Source: Polytrichum commune
Taxonomy: Eukaryota; Streptophyta; Polytrichopsida; Polytrichales; Polytrichaceae
Direction of reading: 5' to 3'
Assembly: GCA_950295325.1 (NCBI GenBank)
Contig: OX485806.1
Span: 45,937,169 to 46,001,168, forward strand
DNA length: 64,000 nt
Each line of letters starts with the position of its first letter. Within the stretch, counting starts at the first letter, position 1. Positions 1 through 64,000 of the stretch are shown here, in pieces. A model generated the notes under the pieces. It was not told where the DNA came from. It made no database searches and saw nothing but the letters and a program-made list of their open reading frames with translations. The translations under genes were made by a program, and so were the position numbers.

Positions 1-426
1 ACCACGGTGGGAAGGCAACACCGACGAATGTTAATTTTGTAATCAGAAAAGGCATAGAAAACCATAATGCCAACTCTTTATAAGACATTAACAAGAAATG
101 AGAAGATATCCCAACAACAACACAAAGCCCATCGGAGGAGCAAATGTAGTCACCCCCAACGTGTGTGTAGTGACTTGAAGCCAAAAGGAAACAAAAATAC
201 AATAGAAGAATGATAATAAAGATGATTTCAGGGTGATAGCACGTCCAATAATATTAATAGTGATACGGGTTCTAAGAACAAAGATGAAGATAGTAGTGAT
301 GCGGATGGTGATGACAAACTCCCAAATGAAGGAGGATATAAAAAAATAAGGAAATAAGATAAACAACTACGCAAGGACCTAATCAAAGAGAGTGAGTGGC
401 AAAGAAAAAAACAAATACATTGGGAG

Positions 427-711
427 GTGAACCAAGCCATCCGAGAGACGCAAAAGGAAGAGGGCAGAGCTTTCCCAATGCCAGAGGAGTTTGTACCTTT
501 GTACCATCAACGAGCTGAGAAGAAGTTTAATGATAAGGAAGAGCCAAAAAATGCTAAAAGCAAGAGTGGCGTAGAGGAGGCCGTAAAAGTAGATAAGATT
601 ATTAAAGAAGTGTACAAACAAACGAAGGCCAACATCTTTGTAGGGAAACTATTAGAAATAGCCCCCTACTATAGAAAAATAATTATGGCCGCATTACATA
701 AGGAAATCTAG
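427..711 (+). pseudogene. Ty3/gypsy gag-region remnant (possible)
   Basis: Open frame of about 94 codons, lysine- and glutamate-rich, upstream of and on the same strand as a retroviral-type protease and reverse transcriptase. It contains no CCHC zinc knuckle and no clear capsid motif. The gag assignment rests only on its place before the protease. The 426 bases before it hold no readable gene; they are A-rich with scattered stops and may be further decayed gag. Confidence 0.35.
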
Positions 712-799
712 GAGAGTGTGGTGGCCCCCCCTCATTCCTATCACGTTAAAACCCAAGACTATGATGAAGAAATGCCAATGAGTACGGTGGTCACAAAAA

Positions 800-1066
800 A
801 TAATAGAGTACCGAACGTACTTATAGATGAAGTATCGGGAGTCAATATTATGACAAATGCACTAAGGAAAAATTGGGCTCTACTAATATAGAGGCCTTTC
901 CATTTACAATCAAGATGGCGGACCAACGGAAAGTGGTGCCGGTAGGCTTGATTATAAACTTGAAAATAAATGTAAGAGGTGTGAAAAAAATGATGACCTT
1001 TATGGTGATAGATTTACCACCAACGGACAATGATTATGATATGATGTTAGGAAGAACATGATTGAA
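800..1066 (+). pseudogene. Ty3/gypsy aspartic protease remnant
   Basis: Two overlapping frames together show the retropepsin pattern. Near 820-845 there is L-I-D-E-V-S-G-V-N, which corresponds to the usual L-I-D-G-G-S-G-V-N active-site stretch with the second Gly positions altered. The other end is the flap-distal D-M-M-L-G-R-T at about 1,036-1,060, equivalent to the common YDMLLGRPWL. A frameshift near 870 and a TGA at the expected Trp (about 1,061) break the gene. It would process the Gag-Pol polyprotein. The order protease then RT on the + strand fits one Ty3/gypsy element together with the downstream RT. Confidence 0.65.
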
Positions 1067-1438
1067 ACAAAAGCATGACTAGGGCACTAGTAAAATTACC
1101 CTCCAAAACGAAAATGAAGAGTTAATATGAATGTGCAATAGATCCTGGCGGTACCAGCCTCTAAGAGAGCGTTGGCATGGGAAGTCTACGTTTGGGAAGC
1201 AGGATTATCCGATGAAAATGAGGCTATGGTATACAAAGCCTTTTCGGATTTCCAACCCATAGCAAAGGTACATCAATTTGGAGTCAAGGAGTTGTACGAG
1301 GCAGGATGCAATGTCATAACTCCAATTGATGAGTCAAATGAACAAATGAATACCCCTGAACGGGAAGAAAAAAACAAAATGACCAACCGTAGACCTTAGG
1401 AAAATCGAGAGGTGGTTGAGAATCCTAGACCTTTGTAG

Positions 1439-2218
1439 ATGACAAAGAAAGAAGAAACAAACATGGAAGAGAATCCAATATACCCCAATCAATTTTACAA
1501 AGTAAAAAAAGGTGAAATTGTGATAGATAAGACTTTGGCTTTGAAAGCCATGAAAGGAAAGCAAATTGCGGGATGGATGATTGAAGATGATAAGATGATC
1601 AAGAAGGTTAACCTAAGGACTAAAGAAGAACCAAAGATGGTAAGGGTAGGAAAAGATATAGAGGAAAATATTGAAAAAGAGTTGATGGAGCTCCTTAAGA
1701 GCTATAAGGATGCATTCGCAAGGACATATGAAGATATGAAGGGAATACCTCTACACATTTGTAAACATAAGATAGAAATTGAGCCCGACACCAAGTCGGT
1801 CAAGCAAAGGAGGAACTGGATGAATCCAACCTACGCAACTCAAGTAAATGAAGAAATCGACAAGTTGGTAAAGACAAGATTTGTATATCGAGTGGATAGA
1901 TCCGAGTGGCTATCACCAATAGTTATAGTGCCAAAGAACAATGGGAAGTTAAAAGTGTATGTGGATTATCGCAAATTAAATGCTATAACAAAGTCAAATC
2001 TGTTACCGTTACCCTTCACCGAATCAATATTAGAGATAGTAGCTAGACATGAGATCCATTCCCTCCTGGATGGATTCAGTGGTTACAACCAAATCCGGAT
2101 AGCACCGGAAGTTCAACTCAAGACTTACTTCATCACCGAATGGGGAGTGTTTGCATACCGAGTGATGTCTTTCAGACTAATGAGCGCACCATTACATTTT
2201 AAAAGGTATGCAATATGA
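1439..2218 (+). pseudogene. Ty3/gypsy reverse transcriptase (N-terminal part)
   Basis: About 260 codons. From residue about 85 it follows the Ty3/gypsy linker and RT pattern: D-M-K-G-I-P-L, then S-P-I-V-I-V-P-K, Y-V-D-Y-R-K-L-N (usual C-V-D-Y-R-x-L-N), D-G-F-S-G-Y-N-Q-I and F-R-L-M-S-A-P. The frame stops just where the fingers/palm continues to the catalytic YxDD, which is not present. RNase H and integrase are also missing, and the sequence passes directly into copia-like DNA at about 2,250. It is a truncated copy, not an active gene. Confidence 0.85.
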
Positions 2219-2249
2219 GGCAAAGTGGGGCAACAACGCGGAAATACTA

Positions 2250-2960
2250 GTGACAATGCCATTGGAGATTGTGCATTTGATTGCTTGTGGCCCCATGAGG
2301 ACCACGTATATAGGAATGGTAAAGTATTTTGTTACTTTCGTTGATGATTTTTTGAGGAAGGCATGGGTTTACACAATGAAATGAAAATGAGTTTGGTTTG
2401 GGAGGTTTAAAGAATTCCAAGCATTTGTAGAACGCAATTGGAGATTGAAATCAAGGCGTTTTTGTGCATGAGCGAAAGGGACACCATTTTGAAGGATTTT
2501 GAGGCATTTTTTATGGAACACGACAATGAGAGCACGCCTCAACACATTGGACCAATGGAGTGTGCAATTCAAAGCATTGTTGCAATGGCAACGCATATGC
2601 TCAAAGCTCAAAAGCTCAAGAAATTGCTTTGGTCTGAAGCGGTGGCGAATGCGGTTTATACACTAAACAAATATCCAACGAGAGTTTTTCACTCTGTTAC
2701 ACCCAAAGAAATGTGGAGTGGGAGGCCACCTTGCGTTGCATACATGCATGTGTTCAAAAACCTTGCATATGCAATGGTTTCAGACGAAAAGAACGGCAAC
2801 CTCAATGCCAAAGGAATCAAATGCATTTTCAGCATTTTGTAAAGGTACAAAGGCGTATAGGCTGATGTGTTGGGAAACAAAGAAAATTATAAGAAGCATA
2901 GTAATCCCCCCTTTAAGTATGCATTCGATTAAATATTCATCCCAGTTAAGTACATAAATT
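2250..2960 (+). pseudogene. Ty1/copia integrase to RT-linker fragment
   Basis: Translated in pieces this shows the copia integrase core. At 2,262-2,390 there is P-L-E-I-V-H..C-G-P-M followed by Y-F-V-T-F-V-D-D-F, the region with the first catalytic Asp. At 2,550-2,700 there is M-L-K-A-Q-K-L-K-K-L-L-W-S-E-A-V, equivalent to the common SMLK.K.LP..FWAEAV, then L-N-K-Y-P-T and T-P-K-E-M-W. At 2,750-2,900 there is V-F-K-N-L-A-Y-A-M-V, K-C-I-F and K-A-Y-R-L-M-C. Several stops and shifts are present. A sister fragment lies at 52,010-52,290. Its junction to the gypsy RT at about 2,220-2,250 is abrupt and suggests one element truncated the other. Confidence 0.8.
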
Positions 2961-3154
2961 TGTTGACAAAAAATTAGGGTTCATGCTTTATTGTTTGAAC
3001 ATGTCATGCGGAGTCATTTTCCGCAAATGCATGAATTCATTGATTGAAATTCAATGTCAATTTTTTAGTGTTTTGATGAAACGTCTCAAACAATCGTCAT
3101 GGTTCATCATACGTGTGTTCAACTTTTGTTTGAACATCGGACTAAAGCAATTGG

Positions 3155-4055
3155 TGTCGCGCACCTCTCCATGAGGAGTGCCCGAAACACCATGGGCACA
3201 AGGGGGACCCTGGAGTGACACCCGGGACTTGTGGCGCCGTTGGTGAGAGGGCCCAAGTGATCATGGTGTGGGCGCGGGCCCCGGGCGTTGGGAACGCCTC
3301 CCACCCACGGAGACTAGGATGCACAAGGGTAAGGCCATGAGCTATGTGTAGCTCATGGCGTGGTGATTCTAGAATGCTCAAGATCACCTCAAGCGGAGGT
3401 GTGAGCTAGGAGTTATGGCCATTTGAGTGGGGCGCTGTCCCGGGACAGCGCCCAGGTAATGCAGTGCCTGGGAGTGATTCCCGGGACTGCCAAGGTTCAA
3501 ACAGGCATAACTTCCTCAAGACTTGCCCGAATGGGGCAATTGAGGAATCCATCGGCATCTACGTGAAGCGTAGATGAGGATGGAGTGGTTGGTTGTTATA
3601 ATCAGACATCATAAAAGGAAGTTATGATGGTCTGAAGCTGCTGGGGTGGTTCTAGGCCCAGCAGCTAAAGGAAAATGTCCACTTGGCCCCAACTCTTGGT
3701 AGAGAGACAAGAGGTTGGTTGATGGTGGGGTAGGGGCCCCGCGTAAAGTCCTAGAGGCTTATATGGGTGAGGTGGTGTGGCCTCACCCACCCGAGGCCGA
3801 ATGGCACGGCCTCCATGGGCTTTGGCCCATTGTGAGGCCATAGTTGCCTAGTATGGTTCGGGTTGTTGTAGTGTTGCTCCGGCAATGCGATGATCAACAT
3901 AAGATGGGATTTCCACGGATGGAAGTCCACATCTAGGAATGGGTTACCGATTAAGGGGTGAGTCCCGAAAGCAAAGTAGGAAGGTTAGCGCTCGTAACCT
4001 TTGCTAGAAAGGAAAATTGGCAAGATTGCTAAGGGGGCTAGCAAAGGTTGCGACA
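3155..4055 (+). mobile_element. Solo LTR, family 1 (901 bp), TSD ATTGG
   Basis: Begins TGTCGCGCACC and ends GGTTGCGACA. It is flanked by a perfect 5-bp direct repeat ATTGG (3,150-3,154 and 4,056-4,060), the size expected for Ty3/gypsy integration. No internal coding sequence is attached on either side, so this is a solo LTR left by LTR-LTR recombination. Relatives are at 38,498-39,140, 42,368-43,307, 51,436-51,955 and 56,087-57,034. Sense orientation is + , inferred from the primer-binding-like sequence beside the copy at 38,498. Small open frames inside it are incidental. Confidence 0.93.
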
Positions 4056-4060
4056 ATTGG

Positions 4061-4880
4061 TCGTCATTGTCGAGGACAATGTGGTGTAGAAGTTCAAAGC
4101 CTTGGAGTTCAATAGCACTTTCAGATTCAACAAATGTCTCAATAGGTTGGATTTTGTTGCGGTATGTTTTCTCGATTGTCCCAGACTTTTTGGATGGCGC
4201 CTTCAGTGACTTCATACTCCCACCCTAGTGCCCGTTTGCTTGGTTTGTTCGGATTTCTCAACTTTTCAATGATTTCACATCGTGGGCTTCGGTCAAGTGG
4301 GTCGTCTCAATTTTCATATGTTTCTTGTTGCAATTCATCAAATCAAAGGCACACCAATTCTTAAGTTGCCATCCTCTATGATGTGGCATTGTGTTTACCT
4401 TAGGGCGTGACCCCCACAATGCATCTTCAAATTTGGCATAGTCCCAAAGGTGTCGTTCCTAGGTGGTCCGTTAGCGACCTTGGATCTCTCCTCCAAAGAC
4501 TTAACCTACACTAGACCCACCTACTTTGGGACTCACTTGGATTGCCCCTCCTTTGGGGCCTCCCTTGTTAGGCTTCACTAGCCTAACATGACACATCTAG
4601 GCGAGACCTCAACGTTTCCACTAAGTTGTCACGGTTCCCACTTTGCTTTTTCGAGACATGGGTTCATGACTCCCATGCGCCAACTCACGTTAGCTCGCAG
4701 GTAGCACATTTATGAGCACGCGCCATCACCTTGCCCCCGCCCGGACAAATCCGTGGCTAAGAAGTTTTTTGGTTTTATCCAAGGCCCCTCCAAGCCATGG
4801 CCCCCAATTACTCGGCTTACCCAACCTAGTTTGGCATGTCTATTCCCCCTCTTTCACTAATCAAACACAAGTACAAGACT
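4061..4880. other. 3' tail of the gypsy element, no gene recognised
   Basis: Between the solo LTR and the integrase/chromodomain remnant. The strand of the integrase makes this its 3' side, so it is probably 3' UTR or decayed terminal sequence, but I find no LTR end of either recognised family in it. Nothing else can be supported. Confidence 0.4.
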
Positions 4881-4889
4881 AGGACATAA

Positions 4890-6330
4890 TATCATTTTTT
4901 TTTTTTGCAACATTAAAATTGAACTTTATTGCCTCAAGCCAAAGAACAACTACATGTTGTGGAGCGATTAACCTCAAAGGTAAGTGTGCTACTAGCGTCT
5001 CTCCCCCACTAAAGGAGATTGATGTCCTCATCAATGCCTACGTTTCTTTTTATTGGAATTATGTAGCCTTAGTTTCTTCAAAGTGTTTTACCAATTCCTT
5101 GGCATTCATCATGTCTCTTGCCGCTACCCAAGTGGATTCTTTATCATGGTATTCTCATCATTTCACCAGATACTCCTTTGTACTTTTTGTTTGTTTATCA
5201 TTTCCCTTGGGCTTCCTACACTTGATGATGCCTTCTTACCTCATGTTCCAAATGATCTCCACAAGGTCGGGAGGTGGCCTAATCTTTTGCTTGTGATCGG
5301 GCCACAAGGTGTCTTTCTAAAATTGCTTTAGCAATGAGACATGAAATGTCGGATGCATTTTGATCTCGGGCGGTAATTCCAACTTATACATGTCCTTCAA
5401 GATTCATTCCACAATGGAAAATGGAGCATGAACTTTGGAGTGAGGCCTTTCGGCTAAATGAAGTTGTTCACATTCAACAACACCTTTTGGCCCACTTCGC
5501 ATCTTTCGGCATTGACTTGCACTTCGTAGCACTTTCGGGCTCTCTCCACCAACAACTTGGTCATCTCCAAGACTTGTTTACGCTCCTTGGCCAAGTCCTC
5601 ACCATCTTGGTTGAACTCTAGTGTTGAATGTGCCCCCTCGAGAGCTAGATTAGTAAGTTGGAGCGCATCCACTCCATAAGCCACCACAAAATACAAACCC
5701 TTGGTCGCCAAGTGCGTGGCTACATTACAACTAGACTTTGCTCGATCCACATAGTCCGCCCAATCTTCTTGGTTCGTCCCCACCAAGTTCCTCAAGTATT
5801 GCTTCAAGACTCCATTCACACGTTTTGTTTTCCCATCCATTTGGGAATGTAAGGCCGTACTAAGCCTTAGTTTCATTTCCACGTCCTTAGAGAAATGCAT
5901 TGAAAATGCACTTGTGAACTTTGGATCTTGATCCGACACAATCACTATTGGCAACCCGTGGTGCCTCAACCATCTTTTGAGAAAAGGCTATGCGGTCTCC
6001 AACGTGGTGGTTGTTCCCACAATCGGCACCATGTGTGCCAACTTGGCAAACCGCTCTATCATCGACAAGATGGCATCATACCCATGTGATTCCGGCAAAC
6101 TTGTGATCAAGTCCATGTACATACTATGCCATGGTCCCGGCGGGATATGCAACAGTTGCAAGATTCTGCCTTGTTTTTGGTAAGAGGCTCGGTTCACTTG
6201 GCACTTCATCCAAGCCTTCACAAAGTGGGCTATATCCTCCTTTATGCACCGCCAATGGTACCTCCATGACACCATTCTATGGCGGCTTTCTCTTTCTCCT
6301 CTATGGCCGGCAATAGGACTATCAAATTCT
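4890..6330 (-). pseudogene. Ty3/gypsy integrase and chromodomain (chromovirus-like)
   Basis: Reading down the minus strand, 6,275-5,988 encodes a decayed zinc-binding N-terminus (C-Q-V-N-R region) and the core start P-P-G-P-W-H-S-M-Y-M-D-L-I-T-S-L-P. The sequence 5,969-5,454 continues in the core with V-S-D-Q-D-P-K-F-T-S-A-F-S and S-T-A-L-H-S-Q-M-D-G-K-T-K-R-V-N (usual TAYHPQTDGQTERVN), then the C-terminal G-Q-K-V-L-L. Further down, about 5,230-5,075, a degenerate chromodomain can be read (Y-L-V-K ... K-E-S-T-W-V). Frameshifts separate the pieces. The integrase plus chromodomain order is typical of chromoviruses. The RT that should precede it is absent to the right (6,330-6,500 has none). Confidence 0.85.
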
Positions 6331-7430
6331 TCCTTCTAAACCGTTAGCCTCAACTTGCCTTATGGCACATACACCCAACTTTGCTTACACTTGAACAATC
6401 CGTCCACCAACTTAATGTCTTTGAGCACTTTGCTTTTGCAAAGCTCACCTAATAGTTTTTGTGCTTTGGGGTAATTAATTTACCCCCCCCCCCGTATCTT
6501 ACATCACAAGTTTCTTTCGCTAGCACACATTAGCCACAAGGTTTGGATGGTTCTCATTGCTTGGAACTCTTCCTGTGGGAGTCCAATATTCGACGGAAAT
6601 ACGGAAATACGGATCCATTTTCCGAATTTTACCCTGCTCGTATGAGGACAATAGGGTCTCTTAGGGTAAATTAATTGTACTAGGAAATAGGGCATTTTAA
6701 ATCCGCCTCGCACGATAAAAAGGATAAAAAAGAGCATTATTACCGGTCCGTCAAATTGGATTATGAGGGGACCGTTTGATCATGGTCCGGACCAAGTAAC
6801 GGTTACGCCAAGATTAAACAACGGTCCGGAAGTGGACAGACGGTTACAACGGACTTATGGCGGTTGGGGGGAAAAACCGTTGGTGAACCGTCGGAAAACG
6901 GTTGGCAACCGTTTTCCGTTAAAACGAACGGTAACAAAGGAAGGAAGAGGGAGGAAGGATATTTAAGGATCCCTTCCTTCTCCTCCCCACTTTTTTTGTT
7001 CGCAAGAGGCAAATTGTTGAGAGAACGAGTGGTGAGGTTGTTTTTTTTTCCGAGCCGCCAGCAGTTGGATTGCTGGGACTCCGCAATTTCCAGTTACCGG
7101 CAGTTGGCTTGCCGGGACTCTGTAGCAATTAGTCAGAAGAAAGGAAATCCGGAGGGGAGAGAATTTCCGGAGTTGTGTCGGAGGTTGAGGGAAGGTAGGA
7201 AAATGCCGGAAGCACGGGAATAGGATAGGAGGGAACGCATCCCGATTCCGCTCAAAGCCTTCATCCCTACAATTCCGAGGAAGGACGGGGAGCTGCAGGA
7301 GCTAGCGGAGGATCTCCGGATTATGGGTTGCGCGGGGTTGCTCTCCAAACCCTGGAACCTCCGAGCGGAAGATACCCTCCGGGAGTTCAAGTTTGAGAGA
7401 GTACATAGTGCAAGCAATTAGAAATTGGAG
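6331..7430. other. Unassigned GC-richer stretch with C-tract
   Basis: Contains a 12-13 base C run at about 6,482-6,493, repeated ACGGTCCG/ACCGTT motifs at 6,740-6,930, a TATA-like TATTTAAGG near 6,958 and purine-rich DNA to 7,430. It abuts the broken intron of the outer MULE transposase and may be the LTR or end of an element that removed its 3' exon. I cannot delimit ends or find a target-site duplication. Reading frames here are short and unsupported. Confidence 0.3.
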
Positions 7431-7495
7431 AAGAATTGTTTCATATTAGAATAAAACAAAAGAAAAAAAAAACAACAAGTTTTGGGACTACATAC

Positions 7496-9658
7496 CCCGG
7501 TCATGAAGCCTCCCCATTGGCGATAACGGAAGTGCCAGAATACAAGCCAGAGCTCCAGTTTGTCAAGTGCCTTCTCTGTCACTGCCCCGGCGGATACCCA
7601 CCATGCACGTAGCCCGTGGTACAGATTCTCCGCTTCGTCCATGGTCCGCGCGGTCCTATATTGGTGGCACATCTTCTTGTGTTGCTCCCAGAGTTCTTCG
7701 GGAATGTACTTCTCGATATACTTAACCATAGACTGGGTCCAGTGAAACTGACAGGTTCTCTCCCGGTCGTCCATGCGGTCCTCCTTCTTCCCGTTGCCAT
7801 ATATAACCCGAACTGCATTCCAGTTGGCCTGGGCGCTGTCGGCCATGAAACCCTTGAAGTTGGGCTGGACAACACCATTCCTCTCCATGACAGCATTGAG
7901 ATTTTTCCAGAAAACGATCTGGGCATCACAATCCTCAGATTGCATGTCACAGCTTGCAATGGACATGACACGACAATACGTGGAGTCATACACGTGGCAT
8001 GCCATTGTGGTCCATTGTCTCACCCGTTTCACATGGTCGAACATCATCCACGCATTCTCGAGATCTTCGCCGGGCTGCATACGCTTCACCAAATCTACCC
8101 CACTACCAGGCCCGACTTCCGACATCTTGAAGACAAAAACCTTGTCAAGATCAGCCCCTTGACCTGGAAATTTGTTCTCTTGAACAAAGGCCCATAAACT
8201 GATTTCACGGAGTTTGGTGATAGAGTCCATGACACCATACCTTCTGAGGAAACGGAAGCTCATGACCTTGTTGCGGATGTTCGGGGAAGCCATGTCCTTG
8301 CATCGGTCAAATACAGGAACAAGTTCCTCTAGAGTAAGCTTCTTTGGTGGCGCGTCATCGGGTTGAAGAAGATAGTTGCCAATTAGAACTTTGCTAGCCT
8401 CCAACACAACTGCACTCTTGGTAGCCTGGGGAGTCTTCTCGATCTATTCTTCAATTAGGCCACTAATCTCGGCCTTAGTGTCTCTGTAGTCGCCCACCTT
8501 GACTGGGTGATCGTGAGTTCCAAGGTGGATACACGCTCTTGTATGATTGCTTTTGCCAGCTACATAATAAATCTTAGCTCCACATGTAGCAATACATGAC
8601 GGGGGTTATTTACAAACCTTGCAAACAAGCGTAGACTCAGTTGGGGGTGCTTGATCCACTACAAAGGCTTGGAGGGTACAACCCTCAAACTCTGTCTCGT
8701 TGATTTCGAAAATACGAGGTCGGCGGATCAGATATTCGCACTCCTTGTTGTTGCAACGCAGGTGTCCAACGCAGTCGGAATGACGAAAGGACAAACCAAA
8801 ATTGTTTGTGATGTTGGTGGTGATGGTCTTCGTCCACACATGGCCGTCGTAACGCTTGTCCATTCCCTGCATAGACTTGGCCTGTGACCGTGAGGCCGTG
8901 TGACCAGCGGGTGGCAACTCAAATATGACGGGACCATCGAACATAGCAGGAAGGTACTCTACCCTCTCGTGTCTAATCACCGAGTAGTCTATTTTTTTAA
9001 GAATATTTTTTTTCCCCGGCATTGTTGCAAGTTGTTTTAATAAGGGTACTATGCTAACAGTATCTTGCGACAAAGGATATACTTTAGGAGCGTTCCCACC
9101 AACTATAAACTGAGGTGGGGGCTTGGTGGGACTGACCTCTTCATCTGAAGAAAGTGTAATTACAGACTAAACTCTAACGTTCTCTACAATAGGCGTCCTG
9201 ACCCGGGGCTTGAGCTTGACCTTCACATCACGTGGCAGAGGAGTTTGAATGGTGCAGGTAGAGGAAGAACGAGGAGTTAGGATCTCAGTAGAAGCAACCA
9301 TCTGAGATTCAATGAGGCCATACACTCGGTAACTACCTGGATGAAGAGTCCAAAACATGTTATTGTTCTCATCGCGATGCGAAATCCGACCAAGGGTGTG
9401 TGTAAGCTCTGACGTGACAACATCGAAAATATTCTCGTCAACAACAATAGTGTCCTCTCTGAAGCCGAACCGAATACTCAAACGTTGTGCCGTCACGTAA
9501 GCTAGGCCGTCCTCTTCCATCCGAAAGGTAAGTGGGACTCTCACTCCATCAACATAGAGGACTGCCATCTCCAACTCTCCGTTAGCAGGAAGATGAGCCA
9601 TGATGAGGTGAATGAGGCCTTGCGCGAAGATGGAAATTTGAAAGAGGATTCTCAACAT
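7496..9658 (-). pseudogene. MULE-like transposase of the outer element, 3' exon lost
   Basis: A 721-codon exon starting at an ATG (9,658) whose M-x-R-I-L start is shared with the inner copy. In order it has a conserved N-terminal domain, a zinc-binding region (C-V-G-H-L-R-C-N-N-K-E-C near 8,770-8,730; V-C-K-V-C; T-R-A-C-I-H-L-G-T-H-D-H-P) and a MULE-type DDE core. The core shows V-Y-D-S-T-Y, then F-M-A-D-S-A-Q-A-N-W-N-A-V-R and C-Q-F-H-W-T-Q. The exon ends at a GT donor (7,495-7,491), phase 0, exactly where the inner copy has its only intron. The SWIM-bearing second exon is missing. In-frame stops are at 9,166-9,164 (TAG), 8,608-8,606 (TAA) and 8,446-8,444 (TAG). Assignment to a Mutator-like transposase is firm by motif; the copy is dead. 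Confidence 0.85.
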
Positions 9659-9876
9659 TGTGGGCTACCTATTTAGTAGAAATGTGTTGCAAAAGAGAAC
9701 AGTGATGCACATGATCCACTCGACGAATGAACTATGAAAGAAAGAAACATTAATATTTTTAAATTTGAAACGCTGTCATGATATACAAAATAAGAGCGTC
9801 CAAGTCATGGTAGACATACTATTAAACAGGCAATTACATATGATTAGTTGGCGCCAACTTAAAGCCTGATTCATTT

Positions 9877-10800
9877 TTAGGTCTAGAGATAGACCTGACG
9901 ATTCCGCACAGGAATAGATAGAATGACGAAATTCCAATTGGCCATTAAATATAGGAATGTCCATATTGGAAAGTCTTATATCCGATCGAGTGATATTCAT
10001 CTTCTTTCACTTAGGGCCGCTTTACACTTAGAGGCCGGGCCAATTCGTTGTGTAAGAGGCTTGAAATCCTCATTTGTGATTGGTCAAAAGGCTCAAATAG
10101 GCCCCAACCCCTTTACATCTAGAGGCCGGGCCGATTTGGTGGTATGATTTTTTAAATTAAAAAATGTATGTTATGACACGGCCCGAGCTCGTTGAATTGG
10201 GTGCACCCAAAATGGAAGGCCAATTCTTGGCCTAGAGGCCAATGTCATATTCCACTAAAAAAATCTTCTTAAATAAAGTATAATTTTTTTAAGTGAACTA
10301 GATCCATTGGATTATGTGGAATCTAAAGGCTCTATCTTAGATTATGCTACATCCGTTGGATTAGGCTAATTTTTTTGAATCAGCTTGGCTTCTTGGCTCG
10401 AGGGCCTTTACATATGGGAAGATTGGCCCCCAGTATAATCTTATTATAATGTGTAGTAGAGGCCGGCCTCCAACCCAAAAAAGGCTGAAATTTTGTGCAA
10501 TCGGCCTCAAGGGAAATTGGCCCGGCCTCTAGGTGTAAAGCGGCCCTTAGTATCATAAGTTATGAATTTTTGAGTGGCGTATGAAGTGTTTAGTTATAGC
10601 TGGGTTAATTTAGACATAGATAGGTCTAGTGATGGACTAGACGTTTAAGGACAAGAATATATCGAATGACGAAACCCCAATTGGGCATTAAATATAGGAA
10701 TGTCCCTCGGGGGAACATCTGTATCCGATCGAGTGATACTCATATCCTTGGACTTAGTATCAAAAGTTATGAGTTCTCGAGTGGCGTAAAATGTAATCGG
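9877..10800. repeat. Two-copy tandem repeat (about 220 bp), first copy split by a MITE
   Basis: The sequence from about 9,877 to 10,010 continued at 10,550-10,620 is repeated at about 10,600-10,800. Shared landmarks are the AATGACGAAA block, CATTAAATATAGGAATGTCC, TCCGATCGAGTGATA and the AGTTATGA...GAGTGGCGTA block. The second copy has no insertion and shows the empty target site of the MITE in the first copy. It lies between the divergent transposase and accessory gene of the outer element, so it could hold promoter sequence. No coding sequence is seen. Confidence 0.75.
10014..10546. mobile_element. Tourist-like (PIF/Harbinger) MITE, 533 bp, TSD TTA
   Basis: Terminal inverted repeats of over 30 bp start GGGCCGCTTTACAC and continue YTAGAGGCCGGGCCAAT, with about one mismatch between ends. 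The target duplication is TTA (10,011-10,013 and 10,547-10,549), the 3-bp target typical of PIF/Harbinger. A further partial copy of the terminal repeat occurs inside at about 10,113-10,136. No open frame of note, so it is non-autonomous. The intact sister repeat at 10,735-10,790 reads straight through the insertion point, which confirms the boundaries. Confidence 0.9.
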
Positions 10801-10856
10801 TTGAAGGGAGGGTTTTGCGAGTGTTGGAGAGGACATGCTTTGAAAGGGTGACACCT

Positions 10857-11219
10857 GACATGCAGGCCCCTATCAAGAGGAGAAAGAAGAGAGGGAAGTT
10901 ATATTTCAGTAGCAATAAGGCATTGAAGACAAGTAGAATGGGGAGGAAGAAGGTGGCCACTGAAAGATATGAGACAAACGGGATTAACAAAGTTTTGGAT
11001 TTTGAAGACACACGAGTGAACGGAACATTACCGACGGTGGATGAATCTCAAGGTCCGTCAATGACCCGGGGGAGAGGATCTCAGTCTCTAGAAGCATCAA
11101 AGGATGTGGGTACCCAATCCAATCCCGCATCCCTACCATCATCGGAGGAGCAAAGTGTGGAGGAAGAGGTTGAAGAGACGAGCTTGATGGAACCGGAAGG
11201 TGGGTTTAGTGAACCCTAA
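10857..11219 (+). CDS. First coding exon(s) of the outer accessory gene (tentative)
   Basis: Open frame with ATG at 10,857 (an upstream ATG-equivalent start at 10,815 is also possible). It encodes a basic N-terminus (K-R-R-K-K-R-G, a likely nuclear localisation signal), then M-G-R-K-K-V, then a Ser/Glu-rich acidic tail with S-S-E-E-Q. The inner copy has a counterpart with M-G-R-R-G-V (25,211-25,011) and S-E-E-Q (24,876-24,817). The exact splice donor is not certain. It is followed by the tandem array that fills the long intron before the ParB-like exon. Confidence 0.5.
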   Translation, partial: DMQAPIKRRKKRGKLYFSSNKALKTSRMGRKKVATERYETNGINKVLDFEDTRVNGTLPTVDESQGPSMTRGRGSQSLEASKDVGTQSNPASLPSSEEQSVEEEVEETSLMEPEGGFSEP

Positions 11220-11350
11220 ACTTGACTCTTGTGGTAGAAGTTAGCCCCAGACCATAAGATAGCCCCAATAGTGGAGGTTGGAGAAGCAAGACATGCGATG
11301 GAGGGGGAGCAAGGAACATGTAAAGGATTTTGCGGTTTCGGATGTGCTCC

Positions 11351-13560
11351 GAGGAGGTGCCGGTAACGGCACCCCCCACGGGGGACTTTTTTTGTGTGTT
11401 TTGTAGTCTGTTTAGGTTGGTCGAAAATGGGCAGCGAGGGGTTGGGGTTTGTTTTTGTTTTTGCAGGTGAGGCGAGTGGCTTGAGAATCCGAGCTAGAAG
11501 GCCCTTACTCCGAAGTTAGGTAACATGTTTTGGTTGGTCGAAAATGGGCAGCCAGGGGGTCCAAGTTGAGGTTTTTGGGTTGCAGGTGAGGCGAGGGCTG
11601 GAGCATTCGAGCTCTAAGGCTCTACTTATCATGTTTGGATGTGTGTTTGGTTGGTAGAAAATGGGCAGCCAGGGGGTCCAAGGTTGGGTTTTTGGGTTCC
11701 AGGTGAGGCAAGGGCTGGACCATTCGAGCTCTAAGGCTCTACTTATCATGTTAGGATGTGTGTTTGGTTGGTCGAAAATGGGCAGCCAGGGGTCCAAGGT
11801 TGGGTTTTTTGGTTGTATGTGAGGCCATATTCACCGCCCCCGAGAGGGTGCCTGTAACGGCACCCCGCTCGGGGGACTTTTTTTGTTTTACAATGTGTAT
11901 ATGTTGGTCTAAAATGGGCAGCCAGATGAGGCCATATTGAGAGCCCCAGAGCTCTAAGGCCATTGTTGTGAGGTTAGTTTGTCTGTTTTGGTTGGTCGAA
12001 AATGGGCAGCCAGGGGTCCAAGGTTGGATTTTTTGGTTGTAGGTGAAGCCATATAGAGAGCCCCCGAGAGGGTGCCTGTAACGGCACCCCGATCGGGGGC
12101 CTTTTTTTTTGTTTTACAATGTGTATAAGTTGGTGCAAAATGGTCAGCCAAGGGCCTAAGGTTGGTTTTTTTGGTTGCAGGTGAGGCCATATTGAGTGCC
12201 CCAAAGCTCTAAGGCCATTATTATGAGGTTAGTTTGTCTGTTTTGGTTGGTCGAAAATGGTCAGCCAGGGGTCTAAGGTTGGTTATTTTGGTTGCATGTG
12301 AGGCCATATTCACCGCCCCCGAGAGGGTGCCTGTAACGGCACCCCGATCGGGGGTTTTTTTTTTTGTTTTACAATGTGTATAAGTTGGTCTAAGATGGGC
12401 AGCCAGGGGCCTAGGGTTGGTTTTTTTGGTTGCAGGTGAGGCCATATTGAGAGCCCCAGAGCTCTAAGGCCATTTTTATGAGGTTAGTTTGTCTGTTTGG
12501 GTTGGTCGAAAATGGGCAGCCAGGGGTCCAAGGTTGGATTTTTTGGTTGTAGGTGAAGCGATATAGAGAGCCCCCGAGAGGATGCCTGTAACGGCACCCC
12601 GATCGGGGGCCTTTTTTGTTTGTTTTACAATGTGTATAAGTTGGTGCAAAATGGTCAGCCAAGGGCCTAAGGTTGGTTTTTTTGGTTGCAGGTGAGGCCA
12701 TATTGAGAGCCCCAGAGCTTTAAGGCCATTATTATGAGGTTAGTTTGTCTGTTTGGTTGGTCGAAAATGGGCAGCTAGGGGCCTAAGGTTGGTTTTTTTG
12801 GTTGCAGGTGAGGCCATGGTTGGATGAATCGAGCTCTTAGTCTCTTATTATGAGGTTAGGATGTTTATTTGGTTGGCCGAAAATGGGCAGCCTGGGTGTC
12901 GAATGCTGGTTTTTATGGTTGCAGTTGAGGCCATGGCTGGATGATTAGAGTTCTAAGGCTCTTATTATGAGGTTAGTTTGTCTGTTTTGGTTGGTAAAAA
13001 ATGGCAGACAAGGGGTCCAAGAATGGTTTTTTTGGTTGCAAGTGAGGCCATGGCTGGATGATTCGAGCTTTAAGGCTCTTATTGTGAGGTTAGTTGGTCT
13101 GTTTTGGTTGGTTGAAAATGGAAGCCAGGGGGTCCAAGAGTGGTATTTTTGGTTGCAGGTGAGGCCATATTCAGAGCCCCCGGGAGGGTGCCTGTAACGG
13201 CACCCCCTTCGGGGGACTTTTTTTGTTTGTTTTACAATCTGTTTGGTGTGTTTGAAAATGGGCATCCAGGGGGTCCAAGGTTTGTTTTTTTGGTTGCACC
13301 CAAGCTCAAAGGCCCTTATTATTAAGTTATGATGTATGTTTAGGTTGGTCGAATAGGGCCAGCCTAGGGTCGGGTTGGTTTTTTTCGTGCAGGGGAGGCC
13401 ATGGGCTGGAGCATCCGAGCTCGAATGCACTTATTTTTAATTTTTGTTGTATGTTTTGGTTGGTCTAATATGGGCAGCAAGGGCCCGATGTTTATTTTGT
13501 TTTTGCAGATGAGGCCATGGGTTGCAGCCTGCGAGCTTTGGGGACCTTGTTTTAATCTTT
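11351..13560. repeat. Tandem array with six hairpins in the first long intron (outer element)
   Basis: About 18 units of roughly 110-140 bp, each carrying a GGTTGGTCGAAAATGGGCAG landmark and a GTGAGGCCAT block. Six hairpins are embedded, at 11,351-11,385, 11,836-11,875, 12,061-12,099, 12,316-12,354, 12,571-12,609 and 13,176-13,215. Each has inner arms GGGTGCC/GGCACCC around TGTAAC and outer arms CCCCCGA/TCGGGGG, followed by a T-run. It lies between the N-terminal exon and the ParB-like exon. Open frames reading through it on the minus strand are repeat artefacts. Confidence 0.9.
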
Positions 13561-13711
13561 TGAAGTCTGTTTTGTGTTGCTCACTAAGGGCAGCAATGTT
13601 TCCGTTTCTATGTGCAGGTTTTGGGAATGGTCTGGGGCTGCTTATATATAAGTTCAAGTTTTTATATCTTCTTGAATGTATTACGATGCTGATGACTTCG
13701 CTTTGATGCAG

Positions 13712-14537
13712 TCCCCCTTACGGATTCGGAGTTGAAGTTGAAGCTTCACGACCTTGCGATTAAGGAGAGCGTTCCAACAGCCTCTCATCTAGAGAAGCTA
13801 AAATGGCAACCAAAACAGAAGGGTCGTCTCTTCATCCCCCTCTGCCGTATGATGCCTCTTCCTGTGGTGAGACCGTTTCTCAAGAACGACGTATCCCAAC
13901 TTGCAACACATTTTATGACCGATGGCTACATGGAGGGGTGTGGTTTTTTTTATGTGGCTTTGGAGGATCACCATGGGCATACCAATGACGTGACCCCGAA
14001 TGTGCTGGCTAAGTGGTCATCGGAGTGGAAGGAGGTGAATGCTGAGTTTGAGAAGAAACTTATTGCCGATGATGATTTAAAGATTTTTTCTAACAAGATG
14101 TTCATGGTTTGGGATGGTAACCATCGGCTGCAGGCATGGATGCCTATCATTGAGCAATTTCATACTCATGATATGAATTGGCATTTCTGTGTTGAGGGTG
14201 TAATCCTTGACCCAAGGGGAGACGTTCCATCTGTGATAGCCGCTCTGCACGAAGTGAATTGGTAAGATCCTAATCCTTGCCGGGAGTGTTTGAATTTATT
14301 GTTTGAATTTTATGCATCTTCTTAATGTAAAATTTTGGATTTGCAGGAAGAACCAAAAATCTCACGTCACAACGAACCTAGTTCACAAGTTGTTTCGCAT
14401 CCAGAATCTTGCTCCACAACCACTGTCGTACTTTGAGGGTTTGGTATCTCCAACTGTTTTGGAGGCTGCAAGGAAGAAACAGGCTGGAAAACATCGGACT
14501 TGGTTCACCCTCACCGTTGAAGGTCTCACTGTGGTTC
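13712..14537 (+). pseudogene. Outer accessory gene, ParB-like exon and first part of exon 2
   Basis: Exon 13,712-14,261 (acceptor TTTGATGCAG, donor GTAAGA) encodes a ParB/sulfiredoxin-like domain. It has I-P-L-C-R-M-M-P-L-P-V-V-R-P, then G-Y-M-E-G and, about 90 residues later, F-M-V-W-D-G-N-H-R-L-Q-A-W, the G-x-H-R nucleotide-contacting motif of the fold. The next exon begins at 14,347 after TTTGCAG and runs to 14,537, where the inner MULE starts. It resumes at 30,681 after the 10-bp duplication and ends at a donor after 30,688. Across the removed insertion the frame joins and matches the end of the same exon in the inner copy. The domain call is from motif and predicted order; overall identity to known ParB is low. 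Confidence 0.75.
14528..14537 (+). repeat. Left target-site duplication of the inner MULE
   Basis: ACTGTGGTTC directly before the left terminus. The right duplicate is ACTGCGGTTC at 30,671-30,680 (9 of 10 identical). A 9-11 bp duplication is the hallmark size for Mutator-like elements. Confidence 0.85.
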
Positions 14538-14578
14538 GGGAAAAGCTATTTTGCGAGCGGTGAGCGGTAAGCGGTAAA
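14538..14578 (+). repeat. Left terminal inverted repeat of the inner MULE
   Basis: GGGAAAAGCTATTTTGCGAG followed by direct repeats of (T)GAGCGG/TAAGCGG. It matches the right end at 30,630-30,670 in inverse orientation, the left end of the third element at 59,918, and, more weakly, the right end of the outer element at 35,001-35,030. Confidence 0.9.
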
Positions 14579-14739
14579 TTTTCTAGAATATTGAAATTTT
14601 GTGTGGTGAAACATGCCCTATGACCGCGGTGTAGAGCTAACTTTTGAAATATTTATTGACAAATTTATTGACAAAAAGAACCTATAACCGTGGTTGAGGA
14701 ACCTATGATGTATTTGCTTGCACCTTCTCTTATAAGGTT

Positions 14740-15480
14740 TGTAGGTTGGGAATGGATCCCGGATGGTTACAGGTTGTCATTTGAGGTGGACTAAGTCCCA
14801 CTTGGAGAAGGCCTCGGATCCGAGGCCTCATGGCTGCGGTATCATTTCAGATTGGGTATAAGGTTTGTAGATTGGGAATGGGTCTCGATGGTTACAGGTT
14901 GTCATTTGAAGTGGATGAAGTCCCAGTGGGAGAAGGCCTCGGACCCGAGGCCTCATGGCTTGAGCCCCTAAATTCTGATTGTGTTTAAAGTTGGTGGTTT
15001 CTGGGTGGGTCTCGGCATTTCAAGTGGAGGGGCTACTTTGCAGAAGGCCTCGGATCCGAGGTTTGTTTTGCCTTGGGGTTTGCTGTTTGATTTGAGGTCA
15101 AGTTTATGGTTTCAGATTGAATGTAGGCATGCCATGTTTGAGTTATATGTTTAGCTACATTCAACCTGACTCCATAAATTTGAAATCGAATCATTGGTTT
15201 CAATTTGGGTCTCGACATGCCCAATGGCTTAGATTTCATGTTCGGTCTCGGCATGGCCAATTTGGACAAGGCCTAGGGGTTTTATGTTTAGGGTGAATTA
15301 AAGTTTATGGTTTCCGGTTGAATATGGGCATGCCATGTTTGGGTTTCATGCTTAGCTACATTCAACCTGACTCCATAAATTTGACATCAAATCATTGGTT
15401 TAAGGTTGAGTCTCGGCATGCCAAGTGGTTCAAATTTCATGTGGGAGTGGCCACTTTGGATATGGCCTCGGATTTCTTGG
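14740..15480. repeat. Subterminal repeats with 20-bp palindromes
   Basis: Two close repeats of about 125 bp (TATAAGGTTTGTAG...GGTTACAGGTTGTCATTTGA) carry perfect or near-perfect palindromes. These are AGGCCTCGGATCCGAGGCCT at 14,809-14,828, AGGCCTCGGACCCGAGGCCT at 14,934-14,953, and a third with one arm altered at about 15,045-15,064. From 15,100 to 15,480 a second repeat pair follows (CATTCAACCTGACTCCATAAATTTGA, twice), with TCTCGGCATGCC motifs. All lie between the left terminus and the 3' end of the accessory gene. Confidence 0.8.
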
Positions 15481-15977
15481 GGTTTGATGTTTGATTTGAA
15501 CAAAAAACATAGGATGATGTCCGTATTTTATGCACAAGCCTTTTTTGGGTTCTAACATTCTTCTTCCATTCTATCTTCTAATTTTCTTATTCTTCCAGTC
15601 TATCTTCTTATTTTTTGTAATTCTAAAAAACGTATTGATATTCTATACTTATCATCTTTAATTTTTTGGTTTAGTTTTCCTTAGTCTTTGTTTCATGTTT
15701 TGATCTATATGTTTACAACTACATTTCTTTATGTTTTTTGGGTTTTGTTTTGAATTTTGTTACATGGATGATGCTATGGTGGATAATGAGGTAGTTTACC
15801 TCTATGCCTTATTGAATAATAGAGTGCAAGGAGGGTTTAGGGTAAGAGTGTAAGAAGGCATTACAAAATATAATTCACTGTCTAAGGAAAACCATGAAGA
15901 TTACCGCACTAAACAGACAATTAATAATCAAATGCAAAAATATATTATTATGCAAGCAATAAGACACAAAATTCTAC

Positions 15978-17459
15978 CTAAGACATATAATCGAAATCAC
16001 AATTATCAGATAATGCTACAGAGACTTTAGAATCTGTACTATCTGCATCTGAAGAGCCTTCATCCTCAGACTCAACAACTTCTAAATCAACATACTCTAT
16101 GCCGCTTAGCATCAACTCCTTAGGTCTAAATGTACGATATGAACCTTCCGCTAATTCATTGGCAACGTCATTTGCGTATGAAGGGAGCCGCCATGACTTT
16201 GGAGGGCTTGGATAGAACTTAGGGTCACAAAAAAAAGGGCGGTGACTAGGGTATCTCAAATTACCGCTTCTGCAAATGCAAATGGCAACATGGTCATAAA
16301 ACCGCCTCATATGAAAGAAAATAAGAAAATATATCACTAGTAGTAGAAATAGTAGCTATACTCACTTACTAAACCTTGATTTCTTCACGATTTTCTGAAC
16401 AACAATGATTTCGCTATGTGGATCCTCTGACATGACAACGTCTCTTGATTTCACTTCTATGGCCGAAGCATTTCGAATTAGAGGAGCGATCAAGGCTTCA
16501 AAAATTGCCTTGTCATCCTCTAATGCCGCAATGTGACGGTTCACATTGCGGCACGCATGAATAGAAACACCTGCAAAATAAAAAAACAATGAAGTTCAGT
16601 TCTCAAACAACATAAAAATTAATTAACATGAAATGATCAACGGTTATTTACTTAAACATGAAGATATGTTCAACGTACCCGTAGCTGTAGAGCAGTCTAG
16701 AACAATATCCCCGGGTGAAGAAGATGCCTGAATGAGCATCTGTATAAGGGCGAGGGATTTTTCGCGAGGACCACGCCAAGGGGTGGATCCATCCATTAAC
16801 TGATCCTCCCTTGACACCAAGTTCTGGAGGATGTCATCCCGTGCCACATCAATCCCGTGACGGTCTAGTGCAGGGATGTGTTGAAAGCAAAATCTGGAAG
16901 CACGCACCTCCGGAATGCTCCTAACAACTAAAGTTATTCCAAACCTCATGGTCTGCAGATTACAAAAACAGTTAATTACTTTACTTACGAAATAAGATAA
17001 AAATCATTAAGCACATTCTAGTAAATGATATGGAAGATTAGTTTGACAAGATTAATAACATAAGATACAGCTATCAATAAAATTAGCAATAAGTCATATC
17101 ATAAAATAAACTCACAGTCAAGACTGGATTAATTGGGGACGTCAGGTGAAGCTTGTTCATCCCCCACCACTCCTTGCGAACAGCAAATCCATACGTGGAA
17201 CAGTACCCAAGAATGATTGACTTTGTAGACATTCGAAAAGGATGGAACAAAATTATAGCCCCATCGTCTTGAAGGTGATGGTCTGCGAAATCAAAGATTG
17301 TTTGAAACCAATCCTCAGGTTCTATGTTCCAGGCGGGAATAAACGAAGGTGGATTCGAAATTCCTGGAACAGGAAGGCCCTCTGGAAGATCTGTAAGAAT
17401 CAAGTCCACACAGGGCACTTCCACAACAGATCCCTTGTAGCGTCGGCCTTTGTCACTTG
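15978..17459 (-). pseudogene. Inner accessory gene, C-terminal exons: beta-class DNA methyltransferase-like domain
   Basis: Exons on minus: about 17,459-17,116, 16,952-16,679, 16,570-16,370 and 16,305-15,978 (stop TAG), all with GT/AG borders. The first has a motif-IV-like D-L-I-L-T-D-L-P-E-G and then D-D-G-A-I-I-L-F-H-P. The second has S-T-P-W-R-G-P-R-E-K and the SAM-site motif D-I-V-L-D-C-S-T-A-T-G. The third has A-C-R-N-V-N-R-H-I-A-A-L-E-D-D, comparable to the region after motif I in which the enzyme contacts the SAM ribose. Order IV then X/I is that of beta-class N6-adenine/N4-cytosine DNA methyltransferases. The usual (D/N/S)PP(Y/W) catalytic motif reads DLPEG, so activity is doubtful. 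The acidic tail is rich in Glu/Asp/Ser. The upstream side is broken by the gypsy insertion at about 17,460. Confidence 0.72.
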
Positions 17460-18170
17460 TACGAAAACATAATCTCGCGGTTCGGGGTGCCAAACCGGTT
17501 CGCGGTTCGAGGTACACATTTTTTGAACGACTTGGTTCGGGAAATGACCGAGAGGTTTCGAATCGATCACCGGAAGACCACCCCTTATCACCCCCAAACA
17601 AACGGACAAACGGAGAGGGTTAACGGTATTTTGGTAAGTATCCTACGCAAGACGGTCCTAGACTCAAAGCGCGATTGGGATACGAAACTAACGGCGGCAC
17701 TTGGGCATATCGCACAACCTATAAGGTCACCACGCACGCGACTCCATTTTCATTGGTTTACGGGTTAGAGGCTACTCTTCCAATCGAATACGAAGTCGAA
17801 TCACTTCGAGTTGCCGTGGATACGCGCCTCACTTACGAAAAATCTTTGAGGAGTCGACTTACGGACTTGGAGGCGCTCGACGAGCGAAGGCGAATGGCGG
17901 CCCAACACATCGAGGCGATTCAACGCCGACGGAAGCGCATCTTCGACAAACGAAACAAAAAACGGGCACTCCAACCGGGTATGATGGTCATGATCCAAGA
18001 TGCAAGGAAACTCGAATTTCCCGCAAAGTTTGATGCGGTATGGCTAGGCCCTTACCTTGTAAACGAGGTGTTTCCAAAAAATTCACTTCAATTGGAAACT
18101 TTAAATGGACAACTCTTTCCTACGCGGACTTCGGGAAGTCGTTGTAAGCAGTACCTAGCGTGAATTCGGC
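17460..18170 (+). pseudogene. Ty3/gypsy integrase C-terminal part, 5'-truncated
   Basis: Two overlapping frames give integrase core and C-terminus: H-F-L-N-D-L-V-R-E-M then T-T-P-Y-H-P-Q-T-N-G-Q-T-E-R-V-N-G, about 90 residues later L-E-A-T-L-P-I-E-Y-E-V, and the C-terminal Q-P-G-M-M-V-M-I with G-P-Y-L-V-N-E-V. One frameshift lies near 17,690. It is followed by a purine-poor tail, GGATCCACCCCCC, and the 3' LTR at 18,224. It starts abruptly inside the integrase, so the insertion lost its 5' part together with a piece of the host accessory gene. Confidence 0.9.
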
Positions 18171-18223
18171 ATTTACCTTCGAAGCAAAAGATTTTGGATC
18201 CACCCCCCGATGGTCGCCAATTA

Positions 18224-19775
18224 TGTGAGCCCAAAATGGTGCCCACATGTGGTGATTAACTCTTCGGGACCAATTTTAGTTTGACTTTGAGGTGTTATGA
18301 TTATTTACAAAACATAAAAAGAGTGAAGTGTGGTGTGGATTTAAGTTTAGGCATTAGAATGTGTGGTGTGGTTATTCCAAGGTTTGAATTCAATAAGAGT
18401 ATGCCTTGATATTGTGAGTAGGGGGTAAGGTGAAGCAAGGTGAGCTCCGCGGGTTAAATGCCCACTTTTGGATCCACTTTGTTAGTTTAGGAAGAAGGAA
18501 GCTTGGTGGAAGGGGATTAGTCCTTACTTTAGAGGTGAAGGTTAAAGGATTGTGATTGGAGGTGCTAATCCTCTCACCCTATCCTCACCTCCCTCTCTCC
18601 CTCTCTCCCTCTCTACTACTTAAGGTGGTTTCTCTCTCATTTTCTTCTCTCTTCATCAAGCGCTCTCAAGGGAGCAAGTTCTTAAGAGCTTGAGCCACGT
18701 GTGTAGGTTATTAGTTTTAGTGAATTTAATTAGTTAAGCTCTCTCCCTCATTGTCTCTCAAGGGTGTGAGCTCTTAGAGCTTGAGACAAGGTGGGTGAAG
18801 TAAGTAGCTCTTAGAGTAGTTGTGTGTTAGATTAGTTTAGTTCATTAGTGGTTTAGTTAGCTCATTTAGCCAAAGTGCAAAGAAGAAAGGGATTAGTGGA
18901 TGCTTGATTAGCACCTAAGGTGGCGTCATTTAAGTGAGCCAGCTAGTTAAACCTGGTTGCTACATACAAGCTGTTGCCGAGCCACAAGGGTCAGCTGGTT
19001 AAGCCGGTTGCTACATACAAGCTGTTGCCGAGCCACAAGGGTCAGCTGGTTAAGCCGGTTGCTACATACAAACTCCTGCTGAGCCTACTGGTCAGCTGGT
19101 TAAGCCAGTTGCTACATACAAGTTGTTGCCGAGCCACAAGGGTCAGCTGGTTAAGCCGGTTGCTACATACAACTCTGCTGCCGAGCCAAATCTTGGATTA
19201 AGCCGGTCTAAGCCTTGTTAGGCCTTCACTTAACGAGTTAATAAATATAAACCTTAGTCGCCTCCCCACAAATTAACCTTGAACCACAATAGACTATTTT
19301 AGAATATATTAAGACTTAGGTAAGTATTGGATTTATTAGGCTAGGTAGGGCATGTGTGACTTTTAAATGTATTTGGTACTTGAACCATTGATAAAAGTGT
19401 TTTTCAACACTTGAACCTATTGGTCAAAATAAATCACTTGGATTACTAATGAAGAAGGTGGAGGACATCCGCGGTGGCGAGACAAAGGAGGTTAGGCCAA
19501 GGGAGAAAATGGAGGACTCTAGTGACGGAGGGGATAATCAAAAGCCAAAGGAGAATATCTTTGAGAGCTTGTGTTGCCAAGGCCGTTGGTTGGACCCTTG
19601 AGAAGGCCAATTCGGCTACAAGTCAAGAGGCTACCATTAATAAATGAAGTGATTCAAAATAACATGAATGCCTTGGGATGTGAAGTGAGCATTTTCAATA
19701 CACAAAACAATACATGTGATTCTCAACACCATCACCCGGACTAGGACGCTTAAGGGTGGTGGGTTTGGCCTCACA
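18224..19775 (+). mobile_element. 3' LTR, family 2 (1,552 bp)
   Basis: Starts TGTGAGCCCAAAATGGTGCC and ends GGCCTCACA. In inverted orientation its start matches the end of the solo LTR at 49,689-50,977 (CACATGTGGGCACAT...GGGCTCACA) and its end (CACCCGGACTAGGACGCTTAAGGG) matches that LTR's beginning. A CT microsatellite lies at about 18,585-18,625, and a TATA-like TACTTAAGG at 18,615 precedes a pyrimidine-rich leader. The chromosome resumes at 19,776 inside exon 9 of the inner accessory gene. Confidence 0.88.
18955..19180 (+). repeat. Minisatellite inside the LTR (about 51-bp unit, 4-5 copies)
   Basis: Repeats of a unit containing GCCGAGCCACAAGGGTCAGC and TGGTTAAGCCGGTTGCTACATA, with one diverged copy (CTGCTGAGCCTACTGGTCAG). 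Not seen in the solo LTRs of the same family, so it expanded in this copy. Confidence 0.85.
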
Positions 19776-22700
19776 CCGTGTCGCCACCAAGGACTTGCTC
19801 TAGTGAGAAGTTTTTAATCCACTCCCCAACTTGGCCATCATTCTCCTCACCCGATGTGAAAACAGGGATTCCTTGGCTTAACTGCTCATAGGAGGAATCG
19901 TGTTTGGTTCCTCTAGACTGAATTGGAGCATGAGAACCAGAGTCATATGTAGGACTAGGCGCATGTGGGCTCTTACATTCTGGCTCTGGAGGGGGGTTCA
20001 TCTTCTTCTTCCCCCTCTTGTTAGTCTTTTCCAGAGAGTTGTGGAGTTTTGCCATCTCTTTCTGGGCCGCTTTCTCCTCAGCTTCCTTCACCTTAAGCGC
20101 TTTCTTCCTATCTTCTTCTAGACGTCGCGAGAGGGCCTTTGCCCTCTCGTGCTCGTCTTCGATGCCCTGTAAATCAACCATCTCAACACCAGACTCTCCA
20201 ACTGCCTCCCTTGACTTCCTAAGTTCATTTTCGAAGGAAGGAGTGAAACTAGGAGCACAGTCGAGGTACCATCCACCTCCTGTAAGATGTGAGGTTGACC
20301 ACGTCCGCTGTTGATTTGCTGAGAACATGCACGTTGAGTTCGACCTGTCAAGCCATGCAGAAAGAAATATGGGGAGATCTTCTTTTGTTATTGCTCCTTT
20401 TGCAAGGAGCTCGTACTTGAAATATCTGCAGGCAAGAAACAAGTCATCATTACATACATTGCAATCGAAATACCTGTGATTTGGAAAACCAAATCAGTAT
20501 GCCAAATATAATAACTGCAGTAGTTAAAGGAGAACCAACCGAAAGAGTACCCTTCGAACAATTAAGTCAGTTCCGTTGAAGCCCACAAATTTGATAGTTT
20601 TGTTAAAAGCCTCTTGACCTCTGAAGAAGGTGGGGAACGCATTGTCCCATAATTTCATTCTACAGTCCTCGATGTATGCAGCCAAGGTCAAAGGCTCGCT
20701 GGGTATTTCAAAGTTGATTGCTAGTCTGTCTTGGCGCAAAGTGTCTTCAAATATAATGGAAGCCTGATCGGATATCTGTAGAAAAATAGTGAGCAAGGCC
20801 GACAACAAGGATGAGAACAAAATTGAGCCATGTATGGAAATTAGAGTAAGAAAGACCGAGAAGAAGACCAAGAGAAAGACCGAATTAATGTAAAAGCTCA
20901 AATCAGGGAAACAGATCTAAAGAGTATATAAGGGGTTATGTACTCACTCCTGCCCAAAAACATGCCTTGGCCAAGAATGCATGCAATTTCTCCTCGTTGG
21001 TGGGCTTGGTTGGGAGTTTGCGTGCCTCACGTGTTGATGCAGAGGAATTGAAATATTCCAACCATTTGATTTTTGAAGCGGGTGATGCTTTTGCAGTAGC
21101 GATCAACTGCAATTTCTCTAAGTTGAGCTCCGGTGTAATTGAGTTAAGAGTGTAGTGACGCGCAATCTGTGAAACATAGAGTAATATATTAGACTCAAGG
21201 AGTTCATTGAATTAATTGTAGAGTGAAAAACGGGCCTTAAAATAGTGGACATACCTCTCCAAGCCAACCCTCTGTCAACTCTGGGTTTGCCACACAAACT
21301 AGTTTTGACATTTTTTTATGAAGTGCCTCGGCTCTCTTTGAAGCAGCGACCTCTCCATCCGTTTGTTCAACAAGTTGACGAACACCCTCATCTGCAGCAA
21401 GTCCCAGTTCGTGCTGCAAAGGGATTACATTAGTTAGTTTGTCATGAAGAAGATGGATTAGGAAAGGCGCATACATATGAAATATCGATTGCCAGACATA
21501 GTGTAGAACCTATGTCTCGGTCCCAAGAATGAACTGTTGAATTCTAGCCAAAATAAAAGACAACACAGGAGCCGACTAGCTTAGTCTTGAACCAAATCTC
21601 AGAACCCAAGCTTCGGACAAAAAAGAAGCTAAACTCAAGTGATAAGTTAGCCAACAGTGGTTGTCAGGGTAGTTATTCTGTTATGTCAGCAAAGTCATAT
21701 AGACAAAGAAATATAGACAAAGAATAGAGCAGCAACATGCTTAATGTGAAATAAAATTAAAGAAAAAAAACGAGGGAATAAATCATTCAGAGTGAGTACT
21801 ATAGAGATTATACCTGGAAGATGAAGTTCGTAAAAACATGTAGATTTAATGAATACCACGTCTTCTTAGCATTTTGAGATTTCTTGCACCTTTTAATGTT
21901 AGCTGGAGTCAATATCTCTTGGTACTGTTCGAGCGGCATAAGTCCATACTTCTGCACCCTAAATAGAGTGTGAATTGTGTTGGTCTTGACGTGAAAGTCT
22001 TCAGTATGTCTACAAGTAACAATCATAGAGTGAAGATAGGCAAATTAAAATATATGTATATTTAAAGTACTCTACATATATGAAAATATTAAGTAATGAA
22101 AACTTACTTGTTGATGTTAGGCATAACTTGCATAACAACACCAGTTTTACCCTTCGTGTCAAGGAGGATGCTATCCACCGAAAAATGCCAGGCCTCTTCT
22201 GTTTTGTGAAGTCTTTGAATATGATTGAGCCAAGCCTGCCGCCTATGGTTCCCGTCACAAACAAAGAACATCAAGTTCTTAAAACTGGCTAACTCCGGAA
22301 CGGATAGAAGAAAGGAGTTGAATTCTTCATTTTTGGCACTCCAAATAGGACCCCACGATGCCTTATGCGCTTTAGTCACCTCATGTGTTTTGCCTTCTTC
22401 ATCCGTTATAGTGACATAAAATACTGAGGCACCCTCTCTATACCCATGGACAAACTCCTGCTCCAATTTAGCAAGATCACTTGAGAGAGTTGGCCTCACC
22501 ATAGGCATGGCCAACATTTTGCACAAGGGAATATGGAACCTTGAGGAACTCAGGGGTTCGACTCTCAGTGGAGAAATCGTGGCAACGGAGTTAAGTTTGT
22601 GTCGGGTCCTGATATCATCTTCATCACCTTCATATGGATCTCTATCTCCAAGCCCCTCTTCATCCTCATCCTGCCCCTCTTCGGAATTGTCCACAGAAAC

Positions 22701-25211
22701 CTGAGAAACACCAGGAACAACATCCTTTGCGTTGTTCTCTACCTGCAGGAGACGGCAGGCTCGATACATTCTATGATCAAACCAGTTATACAGTGTATAA
22801 CAACATTTCAATAAAATTCAGGCAGTCATTGCTAAACAAACGCAAAATGTATACCAAGACACACATATAATTTCAAAACAACCTTAGGATACTAACCAAT
22901 AGGCCCTCAATGTAAGTATGTCGGCACCGAGACAGACCACATCAAATCAATTCAGACCCACCCCGTAAGTATCTCGGGACCGAGACATCCAATTAGTTTC
23001 CAAGCAACCTTCTTCAAACAACATTTTGACCTTAATCACCTAGCAAGAATCATCCACACTAAAATGAATTATGACTAATTCAGACCAGTCAAGACTAATT
23101 CAGACAACTGCAGTGCATTCGTCATTCGAAACTAAACTGATTTCAGTGCTCTTTATAACCTATCCTATCAGAAACTAATTCTGAAATTAAACCCTCCTTT
23201 TAGGTGTCTCGGGACCGAGACACACAATAAGTTCCAAAGCAGCCTCTTGAAACAACATTTTGACCCTAATCACCTAGCCAGAAACATCCACACTAAAATC
23301 AATTATCACTAATTAAGACCACTCAAGAGTAATTCAGACAACTGCAGTGCATGAGGCATTCGAAACTAAACTGATTTCAGTGCTCTCAATAACCTATCCT
23401 ATCATATACTAATTCTGAAATCAGAGCCTCCCTGTAAGTGTCTCGGGACCGAGACACACAATAAGTTTCAAAGCAGCCTCTAAAAACAACAGTTTGACCC
23501 TAATCCCTTAGCCAGAATAATCCACACTAAAATCAATTATGACTCATTCAGACTAGTGAAGAGTAATTCACACAACTGTAGTGCTTGATGCATTCGAAAC
23601 TAAAGTCATTTCAGTTCTTTGAATTACCTATCAAATCCCAAACTAATTCTGAAATCAGACCCTCCCTATAAACTGATTTCAGTGCTCTTAATAACCTATC
23701 CTATCAGAAACTAATTCTGAACAAAAACCCTCCCTATAAGTGTCTCGGGACCGAGACACATAATAAGTTTCAAGCAGCCTCTTGAAACAACATTTTGATC
23801 CTAATCACCTAGCCAGAAACATCCACACTAAAATCAATTATGACTAATTCAGACCAGTCAAGAGTAATTCAGACAACTTCAGTGCATTCGGCATTCGATA
23901 CTAAATTCACTTCAGTTCTTGGAATTACCTATCATATCCCAAACTAAATCTGAAAGCAGACCCTCCCTGAGAGTATCTCGGGACCGAGACACACAATAAT
24001 TTTCAAAACAGCCTCTTCAAACAACAGTTTGACCCTAATCCCTTAGCCAGAATCATCCAAACTAAACTCAATTATAACCTATTCAGACCACTTCAGACTA
24101 ATTCAGACCACATCAATGCTTGCGGCAATCCTGACAGCGTGAAATCCACATACTTCCTACTCAATCCCTAAAACCCAATACCCTAATAAAACCTAATACC
24201 CCCAATAAGACTACCATTGCAAGCATCCCTCAATATAGCGAACATTGCCTACAAGTATGTCTCGGTCCCGAGACTTCAAGAACGACTAAATCGCCCTCAC
24301 CATCAACATAAGGCAGAATTGACATGGATTCCGCAAATCTCCCTCTCGGCACCCATATGCATAAACAAGCTCAGAAAACAAAACAAACCAGCACTGATGG
24401 ACTCTTTGGGTTGGTCCTTTATCGTCCATACAATGGCTAGTGAGCCTTACAATCCAGGTAATTTTGGGTCACACCTTTCATCTTCAAATCCTGCACGAGA
24501 AAACAGATTCAAGGATTGCACGAATGATCCACATTAGAATTCGGTGTGGGCAAGCCTACCTCTTCCCCGAAGTGCCTCTCCTCATTATCCATGCTGCCTT
24601 CACAAAGATCTACAACATCAGCGTCGCCATCGAATTCTCCTATGCTTAACTCAGCAACCTCAGCGTCCCGATCGAAATCTCCTATGCTCTGTTAAGTGGA
24701 TATATCATGTGCTCCTTAGCTATGAAGTTGGCCTCATAAACTGTTGGCATTGGAAATAAACATTACCCTTGACCCAAAACCCTAAAATTCACCAATTGAG
24801 AACAGTCTTCACAAACCTGCTCCTCACTATGAACTGATGTTGAGGCACTCGAGGCTGCACCAGGTTGAAGCTGTGTCTACGTCACTCCCTGTCCCAGATG
24901 CCCAAACGTAATCCAAGTTACATCCTATCACCAAAAATATAAAAACCAACATAAAGGGTAGCTATTGGGTCTCAACTGTTCTAATTATCCTTGAGAGTGG
25001 TTCACATTACGTTTTTAAAGAAAACAATATCATGAGGATTTTTGATAAACAACACCTCACTGCCCCCTTTGTCTTCTGGGTTGTCTTCCTCCGTTACTGG
25101 AAATAAAACGATGGGAGCTACCGCTTCAACATCAAACGTCTTTTCCCCTTTGGAACCTCTACTTGTACCCTTAGAAGAAGTAACCCCTCTTCTACCCATT
25201 GTTGTCCGCAA
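19776..25211 (-). pseudogene. Inner accessory gene, N-terminal and middle exons (ParB-like domain, coiled coil)
   Basis: Exons on minus, all with GT/AG borders: 25,211-25,011 (basic, M-G-R-R-G-V), 24,876-24,817, 24,688-24,560 (acidic), 22,742-22,108, 22,009-21,814, 21,413-21,255, 21,166-20,948, 20,775-20,540 and 20,425-19,776. The 22,742 exon holds I-P-L-C-K-M-L-A-M-P-M-V-R-P, G-Y-R-E-G and F-F-V-C-D-G-N-H-R-R-Q-A-W, the ParB/sulfiredoxin-like signature. The last exon has W-L-D-R-S-N-S, G-G-W-Y-L-D-C, and a Lys/Glu-rich coiled coil (about 50 residues) then K-K-K-M-N-P-P. Exons 1-3 are tentative. A family-2 LTR ends the gene at 19,775, and part of the region between the coiled coil and the methyltransferase is deleted. 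Divergent from the transposase, so expression may share a promoter region at 25,200-25,750. Confidence 0.75.
22918..24276. repeat. Array of palindromes in the first long intron (inner element)
   Basis: Repeat units of about 233-300 bp each end in TGTCTCGGGACCGAGACA or TATCTCGGGACCGAGACA: 8-bp arms around a 2-bp centre. Copies lie at 22,971-22,988, 23,204-23,223, 23,438-23,457, 23,740-23,759, 23,973-23,992 and 24,255-24,275 (centre inverted, TCTCGGTCCCGAGA), with a partial one at 22,918-22,936. The unit also carries ACATCCACACTAAAATCAAT and ACTAATTCAGACCA. It occupies the intron just before the ParB-like exon, the same place as the hairpin array in the outer element. Confidence 0.93.
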
Positions 25212-25756
25212 GTTGTACGGCGTCCCTAAGCTTTCTCATGATTCTAACCTTTGCCTTCTCTCAATTCGCCTCTGTTTCTCACTATTCCTCCTTCCTTCTC
25301 GTTCTGCTCTTGCTCTCGACCTAGTGTTCATCTCTAACAAACATCTGAAGCAAACAGATCTTATATATCATTTTCAAGTCTGTCAGAATTAACATCTATG
25401 CGCCATCGTTATGTTCACATTTTCTTGTATTTAGATAGTTAATCTGCAGTTACTTAAATTGATCCTTTGTTAATCCACACAACATTAATACACTACAAAA
25501 GGCGGCGCTAAATCCTTTTCTACATAATCGTATCCTTCCATGTCAGATAATTCGTGGTGATAAAGGGATGACTACTATTGCAGTACATTCTATTCATACA
25601 TGAAACAGGTTGTCCAGAATTTACATAAATAACTATTGACTATTAATTGATCTATCAGGTTATCAAATATTCGGGCATTGCTGTCTACCCTAGGTGTATA
25701 TAATACCTGATTACTTGTACCCATTCTTTCATCTCATCTCATCATATTCTTCTCCA
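25212..25756. promoter_or_regulatory. Divergent intergenic region of the inner element (putative bidirectional promoter)
   Basis: Separates the first recognised exon of the accessory gene (-) from the first open frame on + (25,757). A small basic frame on minus at 25,331-25,236 (M-N-T-R-S-R-A-R-A) might be an additional 5' exon. A CACTACAAAAGGCGGCG sequence at 25,491 resembles a CACTA terminus, but no partner end is found. The promoter role is inferred from gene orientation only. Confidence 0.35.
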
Positions 25757-26185
25757 ATGGGTACTGACTCAAGTCTCCCGAGCCTTGCTCCTTTAGGTGC
25801 TCCTAGTGCATCACAAATCCACACCACATCGTCGATTGATGGTTTTCCAGACGTCAACAACATGAAGATTCTAAACCCACCTTACTGCTCAGTAACTCCG
25901 GCGGTCGCAGTTCAGAGTCCACATCCCCGGACTCCATCTTTGCAGACGGATGTTGCAACGCTGATAGAGGACAAGTCTACTTTACAGACTCATGCCTATT
26001 CTAGAGTAGGGGTTATTAAACCGGGCACTTACTCTAGATCTCTATTAAGGAGTGCCCCACGTCCCCAAGGTCAGGGAATCGGTTGCGCAGGATGCACTGC
26101 AGTTCATAGTTTAGGGATTGACCATTGTCATAAACATGACGGTGACAAAAATGGCAAAGGGCCCCATAAGCGTCTTCGTCGTTAA
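25757..26185 (+). CDS. Unrecognised 142-residue ORF upstream of the inner transposase
   Basis: ATG at 25,757 (M-G-T-D-S-S-L-P-S-L). Ser/Pro/Thr-rich for about 100 residues, then a Cys/His cluster C-A-G-C-T-A-V-H and D-H-C-H-K-H-D, ending in a basic G-P-H-K-R-L-R-R that could be a nuclear localisation signal. I see no family match and no counterpart upstream of the outer transposase (9,660-10,800). It could be a separate small accessory protein, a leader exon spliced to the transposase at about 26,500, or chance. The next 340 bases hold only a hydrophobic frame without support. Confidence 0.4.
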   Translation: MGTDSSLPSLAPLGAPSASQIHTTSSIDGFPDVNNMKILNPPYCSVTPAVAVQSPHPRTPSLQTDVATLIEDKSTLQTHAYSRVGVIKPGTYSRSLLRSAPRPQGQGIGCAGCTAVHSLGIDHCHKHDGDKNGKGPHKRLRR

Positions 26186-26530
26186 TCACAATGTAGCATT
26201 CTAATATTATTGCCGAGCTACTATCATGCTCTCCACATTATTCTTGGCGGCCGTCATTCTTATGACTTTATTTGCCAATATATATTATAATCATCAATGT
26301 TTAGAATGTATGCCTGTTCTTGGATTATACTATTTGATATGGATGCCTTTTATAGGATTCTACTATTCGTCTTCTTACCTATCTCGGACTTGCATTCAAA
26401 ATTGGGTTTTCAGCCGTCTTTCATCTTTCTCTGCATGACTCTCTATTAACTTCTGAAATTCCGCTTGCTGGTACATAAATTACCAGTTTGCACAGTAATT
26501 TCTTTCCTGTTATATATTCTCGCCATTTCA

Positions 26531-29500
26531 ATGTTCAGAATACTTGTTTTGTTCAGAGTTCACTGGTTTACTATGGCCCTGCTTCGTGCTGAACCTCATT
26601 CTGTTCCGGTCCTCTTTCCATTAGGTGAAGACGGTCATGCTATAGTCACTTGTGCAACATTGAATTTGAGGTTTCAGTATCGTGAGGTCACTATCTTTGT
26701 CGAAGAAGAAGTTTTTGACGATCATACCGGTCTAGTTTCACATGCAATTCGTCAATCTAGGGTAGAGAATGACTTCGGTGCGTTCTGGTTGCTGATGCCT
26801 GGAAAATATCGTGTATATGGAGTCTCAGAGTCTATGTTAGAGTGTTCGACTGAACTTCTAACACCTAAGGAGTCGTCCACTGTTAGCGTTGAGAGACCGG
26901 TGCTGGCTAGGGTCAAAATTGAACCCGGTCTAAATACAATATATGAGTTGAGTGATGATTCCGACGGCGATGTTGAATTCCTAAAATCAGAGAGGAAAGT
27001 CCCAGCTTCGCTCTCTCCACAAGTAGTTCGCAAGGAAACAACTCTTCCTGTTAGTCCGTATCGTAATCCTGTTCAGGCCAATGTTGTGACAAGTCATGTT
27101 GTCAGTATCATTCATTCATTGATTCGCCTTGGAGCTCGTAAGCAGTCCAAAAGTGTGTTATCTCGTATTAACTTTGATGCGATCAGACTCTAGCAGGTTG
27201 AATACCTTCCCCCTCGTTACGATGGGGACGTTATCTTCAAGTTTCCACCTTTAGGTGACCATGGCCAGAATACAAAGGCCAAGCTGCTTCGTGGAATGGA
27301 TAGAAGGTACAATGGCCATGCTTGGTCTCGTACAATTACAACCAATATTCAGAATGATCTCAAGCTTTTGTTTCGTACATCTTCTTGTTTGGGGCACCTC
27401 CGTTGCGACAATCCTGCTTGTGAGTATCTTCAGCGAGACCACAGGACTTCCCAAGTGAATGAAACAGAGTGGGAAGGATTATCTGAGAAATTGTTTGAAG
27501 TAGGGTCCAAGCCTCCAACTGGTTCGACCGTTGTTTGCAAATCCTGTAACGTCCTTCCAACCTGCGTTGTTGTGTGCACTGCCAAGATCTAATATGTAAG
27601 TGGGACACCTCACATGACGAGGGCTTGTGTGCACTTGGGATCTCACGACCATCCCGTCAAGTCAGGTGATCATCGAGACTTCATCGATTTGACAGACAGC
27701 TTGATTGGGGATCAAGTCGAACGCACCCCATCAGCCACTCGCTCCGCTATTGTGCTTGAAACTACAAAGGAAGTACTGGGCCCACTCCTCCTTGCTAAAG
27801 AAGGCGAACCACAAAAGATATTGGAGTTGGACGAGCTGCAAGTTATTTTCGATCGGTGTAAGCACCTCACCTCGCCCAACATTTGTAACGCAGTCACCAC
27901 GTTCAGGACTATGCGTCGTTTTGGAGTCATGGACAGTATTACCAAGTTACGCGGTGCTAGCAATTGGAGGTTCGTGTAGCAGAATAGGTTTCCAGGGCAA
28001 GGAGCGGACATGGACAAGGTCTTTGTCTTCAAGATGTCTGAAGTTGGACCGGGCAGCGGAGTCGACCTGGTCAAACGAATGCAATCCGGTGGTGATCTGG
28101 AGAACTCTTGGATAATGTTTGACCATGTCAAACGGGTCAGGTCGTGGACGACAATGGCTTGCCATGTGTACGATTCCACATATTGCCGTGTCATGACCAT
28201 CGCAGTATGCGACATGCAGTCTGAAGATGTTGCAGCCCAGTCAGTCGTATGGAAGAACCTGAACGCTCTCATGGCTCAACATGGAGTGGACAAAGTCAAT
28301 TTTAAAGGTTTCATGGCCGACAGTGCCCAAGCGAACTGGAATGCTGTTCGAATCATATACGGAAGTGGAGATGCGTCTGAGAAGATGGTGGACAGAGAGA
28401 GGACTTGTGTTTTCCATTGGACGCAGTCCTTGGAGAAACATACCAAGGCCGATATCCGTCAAGACATGCAATATCAGCATCGAATACTATGCCAACAATA
28501 CAAGAATGCGAAATCGATGGCGGAGGCCGAGACAAAGTTTCTGGCAATTCGAGCATTGTGGATGTCATCCGGTGCAGCAATTGAACAAACTCTTTCTCGA
28601 CTGGAGCTCTGGCTGGCATTCTGGCATTTCCGTTACCGCCAATGGGGTGGATTTATGGAGTTGGTAAGTCTATACTTGCCAAACCTTTCCTGTATAGTTC
28701 ACTCTTATGGTTCAACTACATTGATTCCATCCTTATTCTAATTCGGACTGTATGGGCATTGCAGGATCTAAGTGAAGCTGAACTAGCGGAAATGCCATCT
28801 TGTAACCTTGCTGAATCTATCCATAACAAGTGGAAGCAACAATCTGGCGATCGAGGCAGCGACCTTTATGTGGCAACAGTCGACGACTTTGTGCGTGTTT
28901 TCATGCAGTGCTCAGCATATTCCCAATTCCTAAATGGAGACAACCCTGGAACTGGACCCTCGAAGGAGGAATTGAAGTTGAGGCGTGCTCAAAGGTCAGC
29001 CGCAAAAACAGGAATATCTAAACCTCTGCACGAGGCCATCTTGAAGATGCTTGGCGGTGACGAGTGGTGCACCAGGACTCCCCACCTCGAAGGGGAAGAG
29101 GTATTTGTTTCTCTGAAGCGTAAACCAGACATTGCTTTCGGTGACGAACGTGAATCCCACAGGCCAGACAAAATCAGTATATCCCGACCACGCGTCCAAA
29201 CCAGATCTACCCGACTTAACGATTCTCCTTCTCCTCTGACAATTCCAGATTCTCCCACAACTCCAGATGAAGAGCAGCCGCAACTTCCAACACACGACGC
29301 TCCGCAGCAGGTGGATCGGCACCACGTCACCGCGATTGAGGAGACATTATGCAACCCTGCCCAGTGGCACATCGCACGGCTTTCTAAGACATCTGCGAAG
29401 GCTTGCTTTGCTCTACAAGCAATCACCAAGAAGAAGTGCGTCGCTCGGATTGTACAAGACGGGAAGAGCACCGCTGCACCTACCTACTCGGGCCTCATGG

Positions 29501-30213
29501 ATAACTATCGGAAGAAGAGATTGGACCCTCAAGACTTATTTTTCTGCAATGACGACATTGAGAGATGCGTTAAGGGTACAAAAAGGAGATGGGTGGTCTC
29601 AGTCCCGAACGTTCCGGAGGTATGGCCGGTTAAGTTGGGGACCAACTTAACATGCAAAGAGATCCTCTCTTTAGAAAACGCAGGCTTTAGACTGCCCCAG
29701 CGGAAGGAGATGACACCTTCCAGAATTTTTCAGGACCACCCGTTACCTTTGGACTTGGCAAGCTACACGACACCTGCATATCCCGATGAGTTTCCCACCC
29801 GGCGTTCAGGGAAGTTGATTAGGCGCAACAAGAAGGCCCCGTCAACAAAACACGCCAATAATTGTGCCTCAGCCCTATCACTGAAAGCCAAAGTACACAA
29901 ATTGTGCATGCTTCCAGCCCCTGCCTTAGGATGCATCGTCTCGTTGGATTCCGGCACGCCCCCAAAGGTTCAGCAATACTACTTGACGATTTCGCAGTTG
30001 CCAGCATGCACTTGTCCTAACTTCAAGGAGATGGCGACTAAAGCAATTGGAAAAAGGGGTCAATGGGCCAACTGTAAGCATTTGTACTATTTGTTTACTG
30101 TAGTGTGTGGTTTGGACTCAGATTCAGATACGTTCATTCATGCAGCTAGTTTTAGCTTCAACGAAGTGAAGCGAGTTTTGGAGGCTGGTTTATTGAAGTA
30201 CCTTGACTCTTAG
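26531..30213 (+). pseudogene. MULE-like transposase of the inner element with SWIM zinc finger
   Basis: Conceptual protein of about 1,193 residues: exon 26,531-28,663, phase-0 intron with GTAAGT and TTGCAG, exon 28,765-30,213. Order: N-terminal domain shared with the outer copy; zinc-binding region about residues 285-385 (C-L-G-H-L-R-C-D-N-P-A-C; V-C-K-S-C; T-R-A-C-V-H-L-G-S-H-D-H-P); DDE core with Y-D-S-T-Y (Asp about 548), F-M-A-D-S-A-Q-A-N-W (Asp about 597) and C-V-F-H-W-T-Q; then A-E-S-I-H-N-K-W; a long linker; and a C-terminal SWIM finger at about 30,005-30,080 (C-T-C-P-N-F ... N-C-K-H-L). Such transposases cut at terminal inverted repeats and leave 9-11 bp duplications, as seen here. 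In-frame stops at 27,191 (TAG), 27,590 (TAA) and 27,977 (TAG) disable it. Confidence 0.87.
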
Positions 30214-30629
30214 AGTTTTCTGTTTCTTTAAAGAAATATATGTATGCAAGATTTTTTATAATCATGATGTAGTGAGACTAAAAGGGCCACTACAAGACAT
30301 TTGACGCACCACATGTATTTCTCTTTTCCAAAGTTGCGTGACCTTTTTGGAGTACCACTAATTCTCCTTGTACTGAAACAGTACGTGTTTGACTTGAGAC
30401 AAACCCATATTTATTACTGATATTAGTTCCAAATGTTCAATTTAAGCCCCTACACCATATTTTTCACTGATACTATAACATTTTTTCCTATATCATAGCC
30501 CTTAATTGTCCACGGTCATAGGTCCCACTGTTCACTAAGTTTAGAAAAAAAATTACTTAAAATACATTTAGTCCACATATACCCTAAACTTACTACTTAA
30601 AATAACATTTTAATCAAAATATCGCGGAA

Positions 30630-30670
30630 GTTACCGCTCACCGCTCACCGCTCGCAAAATAACTTCGTCC
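30630..30670 (-). repeat. Right terminal inverted repeat of the inner MULE
   Basis: Reads inward (minus strand) GGACGAAGTTATTTTGCGAG and continues with two GTGAGCGG-type repeats and GTAA. It is immediately followed on the chromosome by the target duplicate ACTGCGGTTC (30,671-30,680). The 410 bases between the transposase stop and this repeat contain no gene; they hold the subterminal CCACGGTCATAGG shared with the other ends. Confidence 0.9.
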
Positions 30671-30680
30671 ACTGCGGTTC

Positions 30681-33600
30681 TTTACCAGGTAATTCAACCT
30701 CAAATGTTTTTTTTGTCATTTCATTTATGATCAAGAAATTCATTTAACTGATTCAAATGATTGTTTGATCTATAGCAAGAGATTGCAGAAGCTGCTCATG
30801 TTGCTGAAGACAAATACAAGATGAAGAACCCAGATTCTAGCACTTGGACAGGTCGTAATGCAGAGGAATGGGTTAGGAAAGCTGTGAAGAAGGTCGAGGA
30901 TAAGCTTGTCGCGGAGCTCAGGAAGCATTTGCCTGTTGCGGATCCCAAGCTAACTCCAGGTTTTCTTGAGGAGATAAAGGCTCACTATGAGAAATTCGAT
31001 GAACCTGAGATGCTTCAGGAGAAGATGTATATGCTGGCTACCTCTGCGATGCCTCCAAAGATGATGGTCAAGTGGCTCCAGAGGTGGAACTCCTCTGTGG
31101 CAATTCGGGATGCGCATCGCTTTCCCAAAACTGCCTTCGCCGACTCCAAGTTCCCGGAATGGCTGAATCGGGCAACATGGTGGGCGCAGGTTAGTATTCA
31201 TCTTAAATTTCATGTTGTCATTTCATTGTCCCCTAATGAGCTATGAAACTCTGGAATTAAGACAATATCTAATTTCTTAAAACTGTTTGTGTGCTTGGGA
31301 TCAGATTGCAGTGGAGGCTGAGGAGCTCTTCTCGGGTGTTCTCACAGATCTTGAGGAAGTTGTTGACTACAATCCCGTTGGCGAAGATCCTATCCTAACT
31401 ATCTTCGATTATGTGGAGGCTATGAGGTGTCAGCTCTGGGAGATTGCTTTCTTCGTTGAGTTGGGTGGAGATAACGGCGCTCACAAGAACAACCCCCCGG
31501 AGAAGCAACCTTTCTTCGGGCAAGCTGTCCGCAAGGTCCTTTACATGTATTTTCGATACGTTCTCCTACCCAGGAAGGCCATCTCTAAGGTTCCCCCTTT
31601 CTTCCCTAACTACCTGGATATCCAAAGTCTTGATTCCATGTTCACTCCTGCAATTGTAAAAACATGGGATCCAATTCATTTTCAGTAGTGCGGGTGGTAT
31701 TTGGACTGTCCGTTCAAGAAACCTCCTCCCTTTGACATCGCACTCAGGGACTCTATTCAACCTCTCTTACCTTCTCCCGCTACTTCAGTTCCACTCTCTC
31801 AGTCTCCTACACCCCCCAGGGTGGCTCCTCCAGAAGCAAGACCGTTAGTAAGGCGAGTAGGCCTCGGGGATCCAAGCGGAAGGCTGCTGAGTTAGTTGAG
31901 GACCCCATGGAGGAAGATATTCTTGTAACAGGTTGTGAGATCGGTGATCCACCTGCAAAACTTGCAGAGTCTTTCAGCTCCCATCCGCCGCGGGCACCTG
32001 CTCTAAAGCGTATTCGCCTTGGAGTTGCCGGTCAATCCAATCCCATCGGATTCGTCCCACCTGCTGTGAAGGCAATGTCTTCTTCCCAGGCATACAACTC
32101 CTCCTATGCTTCTTCTCGGGTTCTCGTACTTAATGACTCCTTCCACAGGATGTTGGATTTTAAGGCGAAGCATAACAAATTCCCTTCAACTTATGATGAC
32201 ATGGTTGCTTTTCTGAATGAGGTACATGTCTAACTTTATTCCCATTCAAATCAGCTAGCCTTCCTCTATTCACAAATGTTTTCTATACTTAATGCCATGG
32301 TTTTTTGGAAACTAATGTTGGTGCTTAATTCCCATTCAATTCAGCTATCAAGCCCCTATTCACCAACTCATTGGTTTTTTTTTTAAGGTTGGAGCATCCA
32401 GGGAATTCTTCTTCTCAGGCAAGGTGTTGCAGAAGGCTGCCGTGGACCTTGTTATTGCAGAGTACCCTGATGGTTTGCCTGTCCCAGGAGTATTCTGAAT
32501 TCCCCGGGCAAGTTCCAAATTGGAATAAGCAGGTTCAGAACTTTGTCAAGTTCACAATTGGCTTCTGTCAGGGCTATCTTCACGACGACGGTGCACTCCT
32601 CTTATTTTATCCTGACAGTGTGCAAATCAAGAAAGAGGTTCTAAGCTTTCTATACAACAACAATCTGGAGGTCAAGGAAGAATGGACCATTATTAATTCT
32701 CTCCACCTCACTCACCCTATGCATAACTCAAAGCGGGTAAGTAATTGTAATCATTTCCCACTCTTCAAGTTCTACCTCATTCATAATTTCAATCACATTA
32801 CTAACAATTCGAGGCCTATGTTTGATGTCCATACTTTGAAGTTCAAAGCAATCGTGTTGGTTCGATCTTTCCCCATACCTTTGGCTAGGCCACCCAAGGA
32901 ATTTGTCATTTGTTCTAGTGACGAATTTGAAGGTGTTGACCTTGCAAGTGATGACGTGCTTTTCAACATTGTCACCGCTGATACTGCACTCAAGCGCAAC
33001 GACGGTGCCACGTTCTAGAGGGGCCCTAAGGAGAAGGCAGTGTCCCTGCTCCAGCTTCTAATCAATGGCCTTAGCCCTCCGGGGGGGATTATTTGTGACC
33101 TCACTGCTGGAACTGGTATGAGTAATTTTTTCAACATTCTCATGTCTCTAGACTTAGGCATTCTACTCAATCACATTCTTCTAATTTATTTATTTTGCTC
33201 TTTGTAGGTGCCTCGATTCTTGCAGCACAATCCGCTAACAGAGCAATAGTGGCACTTGAGGGAGACAAGAAATTGTACGAAGAAATTTTTCACCCACTTC
33301 AGGTCGCCGCGTCGGAGTCTCAGGGGGTCGATCCAACCCACTATGTAGACCTTGACGACGACGACGATGTCCTCCCTCAACAAGATGCAGTTAATCTATG
33401 TGAGTAAGTCTTTTGTCATCTTAAACTTATTTTTTTTAAATGTTGCATTTAATTGGAAGGATTCTAACATTTGTAATTTGTCCTTTGTTGGTGCAGTGTG
33501 ATGGTTCAAGGCTGCGGCTCACCGACTAGTTCTAGCATGCAACTTCCTTGTTATGCAGAGGCTATGGCAGTAGCTTATGCCAAAGACTCCTCCCTTAGTT

Positions 33601-33698
33601 GTAGTGCCTCTTCTAGTCCATGTCAGAGATACGATCCAAGAGTACTCAGATTCATAGATCATAGTGCTTCGGAGAGTGAGGATGAGTTTATTCCTTGA
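30681..33698 (+). pseudogene. Outer accessory gene, remaining exons with methyltransferase-like domain
   Basis: Exons on +: end of exon 2 30,681-30,688; 30,776-31,189; 31,305-32,221; 32,388-32,736; about 32,812-33,115; 33,208-33,403; 33,497-33,698 (stop TGA). They align exon by exon with the inner gene, except that 30,776-31,189 covers two inner exons without the intron. Motif IV equivalent is D-L-V-I-A-E-Y-P-D-G; motif I is well kept as I-I-C-D-L-T-A-G-T-G; then A-N-R-A-I-V-A-L-E-G-D-K. Breaks: TAG at 31,686 before G-W-Y-L-D-C, a frame change at about 31,800-31,840, a 1-base shift near 32,495, and TAG at 33,016 where the other copies have Trp of P-W-R-G-P. The C-terminus is Asp/Glu-rich. Pseudogene, previously a nuclear protein by inference. 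Confidence 0.75.
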
Positions 33699-35000
33699 AC
33701 TCCATTTTGTATTGGATTGTATTATTTTTGGCTTTTTTATTTCCGGCGCAAGTCTCATACTTGCACTTCTTTATTTCATTTTCATAATGTCAACCCGCAT
33801 TCCAATCTTCATTTATTGATGTTAATATTTTTAGTTTGTGGATTAGCCCTTAAGTATAGTTTAAGTATCCCTAAACAATATGGCTCTCACAATCTTAACC
33901 GCTAGTCACAAAACAATGTAGCATCCAACCATTCCAATAAAAATTTGGTGCCTCACACACCTCCTCCTTGTTTCATTGAATCATAAGTATTCAATAATAC
34001 TTAAGTTGCAAACCACACAACACACACCAATTCATACTACCCGCATTGCATTCTTCATTTATGTTCACCCTCTATAATGTTCACCCTCTATAAATGTTTG
34101 CCCTCCGGAGTGGATCAATGTGAACATTTATAAAGGTGTTAACAGTTAACAATTATAAAGTAGAAATTTTGAGCAATATACAAATCTTAACATGTTCTAA
34201 CTATAAGCAATTGTGAACAATACTTGTGAGAGGATACCATTCACAAAATTGCAAACCCAATCAAAACTTTATTCAATATGAAGTTTACAAATCATGGATG
34301 AAGTATGAATCAATGGTTCTTTGGTGAAATTCATGTGCAAGCACAACTTGCAAATATTTATCAACGTGCACCAACAAACCCACATACTTGGACACCTTCC
34401 ATGTACCTTCTAATGGAACTTCTCATGTGCCTCCATTCTTGAACTTCCATCACTGAAATTATAAGTAGCCAAACGTAGTCTTCCCAAAATACTAGTTATG
34501 GTTGTATTTCATTCGTTAACATTTATAGAGTCAAATTTACAAATAAGGGAGTAGCATTTTGTTAACAATTAACACGTTTAACATTTATAGTGTGCAATAT
34601 GTGGGGAGTAGAATAAAGATAACATTTAGGAAGGGTTAAGACTAATAGGTGCAACATTAATAGAGGGTGGACTGTATGTGGGGAATTGTTTTCACAAACC
34701 TCCTTCGTGCTTTCTTCAAATAGTAAATTTAATTTAATTTACAGAATATGTACTATAGTACACAAGTTTGGTAAATGTATTTGTGACGTCATAGTGATGT
34801 AAGCCCTAATTTTGTATTTTTATTATAATACATCTATGTTTCAAAAATATATAAACGTTATGAATGGGGAAATGTTGGCCTATTTCCACGGTAATAGATA
34901 TCCTATCTCTTAAATGTTTCTAAAAATAGTTTGATGTTCTCCCCTCAATCCCACAGTTATAGGTGCATTTCCCCTCTCAATTCATGTTTGAATTTGAGTT
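33699..35000. other. Right subterminal region of the outer element, no gene
   Basis: AT-rich, with short direct repeats such as GTTCACCCTCTATAA (about 34,064 and 34,080). It has a CACAGTTATAGGTGCAT sequence near 34,952 equivalent to the subterminal CCACGGTCATAGG of the inner element. I see no reading frame with support. Confidence 0.5.
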
Positions 35001-35030
35001 CTCCGCTCTCTGCTCGCATACTAACTTTCC
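35001..35030 (-). repeat. Right terminus of the outer MULE
   Basis: Reading inward on minus: GGAAAGTTAGTATGCGAGC then AGAGAGCGG. It matches the inner and third-element termini (GGGAAAAGCTATTTTGCGAGCGG-type) with several changes and a 2-base length difference. It is at the expected distance after the accessory gene stop (1.3 kb; 1.4 kb in the inner copy). Flanking sequence after 35,030 (TCGGCCGCCG) would be the target duplicate if the left end were present. Confidence 0.7.
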
Positions 35031-36140
35031 TCGGCCGCCGCCCTCAGGTTGGGGATTTTTGGGCCTCTACTTAAGGCTGAATAAGGAGATGGAGAGGGGT
35101 TCCTTCTCCATTGTTGTATTTTGATTACTCCTACTCTAATAAACCCCTTGACTTCTTCACTCTTTGACTTTCCTTGATTGATTTTTCTGTACGAATGATT
35201 CAGAGATAGTTAGCGGAGGAGAGAGAGGGAGAGCATGAGGGGATAGGAGTTCCCGGATAGGACATGGGAGAAGAGACCCGGATCATATCTAGTTATTGCC
35301 TTGCGGATCCTCTCTGTGTGTAGTACGAGGGAAACCTCACTGTTCCGGATGGTTGAGTAACGTCTAGGTGGGATAGCCGCTGGGAGGATTGGGTGAGATC
35401 CGGAAGGGATCCCGACTTGCGCCATCCAAGCTTCTGAAGAGGTCCCACCACCTTTAGACGGACCAATCCAGAAAGTGGTACGGATCGCCTAGTTAGCTCA
35501 GATTGAGTAGAGTCCAAGGTAGTGGTAGCCGGATCGATCCGTCAAAAGGAGGAAGGAAAAACCGGAACAGTTAGGATTCCGGGTCGGAGGCCATTTCCGG
35601 AGTGTAGTGGGAAGGGGACCTCATTGTTCTGGATGTCTAGGGAACGTCTAGGTGAGATAGCCGTGGGGAGGACTGGGTAAAGATCCGGAAGGGATCCGGA
35701 CTTGCGCCAATATGATCTTCTGAAGAGGTCTCACCGCTTGTGGGCGGGACAATCCGGATTGGTTGTGAGGGAATATCTGGATCCCAATCTTATAAGGGAC
35801 GTCTTCCTCGGAAGAAACCACCTATTCTAGAGGGTAGAACGTAGAGGGGTAAATTTGGACCATAGGGGTGAGTAAGTATTATAATTAAGACCTAGAGATA
35901 CAATCCGGGAAAGCAAACTCCGGAAGAAGAAGAGTTTCCAAAAGACCGGAAACCGGGGTTTCCGGAAATTCGGCTAAGGAGTGGAAAATAAGTGGGTACG
36001 GAGAGTTCTCGACCTCCTACACTTCACAGAATCCCTGGACGATACTAAGGTCATCCGGATAAAACCGGATTAGGCACTTAAAAATGCCAATCCGGATATT
36101 TTGGTGTTCGTGTGTTCCCACACTTCCCGTCTACTTAGCG
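35031..36140. repeat. GC-richer unassigned sequence with a 284-bp-offset duplication
   Basis: A block at about 35,335-35,470 recurs at about 35,619-35,755. Shared landmarks are CCTCAYTGTTCYGGATG, AACGTCTAGGTGRGATAGCC, GATCCGGAAGGGATCC and CTTCTGAAGAGGTC. Repeated CCGGA/TCCGG motifs run through the rest. It might be an LTR or the leader of an unrecognised retroelement; no ends or coding sequence were identified. The break with gypsy-derived DNA is at about 36,140. Confidence 0.5.
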
Positions 36141-36149
36141 CATCTGGCA

Positions 36150-38497
36150 CCACATTTCCACTGTCCGGTTTGTAGATCAAATCCACCTTCATAAGTGCCA
36201 AACTATCATGCCACCGCAATGACTTGGCGCTCATTTGCGCTTGTATATCAAAATACTTTTAGGACACATTGTCCGTGTAGACCTTTGCTTTGTGCGACCC
36301 CAAATATTGTCGCCAAATCTTCAAGCAATGTACTACGGCAAAGAAGTTCTTTGTCATGAGTTGGTTGTCTTCTTTGACAACCATCAAGCTGCATGCTCCC
36401 ATATGCAATGGCCATCCATCTTGCATCAACATCTCCCAATGGTAAAGTCACTCGCCCCCGTATGCACCTCAAAAGATTTGTCAAACTCCTCGAATTTGGG
36501 CACGGGCGGCGAAGATAACATGGTCTTAAGCTCCCCAAAGACTTGGTGACAAGGCTCGTCCCACTCTTGGGATAGCCATTTCTTTCACAAGTCGGACAAG
36601 GTCGGACAACCATCGAGCTTCATGCTCCCATATGCAATGGCCATCCATCTTGCATCAACATCCGCCAATAATAAAGTCCTTCACCTCCATGTGCACCTCA
36701 AAATGTTTGTAAAAACCCGGAAAGCTGACCACATTTTATGAAGAGAATTTGCTCTTAAGCTCCCCAAAGGCTTGGTGACAAAGCTCATCCCACTCTTGGG
36801 ATAGTCATTTTTCTTTAACAAGTTGAGGATGGTCCTAGCAACCTTAGAAAAGTCTCAAATGAAGAAGTGGTAGTAGTTGGCTAGGCAACCAATGACCTAA
36901 GCCATTTTTGAGTCAAGGGCCAAATCTCCTCTTGGATTGCCTTGACATTCTTCATGTTCGTCCACCAACTTCATTTGTCACCACATACCATAAAAACTCA
37001 ACTTCTTGTTGAGCAAAGTTGTTTTTTACTCCTTGGCAGTAACATTTTGAGCAACACATTGGTGAACACATCCTTATATCTCACCAACATCCCACAAATG
37101 TAGTTTGGGGGAGGCCCATCTTTCCTAACCTCCCCATGAGTTCCTTGGAGTTGCTCCAATTGAATCACGACCATTATTATTATTATTGTTTTTCTCGTTT
37201 ATTCATTTGGTCGATTAAGACCAAATTCGACTTGGTTCCTCCTACCATAGGAGTTTTTGTCAACTTGAAATTCAATTATTTGCCATCATGACACAATACA
37301 AATGCACCACAAGCTTACCGGCTTGCGCCTCACATCTATCATGTGAGTTTCAAAAAAGATGACCTTTACAATGACATGCACCTCATTTATTTCACATAGT
37401 GTGAAATTTTGAGAAAAATCCAATGTCCCACCATTAAAAGTTTACATGCATCGCCGCCTCCCTTACCTTATGCGGTCACCCTTTGCAAACCAGACCTTGG
37501 TGGGCTTGTCCGCTCTACCGGTCGGCAAGCCCCAACTCCCTTATGAGACATTTCTATCATTCATTTGAGCCTCAAGGTACAAAATACTTGGCCTCATCTT
37601 AAGGCTACTAGCCTTGGCCACAAAGCCATCGTCTAACATTCGGTCGTCGGCAACAACATGATTTGGTTTGGTCCGCAAAGCCAAATTTTAGCATTTCGTC
37701 TGCGGCACAAATATGATTTGGCTTGGCAACACCAAACCAACTTCTAATATTCCGCTCACAACACAAATATGATCTGCATTGGTAGCATAAAACCACCTTT
37801 TAACATTCTGTCCGCCGCACGAACATGTTTTGCCTTGGTATAATGGGCCAAACTATTTATGCTCATTTCCTTGGGACCTATTTCAGCTAAAGCCACTTTG
37901 TGGTGAAGTGTCGCCCAACCTTTTTTCGTGACCATCGGCTTCAATATTCTTCAAATCTTTATGATCCGCTCTACGTCCTCAAGAGGCTTTGGCAACTTGA
38001 ACATGGTATTCACCACCCACTTTTGAAACTCACCTAAAACGATGCATTTCTTAGAAAGTTTGTCCATCTAAGATGTACGATTCATTTGGGTGTGAAATTC
38101 GCACATATATGCCTTAGAGACCCCACGTGCCTCATTTGCACCAAGTTTATTTCAACATCACCACCTTCTAAGCATTTTGAATTGGAATGTCAATCCAACA
38201 TTAATACCCTCCAAGGTTTTGGGTGCAATCGGTACTCTAGGCCCCAAATATTTTTTGAGGTTTGCGGGAGCCCTTTTCAAAGCACTCCTCCATTTTCCTT
38301 ACCCAATCCACCCTCGTGCCCACCATTGTTATTAAAACCAATGGTATGGTCAAACTCCACTTGCACATGATCCTTGTTCCAATTTGAGCCTCCCAACCTT
38401 TTGGAAACCTCGGGCTCACCATCACAATCCACATTTTGATAGCCATGTCTCCCTCAAAGTGCTAGCTCAAATATTGGAACCCTGCTTTGATACCACA
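36150..38497 (-). pseudogene. Degenerate Ty3/gypsy internal region (RNase H, RT remnants)
   Basis: On minus, 36,450-36,250 reads as RNase H: M-A-I-A-Y-G-S-M-Q-L-D-G-C-Q-R-R, then H-D-K-E-L-L, equivalent to PIAYESRKL..AE..YP.HDKELLA. Segments at 36,560-36,760 repeat the same stretch with damage, so a short duplication is present. From 36,800 up to 38,470 only scraps of RT and gag are readable. Directly before the LTR at 38,498, the minus strand after the LTR end reads TGGTATCAAAGCAGGG, close to the primer site complementary to initiator tRNA-Met. This sets the element's sense strand as minus and this LTR as the 5' LTR. Confidence 0.75.
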
Positions 38498-39140
38498 TGT
38501 CGCAACCCTTGCTAGCCCCTTTAACAATCTTACCAATTTTCATTTCTAGCAGAGGTTACAAGCGCTAATCCTTCGCATTCCACCATCCTAATGGTTAGCT
38601 CCTCTTACCCCGGACCTTATAGTTCATAAGAGGGAACCAACCCTCCTACTTTGCTTTTGGGACTCACCCCTTAATCGGTAACCAATTCTTAGATGTGACT
38701 TCCATCCATGGAAGTCCAATCTTATGTTGATCATCGCGTTGCCGGACCAACACTACAACAACCCGAACCATACTAGGCAACTATGGCCTCACATTGGGCC
38801 AATGCTCCTGGAGGCCTCACCCATATAAGCCTCTAGGATTCTACGCGGGGCCCCTACACCACCATCATGAATCTTTTTGTCTCTCTACCAAAAGTTGGGG
38901 CCAAGTAGACATTTTCCCTTAGCCGTTGGGCCTAGAAGCTTCCAGTAGCTTCAGACCATCATAACTTCCTTGTATGATGTCTAATGCTGATAAGCAATCA
39001 CTCCATCTTCATCTACGCTTCACGTAGATGCCGATGAACTTCTCACTTGCCCCATTCAGGCAAGTGTTGAGGAAATTATGCATGTTTGAACCTTGGTAGT
39101 CCTGGGAATCACTCCCAGGCACTGCTGTACCAGGGCGCCC
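38498..39140 (-). mobile_element. LTR family 1, truncated (5' LTR of the gypsy element)
   Basis: Plus strand starts TGTCGCAACCCTTGCTAGCC, the same as the complement of the 3,155-4,055 LTR end. Homology (CTCACCCATATAAGCCTCTAGG, CATCTACGCTTCACGTAGATG) runs to about 39,140 and stops short of the GGTGCGCGACA end. There it joins family-2 LTR sequence without a terminus, so the two were joined by deletion or recombination. Confidence 0.85.
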
Positions 39141-40711
39141 ACCCTAATGCGTCATAGTCCGGGTGAGAGGTCATGACTAACATCCACAATAGTGGTCACG
39201 CTTGACCCTTGACATGAATCACCACCATGTCCAAACTGTTGGTGTCACACACAATGTTTTATTCCAAAGAAAATACAGTTACAAGCATTAAGAAATGCTT
39301 TTGTACCCACAAGTAGTCATCCTACCCTAACCCCAAAAAGAATCTCAAACTCACCACTCCATCCTAGTGCACCTAACTCTCAACATTCCCCTAAAATGAA
39401 CTAACACACATCTCATGCCTCCAAATCCAATCTAATCTAATTTTCACCCAAATAACAGCCCTTTATACCAGCCCGCTCGGTCGTTGAACCCAACTGCCCA
39501 AGTGCTTTCGCCGTGACCTGTGTCCAGCCTTCGGCCTTGGCTTACAATGCCTGAGCCGTGTGCCCTTCGGGAGGTTCAGACCTCACTCCAGCTTCCATCC
39601 TTGACCAGTGGCTTGCTGCCGCTCATACCAGAACTATGCAGAGGCCCAAGGCTTAGTTCCGGCAGCCTCGGTCTAAAAGCATTCACCTTCCTGATGTTTG
39701 ATGCCCCGTCCCCTTCTGTGATCCTCAGGGGCAAGATGCCGGTGGCCTTGGATCTGAGACCCCCTTCCCTTCTGCTACACTGCCCTTAGTGGCTGGTAGG
39801 CAGTCAACTCAAATGAGAAAGGCAAAAATTGCCCCTCAAGTCCAAATCTTGTCACCCATCCTCCTTGGCGAAGCCTGCACAAGAATGGCTGCCAATTCAT
39901 TGCCATTCCAGAATGCTCTCCTCTCCTTGAGTGACTAACAGTGTTGCATTCTTCAATCACCGAAGACGCGGACTCTTATTCCTTACTCGTTCTCAGAATT
40001 CCAACTTGTTCCAAGCTCGGCATGAATCAACCCGCGTCCCAATTCCCTTGCTCCTCACCTGCCCCTCCTTTTCAGTTCAGGTTGTGTGTCGCAATGGCCG
40101 AAAGAAAAGAATGAGATGCCGGAAGGCAACTCAACCATCGTTCCTCAGATACCGTATCTATTTTTCCTGGCTATGGTGCATTTTGTCACATGTTGGGTCT
40201 CTGCGGCCGAGAAAACATATGTTCCCCCTGCCTCCGTAGCCTTTCTGCTGCCTTCCTTCTCAACAACCTTTCTGATCTTGATCAGGCAATCTCCCCCGCG
40301 CCGCACTGGTGCTTGCTCCTTACCCGCACCAGCACACACACACACCAGAGAAAAAAACTGCCAGCCGACTCCCAACTGCAGTCTGCCCCAGTCCCGAGTC
40401 CGGGATTTTCTAGGGGTGCAGTACCCCACCCTTAATGCGAACACCGACGATCCCAATTCGGTCACAATGACCCAGCTCCAAAGTTTCAATCCCAACTTTC
40501 ACACTTATCTAAACTAGTCCCAAGTTAATTCTTTACTTAATTCCTAAATCTAAAAGCAACATCTAAGCCTAAAGTTTTAAATCACAATCCATTCTAACTT
40601 CACTATGTTTATGTTTTTAGAATAAGCAATAAAAATTCAAATGCCCATTCTTAATGCATTCTAAGCTTAAAAACACATGGGAGCACATATTTGGACTCAC
40701 ACCAAGCTAGA
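39141..40711 (-). mobile_element. LTR family 2, missing its TGTGAGCCC end
   Basis: Plus strand begins ACCCTAATGCGTCATAGTCCGG (compare CACCCTTGAGCGTCGTAATCCGG in the solo copy at 49,700) and ends ACATGGGAGCACATATTTGG-ACTCACA at 40,711. Direction is opposite to the LTR at 18,224. Several frames of 60-140 codons cross it (39,520-40,517), but they are not conserved in the other LTR copies and I do not count them as genes. Confidence 0.8.
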
Positions 40712-41215
40712 GTCAACTGTTGTCAATGTCCCTTATGCACTATGCACACGGATATGGTTTCCGAAAGCATACGTAGATCGGTAAGATGTTGCTTGGTTAG
40801 AGGGTGGAAGAGACAAGACCAACACATCTTCATCAATCTCCTCTCCTGCTACTTTGGCACGTGAAACCTTTGACTTGAACCAATTGCGGAAATGCTCATT
40901 TTAGATATTTTTGGGATAAACAATCCTGCCATTTCATTTTTTCCTTCGATATTCCTCACGATCCAATTTGCGTTGTGTCATACTTGCGGTGTGGCGCCTG
41001 TAGAATAACACAATATTGTGATGTCTTTCATGTTTGTAAAGTATACAATCTCTAAGTATACATAAGTGGCATGTATTGGTGATACATAAAGTTTCTTTCA
41101 TCACAGACCGAATTCATTTCCAATTTGTATGACATAAAGTATGGTTTCATTCTTTGGGTGTGAACATTTTTTTCATAAATATCAAAACATTATGCATAAG
41201 TGATGAAGTAACTTA

Positions 41216-44200
41216 CTATTTCCACGACTCCAATGGAGCCACATTATTCACCACAAATTTATGTATCCAATTGCGTATCTTGGGTGTTAGTATCCTTGGT
41301 CGCCCAACACCTTCCAATAATTTGTTGTTCATTATAGGATCCTCTTTATCATCCCATACCCTACAACTTGTAATGGTATATGTTTGCATGTATTCCGTGC
41401 AAAAACCAAGCGCTTCATCTATGGTATATCCTTCGGCCATAGTAGTTTCGGGTCTTGCGCGATTTCGAATATAGTCCTTCAATGTCTTCAAGTATCTTTC
41501 TATAGGATACATCGAACGGGCATGTACGGGCCCACAAATATCTAATTCCTCAACCAAATGCACCAAAAAATGCGTTATGACATCAAAAAATGCCGGTGGA
41601 AACTCTTTCTCGAACATGCCTAAGATGATGGTCGTATCCTCTCTTAATTCATTCATTTCCAATGGATTGATGGTTTTAGCGCATAAGCGTTTGAATATGC
41701 GGCTTAGTCTTATTATACATATACATACATTTTTTCTCATGATTGTGCGTATACAAAGGGACAAAACTTGTTGCATAAGGACATGGTAATCGTGGGATTT
41801 CAATCCTTTCAGGCTCCCATCCACGTGAATTCTTTTTCGCAATTGGCCAGCATAGTGAGTTGGACTTTTCAACTGCCGCACAACATCTAGGAATACCTCC
41901 TTCTCTTTCCTTGTGAGCACATATGAAGCTTGTGGGAAAGTCAGGCTTCTTGGTTTTCTCCTTGGTATGGGTCACAAATGCGGCCATATGTTGGCTTCTT
42001 TTAAGTCCATGCGAACCTTGTGTATATCATTCTCCCCAAATAGGGTTTTCATGAGACTTTCTGTTATGTTTTTCTCGCAGTGCATTACATCCAACATATT
42101 GCGTATAAGAAGGCCCTGTCGGTCCACATAATATCAGGGTAAATATATTGCCTGCCAAATACCATATAAAAAAACTTTACAAAGTGTTACAACAATTGTT
42201 ATCCGATATGACTATACCATTACTTATATAAGTATTGGAGTATTAACATGACTACAACTACATGTGTTCAATTACTTCCTAAAGTCATGATTAATTACCT
42301 CCAACAATCATCTTCATTTAATTCTAATAGACATGCATTACTTCTCATAGTTTGGGTCGACATTTACTGTCGCGACCCTTGCTAGTTTTTCTCCACTTAG
42401 CTCAATCGCTTTCCAACTCTAGCAAGTGTCCCGAGCGCTAACCTACACATCCCACGCACATACATGGTTAGCTCCCAAAACCGCGGACCTTCAATCCCAT
42501 ATTTGGTCACCAAACCCTCCTACACATGCATTCGGGACTCTTTCCCCTTAGTAGGTAACCCATCGCTAAGGTGGACTTCCATCCATGGAAGTCCACTCCC
42601 TACTTGGTCATAGTGTTGCTAGGACAATACTACAACCACCCGGATCACATTGCCAAGTATGCTCCGGGGGGGTCGGTCGGCAAAGCCGCCTCACCCATAT
42701 AAGCCTCTAGGACTTTTGGCGGGGCCCCTCCCCCACCGTCAACATCCCTTTTGTCTCTCTACCAAGAGTTGGGGCCAAGTAGACATTTTCCCTTAGCCGC
42801 TGGGTCTAGAAGCCTCCCTGCAGCTTCAGACCTTCATAACTTCCACGTGCGGTCTCTGAATCTAACAACCAACCACTCTATCGTCATCTACATTTCACGT
42901 AGATCCCTATGGACACCTCACTTGCCCTATTCGGGCAAGTATTGAGGAAGTTATGCCTGTTTAAACCTTTGCAGTCCCGGGAGCCACTCCCAGGCCCCTG
43001 CTGTTCCAGGGCGCTGTCCCGGGACAGCATCCCACTCAAAGTGCCATATCTCCTAGCTCACACCTCAGATTGAGGTGTTCTTTAGCATTCTAGAATCGGG
43101 ACGCCATAAGCTACTCATAGCTTATGGCTTTACCCTCATGACTCCTAGTCTTTGTGGGTGGGAGGCGTTCTAAACGCCCGGGGCCCTCACCCACATTAGG
43201 ATCACTTGGTCCCTCTCACCAATGGCGTCACAAGTCCCAGGTGTCACTCCGGGGTCCCCCTTGTGCCCATGGTGTTGCGGGCACTCCTCATGGAGAGGTG
43301 CGCGACATTTACTTTCACAGTTACACAATCAAATTGAACCCTCCATAAAACTCAGATGTTTAAGTAGGGCCCATAAGATGTGGTCAATAATACCGGGAAT
43401 ATGAGTCGCCAGGGTGTACCTTCCAATATGGTAATGCAAAGAATGCGTTCTTCCTCTTCACTCCATGCTCGTGGATTGGATCCAGTTTGTCTCCTTCTTT
43501 ATTTCCAGTCGACCCTGCCAACCAATCTTCTCTTTGTTTTACAAACCACAAAATATTGCGTGAAAACAATACCCGCGGGGACCTTGGCGATCCTTTCTCC
43601 ATCAAAGCTATTTTTTAATCGTCTGTACGGATGGTGCATTGCCAAGTAACGATGATGACCAAGATAAACGTTTTTTCCCCAAAGACTTAGACCTCCTTGT
43701 TGACACATGTGGCCCACATGGGAGACAACCCTTGTACCCCTCCGTAACTTGCCCGGCAAGCAACCCATAGGCTGGAAAGTCATGAATACTCCACATAAGA
43801 ATTGCTTGAAGCTTGAAATTTGGGTTTGTGTTGTGATTACTCTCCACACTTGAGTGCGTCAATATTGATCCATTGATTGCCTTCACCCCTTCCCGCAACC
43901 TTTGTAGCTCCTCTATGAGTGGTGCTAAGTACACATGTATATTTTCCTCTTTCACATTGTCTTTGCCGGCAATGATTAGGATTAACATCACAAAAAACCG
44001 CTTTGTAAATAACCATGGTGGCAAATTGTAGTTTAGCAATACTACTGGCTAGGTTGAATGACTTAAAGATTGGTTAGAAAAGGGATTGACACCATCCAAT
44101 GCTAGTGCTAGACGTAGGTTCCTTGGCACCTTCGCAAAGTCCGGCCACCTTGCGTCCACATGTTTCCATGCCTTTGAATCCACAATCGATCTTATTTTGT

Positions 44201-44792
44201 TGTCCTTGTTTTTCCCCTCAACATGCCACGTCATAAGCTCAGCCAACCGTTTGCAACGGTACATTCGGAGCAACCGAGGTATAAGAGGAAAATGTCGCAA
44301 CACTTTCATTGGAATGTTATCAGAATTGGGAACATATCAGGATTCTTTGTATTGGGGACACTCTTTTGCGTCCTTGAGTTCATTCGTAAACAAGTAATGG
44401 GCATTCTTACACACATGAATTGTGTTGTAGCTCAAACCCAACTTCCTCACCAATTTCTTGGACTCGTAATGTGATGGAGGGCAAGTGTTTTATTTGGGGA
44501 GTAGATCATGTTTCAGAAGTTTCAACAACTCGTCGACACATGCGTTTGGTACTCCAAAAATAGTGCATATATTAAGGAGCATGAGGGTTGCTTGCAAGTA
44601 GTTGGTTTGGTTGTCCTTGAAGAGCGGAGTACTAGCTTTCAATAATGCCTCCATACTCTCGGCATTCTCATCATTATTTTCTTCACGTACACGTGGTTCT
44701 AGATTGGCCATTTCGTCCTCATCTTCTTGTTTTCCATGGACTTCTTCCTCCATTTCCTCATTGTTTGGTGTGGTGTTCGCGCATCCGGGCAA
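41216..44792 (-). pseudogene. CACTA (En/Spm) Tnp2-type transposase with DUF4218 region
   Basis: On minus from about 44,620 down: L-L-K-H-D-L-L-P-K, S-H-Y-E-S-K-K-L-V-R-K-L-G-L, then 44,309-44,049 with L-R-L-A-L-A-L-D-G-V-N-P-F-S-N-Q-S and, in the next frame, Y-N-L-P-P-W-L-F-T-K-R-F, I-H-V-Y-L-A-P-L-I-E-E-L and H-H-R-Y-L-A-M-H-H-P-Y-R-R. These are the Transposase_21 landmarks. After the solo LTR the gene resumes at about 42,360, and 41,920-41,216 is the DUF4218 block: K-S-P-T-H-Y-A-G-Q-L-R, K-S-H-D-Y-H-V-L-M-Q-Q, P-V-H-A-R-S-M-Y-P-I-E-R-Y-L, L-K-D-Y-I-R-N-R-A-R-P-E. Many frameshifts and stops. Terminal CACTA repeats were not identified. It would move a cut-and-paste element with 3-bp duplications. 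Confidence 0.88.
42368..43307 (-). mobile_element. Solo LTR, family 1 (940 bp) inside the CACTA gene, TSD TTTAC
   Basis: Plus strand runs TGTCGCGACCCTTGCTAG ... GAGGTGCGCGACA. It is flanked by perfect 5-bp duplicates TTTAC at 42,363-42,367 and 43,308-43,312. Its sense strand is minus by the orientation rule set at 38,498. It lies between the Transposase_21 and DUF4218 parts of the CACTA transposase, so it came later than that element. Confidence 0.95.
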
Positions 44793-47700
44793 ACCATCAT
44801 ACCTCTTAAAACACTAATTGACCATCCAACCGCCTTCCACTTCCTCATTGCTATTTTGCACCGCTTCTGTAGTTGTTTCTGGTAATATGTCTCCATCTAC
44901 TCTTGTTCCCGTATCATTATTTGTTTCTACCGTCATGTAGCTCCCTTTTTGTGTCGCCATACATATATCATTTTGTGCAATGTAAATGTCGTTATTCACA
45001 TGTTGTATGTGCATCAGGAATAAGAAAACAATACATTTTCTCTTAGTAACCTTGTATATTTACGAGGAATCTAGGGGGTTAAATTTTTTTCGCATGTTCT
45101 CTTCTGGCCCTTTCAATTGCATTTAGTTGTTGTCCACTATGTCAAGTAATGTAAATTACTACTTCAAGTAAAGTTGTCCAATACAACTTGCCTTATGGTG
45201 TTCTGCTTGTATGTGGATAAGGAATAATAAAATAATATTGCCTGCTTTTGCAGAATCCATGGCAAATAAACCCCAGTCCATGAACAAAAACTTTGAAATT
45301 TTCACTTCCCAATTTCTTTGGTGAAACTTGAAAGTACTAAACTTTGGTATGGGGCCATCACACCTCTGCCCATCGAAGGCTTCAACCCTCCAATTCACCA
45401 ATTTCAGCTCCTCATTAGTGTAATTTTTCTTTTGGGGGACAAGTTTTGGGGTTGTCATTTCTTTAAAAAACAATTGAATAGCCACCTTAGTTGCCTCCTC
45501 AACAAAAGGTTGTCTTTGTGCCTACACAAATGGAATCAATACTAAATCAAAATTCAATTGCCTCAATTACAAAACAATATAATTCAATGAACGCAAATAT
45601 ATCACTTACCAATATATATTTCGTAAATGCACGATCTTGTTTGTAGCGACGAAGATGTTTTCGTATGGTTGCTCTTGACAATACCTTTCTCCCTGCGCAC
45701 ATACTATAGGGGCATCAATACTTTACCAATATTATTTTGTCTGCTTCTTTTTCCTCCAAGTTCCATAGCTCCAAGTCCAACATTGCGCGCCTTGATGATC
45801 CATTCATTTTGAATCTATATTAAAGCAAATAAAATCTTGTTACTCCAAATGTGAGCTTCAATTATGTGATCATAAATGTTGGCAGAGTTGCAAAATTACA
45901 TTCCTAACAACATCAAGAGCCCCACATTTGTTGTAAGTAGTCCAGAGAATTTCTACTGTGTGTTTTTTTACCTTAAAGTGGACAGATTTACTTGACGTAG
46001 TAATTTTCATTACTTGACATAGTGAACAACAACTGAATGCAGTTGACAGGGCCAGAAGACAACATGTGAATAAAAAAGACAAGGCTTGACAGTAATCTAT
46101 ATAATCTTCATGCATAAACTAAGTGTTTGTTAGGTAATCCAGATACCTTGAGAATGGTTCCATTTGAGGCTCAGGGTTACAATTGGATCTTGGTAGATGG
46201 GAGAAGGCTTCATGAATACTTATGACCAACACATCAAATATTAGTATATTGGACAAAAGTAGCACAAACAAAATAATCACCCACATTGAGAGTGTAGGAA
46301 ACATCTAATATGGCCAGCGTTAATTTTCGTGCATAAATTTATTACGGGTTACAAATAAATGTGGCCCACAATACTAAGACTAGTTAGAGTACATTGTATT
46401 GTCTAATTAGTGTGGGCTACTACTTGGAATTACGTGTTGCTATAGCTTTTACTGAGAGCATCATTTCTCACCCAAATAAAATAAGTAGTTAGTAAGCACA
46501 CTTATCCGTATGATATAACTTTGTTGGTAAAAAAAAATCCAGGTAAAAAGATTTAGCAACACGTCACTCCAACTGGTAACCTACACTAATTAGAGAAAAA
46601 AATGTACACTGAATATGATATTTAGTGTTTGATTATATTTAGTGTTTTTACCACCCTATCCTGCTATATCCCTACTAACACCAAATTCGTGCATGTAACT
46701 TCCACATATTACCATAGTTGATATTTGGGGTTTGAGTGTACATTTAATGTTGCTTACTTTCTTAGGTTTAGTGATATTTAGTGTTTGCGCTTGTATTTAG
46801 TGTATCAAACACTAAATATCATATTTAGGGTAGTTATGGAAGGTGTAGAAAAGTCAAATTGACCCATATCCACGTCAGCAACTTCCTCTTCCAGCTGTAT
46901 TTGCCTTGACAAACAAAGGACCATAGTTACTATATGCAATTTGGTGTAAATATTTACGCAACCAAAATTACCGAGCTTTTTCGCAATGCAAGCATGTCGG
47001 CAAGTACAGGGCTACACCTATCCTGGACTAAAATCACTACATGAGGATAAAACAGATAAAACCTTTGTGAGGCCTTTGTGTTGCTGGCTTAGGGTATTAG
47101 AATGACAAGAGCAAATGCATCTCCCAAGTCCTGCTCGCGTGCCACAGCTCCAAAGCAATACAAACAGGCCTTGTAGACCACACCAAAGTGAAACCATTGT
47201 TGGAATTCAATCGTTTCCCTCAAGTACGCATGCTTTCACCTTCTAATTCACCCTTAGCCTCCACGTTGATCCCCAGATGCTCTCGGTGTGTGTGCTCAAT
47301 TGGTGATTGAAGCTCATGCAATGAAAACAAAAATGTGGGTTGTGGTAGCGTATATAGTAGACACGTGAACTGGAAGGATGAATACGTATCCTCGTTCATC
47401 CCATCCATAATAAGCTTAGGGTTTCAGGAGACACTCTTTTGCACTGCCCCAAAGTCTTGTGCGTGTCTCGGCGTCGACACGGTGTGTACATCGCTCTAAT
47501 CGATGCGGTGTGGGTGGAGTTCTCAGGTTTTCCAGTGGTTTTCGTGGTAGTCGGAACCACATCAACCCTATCATCCAAACCCAACGTTTTTCGCTTATGA
47601 ACTATGGGAGTGCTTAACCTTGCTTCACATTTATCTTGTTGGGTAATCTATATTAGACAATATTGCTCAATTCTTCGTACTCACGAGGGCATGATTTTTT

Positions 47701-49688
47701 GTCCATAGTCGTTAGACTTCAGTGTTGAATTAAAACAATGAGAATTTAGGTCGTACAAAAGGATGAAATCTCGGAAAATACTGTGGAGATGGTTTTGTTA
47801 CCCTGTGAACCCTGGACTGCCAGATCCATCTTGCTAGGTTATTGGATGGTTCTTATGGATACTATTGAGAAATAGGGTTTTGAACCACATGTTGATCTAG
47901 CAATGAATGTTATGGACCCTGGTGCATTTCTTTGGAGCACCAAATGCTATATTTAGACTTTTGCACCGGCTAGGAAAGCTAGAAACGTCTTGTAATACTA
48001 TTTGATTTGTAGGGTAAGAAGCGGTTTAATCTCGATCCTCCTCGAGGATCATTTCGCACTAAGGTTAGTTCAATCTTTGCCTGCTTAGAGACTCCAAACT
48101 TCTAAAGCTCAACACTCTTCCATGAGATTTATTCGTTGTAATAAGGGTGAATAGTTTCTATGGACTTCTATCTCCTGCTTTTATAGAGCTAAATGCTTAC
48201 TACAAGCTTCATGTGTCTTTGCTTAATACTGTTTATATTGGGTTCTTCACTTTCAGCAGACGTTGGTGGTAAGAGATGCTTACTTGCAAAGTTTTTCTTC
48301 TTGAAATTAAAACTATCACGTATAGTTGTGCACTTTGCATGCTTTTGGAAGTTGAAAGCTCTTGGGGTTTTGTGAGATTTGTTAAAATTGTTGATTTGAA
48401 GGTTAGGAGATGTTGGGGATTTCATGTATCAGTCAATAAATGGCTTACAAATTCATGATAAACTTCCACTAACTGCTTTTCAAAGATATAGTGTATATGT
48501 AGTTGGATACAAAGAGACTCATTATCACTGTCAACTGATGAATTCCATGCACCAGATGACTTTGTCTGGCTTACTCCAACTTTTTAATCATTTCTTCAAA
48601 ACGGAGACCACCATCACCTGGAGAACGTAGTAGTAGTTCAACAAATACTCTACATCCCCTGCTAATTTGAAAAGTTATTGACCTTGGGAGGTGAGCCACA
48701 TGCAATTCATTTTCTTCAAATTAGCTTGCTTTTAGCATATGCATGTAATCCTTTAAGCATGCCTTCCAAGTCCATAGGAACTTACAATTCCATGAGTGTA
48801 GTTTTGTCGTCTTTATGCCCATCACAGTGGCTTGGTCAATATCATGAATCATATTGAAATTTCAGTCTACCGTCATGTAGCAACATCACCAGAATTACCT
48901 CCAATCACTTGTTTGAAAGCTACACTAAATATTGTCTTTAATGTGGTAATTTATAAAAAAAATCTTGTGTATTTTGAATCTTGGATGAGTCAAAAATCCG
49001 CCAGCTCCTAAACTCCTGTAAGATTCGTTGATTCTTATAGATTACTTGTGGTGCCGCATTGAGGCCATATGTATCTTTGACCAGCTACTTCTGATTCTTT
49101 CTTGTGCACATGACCTGTGAATCCTTTCGATGTCATTTGTTCTAACAGAAACGTCTTTTGTAAAACCATTCAATCAAGGACCTACAAGAAGGTAGCGTAT
49201 TAGGTTTTTTTGGTGCAGAGCTGTTGCATCCACCAGGGGGCTCCATAGAAAAATCATTGTGAATATTCCAAAATTTCCAAACACTACCAAAATTTCCTGC
49301 ATCTTGGTTTATTGTAGTATGGCATACATTATAAGGCTCACCTGCTAGTGGATTTTATGTTATGCTCATTTTACATACAACAATACATGATTGCATGCAA
49401 CCTAAGCCCTTAAGTGAACCCCATGGTACTCGCTATAGTAAACGTATTCATTTGCATTCAAAACATGGCACTTGGCAAAGTCATATACACTTCACTACTA
49501 GTAATACATAATATAGACATACGACAACCACATGACCTCACAACGTAGGCCAAAAACCACTACTTGATGTAAACATTACTCCACTTACTAAAGTAGATAT
49601 CACGACATGAAGTAAGAAATATATGTCATTGTTGTATTTATTTAATTATAGCAGTCACAGACGCTTATTATGTAACGTTATTGACTTT
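44793..49688. other. AT-rich stretch, no recognised gene
   Basis: 44,800-45,060 on minus has a Thr/Asn/Glu-rich frame, perhaps the N-terminus of the CACTA protein. 45,159-45,485 on minus has a frame (W-R-V-E-A-F-D-G-Q-R-C) that I do not recognise. 47,220-48,700 contains only short frames on both strands. An inverted repeat at 46,612-46,826 is listed separately. Nothing else can be supported. Confidence 0.4.
46612..46826. repeat. Short inverted-repeat unit, MITE-like
   Basis: Arms of about 22 bp, AATATGATATTTAGTGTTTG-AT, at 46,612-46,634 and in inverse at 46,804-46,826, with further TTTAGTGTTT copies inside. Total about 215 bp, AT-rich. No target duplication was established, so it may be a MITE remnant or an independent palindrome. 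Confidence 0.5.
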
Positions 49689-50977
49689 TGTGAGCCCTTA
49701 ACCCCCACCCTTGAGCGTCGTAATCCGGGTGAAGGCCTAAGGCTCGCATGGACTCAACCGTTGTGCTTCGCTAGTTTAACTCATCATCCATTGCACCAAC
49801 AATGTGAATATCACTTGCATAATTTTACTCAAAAGGAATCAAGGTTGTGAGCATTTAAAAATGCTTTCCTTCCTTGTAACTGTTGCCAACCAACCTGAAT
49901 TATCAAGTCTCACACATCACAATAAAAACCCTCAAATGTGAATTGCTAATGCTGAGGCCTTGGCCTCACTAATGCTAACAGTCAACTTACCCTACTCTTA
50001 CAACCTTTCCTAATCAATCCACACTAATCCCTTAGCTTCCAACCACACTCTCTGTCCTTCAATTCCCTGAGAGGGTTCGCTCCTCCTTGCAGCTGCCGCA
50101 ACCCAGCCCTCACAGTTGCTGCCACATTTGGCAGCCTCAAAACCCAAGGTTGTGCCTAGTTCGATAGTCCTCTCACTCCTGGGTTAGTCTTCCTTCCTCA
50201 CTCCTCGGACCGGCTACCTTGGGTTCTAGGATTTTAGTGTTCGGCCATGTAGCCGGTAGGAAATTTATCTGATCTTTGTTGCACCCAAGCTGATAAGTCG
50301 AATGGAACCTAATGACTCCGCTGCCGAAGAGCCTCTTTGGTGTGCTTGGTTGCGGCACATGAGATCAGTCAACCAGCTCCGATTTCCACTTCGGCAGCTG
50401 GAATTCTTACCTCTTGACTTCCCCGAATCTCCTTCCAAGCCTGCAGATGTGAATCCTCTTTCCAAGCCTATTGATTCAAGTAGCATTGCCCACACAACTG
50501 CTCTTTCTGCCCTTACTACCCATATTTAGAACAAACACTTATCTCATGCCCAACCATCTGCTGAATGCCCTTCCTCCCTTCGGTAGACTCCTCATGCCCA
50601 ACACTTGCATCAAGCTCCAGATTTCCACTACCCAGCAATGCAGCACCAGAAGCGCCTAAGAAAAACGAATCTCAAAATAAAAGAACCATACCCAATTCGA
50701 ACAGTAACCGAGCCCATTTAAGCTACGTAAACCCTAGGTTACAAGGCCTAAGGTCCGCGACTAAGGAACCCCTTCAATTACCTCCCAGATAATTTTCTTA
50801 CCCCCACTTCCACTATTCAAGTACTAAGTACGAACATCATGTGTCTAAACTTAATTTCAACACAACTACAAATCTCCACTTTTTTGATGTTTTATTTATT
50901 TTTTAAAAACCCAAAACCTAAGCTTTAATGTATTTTTCAGCTTGAGAACACATGTGGGCACATAGTTTGGGCTCACA
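49689..50977 (-). mobile_element. Solo LTR, family 2 (1,289 bp), TSD ACTTT/ACTTC
   Basis: Plus strand starts TGTGAGCCCTTAACCCCC and ends GTTTGGGCTCACA. Flanks are ACTTT (49,684-49,688) and ACTTC (50,978-50,982), 4 of 5 identical. The end of this plus-strand sequence equals the inverted start of the LTR at 18,224, whose element is on +, so the sense strand here is minus. No internal region is attached. Open frames inside are incidental. Confidence 0.88.
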
Positions 50978-51435
50978 ACTTCCCACATTGTTGTCCGCGA
51001 TTATGGAAAACAGTAATGTGGGAAAATTAATTCAACTAATCTTCGTCACGTGGAAACATATTTGTTTCAACCCTGTTGTTAATGTTGATTAGTAATTTGG
51101 AATGTATGTATATGCATTACACATGATATGACTTTGTGTAGTGAAGTGCAAACACCATACATGACTAGTGCCAGTGCCATGAGTCCACTAGGCTTAGTTA
51201 TATGGACGTGTGTCTTATCTTACCTATCTTGACGAGACGTAATGAAGTAGGAAATGACTTTATAAAATAAAGTACGCAGAGCACCCCAAACTTCAGTGCC
51301 ATTGGGAACGTGTCCATTGGGAACGTCCTGTCCGACATGACTACGACCATACTTTACTGCTTGTCCTGGTTTTCTCATTTGTAGAAGTTGAAAAACCCAG
51401 TTGTAGAAGACGTATTTTGTTGTAATGAGTATACA

Positions 51436-51955
51436 TTTTTGTTTAGCCGTTGGGGCTAGAAACCCCCAACCACTTCAACCCCCATAACTTTGTCATATGA
51501 TATCTCCTACTATCAAACGACCATTTCATTGGCATCTCATCTTTGCGTAAATGCGGATGGATCTTTCATTTGCCCCATAGAGGCAAGTATTGAGGAAGTT
51601 ATGGTTGTTCAAACCTTGGTAGTCCCAAGCGCCACTCCTTAGTCATTGTTGTCCAAGGGCATTGTCCCTGGGCAACGTCCCACTCAATTTGCCATATCTC
51701 CTAGCTCACACCTCCAATTGAGCTGTTACTTGAGCATTTTGGAATTAGGGTGCTACAAGCTACTTACATTTATGGCGTTACCTTTGTGACTCCTAGTCTC
51801 CGTGGATGGGAGGCGTTCCCAACGTCCAAGGCCCTCACCCACACTAGAATCACTTGGGCCCTCTCAGCAATGGCGCCACGAGTCCCAAGTGTCATTCCGC
51901 GGTCCCCCTTATGCCCATAGTTTGTCAGGCACTCCTCATGGGGAGGTGTGCGACA
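51436..51955 (-). mobile_element. LTR family 1 fragment
   Basis: Homologous to the other family-1 LTRs from the TAGCCGTTGGGGCTAGAA block to the GGTGTGCGACA end at 51,955. The TGTCGCGACC half is missing, so it is truncated at about 51,436. No duplicate flanks. 50,983-51,435, between the two LTRs, holds no readable gene. Confidence 0.82.
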
Positions 51956-52009
51956 TGTGTCAAAGATATTGGACCAACATAGTGTGCATATCAAACCATT
52001 GTTGCTATG

Positions 52010-52290
52010 CTTAAAGCTTAAATGCTTAAGAAATTGTTTTGGGCAAAGACGGTAGTAAATAGGGTTTTGTACTCCATTACAACCAAAGAAATGAGGAGGG
52101 GGACATGGTTTGTGTCTGGAAGCACTCCTTATGCAAAGGTTTCGGAGGAGATGAAGGGCAAACGCGATGCAAATGGTAACAAATGTGTGTTTCTTAGATG
52201 TAACAAAGGTATGAAGCCTTATAGACTGATGTATTTTGAAAAAAAAATCATAGAAAACATAGATGTTGTGTTATGAAAGATAATAAGAGC
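52010..52290 (+). pseudogene. Ty1/copia integrase C-terminal fragment
   Basis: Frame from about 52,010 includes L-K-K-L-F-W-A-K-T-V-V-N-R-V, T-T-K-E-M, K-C-V-F-L-R-C and K-P-Y-R-L-M-Y-F-E-K-K-I-I. It lines up with the same region of the copia fragment at 2,600-2,930 and has lost a block in the middle. The 52,290-53,040 stretch after it has only short, unsupported frames. Confidence 0.75.
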
Positions 52291-53039
52291 ATTAATAACG
52301 ATTTGGAAATGAGTCTAAGTGGTGATGGTGGTCGAATCTTCCAAATTGCCTGTGTTTGATGGCGGTGGATGGAAGCAAACAAATGGGAGGTAATGGAGCT
52401 ACAACTGAGGAACCACGTGAAAGGTTGGTTAACGCCAAAGTTATTGTTGAGAGTTTTGGCGAGGACCAGTGATATCCCACAAAGGACCAACAACCGCTTG
52501 GAAAATGGTGGAAGAACCACATTATGCTTCAACATGTTGAAGAACGCGCCAATGTGGCAATATTAGGAGGTTTTTTGAGTTGGAATGAAGCAATTAGGCA
52601 TAATATGCAGAAACTTATGCACAATGTTAGAATATCACTATATAGAATTGAGAAATGAAGAAACTACAAGTCTTTGACTAGTCGGAAAGTGGGAGTATTG
52701 AAGGCGGGGCATCTAATTGCTCATTGTCATAGAAATGTAATACAAGAAGTCCTAAGGCTGTAATAAATTTACAAGGCTAGTTCGTTGTGGAAGAAAAGTT
52801 ATACCATATTGTTTGTATCAACCAAAGTGACAATGAGCAATAAAAGGCAAAGCAAAGGGTTGAGGAGGTCATCCCACTCCAAACATTATTAATATGCCTT
52901 TGTATATGTGTAATGTTTTTTTGCAATCTCATTTTTAGCCCTATTGGGTTCCTATAAAAAATCACATCAAAGTTGTTGAGGTACGGTTTTTTACCAAACT
53001 CTAACACAACACAACCTAATAACACACCTTTTAAGACTG

Positions 53040-53890
53040 CCATATATAGTTTGGTTGCATTGAAAGCTAGGCCATTCTACCTAACTAAATGAAACACTCT
53101 TAAAGCATGGTGAGATGAAAGGCTTTGATCGTTTGGATGCTAAAAAAATCAATAAATACCGACATGGAATTGTGTAGGAGGTCAAAGAAGATGGAGGTCA
53201 TCACACGTTGAAATGTTGCCGATGCATTACATAGACCAAAAGGCATTACTGCGTAAATGAATGTACCTCAAGGCGTCGTGAATGATGTCTTGTGATAGTT
53301 TTTGGGATCAATGGACATTTGGTTATAGCCAGAGTAGTTGTCCATAAAAGTGCACAACTCATGCATGGTCACCTCATCTAAAATTTGGTTTACAAAGTAA
53401 AATGGGAAATGGTGTTTTTGCATGGCCTTGTTGAGGTGTCTATAGTCAATACACACCCTTACTTTTGTTTCTTCTTCTTTATCAACCCTATAGGAAAAAC
53501 CCAATCCAAAATCTTTACGGTTTTGATGAAATCGGCTTCAAGGAGTTTATTAAGTTCTATCTTCACTTTTAATTGAAGTCGTAGATTCCATTGGCATTTT
53601 TTTTGGAAAACCGGTAGAGCATTGGGAATCAAAATGATGGTGTGTTGGGTTATTTAAAGCGGTATGCCTTTAAGGTCTTCATTGGGCCATGTGAAAATGT
53701 CTCTAAACTCCAAAACGAGGTTGCGATATTCATCCACTTTGTTGGGGCAAAGTTGATATCCCATTTTGCCTAACCAGTTTTCTTTTCTTTTGAGCGACAC
53801 TTCCACCTCTTGCCAATCCTTGCCCGCAATGTGTATGGAGTTTGTAGGTCCATGATACCAATATTTTGGCATAGATGGATAGATATGAAA
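53040..53890 (-). pseudogene. Ty3/gypsy reverse transcriptase fragment
   Basis: On minus: linker D-I-F-T-W-P-N-E-D-L-K-G-I-P-L (53,872-53,654), then R-V-C-I-D-Y-R-H-L-N-K-A, H-H-F-P-F-Y-F, M-D-N-Y-S-G-Y-N-Q-M and K-T-S-F-T-T-P (53,504-53,268). A frame change leads toward the P-F-G-L...F-Q-R region by 53,200. The catalytic Y-x-D-D is not clearly readable. It differs from the RT at 1,439 and belongs to another gypsy lineage. 53,950-54,235 upstream has no recognisable protease. Confidence 0.85.
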
Positions 53891-54234
53891 GTTGATCCTT
53901 ACTTGGAGGTTTTACATAAATGTAAAAGAGGAAGAATGATATCTTCTTCATTCACGAGGTCGCAAATGTAATGTGGTTGGGTGCAGTTGCATTGTGGGTG
54001 TATACCAACTTGATAGGGATGTCATCTACAATGGCGGCAAAGTTGGAGTCCATCGTTCACTACAAGTCTAATTGTCATAGAGTGGATGGTGTGGACTACC
54101 TCTTCCATAATTTCCTTTCGGAAATTCACCAGCCACCGCATGAATGTTTTGATATATTGTATGATATTGTTCAAAGGGTTTGGTGGTGGAATTTTTTGAA
54201 AAAGGAATTGGCATCGTACAAGGTGCCAAGTTAG

Positions 54235-56086
54235 GTGGGATGACTATTGGCAATCCTCGAGGTACCATCATGGCATCCATTTAGGTTGCCATGTGTGAAG
54301 GACTAGTGAATGGAGTGTGTGGCAAATTGATGAGATTTTGTCCCACCTGTCTTGTAATTTCAACTTTTATTTGACGTCTAGAGGTATTGATTCGAAAATG
54401 GATTGGCATACACTTTAATTTAAGGGATCAAATTATGATCATTTGGAAATCAAGAGTTTTTTTATTTAGTCTTCATTTATTTATATTGGTGATCACATGA
54501 ATGATTAATACATTATGTAATTGATGATGAAATATAAGGTATAGCTTTTGTAAAAATTAAGAGAAATTTGGTTTGTAAAAAATCACCTTTACAACCATTT
54601 TTGATTCTACATATTTCTTAAACAAATCATTTTACTTCACATCCATTCCATAAGGTTTTAATCGTGTAAAGATAATGCCTTTGTTTTTATTTGGATGTGG
54701 TACACAGGTCCAATGATGAAACATTTCAAAACCATGTGTCAGTTATTAAAGTGGTAGAATCACGCATCCACCTTGGCTTATTCATAAGTGACTTGTCGCA
54801 AACAAGGGGTTACAATTAATTTTTGTGTATAGTTTAATTAATCAACTAATTACACATGGACATACCACAAAATATGTGATGGACACGGTTCACAACAATT
54901 TGGATGTTTAATCTATTGCTTTTGAAATTATTGGATGTTGGGCTATCACTGACAATATTGATGGACCAATGACAAATCAAATATCGTTGGGCATTAATCC
55001 AATTTTTTCATCACAAAACCGTTCAATTGTTTTGACAAAACAACTACCATATACACACAAAGGGTTCCAATCAAAATCCCAAGATTTGGAAATCCCCCTT
55101 GGCATTCAATTATAATTCTTATCCTTCATTGAACTACAATAAAATATAGAAGGGTTTGTAGATATACCTTAAGGTAAGTAGCCTAGTCGCACTCCTTCCG
55201 ATGTTTTTCACCTAAACTTAAATTTTGGAATTTGAAACTCACCTTACTTGAAGGTCAACTTTGTTAGCTTCAAAGTTTAAGCTCTAAGCTCCAACTCCAA
55301 GCTTCACTCCAAGACCCAACTCCAATCTCCACGTTTATGCAAAAAATTCAACACAACGAAAAATCTAAAAGCACCCACTTTTAGCGGACGTGCCAAAAAT
55401 GTGGTAACAATTATTACTCCAACCAAAGAAACAATCCATAATATTGGCCAGATCAGTGCATCATTCTAGTGCCTCCAAGCAATGATTTTCAATTTCCCAC
55501 AATCATTCAAATGCATCACCTTATTCCGTGCAACACATTCATTTGTGTTTTCTAGTAGTTACAACAAATAGTAAAATTTATGTGGAAAAACTTTGTGGAT
55601 TTGTAAACCTGAAAGGCATTCCATGCAAAAATGTTTTTTTAAACTAAACAAACTAGTGTTTACTATAGCTTCCTCACAAAACTTTGCAATTTCTTTGAGT
55701 TCAATCTGAAAATATTGTAACCCTAACTATAATATAGGATTGTAAATGGTCAAAAACACACCCAAAGACGGTTATTCTAGAAATATTGCTAAGTGAACCA
55801 ATTTTCAAAGTAAATATACCTTTTAGATTTCACCTATTTGAAGTACCGAGGCCTTAAAGTGACACCTAAAAAATGTAGTTATTTAAAGTTTATATATATT
55901 GGAAAGAATAATAATTTTTTAAAAAATTATAAAAAAATTCACATGCAACCTACAAATTTTATAAATTTGTTTTAAAAAATGAACATTATACTCCCCATTA
56001 AGGGATCCATTGAAATGGGATTGCTAGGTGAAAATTACCACCAAATAATCTTATTTTGCAATATTGGTTTTTGAATGGTAAACCAT
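54235..56086. other. AT-rich stretch, nothing recognised
   Basis: No frame over about 60 codons with meaning, no repeat structure with clear ends, and no RNA gene. Probably old decayed repeat DNA. Confidence 0.5.
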
Positions 56087-57034
56087 TGTCGCGCACCAAA
56101 CGGACCCCAAAGTAACACCCGAGAATTGTGGTGCCATAATTGACAGGGCCCAAGTGATCCTAGTGTGTATGAGGGCCCCATGTGTTAAGAACGCCTTCCA
56201 CACATGGAGATTGGGAGTCGTAAGGGTGAGGCCATAAGCATTGGATAGCTTACGATGTCCAAAAACTAAAAAACTCAAGAACATCCCAATCCGATGTGTG
56301 AGCTAGGAGATATCGCAATTTGAATGGGGTTTTTCCTAGGGACAATGCTTTGGGAGAATAGTGACCTGGGACTAGCACCCTATACTGCCGGGGTTAGAAC
56401 AACCGTAACTTCCTCAATATTTGCCCAAATGGGGCACAAGACGAGTCAATAAAAATTTACACATAGAGTAAATGTCAATGGAGTGTTTGTTTGATAGCAT
56501 CAAAGATCATACAAAGAAGTTATGAAGGTCTTAAGATGTTGGGGGCTTCCAACCCCAACGGCTAAGGTAAGAAAATATCTACCTAGCCCCAATTCTTAAG
56601 AAAAAATCAAAAGGTTAATGATGGGACATGGGTCCTGCCAAAAGTCCTAGAAGCTTATATGGGTGAGGCGGCATTGTCGATCGACCGCACCCAAGGCCAA
56701 ACAGTGCAGCCTCCACAGGCGTTGGCCCAACGTGGAGGCATAGTTGCCAAATACTCCTTGGGTTGTTGTAGTGTTGCTCCTGATAATGCGATGATCAATT
56801 CAAGATTGGACTTTCTTGGATGGAAATCCACACCTAACCATTGGCTACCTACTAAGGGGAGAATCTCGAATGCATGTGTAAGAAGGTTGGTCACCTAGCT
56901 ATGAGCTTGGTCGTCCAAGGTACTAGAAGTTAACAATTTGCATGGGTGAAATGTGAAAGGTTATCGGTCGTGATATTTGCTAGATTTGACAAACAATCAA
57001 TATAAATTAAAGGTAGCTAACGAGGGTTGTGACA
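56087..57034 (+). mobile_element. Solo LTR, family 1 (948 bp), TSD ACCAT/ACCAC
   Basis: Plus strand starts TGTCGCGCACC and ends GAGGGTTGTGACA. Flanks are ACCAT (56,082-56,086) and ACCAC (57,035-57,039), 4 of 5 identical. It shares the CTTATATGGGTGAGGCGGC and TTGTAGTGTTGCTCC blocks with the copy at 3,155, in the same orientation. More diverged than the others, so it is older. Confidence 0.88.
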
Positions 57035-59917
57035 ACCACGGTCGTGGTTATATGTTCTCCAATTGTGGGGCTAGTTTGTTTTGAAACCAAGATTGAGTCC
57101 ACCGCCGTTAATTGTCAACTTATTAATTTTTGATGCTTATGTTGACATTTGGGGTAGACAAATATTACATCTTCTCTTGAGATGAAGTCTAGAAACCTAC
57201 ATCCTACCGAAAAAATTATGCATTGGAGTTAGACCACACTCAATAAACATTTGAAGTAAGTAAAATTATGAATTTCAACCAGACAGATGTGATTGACCCA
57301 AAAGATAAAAGATAGCAAAAGAAAAATCAAAGATAGGTTGTCATTGTAGATGTAAATGTAAGGATATTCATATAATACATACACTTTATTTGAAGTAAAA
57401 ATATTGGCTTTGGCATAAGAACAACCATGTAGGAGAATAGAGGTTAGAGGATAGAGGATTTTTTTGTTTTTTGTGTAGAAATCTTGTTCATAATTCCAAG
57501 GTCTAAATTTTGTTCTGTGGGTCCCACTCATTTGTGGCAATTTTTTATTGAGTAACCTAGGTTGTTTTGAATGACAAACTGCATTGTTTCCTACTGTCAT
57601 CTCTTTGCTATTTTGATTTCTTCTATTCATTCCACATCTCCATAGTTCGTTTTACTAGGGTTTGAATATGTGTGTATTTGGGGAGAATATATATATCACA
57701 AATGTTAGGTTTTGCATCTATATAGAAAGGTTCTTATGTTATTGGTTTCATTGGAAGAACCTTCATTTAACTAGTATGTATTTAAGAAAACATCATGTAT
57801 TCCAATAGAAGAAATATAGTTGAATGGATTTGAAAAGATATAAAATTACTAAGTAATGAAAATTCAAATAATACATGGTAAGACTCAAGGTAGTTAGTAG
57901 GAGAATACGTAGGTAATAATTGATATAGCGATAACGTGACTACTGGTGAAAGGTATTTTGAGAGTATGGTTCTTCTAAGGAACCAATATTTTAAAAAATA
58001 AAATGAACATCTTACATGTAATGCCTAAAAATTACTAAAGGTAAGTTTTTGTACATATAAAAAAGATAAAATGTATGAATGTATTGTCACATAATAAAGC
58101 AATGTAATACAAATTGTATACTTGAATGCAACATTGATATTTTCATGAATGAATCAAGTAATACTAAAGGGCTAATATATAGTATCCTAAGCGCAAGTAA
58201 TCCTATTAATGGAAAAATCAATGATTTTTGAACATTTACCAACCATGCAATGAATACACTATAAAATGTAAGAAATCACAATTCAAAGCAATCATGTGTT
58301 GTGTGAAAATCATTTTAATAGGTTGGGGCATACCCATTAGACCACTCCTCAAATTTTTAGAGCCACATGCCACCATAGTTCTAGCAACTAGACCACATAG
58401 TTCAATACCAATTGTTAAGGATTTTTTTGCAAAATTGTACCTAATTATTAACTATATAAAAAGATATTATCAAAATGGTATTTACATTTCCACTAGAATT
58501 TGGTGGGCTTAGCATATACCAATTGGCATAGTTAGAGTGATGAACACGGGATGATACTCTATAAAAGTGACATTTACCAATTCCACTAACGTGGTAACGT
58601 GTTTACACAAGAGGAAACAACCACTCCAATACCAATATGGCAATACTTACTCGAGGGATCTAACAAAGACTATTTGTGATTTTGGAAATCAATGTCAATT
58701 TGGCGTATGAAGCAAACCAAGATGCACCTAAAAAACTAAAGATAACTTGACAATACAAAGAAGGCTATGAGTAGCCCACACGGGATTTACAAAGAAATGA
58801 TCAAGGAAACCACAATTGGTGGGTATCCCAACCATCATATCATCTTTGATTATTCAAAAATTAATTTTGCACATGCTAGACAATGGAAGTTAATGGCGGG
58901 AAATAATAAAATGATTACATAAATGGGTTACACACACCAAAAAAATCGAGTTTATACGTTTAGCATCCCCAATACGCAAAGAAATGGCATCATCATGCAA
59001 GACTTGTGAGAACTTTAAAAAACATGCAAACAATAGTTGTCACTACGGCTGATGATAGTTGGAATGGCATGAAAGTATATGAATTTCTCTTCTACATGGT
59101 TTACATTTTCCATTTCCAACTTTGTAAGGTTGTTGAGTCACTCCTCTTAAGAAGCGTGGAAATGATTTTTGTGGAAGACCAACCAAATATTCCCACCTCG
59201 TGAATACCTACATGTTGGGCAATGTGGGGGTATTGAATTATGTTGTACGATGGACTACAAGATCTATGTAAATTAATAAATCATAGAATGTGGATGCCTA
59301 TCACATTATTTTGTTCTGTTGCATCTGGGATACCTTGGGAATATGGAAGACAACTTATATTGGGTCTTAAAAACGGGAATGGGTCCGTACGCCACAAAAA
59401 AATTGAGGAATGTTGAAGATGATGTGGATTTGGATCCCACAATCTATTGCATTATGATTTTTTTCCCTAGGATTAGGCATGTGGTTATTTGAGCCACCCG
59501 TTGTAATTAAGACATGGTGTATGTTTGGGTTGGGCCTAGTTGAGCAAGGCAGTACGGATAAGGTTCAGTCTTGTAGGACCATGGGAGGAACTAGCATGAT
59601 ACTCTTAGATAATCTTCCATGTTTTTGGGATGTGTTTTTTTTATAAAGTGGAGGTCTAGGGTTTAGAGGTTTGTGTTTGGGATCTATATTATGTTGCACC
59701 CACATCAATTTACATACATGCATACATTTTTCATTCCATACCAACATGATCACATTTAATATATTTAGAATACATGACAACATTTTGAAACAATACCCAA
59801 ACATCAAAAAAATTATAACGAACTACATAAATGTATTACATAAATGTTTGCAACTACATATTAGAACACCACATGGACCCGTTTTGGTTTGTCCACCATA
59901 TTCATTAGTTAATGAGG
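57035..59917. other. AT-rich stretch, nothing recognised
   Basis: Only short frames on both strands. A few (58,228-58,512 and 59,006-59,203) look protein-like by composition, but I cannot place them in any family. It ends at the left terminus of the third MULE-family element. Confidence 0.45.
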
Positions 59918-60876
59918 GGGAAAAGCTATTTAGTGAGCACTGAGCCGTGAGCCGTGAGGTGTAAGTGAACGGTAATTTTGATAATTTTTGTCAAGCGATG
60001 CACACCCTATGACCGCGATATTTTGATGTAATTTTAAATTTTTTACGAGATAATGACGTAATGACGCCTATATCTGTGCGTGCAGGAAAATAATGTGCGC
60101 CCTCTTCGTCCAGATCCAAGGTGCACCTTTCAACGTCAAATTCTAGACATGTGCATGTGGAGGCAGCCGATATTCAGACTTAAGGCGAAAACATCTAACC
60201 CTAAATACCATTTCGCAAAGTATAACGAGAGAGGGGGGACGCGAAATGTGGTGGGGAATTCATGGCGAAGACAATGGTAAGCAAACACCCATCAGTCGCC
60301 ACCATAACGTCCCATCACTACAAAGCAATTTTACTCAGTTACTACAAACACGTGCAATGTCTATTAGGTTCTAGGAATACTAATCACCAAGCCAAAACTA
60401 TTTCACTGTCTAGTCATGGACAAGAAACAGGAATGACAGTTAGAAAAAGAGTGGACATCAATTTCTGTTGGAATTCATTTGCAATTGAATAGCCATAGAC
60501 AAATACAGCAACAGAAAATCGTAAGAAATCATTGAAAAAATATATGAAAATGATTATAGAAGAATAGTGGAAATCCTTAAATTTAAAATAGAAGGGTATG
60601 AACGAATAGTAAGATTATGGAATTAAGTGATGAACAATCAAATTAATCGTAAACTCAAACGTTAATAAGTAACCAAGTGGTGTTCGAAATTATTTTAAAC
60701 AATATCAGAAAATATGAGGTCAAAAGTTAACTTAAATCTACAATTTTATATATGAAATCCCATAAACTCCGAAAGTAATACAAATATAATGAATTTCATG
60801 CGGAATGAGTGCACAAAATGAAAAACGAAAGAAAAAAAACCGGTATATTAGATAGTACACAAACACCCACATGAAG

Positions 60877-63800
60877 CTATTTCATCAGATCCAAATCACT
60901 GTGATCACCTGATGATGAAGAGATTCTAGAATCACTAATATCTGCATCAAAGGAGGCCTGACCATCAGACTCAAAAGCTTCTATATCCAAAAACTCTAAA
61001 ACTCTTCCCCGATGATATTTAGATCTAAATGTCTGATAAGAACCTCCAGCTAGTTGATTAGCAATATCATTTGCGTATGTAGGAAGTTGCCAAGACTTTG
61101 GAAGGCTGGGATAGAATTCAGGGTCACAAAAAAAGGCCGATGAATAGGATAGCTCAATTTATCGCATCTGCAAATGCCAATGGTACCATGTTCATAACTC
61201 AACTTTAGATGAAATGACACCAAAAAACATAACACTGGTAAGAGAATTTGTGGACCATATTCACTTAGTAAACCGAGATCTCTTCACAATCCTCTCAACG
61301 GGGATATCTTCACCCTCAGGATCCTCTACACTGGTGACACGGTCTTCAAGAGTGACTTCAGAGGCTGCTCTAGAGATAACCAATGGAGCAAGTAAGGCCT
61401 CAAAAATATCTACATCAGCCTCTAATGCCGCAATGTGACGGTGCACATTGCGGCAGGCATGAATGGAAGATCCTGCAAATAAAGAAGTTGAAAAAAATTA
61501 GTACAAAAACCACTATGAATTTTGTAGAACAAAACAATATTAACGATTAACAAACTGAAATGGAAGATTACAAAGACATACCGGTCGCTACCGTGTAGTC
61601 TAGAATAATATCCCTTGGGGAGCTACATGCTTCAATTAGCATTTGCATTAGAAGCACGGACTTTTCACGAGGCCCTCGCCATGGTGTGGATCCATTAGTT
61701 AGTTGGTCCTCATGAGAGACCAAGTTCTGGAGACTATCATCCCGTGCAACATCCACCCCATAAGGATCCAATTCAGGGACATGGCGAAATGAAAACTTCG
61801 ATGCAGGTAACCCCGGCACGCTCCTGACCGCCAATGAAATACCAAACCTCATGGTCTACAATGTACCAGACATAAAGATCAATATTACTTTACAAAGTAA
61901 ACAACACAACTGCATGAGTTTAATAGTTTGGTGGGTCTACACTCAGAACTACCTCAAGGATGAAATTGAAACTGAATGTACTAAGCAGCGGTGATCAGAA
62001 AGAAAACTTAAGCATTATCTTACAGTTGATGGTAGATTTATTGGGGATGTAAGATGAAGGCGGTTCATTCCCCACCACTCTTTCCAAATTGCAAAGCCAT
62101 ACGATTTGCAATATCCAAGAATATTGGACTTCGTACACATACGAAAAGGGTGAAACAAAATAATTGCCCCGTCGTCGAGCAGATGTTGGTCGGCAAAGTC
62201 AAATAGTGGTTGTAACCACTCTTTCGATTCTTGATTCCAAGCGGGAATGGACGATGGTGGGTTTGATATGCCAGGAACAGGAAGACATTTCGGTATATCT
62301 GCAAGAATCAAGTCCAAACAGGGATGGTCCTCCGGAGAACCTTTGTAGTGCCGGGTTTTGTCTTTTGAGTGCTGCACAATCAAAGGACATTGTCACAATT
62401 TGTACATGACAAATGACTTCAATAAAACCAGGTTTAGGGTGAATAGATAAGCATTCAACTAGTTCCATTCAACGAGGAGTTTAAATCATTTTGAAGATTA
62501 CCTACCTCTACAACAGCCACAAGACATAAATCTCCCTGATGATGTGTGACTTGATCAAAAAGTTGTAAGTAGTGACTGTCGAACAATAACAAATTTGAGG
62601 ACCCTTATCAAAAGGATTAAAAGAATCCTCCTTGCTTTGTACATTGCCTAGTACTGGAATGCAAAACAAATTCTTTATACATTTTTGTACCCTCCTAAAG
62701 TGTTGCCACTCTAGATATCAATCACAGTTACTTCAAATATTATAAGCTACTGTTGAGTTGCAACAAGAGGGGCTTGCAAAACTAAGTTGGATCCTAATAC
62801 ACATTATAATGTGATGAAGTCCTTTAAAGCAATGGTGTAACAAAACAAATGGCCGATTGCAAGCACAAAACAAATTGTCGAGTCCGTTGAGGGCTCAGCT
62901 CACACTCCATATGGTTTTTCGGTCCTGAAACAAAAGCATAAACTATTCCCTTTCGAGCCCTTAGTTGTCAGAATCCATGTTTCGGTCCCGAAACAAAACC
63001 CGATTGCTGAAATATGAAAAGCAATACCTACTGAATGAAAAATTTGGACAAGATTGAAATGCAAAAATTTGAAGGCAAACATGTTATGACAAAATTATGG
63101 AAGAGCAGTACCTTAAGCATGAATCTTTTCAACTCATTGTAAGAAGGGGTGAATTCCTCTGTGTCACCGCCAAGAACGTCTTCCATTGAGGCGTTGAGAA
63201 TGAGCTCTTGAAGGTGCATCTCGAGCTCTTCTCCCGATGTCAAAATAGGAATTTGACTCAACTGCTCGTAGGAGGAATCGCATTTTGTTCCTCTAAAAAA
63301 TGTTGGAGCATGAGAACCAGATTTATATGTGGGACTTGGAGCAACAAGACTTTTACCTTCTGGCTCTAGGGGGGTTCATCTTCTTTTTGCCCTTCTTGAT
63401 GGACTTCTCCAGTGATTTTTGTAGCTTCTCCCGCTCTTTTTGATCAGCTCTCTCCTCAGCCTCCTTGACCCTCAGCGCTTTCTTTCGGTCTTCTTCGATG
63501 TGTCGTTTCATTGCCTTTGCCCTCTCATTCTCATCTTCAATGCCCTGTAAGTCCACCATTTTAATTCCAGACTCACGTACAACCTCCCTTGACTTCCTGG
63601 CTCAATCTCAAAAGAAGGAGTAAAACTTGGAGCGCAATCAAGATACCAGGCACCGCCGGTAAGGTGAGAAGTTGTCCACGTGCATTGTTGAAGAGCTGAG
63701 AACATGCACGCTGAGTTTGATCTATCAAGCCATGTGGTCAAGAATACAAAAAGATCTTGTTTGGAAATAGCTCCTTTGGCCAGAAGCTCGTACTTAAAGT

Positions 63801-64000
63801 ACCTGTGTTACGAAATAGCACATAACATTACATTCTAGAACTTTCGAACTAGCAAATCACATAATATGAACGGAAACAATTACTGAAATTAATGAAAAAT
63901 ACTTCAAGATTTGAGACGTACTTAAGAAAAACTTTGCGGACAACTAGGTCATATCCGTTAAATCCAACAAAGTCGTTACCTTTTTTGAAGGAATCGTGTC
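60877..64000 (-). pseudogene. Third copy of the accessory gene (coiled coil and methyltransferase-like part), partial
   Basis: Exons on minus: 64,000-63,922 (runs off the window), 63,802-63,112 (W-L-D-R-S-N-S, W-Y-L-D-C, coiled coil, K-K-K-M-N-P-P), 62,371-62,024 (D-L-I-L-A-D-I-P-K-C, D-D-G-A-I-I-L-F-H-P), 61,855-61,582 (S-T-P-W-R-G-P-R-E-K, D-I-I-L-D-Y-T-V-A-T-G), 61,472-61,269 (A-C-R-N-V-H-R-H-I-A-A-L) and 61,197-60,877 (stop TAG). Breaks: a frameshift near 63,600, loss of two bases after K-K-K-M-N-P-P near 63,370, a donor changed from GTAAGT to CTAAGT at 61,268, and a short T-run near 61,130. An exon between 63,112 and 62,371, present in the outer copy, is not clearly found. Confidence 0.78.
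62926..62994. repeat. Two palindromes TTTCGGTCC(C/T)GAAA in the third element
   Basis: GTTTCGGTCCCGAAAC at 62,979-62,994 and TTTTCGGTCCTGAAA at 62,926-62,940, in the intron between the coiled-coil exon and the methyltransferase exons. The TCGGNNCCGA core is the same as in the palindromes of the inner element. Confidence 0.7.

Follow-up and report, generated by a model that had tools for sequence, protein, structure and literature searches.

A ParB-like and methyltransferase-like accessory gene carried by a probable MULE-type transposon of Polytrichum commune

Introduction

Three copies of one multi-exon gene lie within 64,000 nucleotides of Polytrichum commune DNA (GenBank assembly GCA_950295325.1, contig OX485806.1, forward-strand positions 45,937,169 to 46,001,168; this whole stretch is the window, and coordinates refer to it). 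Does this gene belong to a transposon or to the host, and what would its protein do there? A first-pass annotation, made from the letters alone, had described a ParB-like N-terminus and a DNA-methyltransferase-like C-terminus and proposed that a MULE lineage captured a prokaryote-type ParB-methylase and keeps it as an accessory, perhaps to mark or protect its own DNA or to resist silencing. Our analysis confirmed the observation and partly supported the interpretation as a whole.

Results

A complete transposon lies within a second copy

The inner copy, 16.1 kb long (14,538-30,670), forms a complete transposon, with terminal inverted repeats of ~38 bp (92% identical) and a 10-bp target duplication matching at 9/10 positions; it sits inside an exon of the outer copy. 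Agreement of at least 9/10 between random pairs of places occurred in 9.5e-5 of draws. A 25-mer of the left terminal repeat had 285 genome matches with up to three mismatches, while its reversed control had 0. The inner gene and inner transposase are divergent, and a CxC...CxH finger was read by eye near the end of the transposase, at 30.0 kb.

Nine exons of the inner gene were modelled on the minus strand, from 22,742 to 16,362, and a tenth was recognized from its translation and homology to the third copy (Table 1). One middle exon (20425-19777) contains a coiled-coil-like stretch, judged by eye. The gene is disrupted by an insertion of ~2.5 kb between 17.5 and 19.8 kb, as the spacing from ParB exon to methylase exon is 4,994 bp here versus 2,503 bp in a 97% identical copy; exon borders next to this insertion are uncertain. 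The 3′ border of the exon at 16362..16570 probably lies a few bases earlier.

The outer gene is split by the inner element and carries a frameshift and one stop in its methylase part. It lies on the plus strand, divergent from its neighbour, the outer transposase, on the minus strand; the 3′ part of that transposase was not found. The ParB exon of the third gene, which contains two stops, falls just beyond the window (~65,885-65,247 if its numbering is continued). No transposase of the family was found within 10 kb past the window for this copy.

The three copies of one multi-exon gene were present as the annotation had them, except that homology gave no confirmation of its first exons at 25,211 and 10,857. 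The divergent transposases that it had placed beside two copies are indeed neighbours of the inner and outer genes; their assignment to MULEs found no support in Pfam.

Table 1. Coordinates of the elements and their genes in the window
Feature	Position	Strand	Basis or remark
Outer transposase	7502..9664	-	three in-frame stops
Outer gene, ParB-fold exon	13712..14261	+	
Target-site duplication ACTGTGGTTC, inner element	14528..14537	+	within outer-gene exon
Left terminal inverted repeat, inner element (core)	14538..14567	+	7-bp repeats GCGAGCG/GTGAGCG/GTAAGCG
Inner gene, last exon	15978..16269	-	homology to third copy
Inner gene, methylase exon, rest of motif I and motif II	16362..16570	-	
Inner gene, methylase exon, motif X (WRGPREKS), motif I begins (DCSTATG)	16679..16952	-	
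Inner gene, methylase exon, motif IV (DLPEG, 17391-17377)	17116..17456	-	
Insertion within inner gene, retroelement-like by eye	17500..19770 (approximate limits)	.	open reading frame 17624-18163; spacing comparison
Inner gene, middle exons 22009-21814, 21413-21255, 21166-20948, 20775-20540, 20425-19777	19777..22009	-	homologous to the other two copies
Inner gene, ParB-fold exon with DGNHR	22108..22742	-	exon model; fold comparison
Inner transposase, two coding stretches	about 26573..30213	+	three in-frame stops
Right terminal inverted repeat, inner element	30641..30670	-	
Target-site duplication ACTGCGGTTC, inner element	30671..30680	+	9/10 identical
Outer gene, later exons with methylase domain (motif IV, EYPDG)	30671..33698	+	frameshift and stop
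Terminal repeat, gene side of outer element	35003..35032	-	23/30; best of 20 shuffles 21
Terminal repeat, gene side of third element	59918..59947	+	25/30
Third gene, exons of the C-terminus (motif IV, DIPKC)	60877..63802	-	

The gene travels with the transposon and is under selection

A survey of the 408-Mb genome scored the best 150 of 1,184 ParB, 1,110 methylase and 1,750 transposase candidates. Among these best 150 of 1,184 ParB exons, 87 had a methylase exon downstream and 69 a divergent transposase upstream, with less than 1 expected by chance in each case, and 53 had both; the chance controls took contig C6 as 46 Mb, an assumed length. Two more complete insertions had perfect 10-bp duplications (10/10 and 10/10). 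Terminal repeats were found at both sides of element copies, in a test on 99 of 100 listed repeats, the one left out having one mismatch; the copy at C4:43.53 Mb has a terminal repeat on its transposase side only. A second 100% identical copy, at C4:46.09 Mb, shares its flanking sequence as well (3,001/3,001 bases) and was therefore not accepted as a separate insertion event. Open frames of more than 2,000 residues appeared at some transposase matches, and the one examined was a run of N.

Purifying selection acts on the ParB exon: its dN/dS was 0.21, compared to 0.58-1.27 in other frames (one copy of other length, L019, was left out of the set). These data establish the anatomy and mobility of the element, its linkage to the gene and selection on the coding sequence.

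MULEs tend to acquire fragments of host genes, according to a survey (PMC6446971), and on one rival reading chance capture, in the manner of Pack-MULEs, brought a family of host genes along. We consider this very improbable, since the gene has many exons and keeps a constant position and orientation in many copies, and the copies are under selection. The window also holds two diverged forms, with inner and outer ParB exons 36% identical, each with its own transposase (65% identical). The proposal that the gene is a transposon accessory, and not mainly an ordinary host gene, is supported by three complete insertions, termini at both sides and linkage to the transposase, and we regard it as almost certain.

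The transposase and the MULE label

The available text of PMC6446971 gives 8-11 bp for MULE target-site duplications, and the three complete insertions have 10 bp (9/10, 10/10 and 10/10). The terminal inverted repeats, at ~38 bp, are short for the superfamily and inside the range listed in that text. Conserved D, D and E residues were seen by eye in three transposase sequences. Scanned against Pfam, the transposases, an unbroken relative included, matched nothing at E 10 or better, and the model for SWIM, a zinc finger present in many MULE groups, was among those unmatched. The MULE label is therefore weakened, resting as it does on how long the duplications are, on the termini and on motifs judged by eye. 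The absence of a Pfam match even for the unbroken relative would fit another DDE superfamily with ~10-bp duplications, a reading that we find unlikely because the 10-bp duplications, short termini and CxC...CxH finger fit the MULE ranges in the same text. The carrier of the gene is probably a MULE-type DNA transposon of the cut-and-paste kind, 13-16 kb long and present in many copies. Its plan is terminal repeat, accessory gene with its 3′ end outward, divergent promoters, transposase with its 3′ end outward, and terminal repeat.

The N-terminal domain resembles the ParB/sulfiredoxin fold

P-x-V-R-P and D-G-N-H-R, which the annotation had read in the inner and outer copies, were both found there, and D-G-N-H-R recurred in 43/45 chosen relatives (one has DGNHM and one lacks such a match). 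The G-E-R-R box is a feature of the ParB CTPase proper; D-G-N-H-R stands in its place here. Likeness to the ParB/sulfiredoxin fold came from fold comparison only: the ParBc family model had no match among the 47 sequences scanned, PHROGs had none for two ParB exons, and a PDB sequence search with the ParB part and the transposase returned nothing relevant. A fold predicted for the ParB exon from two sequences had a pLDDT of 36 and was discarded. Of the domain identities first proposed, the N-terminal one is supported by fold and not by family model, and the C-terminal one by profile.

The C-terminal domain has an altered catalytic motif

PF01555 (N6_N4_Mtase) matched at 32.2 and 26.8 bits, against a Pfam cut-off of 26.7. 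The motif order IV, X, I, which defines the beta class, was read in all three copies once spliced, as the annotation had it. Sequence evidence therefore supports a C-terminal domain of beta-class methylase type. The full-length spliced inner protein had 7,779 candidates in the protein database and none at E 0.001, whereas domain-alignment searches recovered 105 proteins at a threshold of E 0.001 and 476 at one of E 0.01 (120 of these were listed). Only two matches of the methylase search carried a Pfam methylase annotation (E 6.8e-6 and 5.1e-4), and both looked ordinary by eye. An IMG/VR scan with the methylase alignment gave weak partial matches only, at two loci.

Motif X and a motif I of S-adenosylmethionine type are conserved in the alignment. 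For motif IV we counted 72 rows (106 minus 34 that do not span it), after removing P0104 and P0105, annotated methylases that are ordinary by eye. The catalytic [DNS]-P-P-[YFW] occurred in 0/72 rows; most had [DE]-x-P-[DE]-G, and an acidic residue replaced Y/F/W in 69/72. In known enzymes it is this aromatic side chain that stacks against the flipped base. Since the catalytic motif is altered, methylation is not assured, and the idea that the element marks its own DNA is weakened.

Discussion

What does the protein do? In the explanation that we favor, to which we give a probability of roughly 60% as a whole, the protein is an accessory of a MULE-type element and combines a domain of ParB/sulfiredoxin fold, a middle region and a domain of beta-class methyltransferase fold. 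Through its ParB-fold part it would settle on the element, perhaps at the 7-bp repeats in the termini; DNA would next be modified by the methyltransferase-fold part, which, if catalysis has been lost, would instead serve as an S-adenosylmethionine-dependent DNA-binding part. Host silencing may be lifted in this way, or transposition controlled, much as VANC does in VANDAL elements. Action on the element's own DNA is inferred, and we hold it to be an even bet.

Catalytic base methylation by the protein is doubtful. An N4-cytosine or N6-adenine DNA methylase could mark the element, replacing or competing with host 5-methylcytosine, and the PF01555 score, the conserved motifs X and I, selection on the coding sequence and the 4mC reported in Marchantia sperm (PMC8566409) are consistent with this. 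The lost [DNS]-P-P-[YFW] and replaced aromatic residue argue against it, so this reading seems to us rather improbable.

Somewhat more plausible, though still tentative, is that a non-catalytic methyltransferase fold binds DNA or senses S-adenosylmethionine, with the protein as transposase partner or anti-silencing factor. METTL14, beside METTL3, is such a non-catalytic module. The acidic substitution, in a motif that is nonetheless strongly conserved, and selection on the coding sequence would fit; however, conserved motifs I and X suggest that cofactor is still bound, and a changed substrate could equally explain motif IV.

A less probable alternative is direct help in transposition, in which the ParB-fold part is a nuclease or an NTP-driven clamp acting with the transposase at the terminal repeats, and the methylase is secondary. 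The termini contain 7-bp repeats, the ParB domain of a Bacillus cereus ParB-methylase fusion is reported to nick DNA (PMC5512222), and integration apparently depends on mudrB, an accessory of MULEs (PMC6446971); one related transposase branch, however, is rarely linked to any listed gene copy.

Proteins of this kind have precedents. Prokaryotic ParB-methylase fusions likewise hold a ParB-type domain and an adenine methylase in one protein, but are not known to have a long middle region or introns, and their motif IV is canonical. Ulp1-like proteases are accessory genes of KI elements. Other MULE accessories are mudrB, mutB of Mutyl, and vanB and vanC of Hiun (PMC6446971, available text); like our gene, they sit next to a MULE transposase, in some cases on the opposite strand, and vanC has an anti-silencing role that our gene may share, but none in that text is a ParB or DNA methylase protein. 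DNA-modification enzymes also travel in other mobile elements, among them the C5 methylases of retrotransposons from dinoflagellates and charophytes (PMC5890265) and the TET/JBP enzymes of fungal DNA transposons (PMC12730594); enzyme families and element types differ.

The closest match overturns the annotation's statement that no such description was known. A 2025 paper (PMC12477816, available text) describes in the Ectocarpus transposon Sola1-1_Ec32 an accessory protein with ParB and N4/N6 methylase parts, encoded on the strand opposite the transposase, and points, by citation (Iyer 2011; Petroll 2025), to transposon proteins with the same pairing in green and red algae. Compared by description and not by sequence, our gene shares this arrangement but differs in transposase superfamily and host lineage. 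In the largely non-subscription literature surveyed, some of it available in part, this was the only report of the pairing in a eukaryotic transposon, and none was found for a MULE or a land plant. To the algal transposons (brown, green and red) for which the pairing had been described, a probable MULE-type case from a land plant is now added. Since algal transposons carry it too, a common module of older origin, or its transfer among transposons, is at least as likely as capture from prokaryotes by a MULE lineage.

As a more speculative proposal, a land-plant MULE-type lineage may keep a ParB-methyltransferase under selection (in at least 150 scored copies, of 1,184 candidates), its active site rebuilt throughout the family from [DNS]PP[YFW] to [DE]xP[DE]G, as a DNA-modifying enzyme of new specificity or as a ParB-type clamp with a catalytically silent fold on 7-bp repeats that resists silencing.

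Our findings extend the bacterial-type ParB-methylase pairing from algal transposons to a probable MULE-type element of a land plant and suggest an accessory module common to several eukaryotic transposon superfamilies. Copy number, stop-free copies and an altered but conserved catalytic motif make its role testable, and raise the question of whether a plant transposon writes, or merely binds, a non-5mC mark on itself.

An intact-ended element interrupts the outer gene copy

In the 408-Mb genome (64 contigs), the window (contig C4:45,937,169-46,001,168) contains three copies of one multi-exon gene, made up of a ParB-fold exon, middle exons, and methylase exons. The inner copy lies in a complete transposon that ends in inverted repeats of 38 bp matching at 92%; ACTGTGGTTC and ACTGCGGTTC border the element. 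Since translations on both sides show the exon, this element is inserted within an exon of the outer copy. Terminal-repeat matches exceeding 18/30 in the window comprised only the two inner ends and those of the third and outer genes (best of 20 shuffles, 21 of 30). The outer copy showed no terminal repeat on its transposase side. For the third copy, the 10 kb past the window (locus L033), reaching ~8 kb upstream of its ParB exon, contained no transposase of the element's family and no second terminal repeat (best match 17/30).

The inner terminal repeats are built of 7-bp units (GCGAGCG, GTGAGCG, GTAAGCG) that cluster nowhere else in the window; the third and outer termini, inspected by eye, retain this 7-bp periodicity. 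These units are possible binding sites for the transposase or the accessory protein.

Features of the window (window positions)
Feature	Position	Remarks
Complete transposon of inner copy	14,538-30,670	
Terminal repeat, third gene	59,918-59,947	3′ of gene; 0.9-1.3 kb past gene end
Terminal repeat, outer gene	35,003-35,032	3′ of gene; 0.9-1.3 kb past gene end
7-bp units	14553-14573, 30633-30655	inner terminal repeats
Inverted repeat, 37 bp, 95%	10009-10045 / 10515-10551	divergent promoter region between outer transposase and outer gene
Long tandem array	11349-13579	upstream of ParB exon, outer gene
Long tandem array	22949-24130	upstream of ParB exon, inner gene
Another dispersed repeat, 67-83% identity	3155-3986, 38498-39138, 42414-43308, 51428-51956, 56102-57034	five places
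Open frame	41216-41971	resembles CACTA-type transposase fragment (by eye)
Identical stretch, 3,001/3,001 bases	13437-16437	shared with C4:46.08-46.11 Mb

A second identical copy, ~130 kb away at C4:46.08-46.11 Mb, was rejected and not counted as an independent insertion because its flank is shared with the window copy. As its ParB exon and transposase are 16,963 bp apart, versus 5,870 in the window, a later insertion or assembly duplication is likely.

Gene, transposase, and termini are linked genome-wide

We searched the whole genome and scored the best 150 candidates each for the ParB exon (of 1,184 first-look candidates), the transposase core (of 1,750), and the methylase exon (of 1,110). 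Of these best 150 ParB exons, 87 were followed within 20 kb by a same-strand methylase exon, against a chance mean of 0.6 and a maximum of 4 in 200 trials; it was upstream in 2 and on the other strand in 2. An upstream, divergent transposase lay within 30 kb of 69 (chance mean 0.77, maximum 4), while 5 had another arrangement and 76 no listed transposase; 53 had both partners. A 25-mer taken from the terminal repeat matched the genome 285 times at ≤3 mismatches, and its reversed control 0 times. Of 99 exact terminal repeats listed, 38 faced the methylase gene 3′ end, 38 faced the transposase 3′ end, 3 were wrongly oriented, and 20 had neither gene within 8 kb; looking outward from these repeats, a feature was present in 5. 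Two further insertions (16,104 and 13,482 bp) carry perfect 10-bp duplications. Linkage, termini, and insertions with 10-bp duplications thus make the gene part of a mobile element, as the first-pass annotation had proposed; a gene occurring mostly as an ordinary host gene was not seen.

Of 20 transposases at 73-80% identity (locus L042 and transposase genome matches), 1 was linked to a ParB exon on the best-150 list. These transposases are either a branch without the gene or carry one too diverged for that list.

The gene is conserved in frame, while the window copies are decayed

Median dN/dS was 0.21 in frame across 29 ParB exons from the genome (dS >0.05 in the 320 pairs used), compared with 0.58-1.27 in the other five frames and 0.70 in a rough intron stretch. 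Methylase exons of the inner and third copies gave 0.15 (bootstrap 0.08-0.22), with dS near saturation at 1.46. Stop-free exons numbered 105 of the best 150 (of 1,184) for ParB and 132 of the best 150 (of 1,110) for methylase. The copies inside the window are decayed: an insertion breaks the inner gene in two, the outer gene has one frameshift and one stop, the third ParB exon has two stops, and the inner and outer transposases have three stops each.

Relatives, known systems, and possible function

The protein database yielded 105 matches to the methylase domain and 476 to the ParB exon. Among the 225 listed, one named its organism, the moss Ceratodon purpureus (59% identity across 65% of the query).

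The first-pass annotation knew of no earlier description of such a gene; however, PMC12477816 describes the same ParB plus N4/N6 methylase architecture, and the same idea, for an accessory of the Ectocarpus Sola1 transposon. Compared with the literature searched, what appears new is the MULE-type element in a land-plant host, the many copies together with the selection measured on them, and the altered yet conserved catalytic motif. The transposase matched no Pfam family, so the MULE superfamily label is tentative. A MULE survey (PMC6446971) puts duplications at 8-11 bp, and the accessory genes named in its consulted passages are of kinds other than ParB-methylase.

The methyltransferase fold may or may not still catalyze: loss of the catalytic motif's aromatic residue speaks against ordinary base methylation, and conservation of the remainder favors a function that still requires the fold. 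We favor a mechanism, inferred at each step, in which the accessory protein would act on its own element's DNA through the ParB-fold domain.
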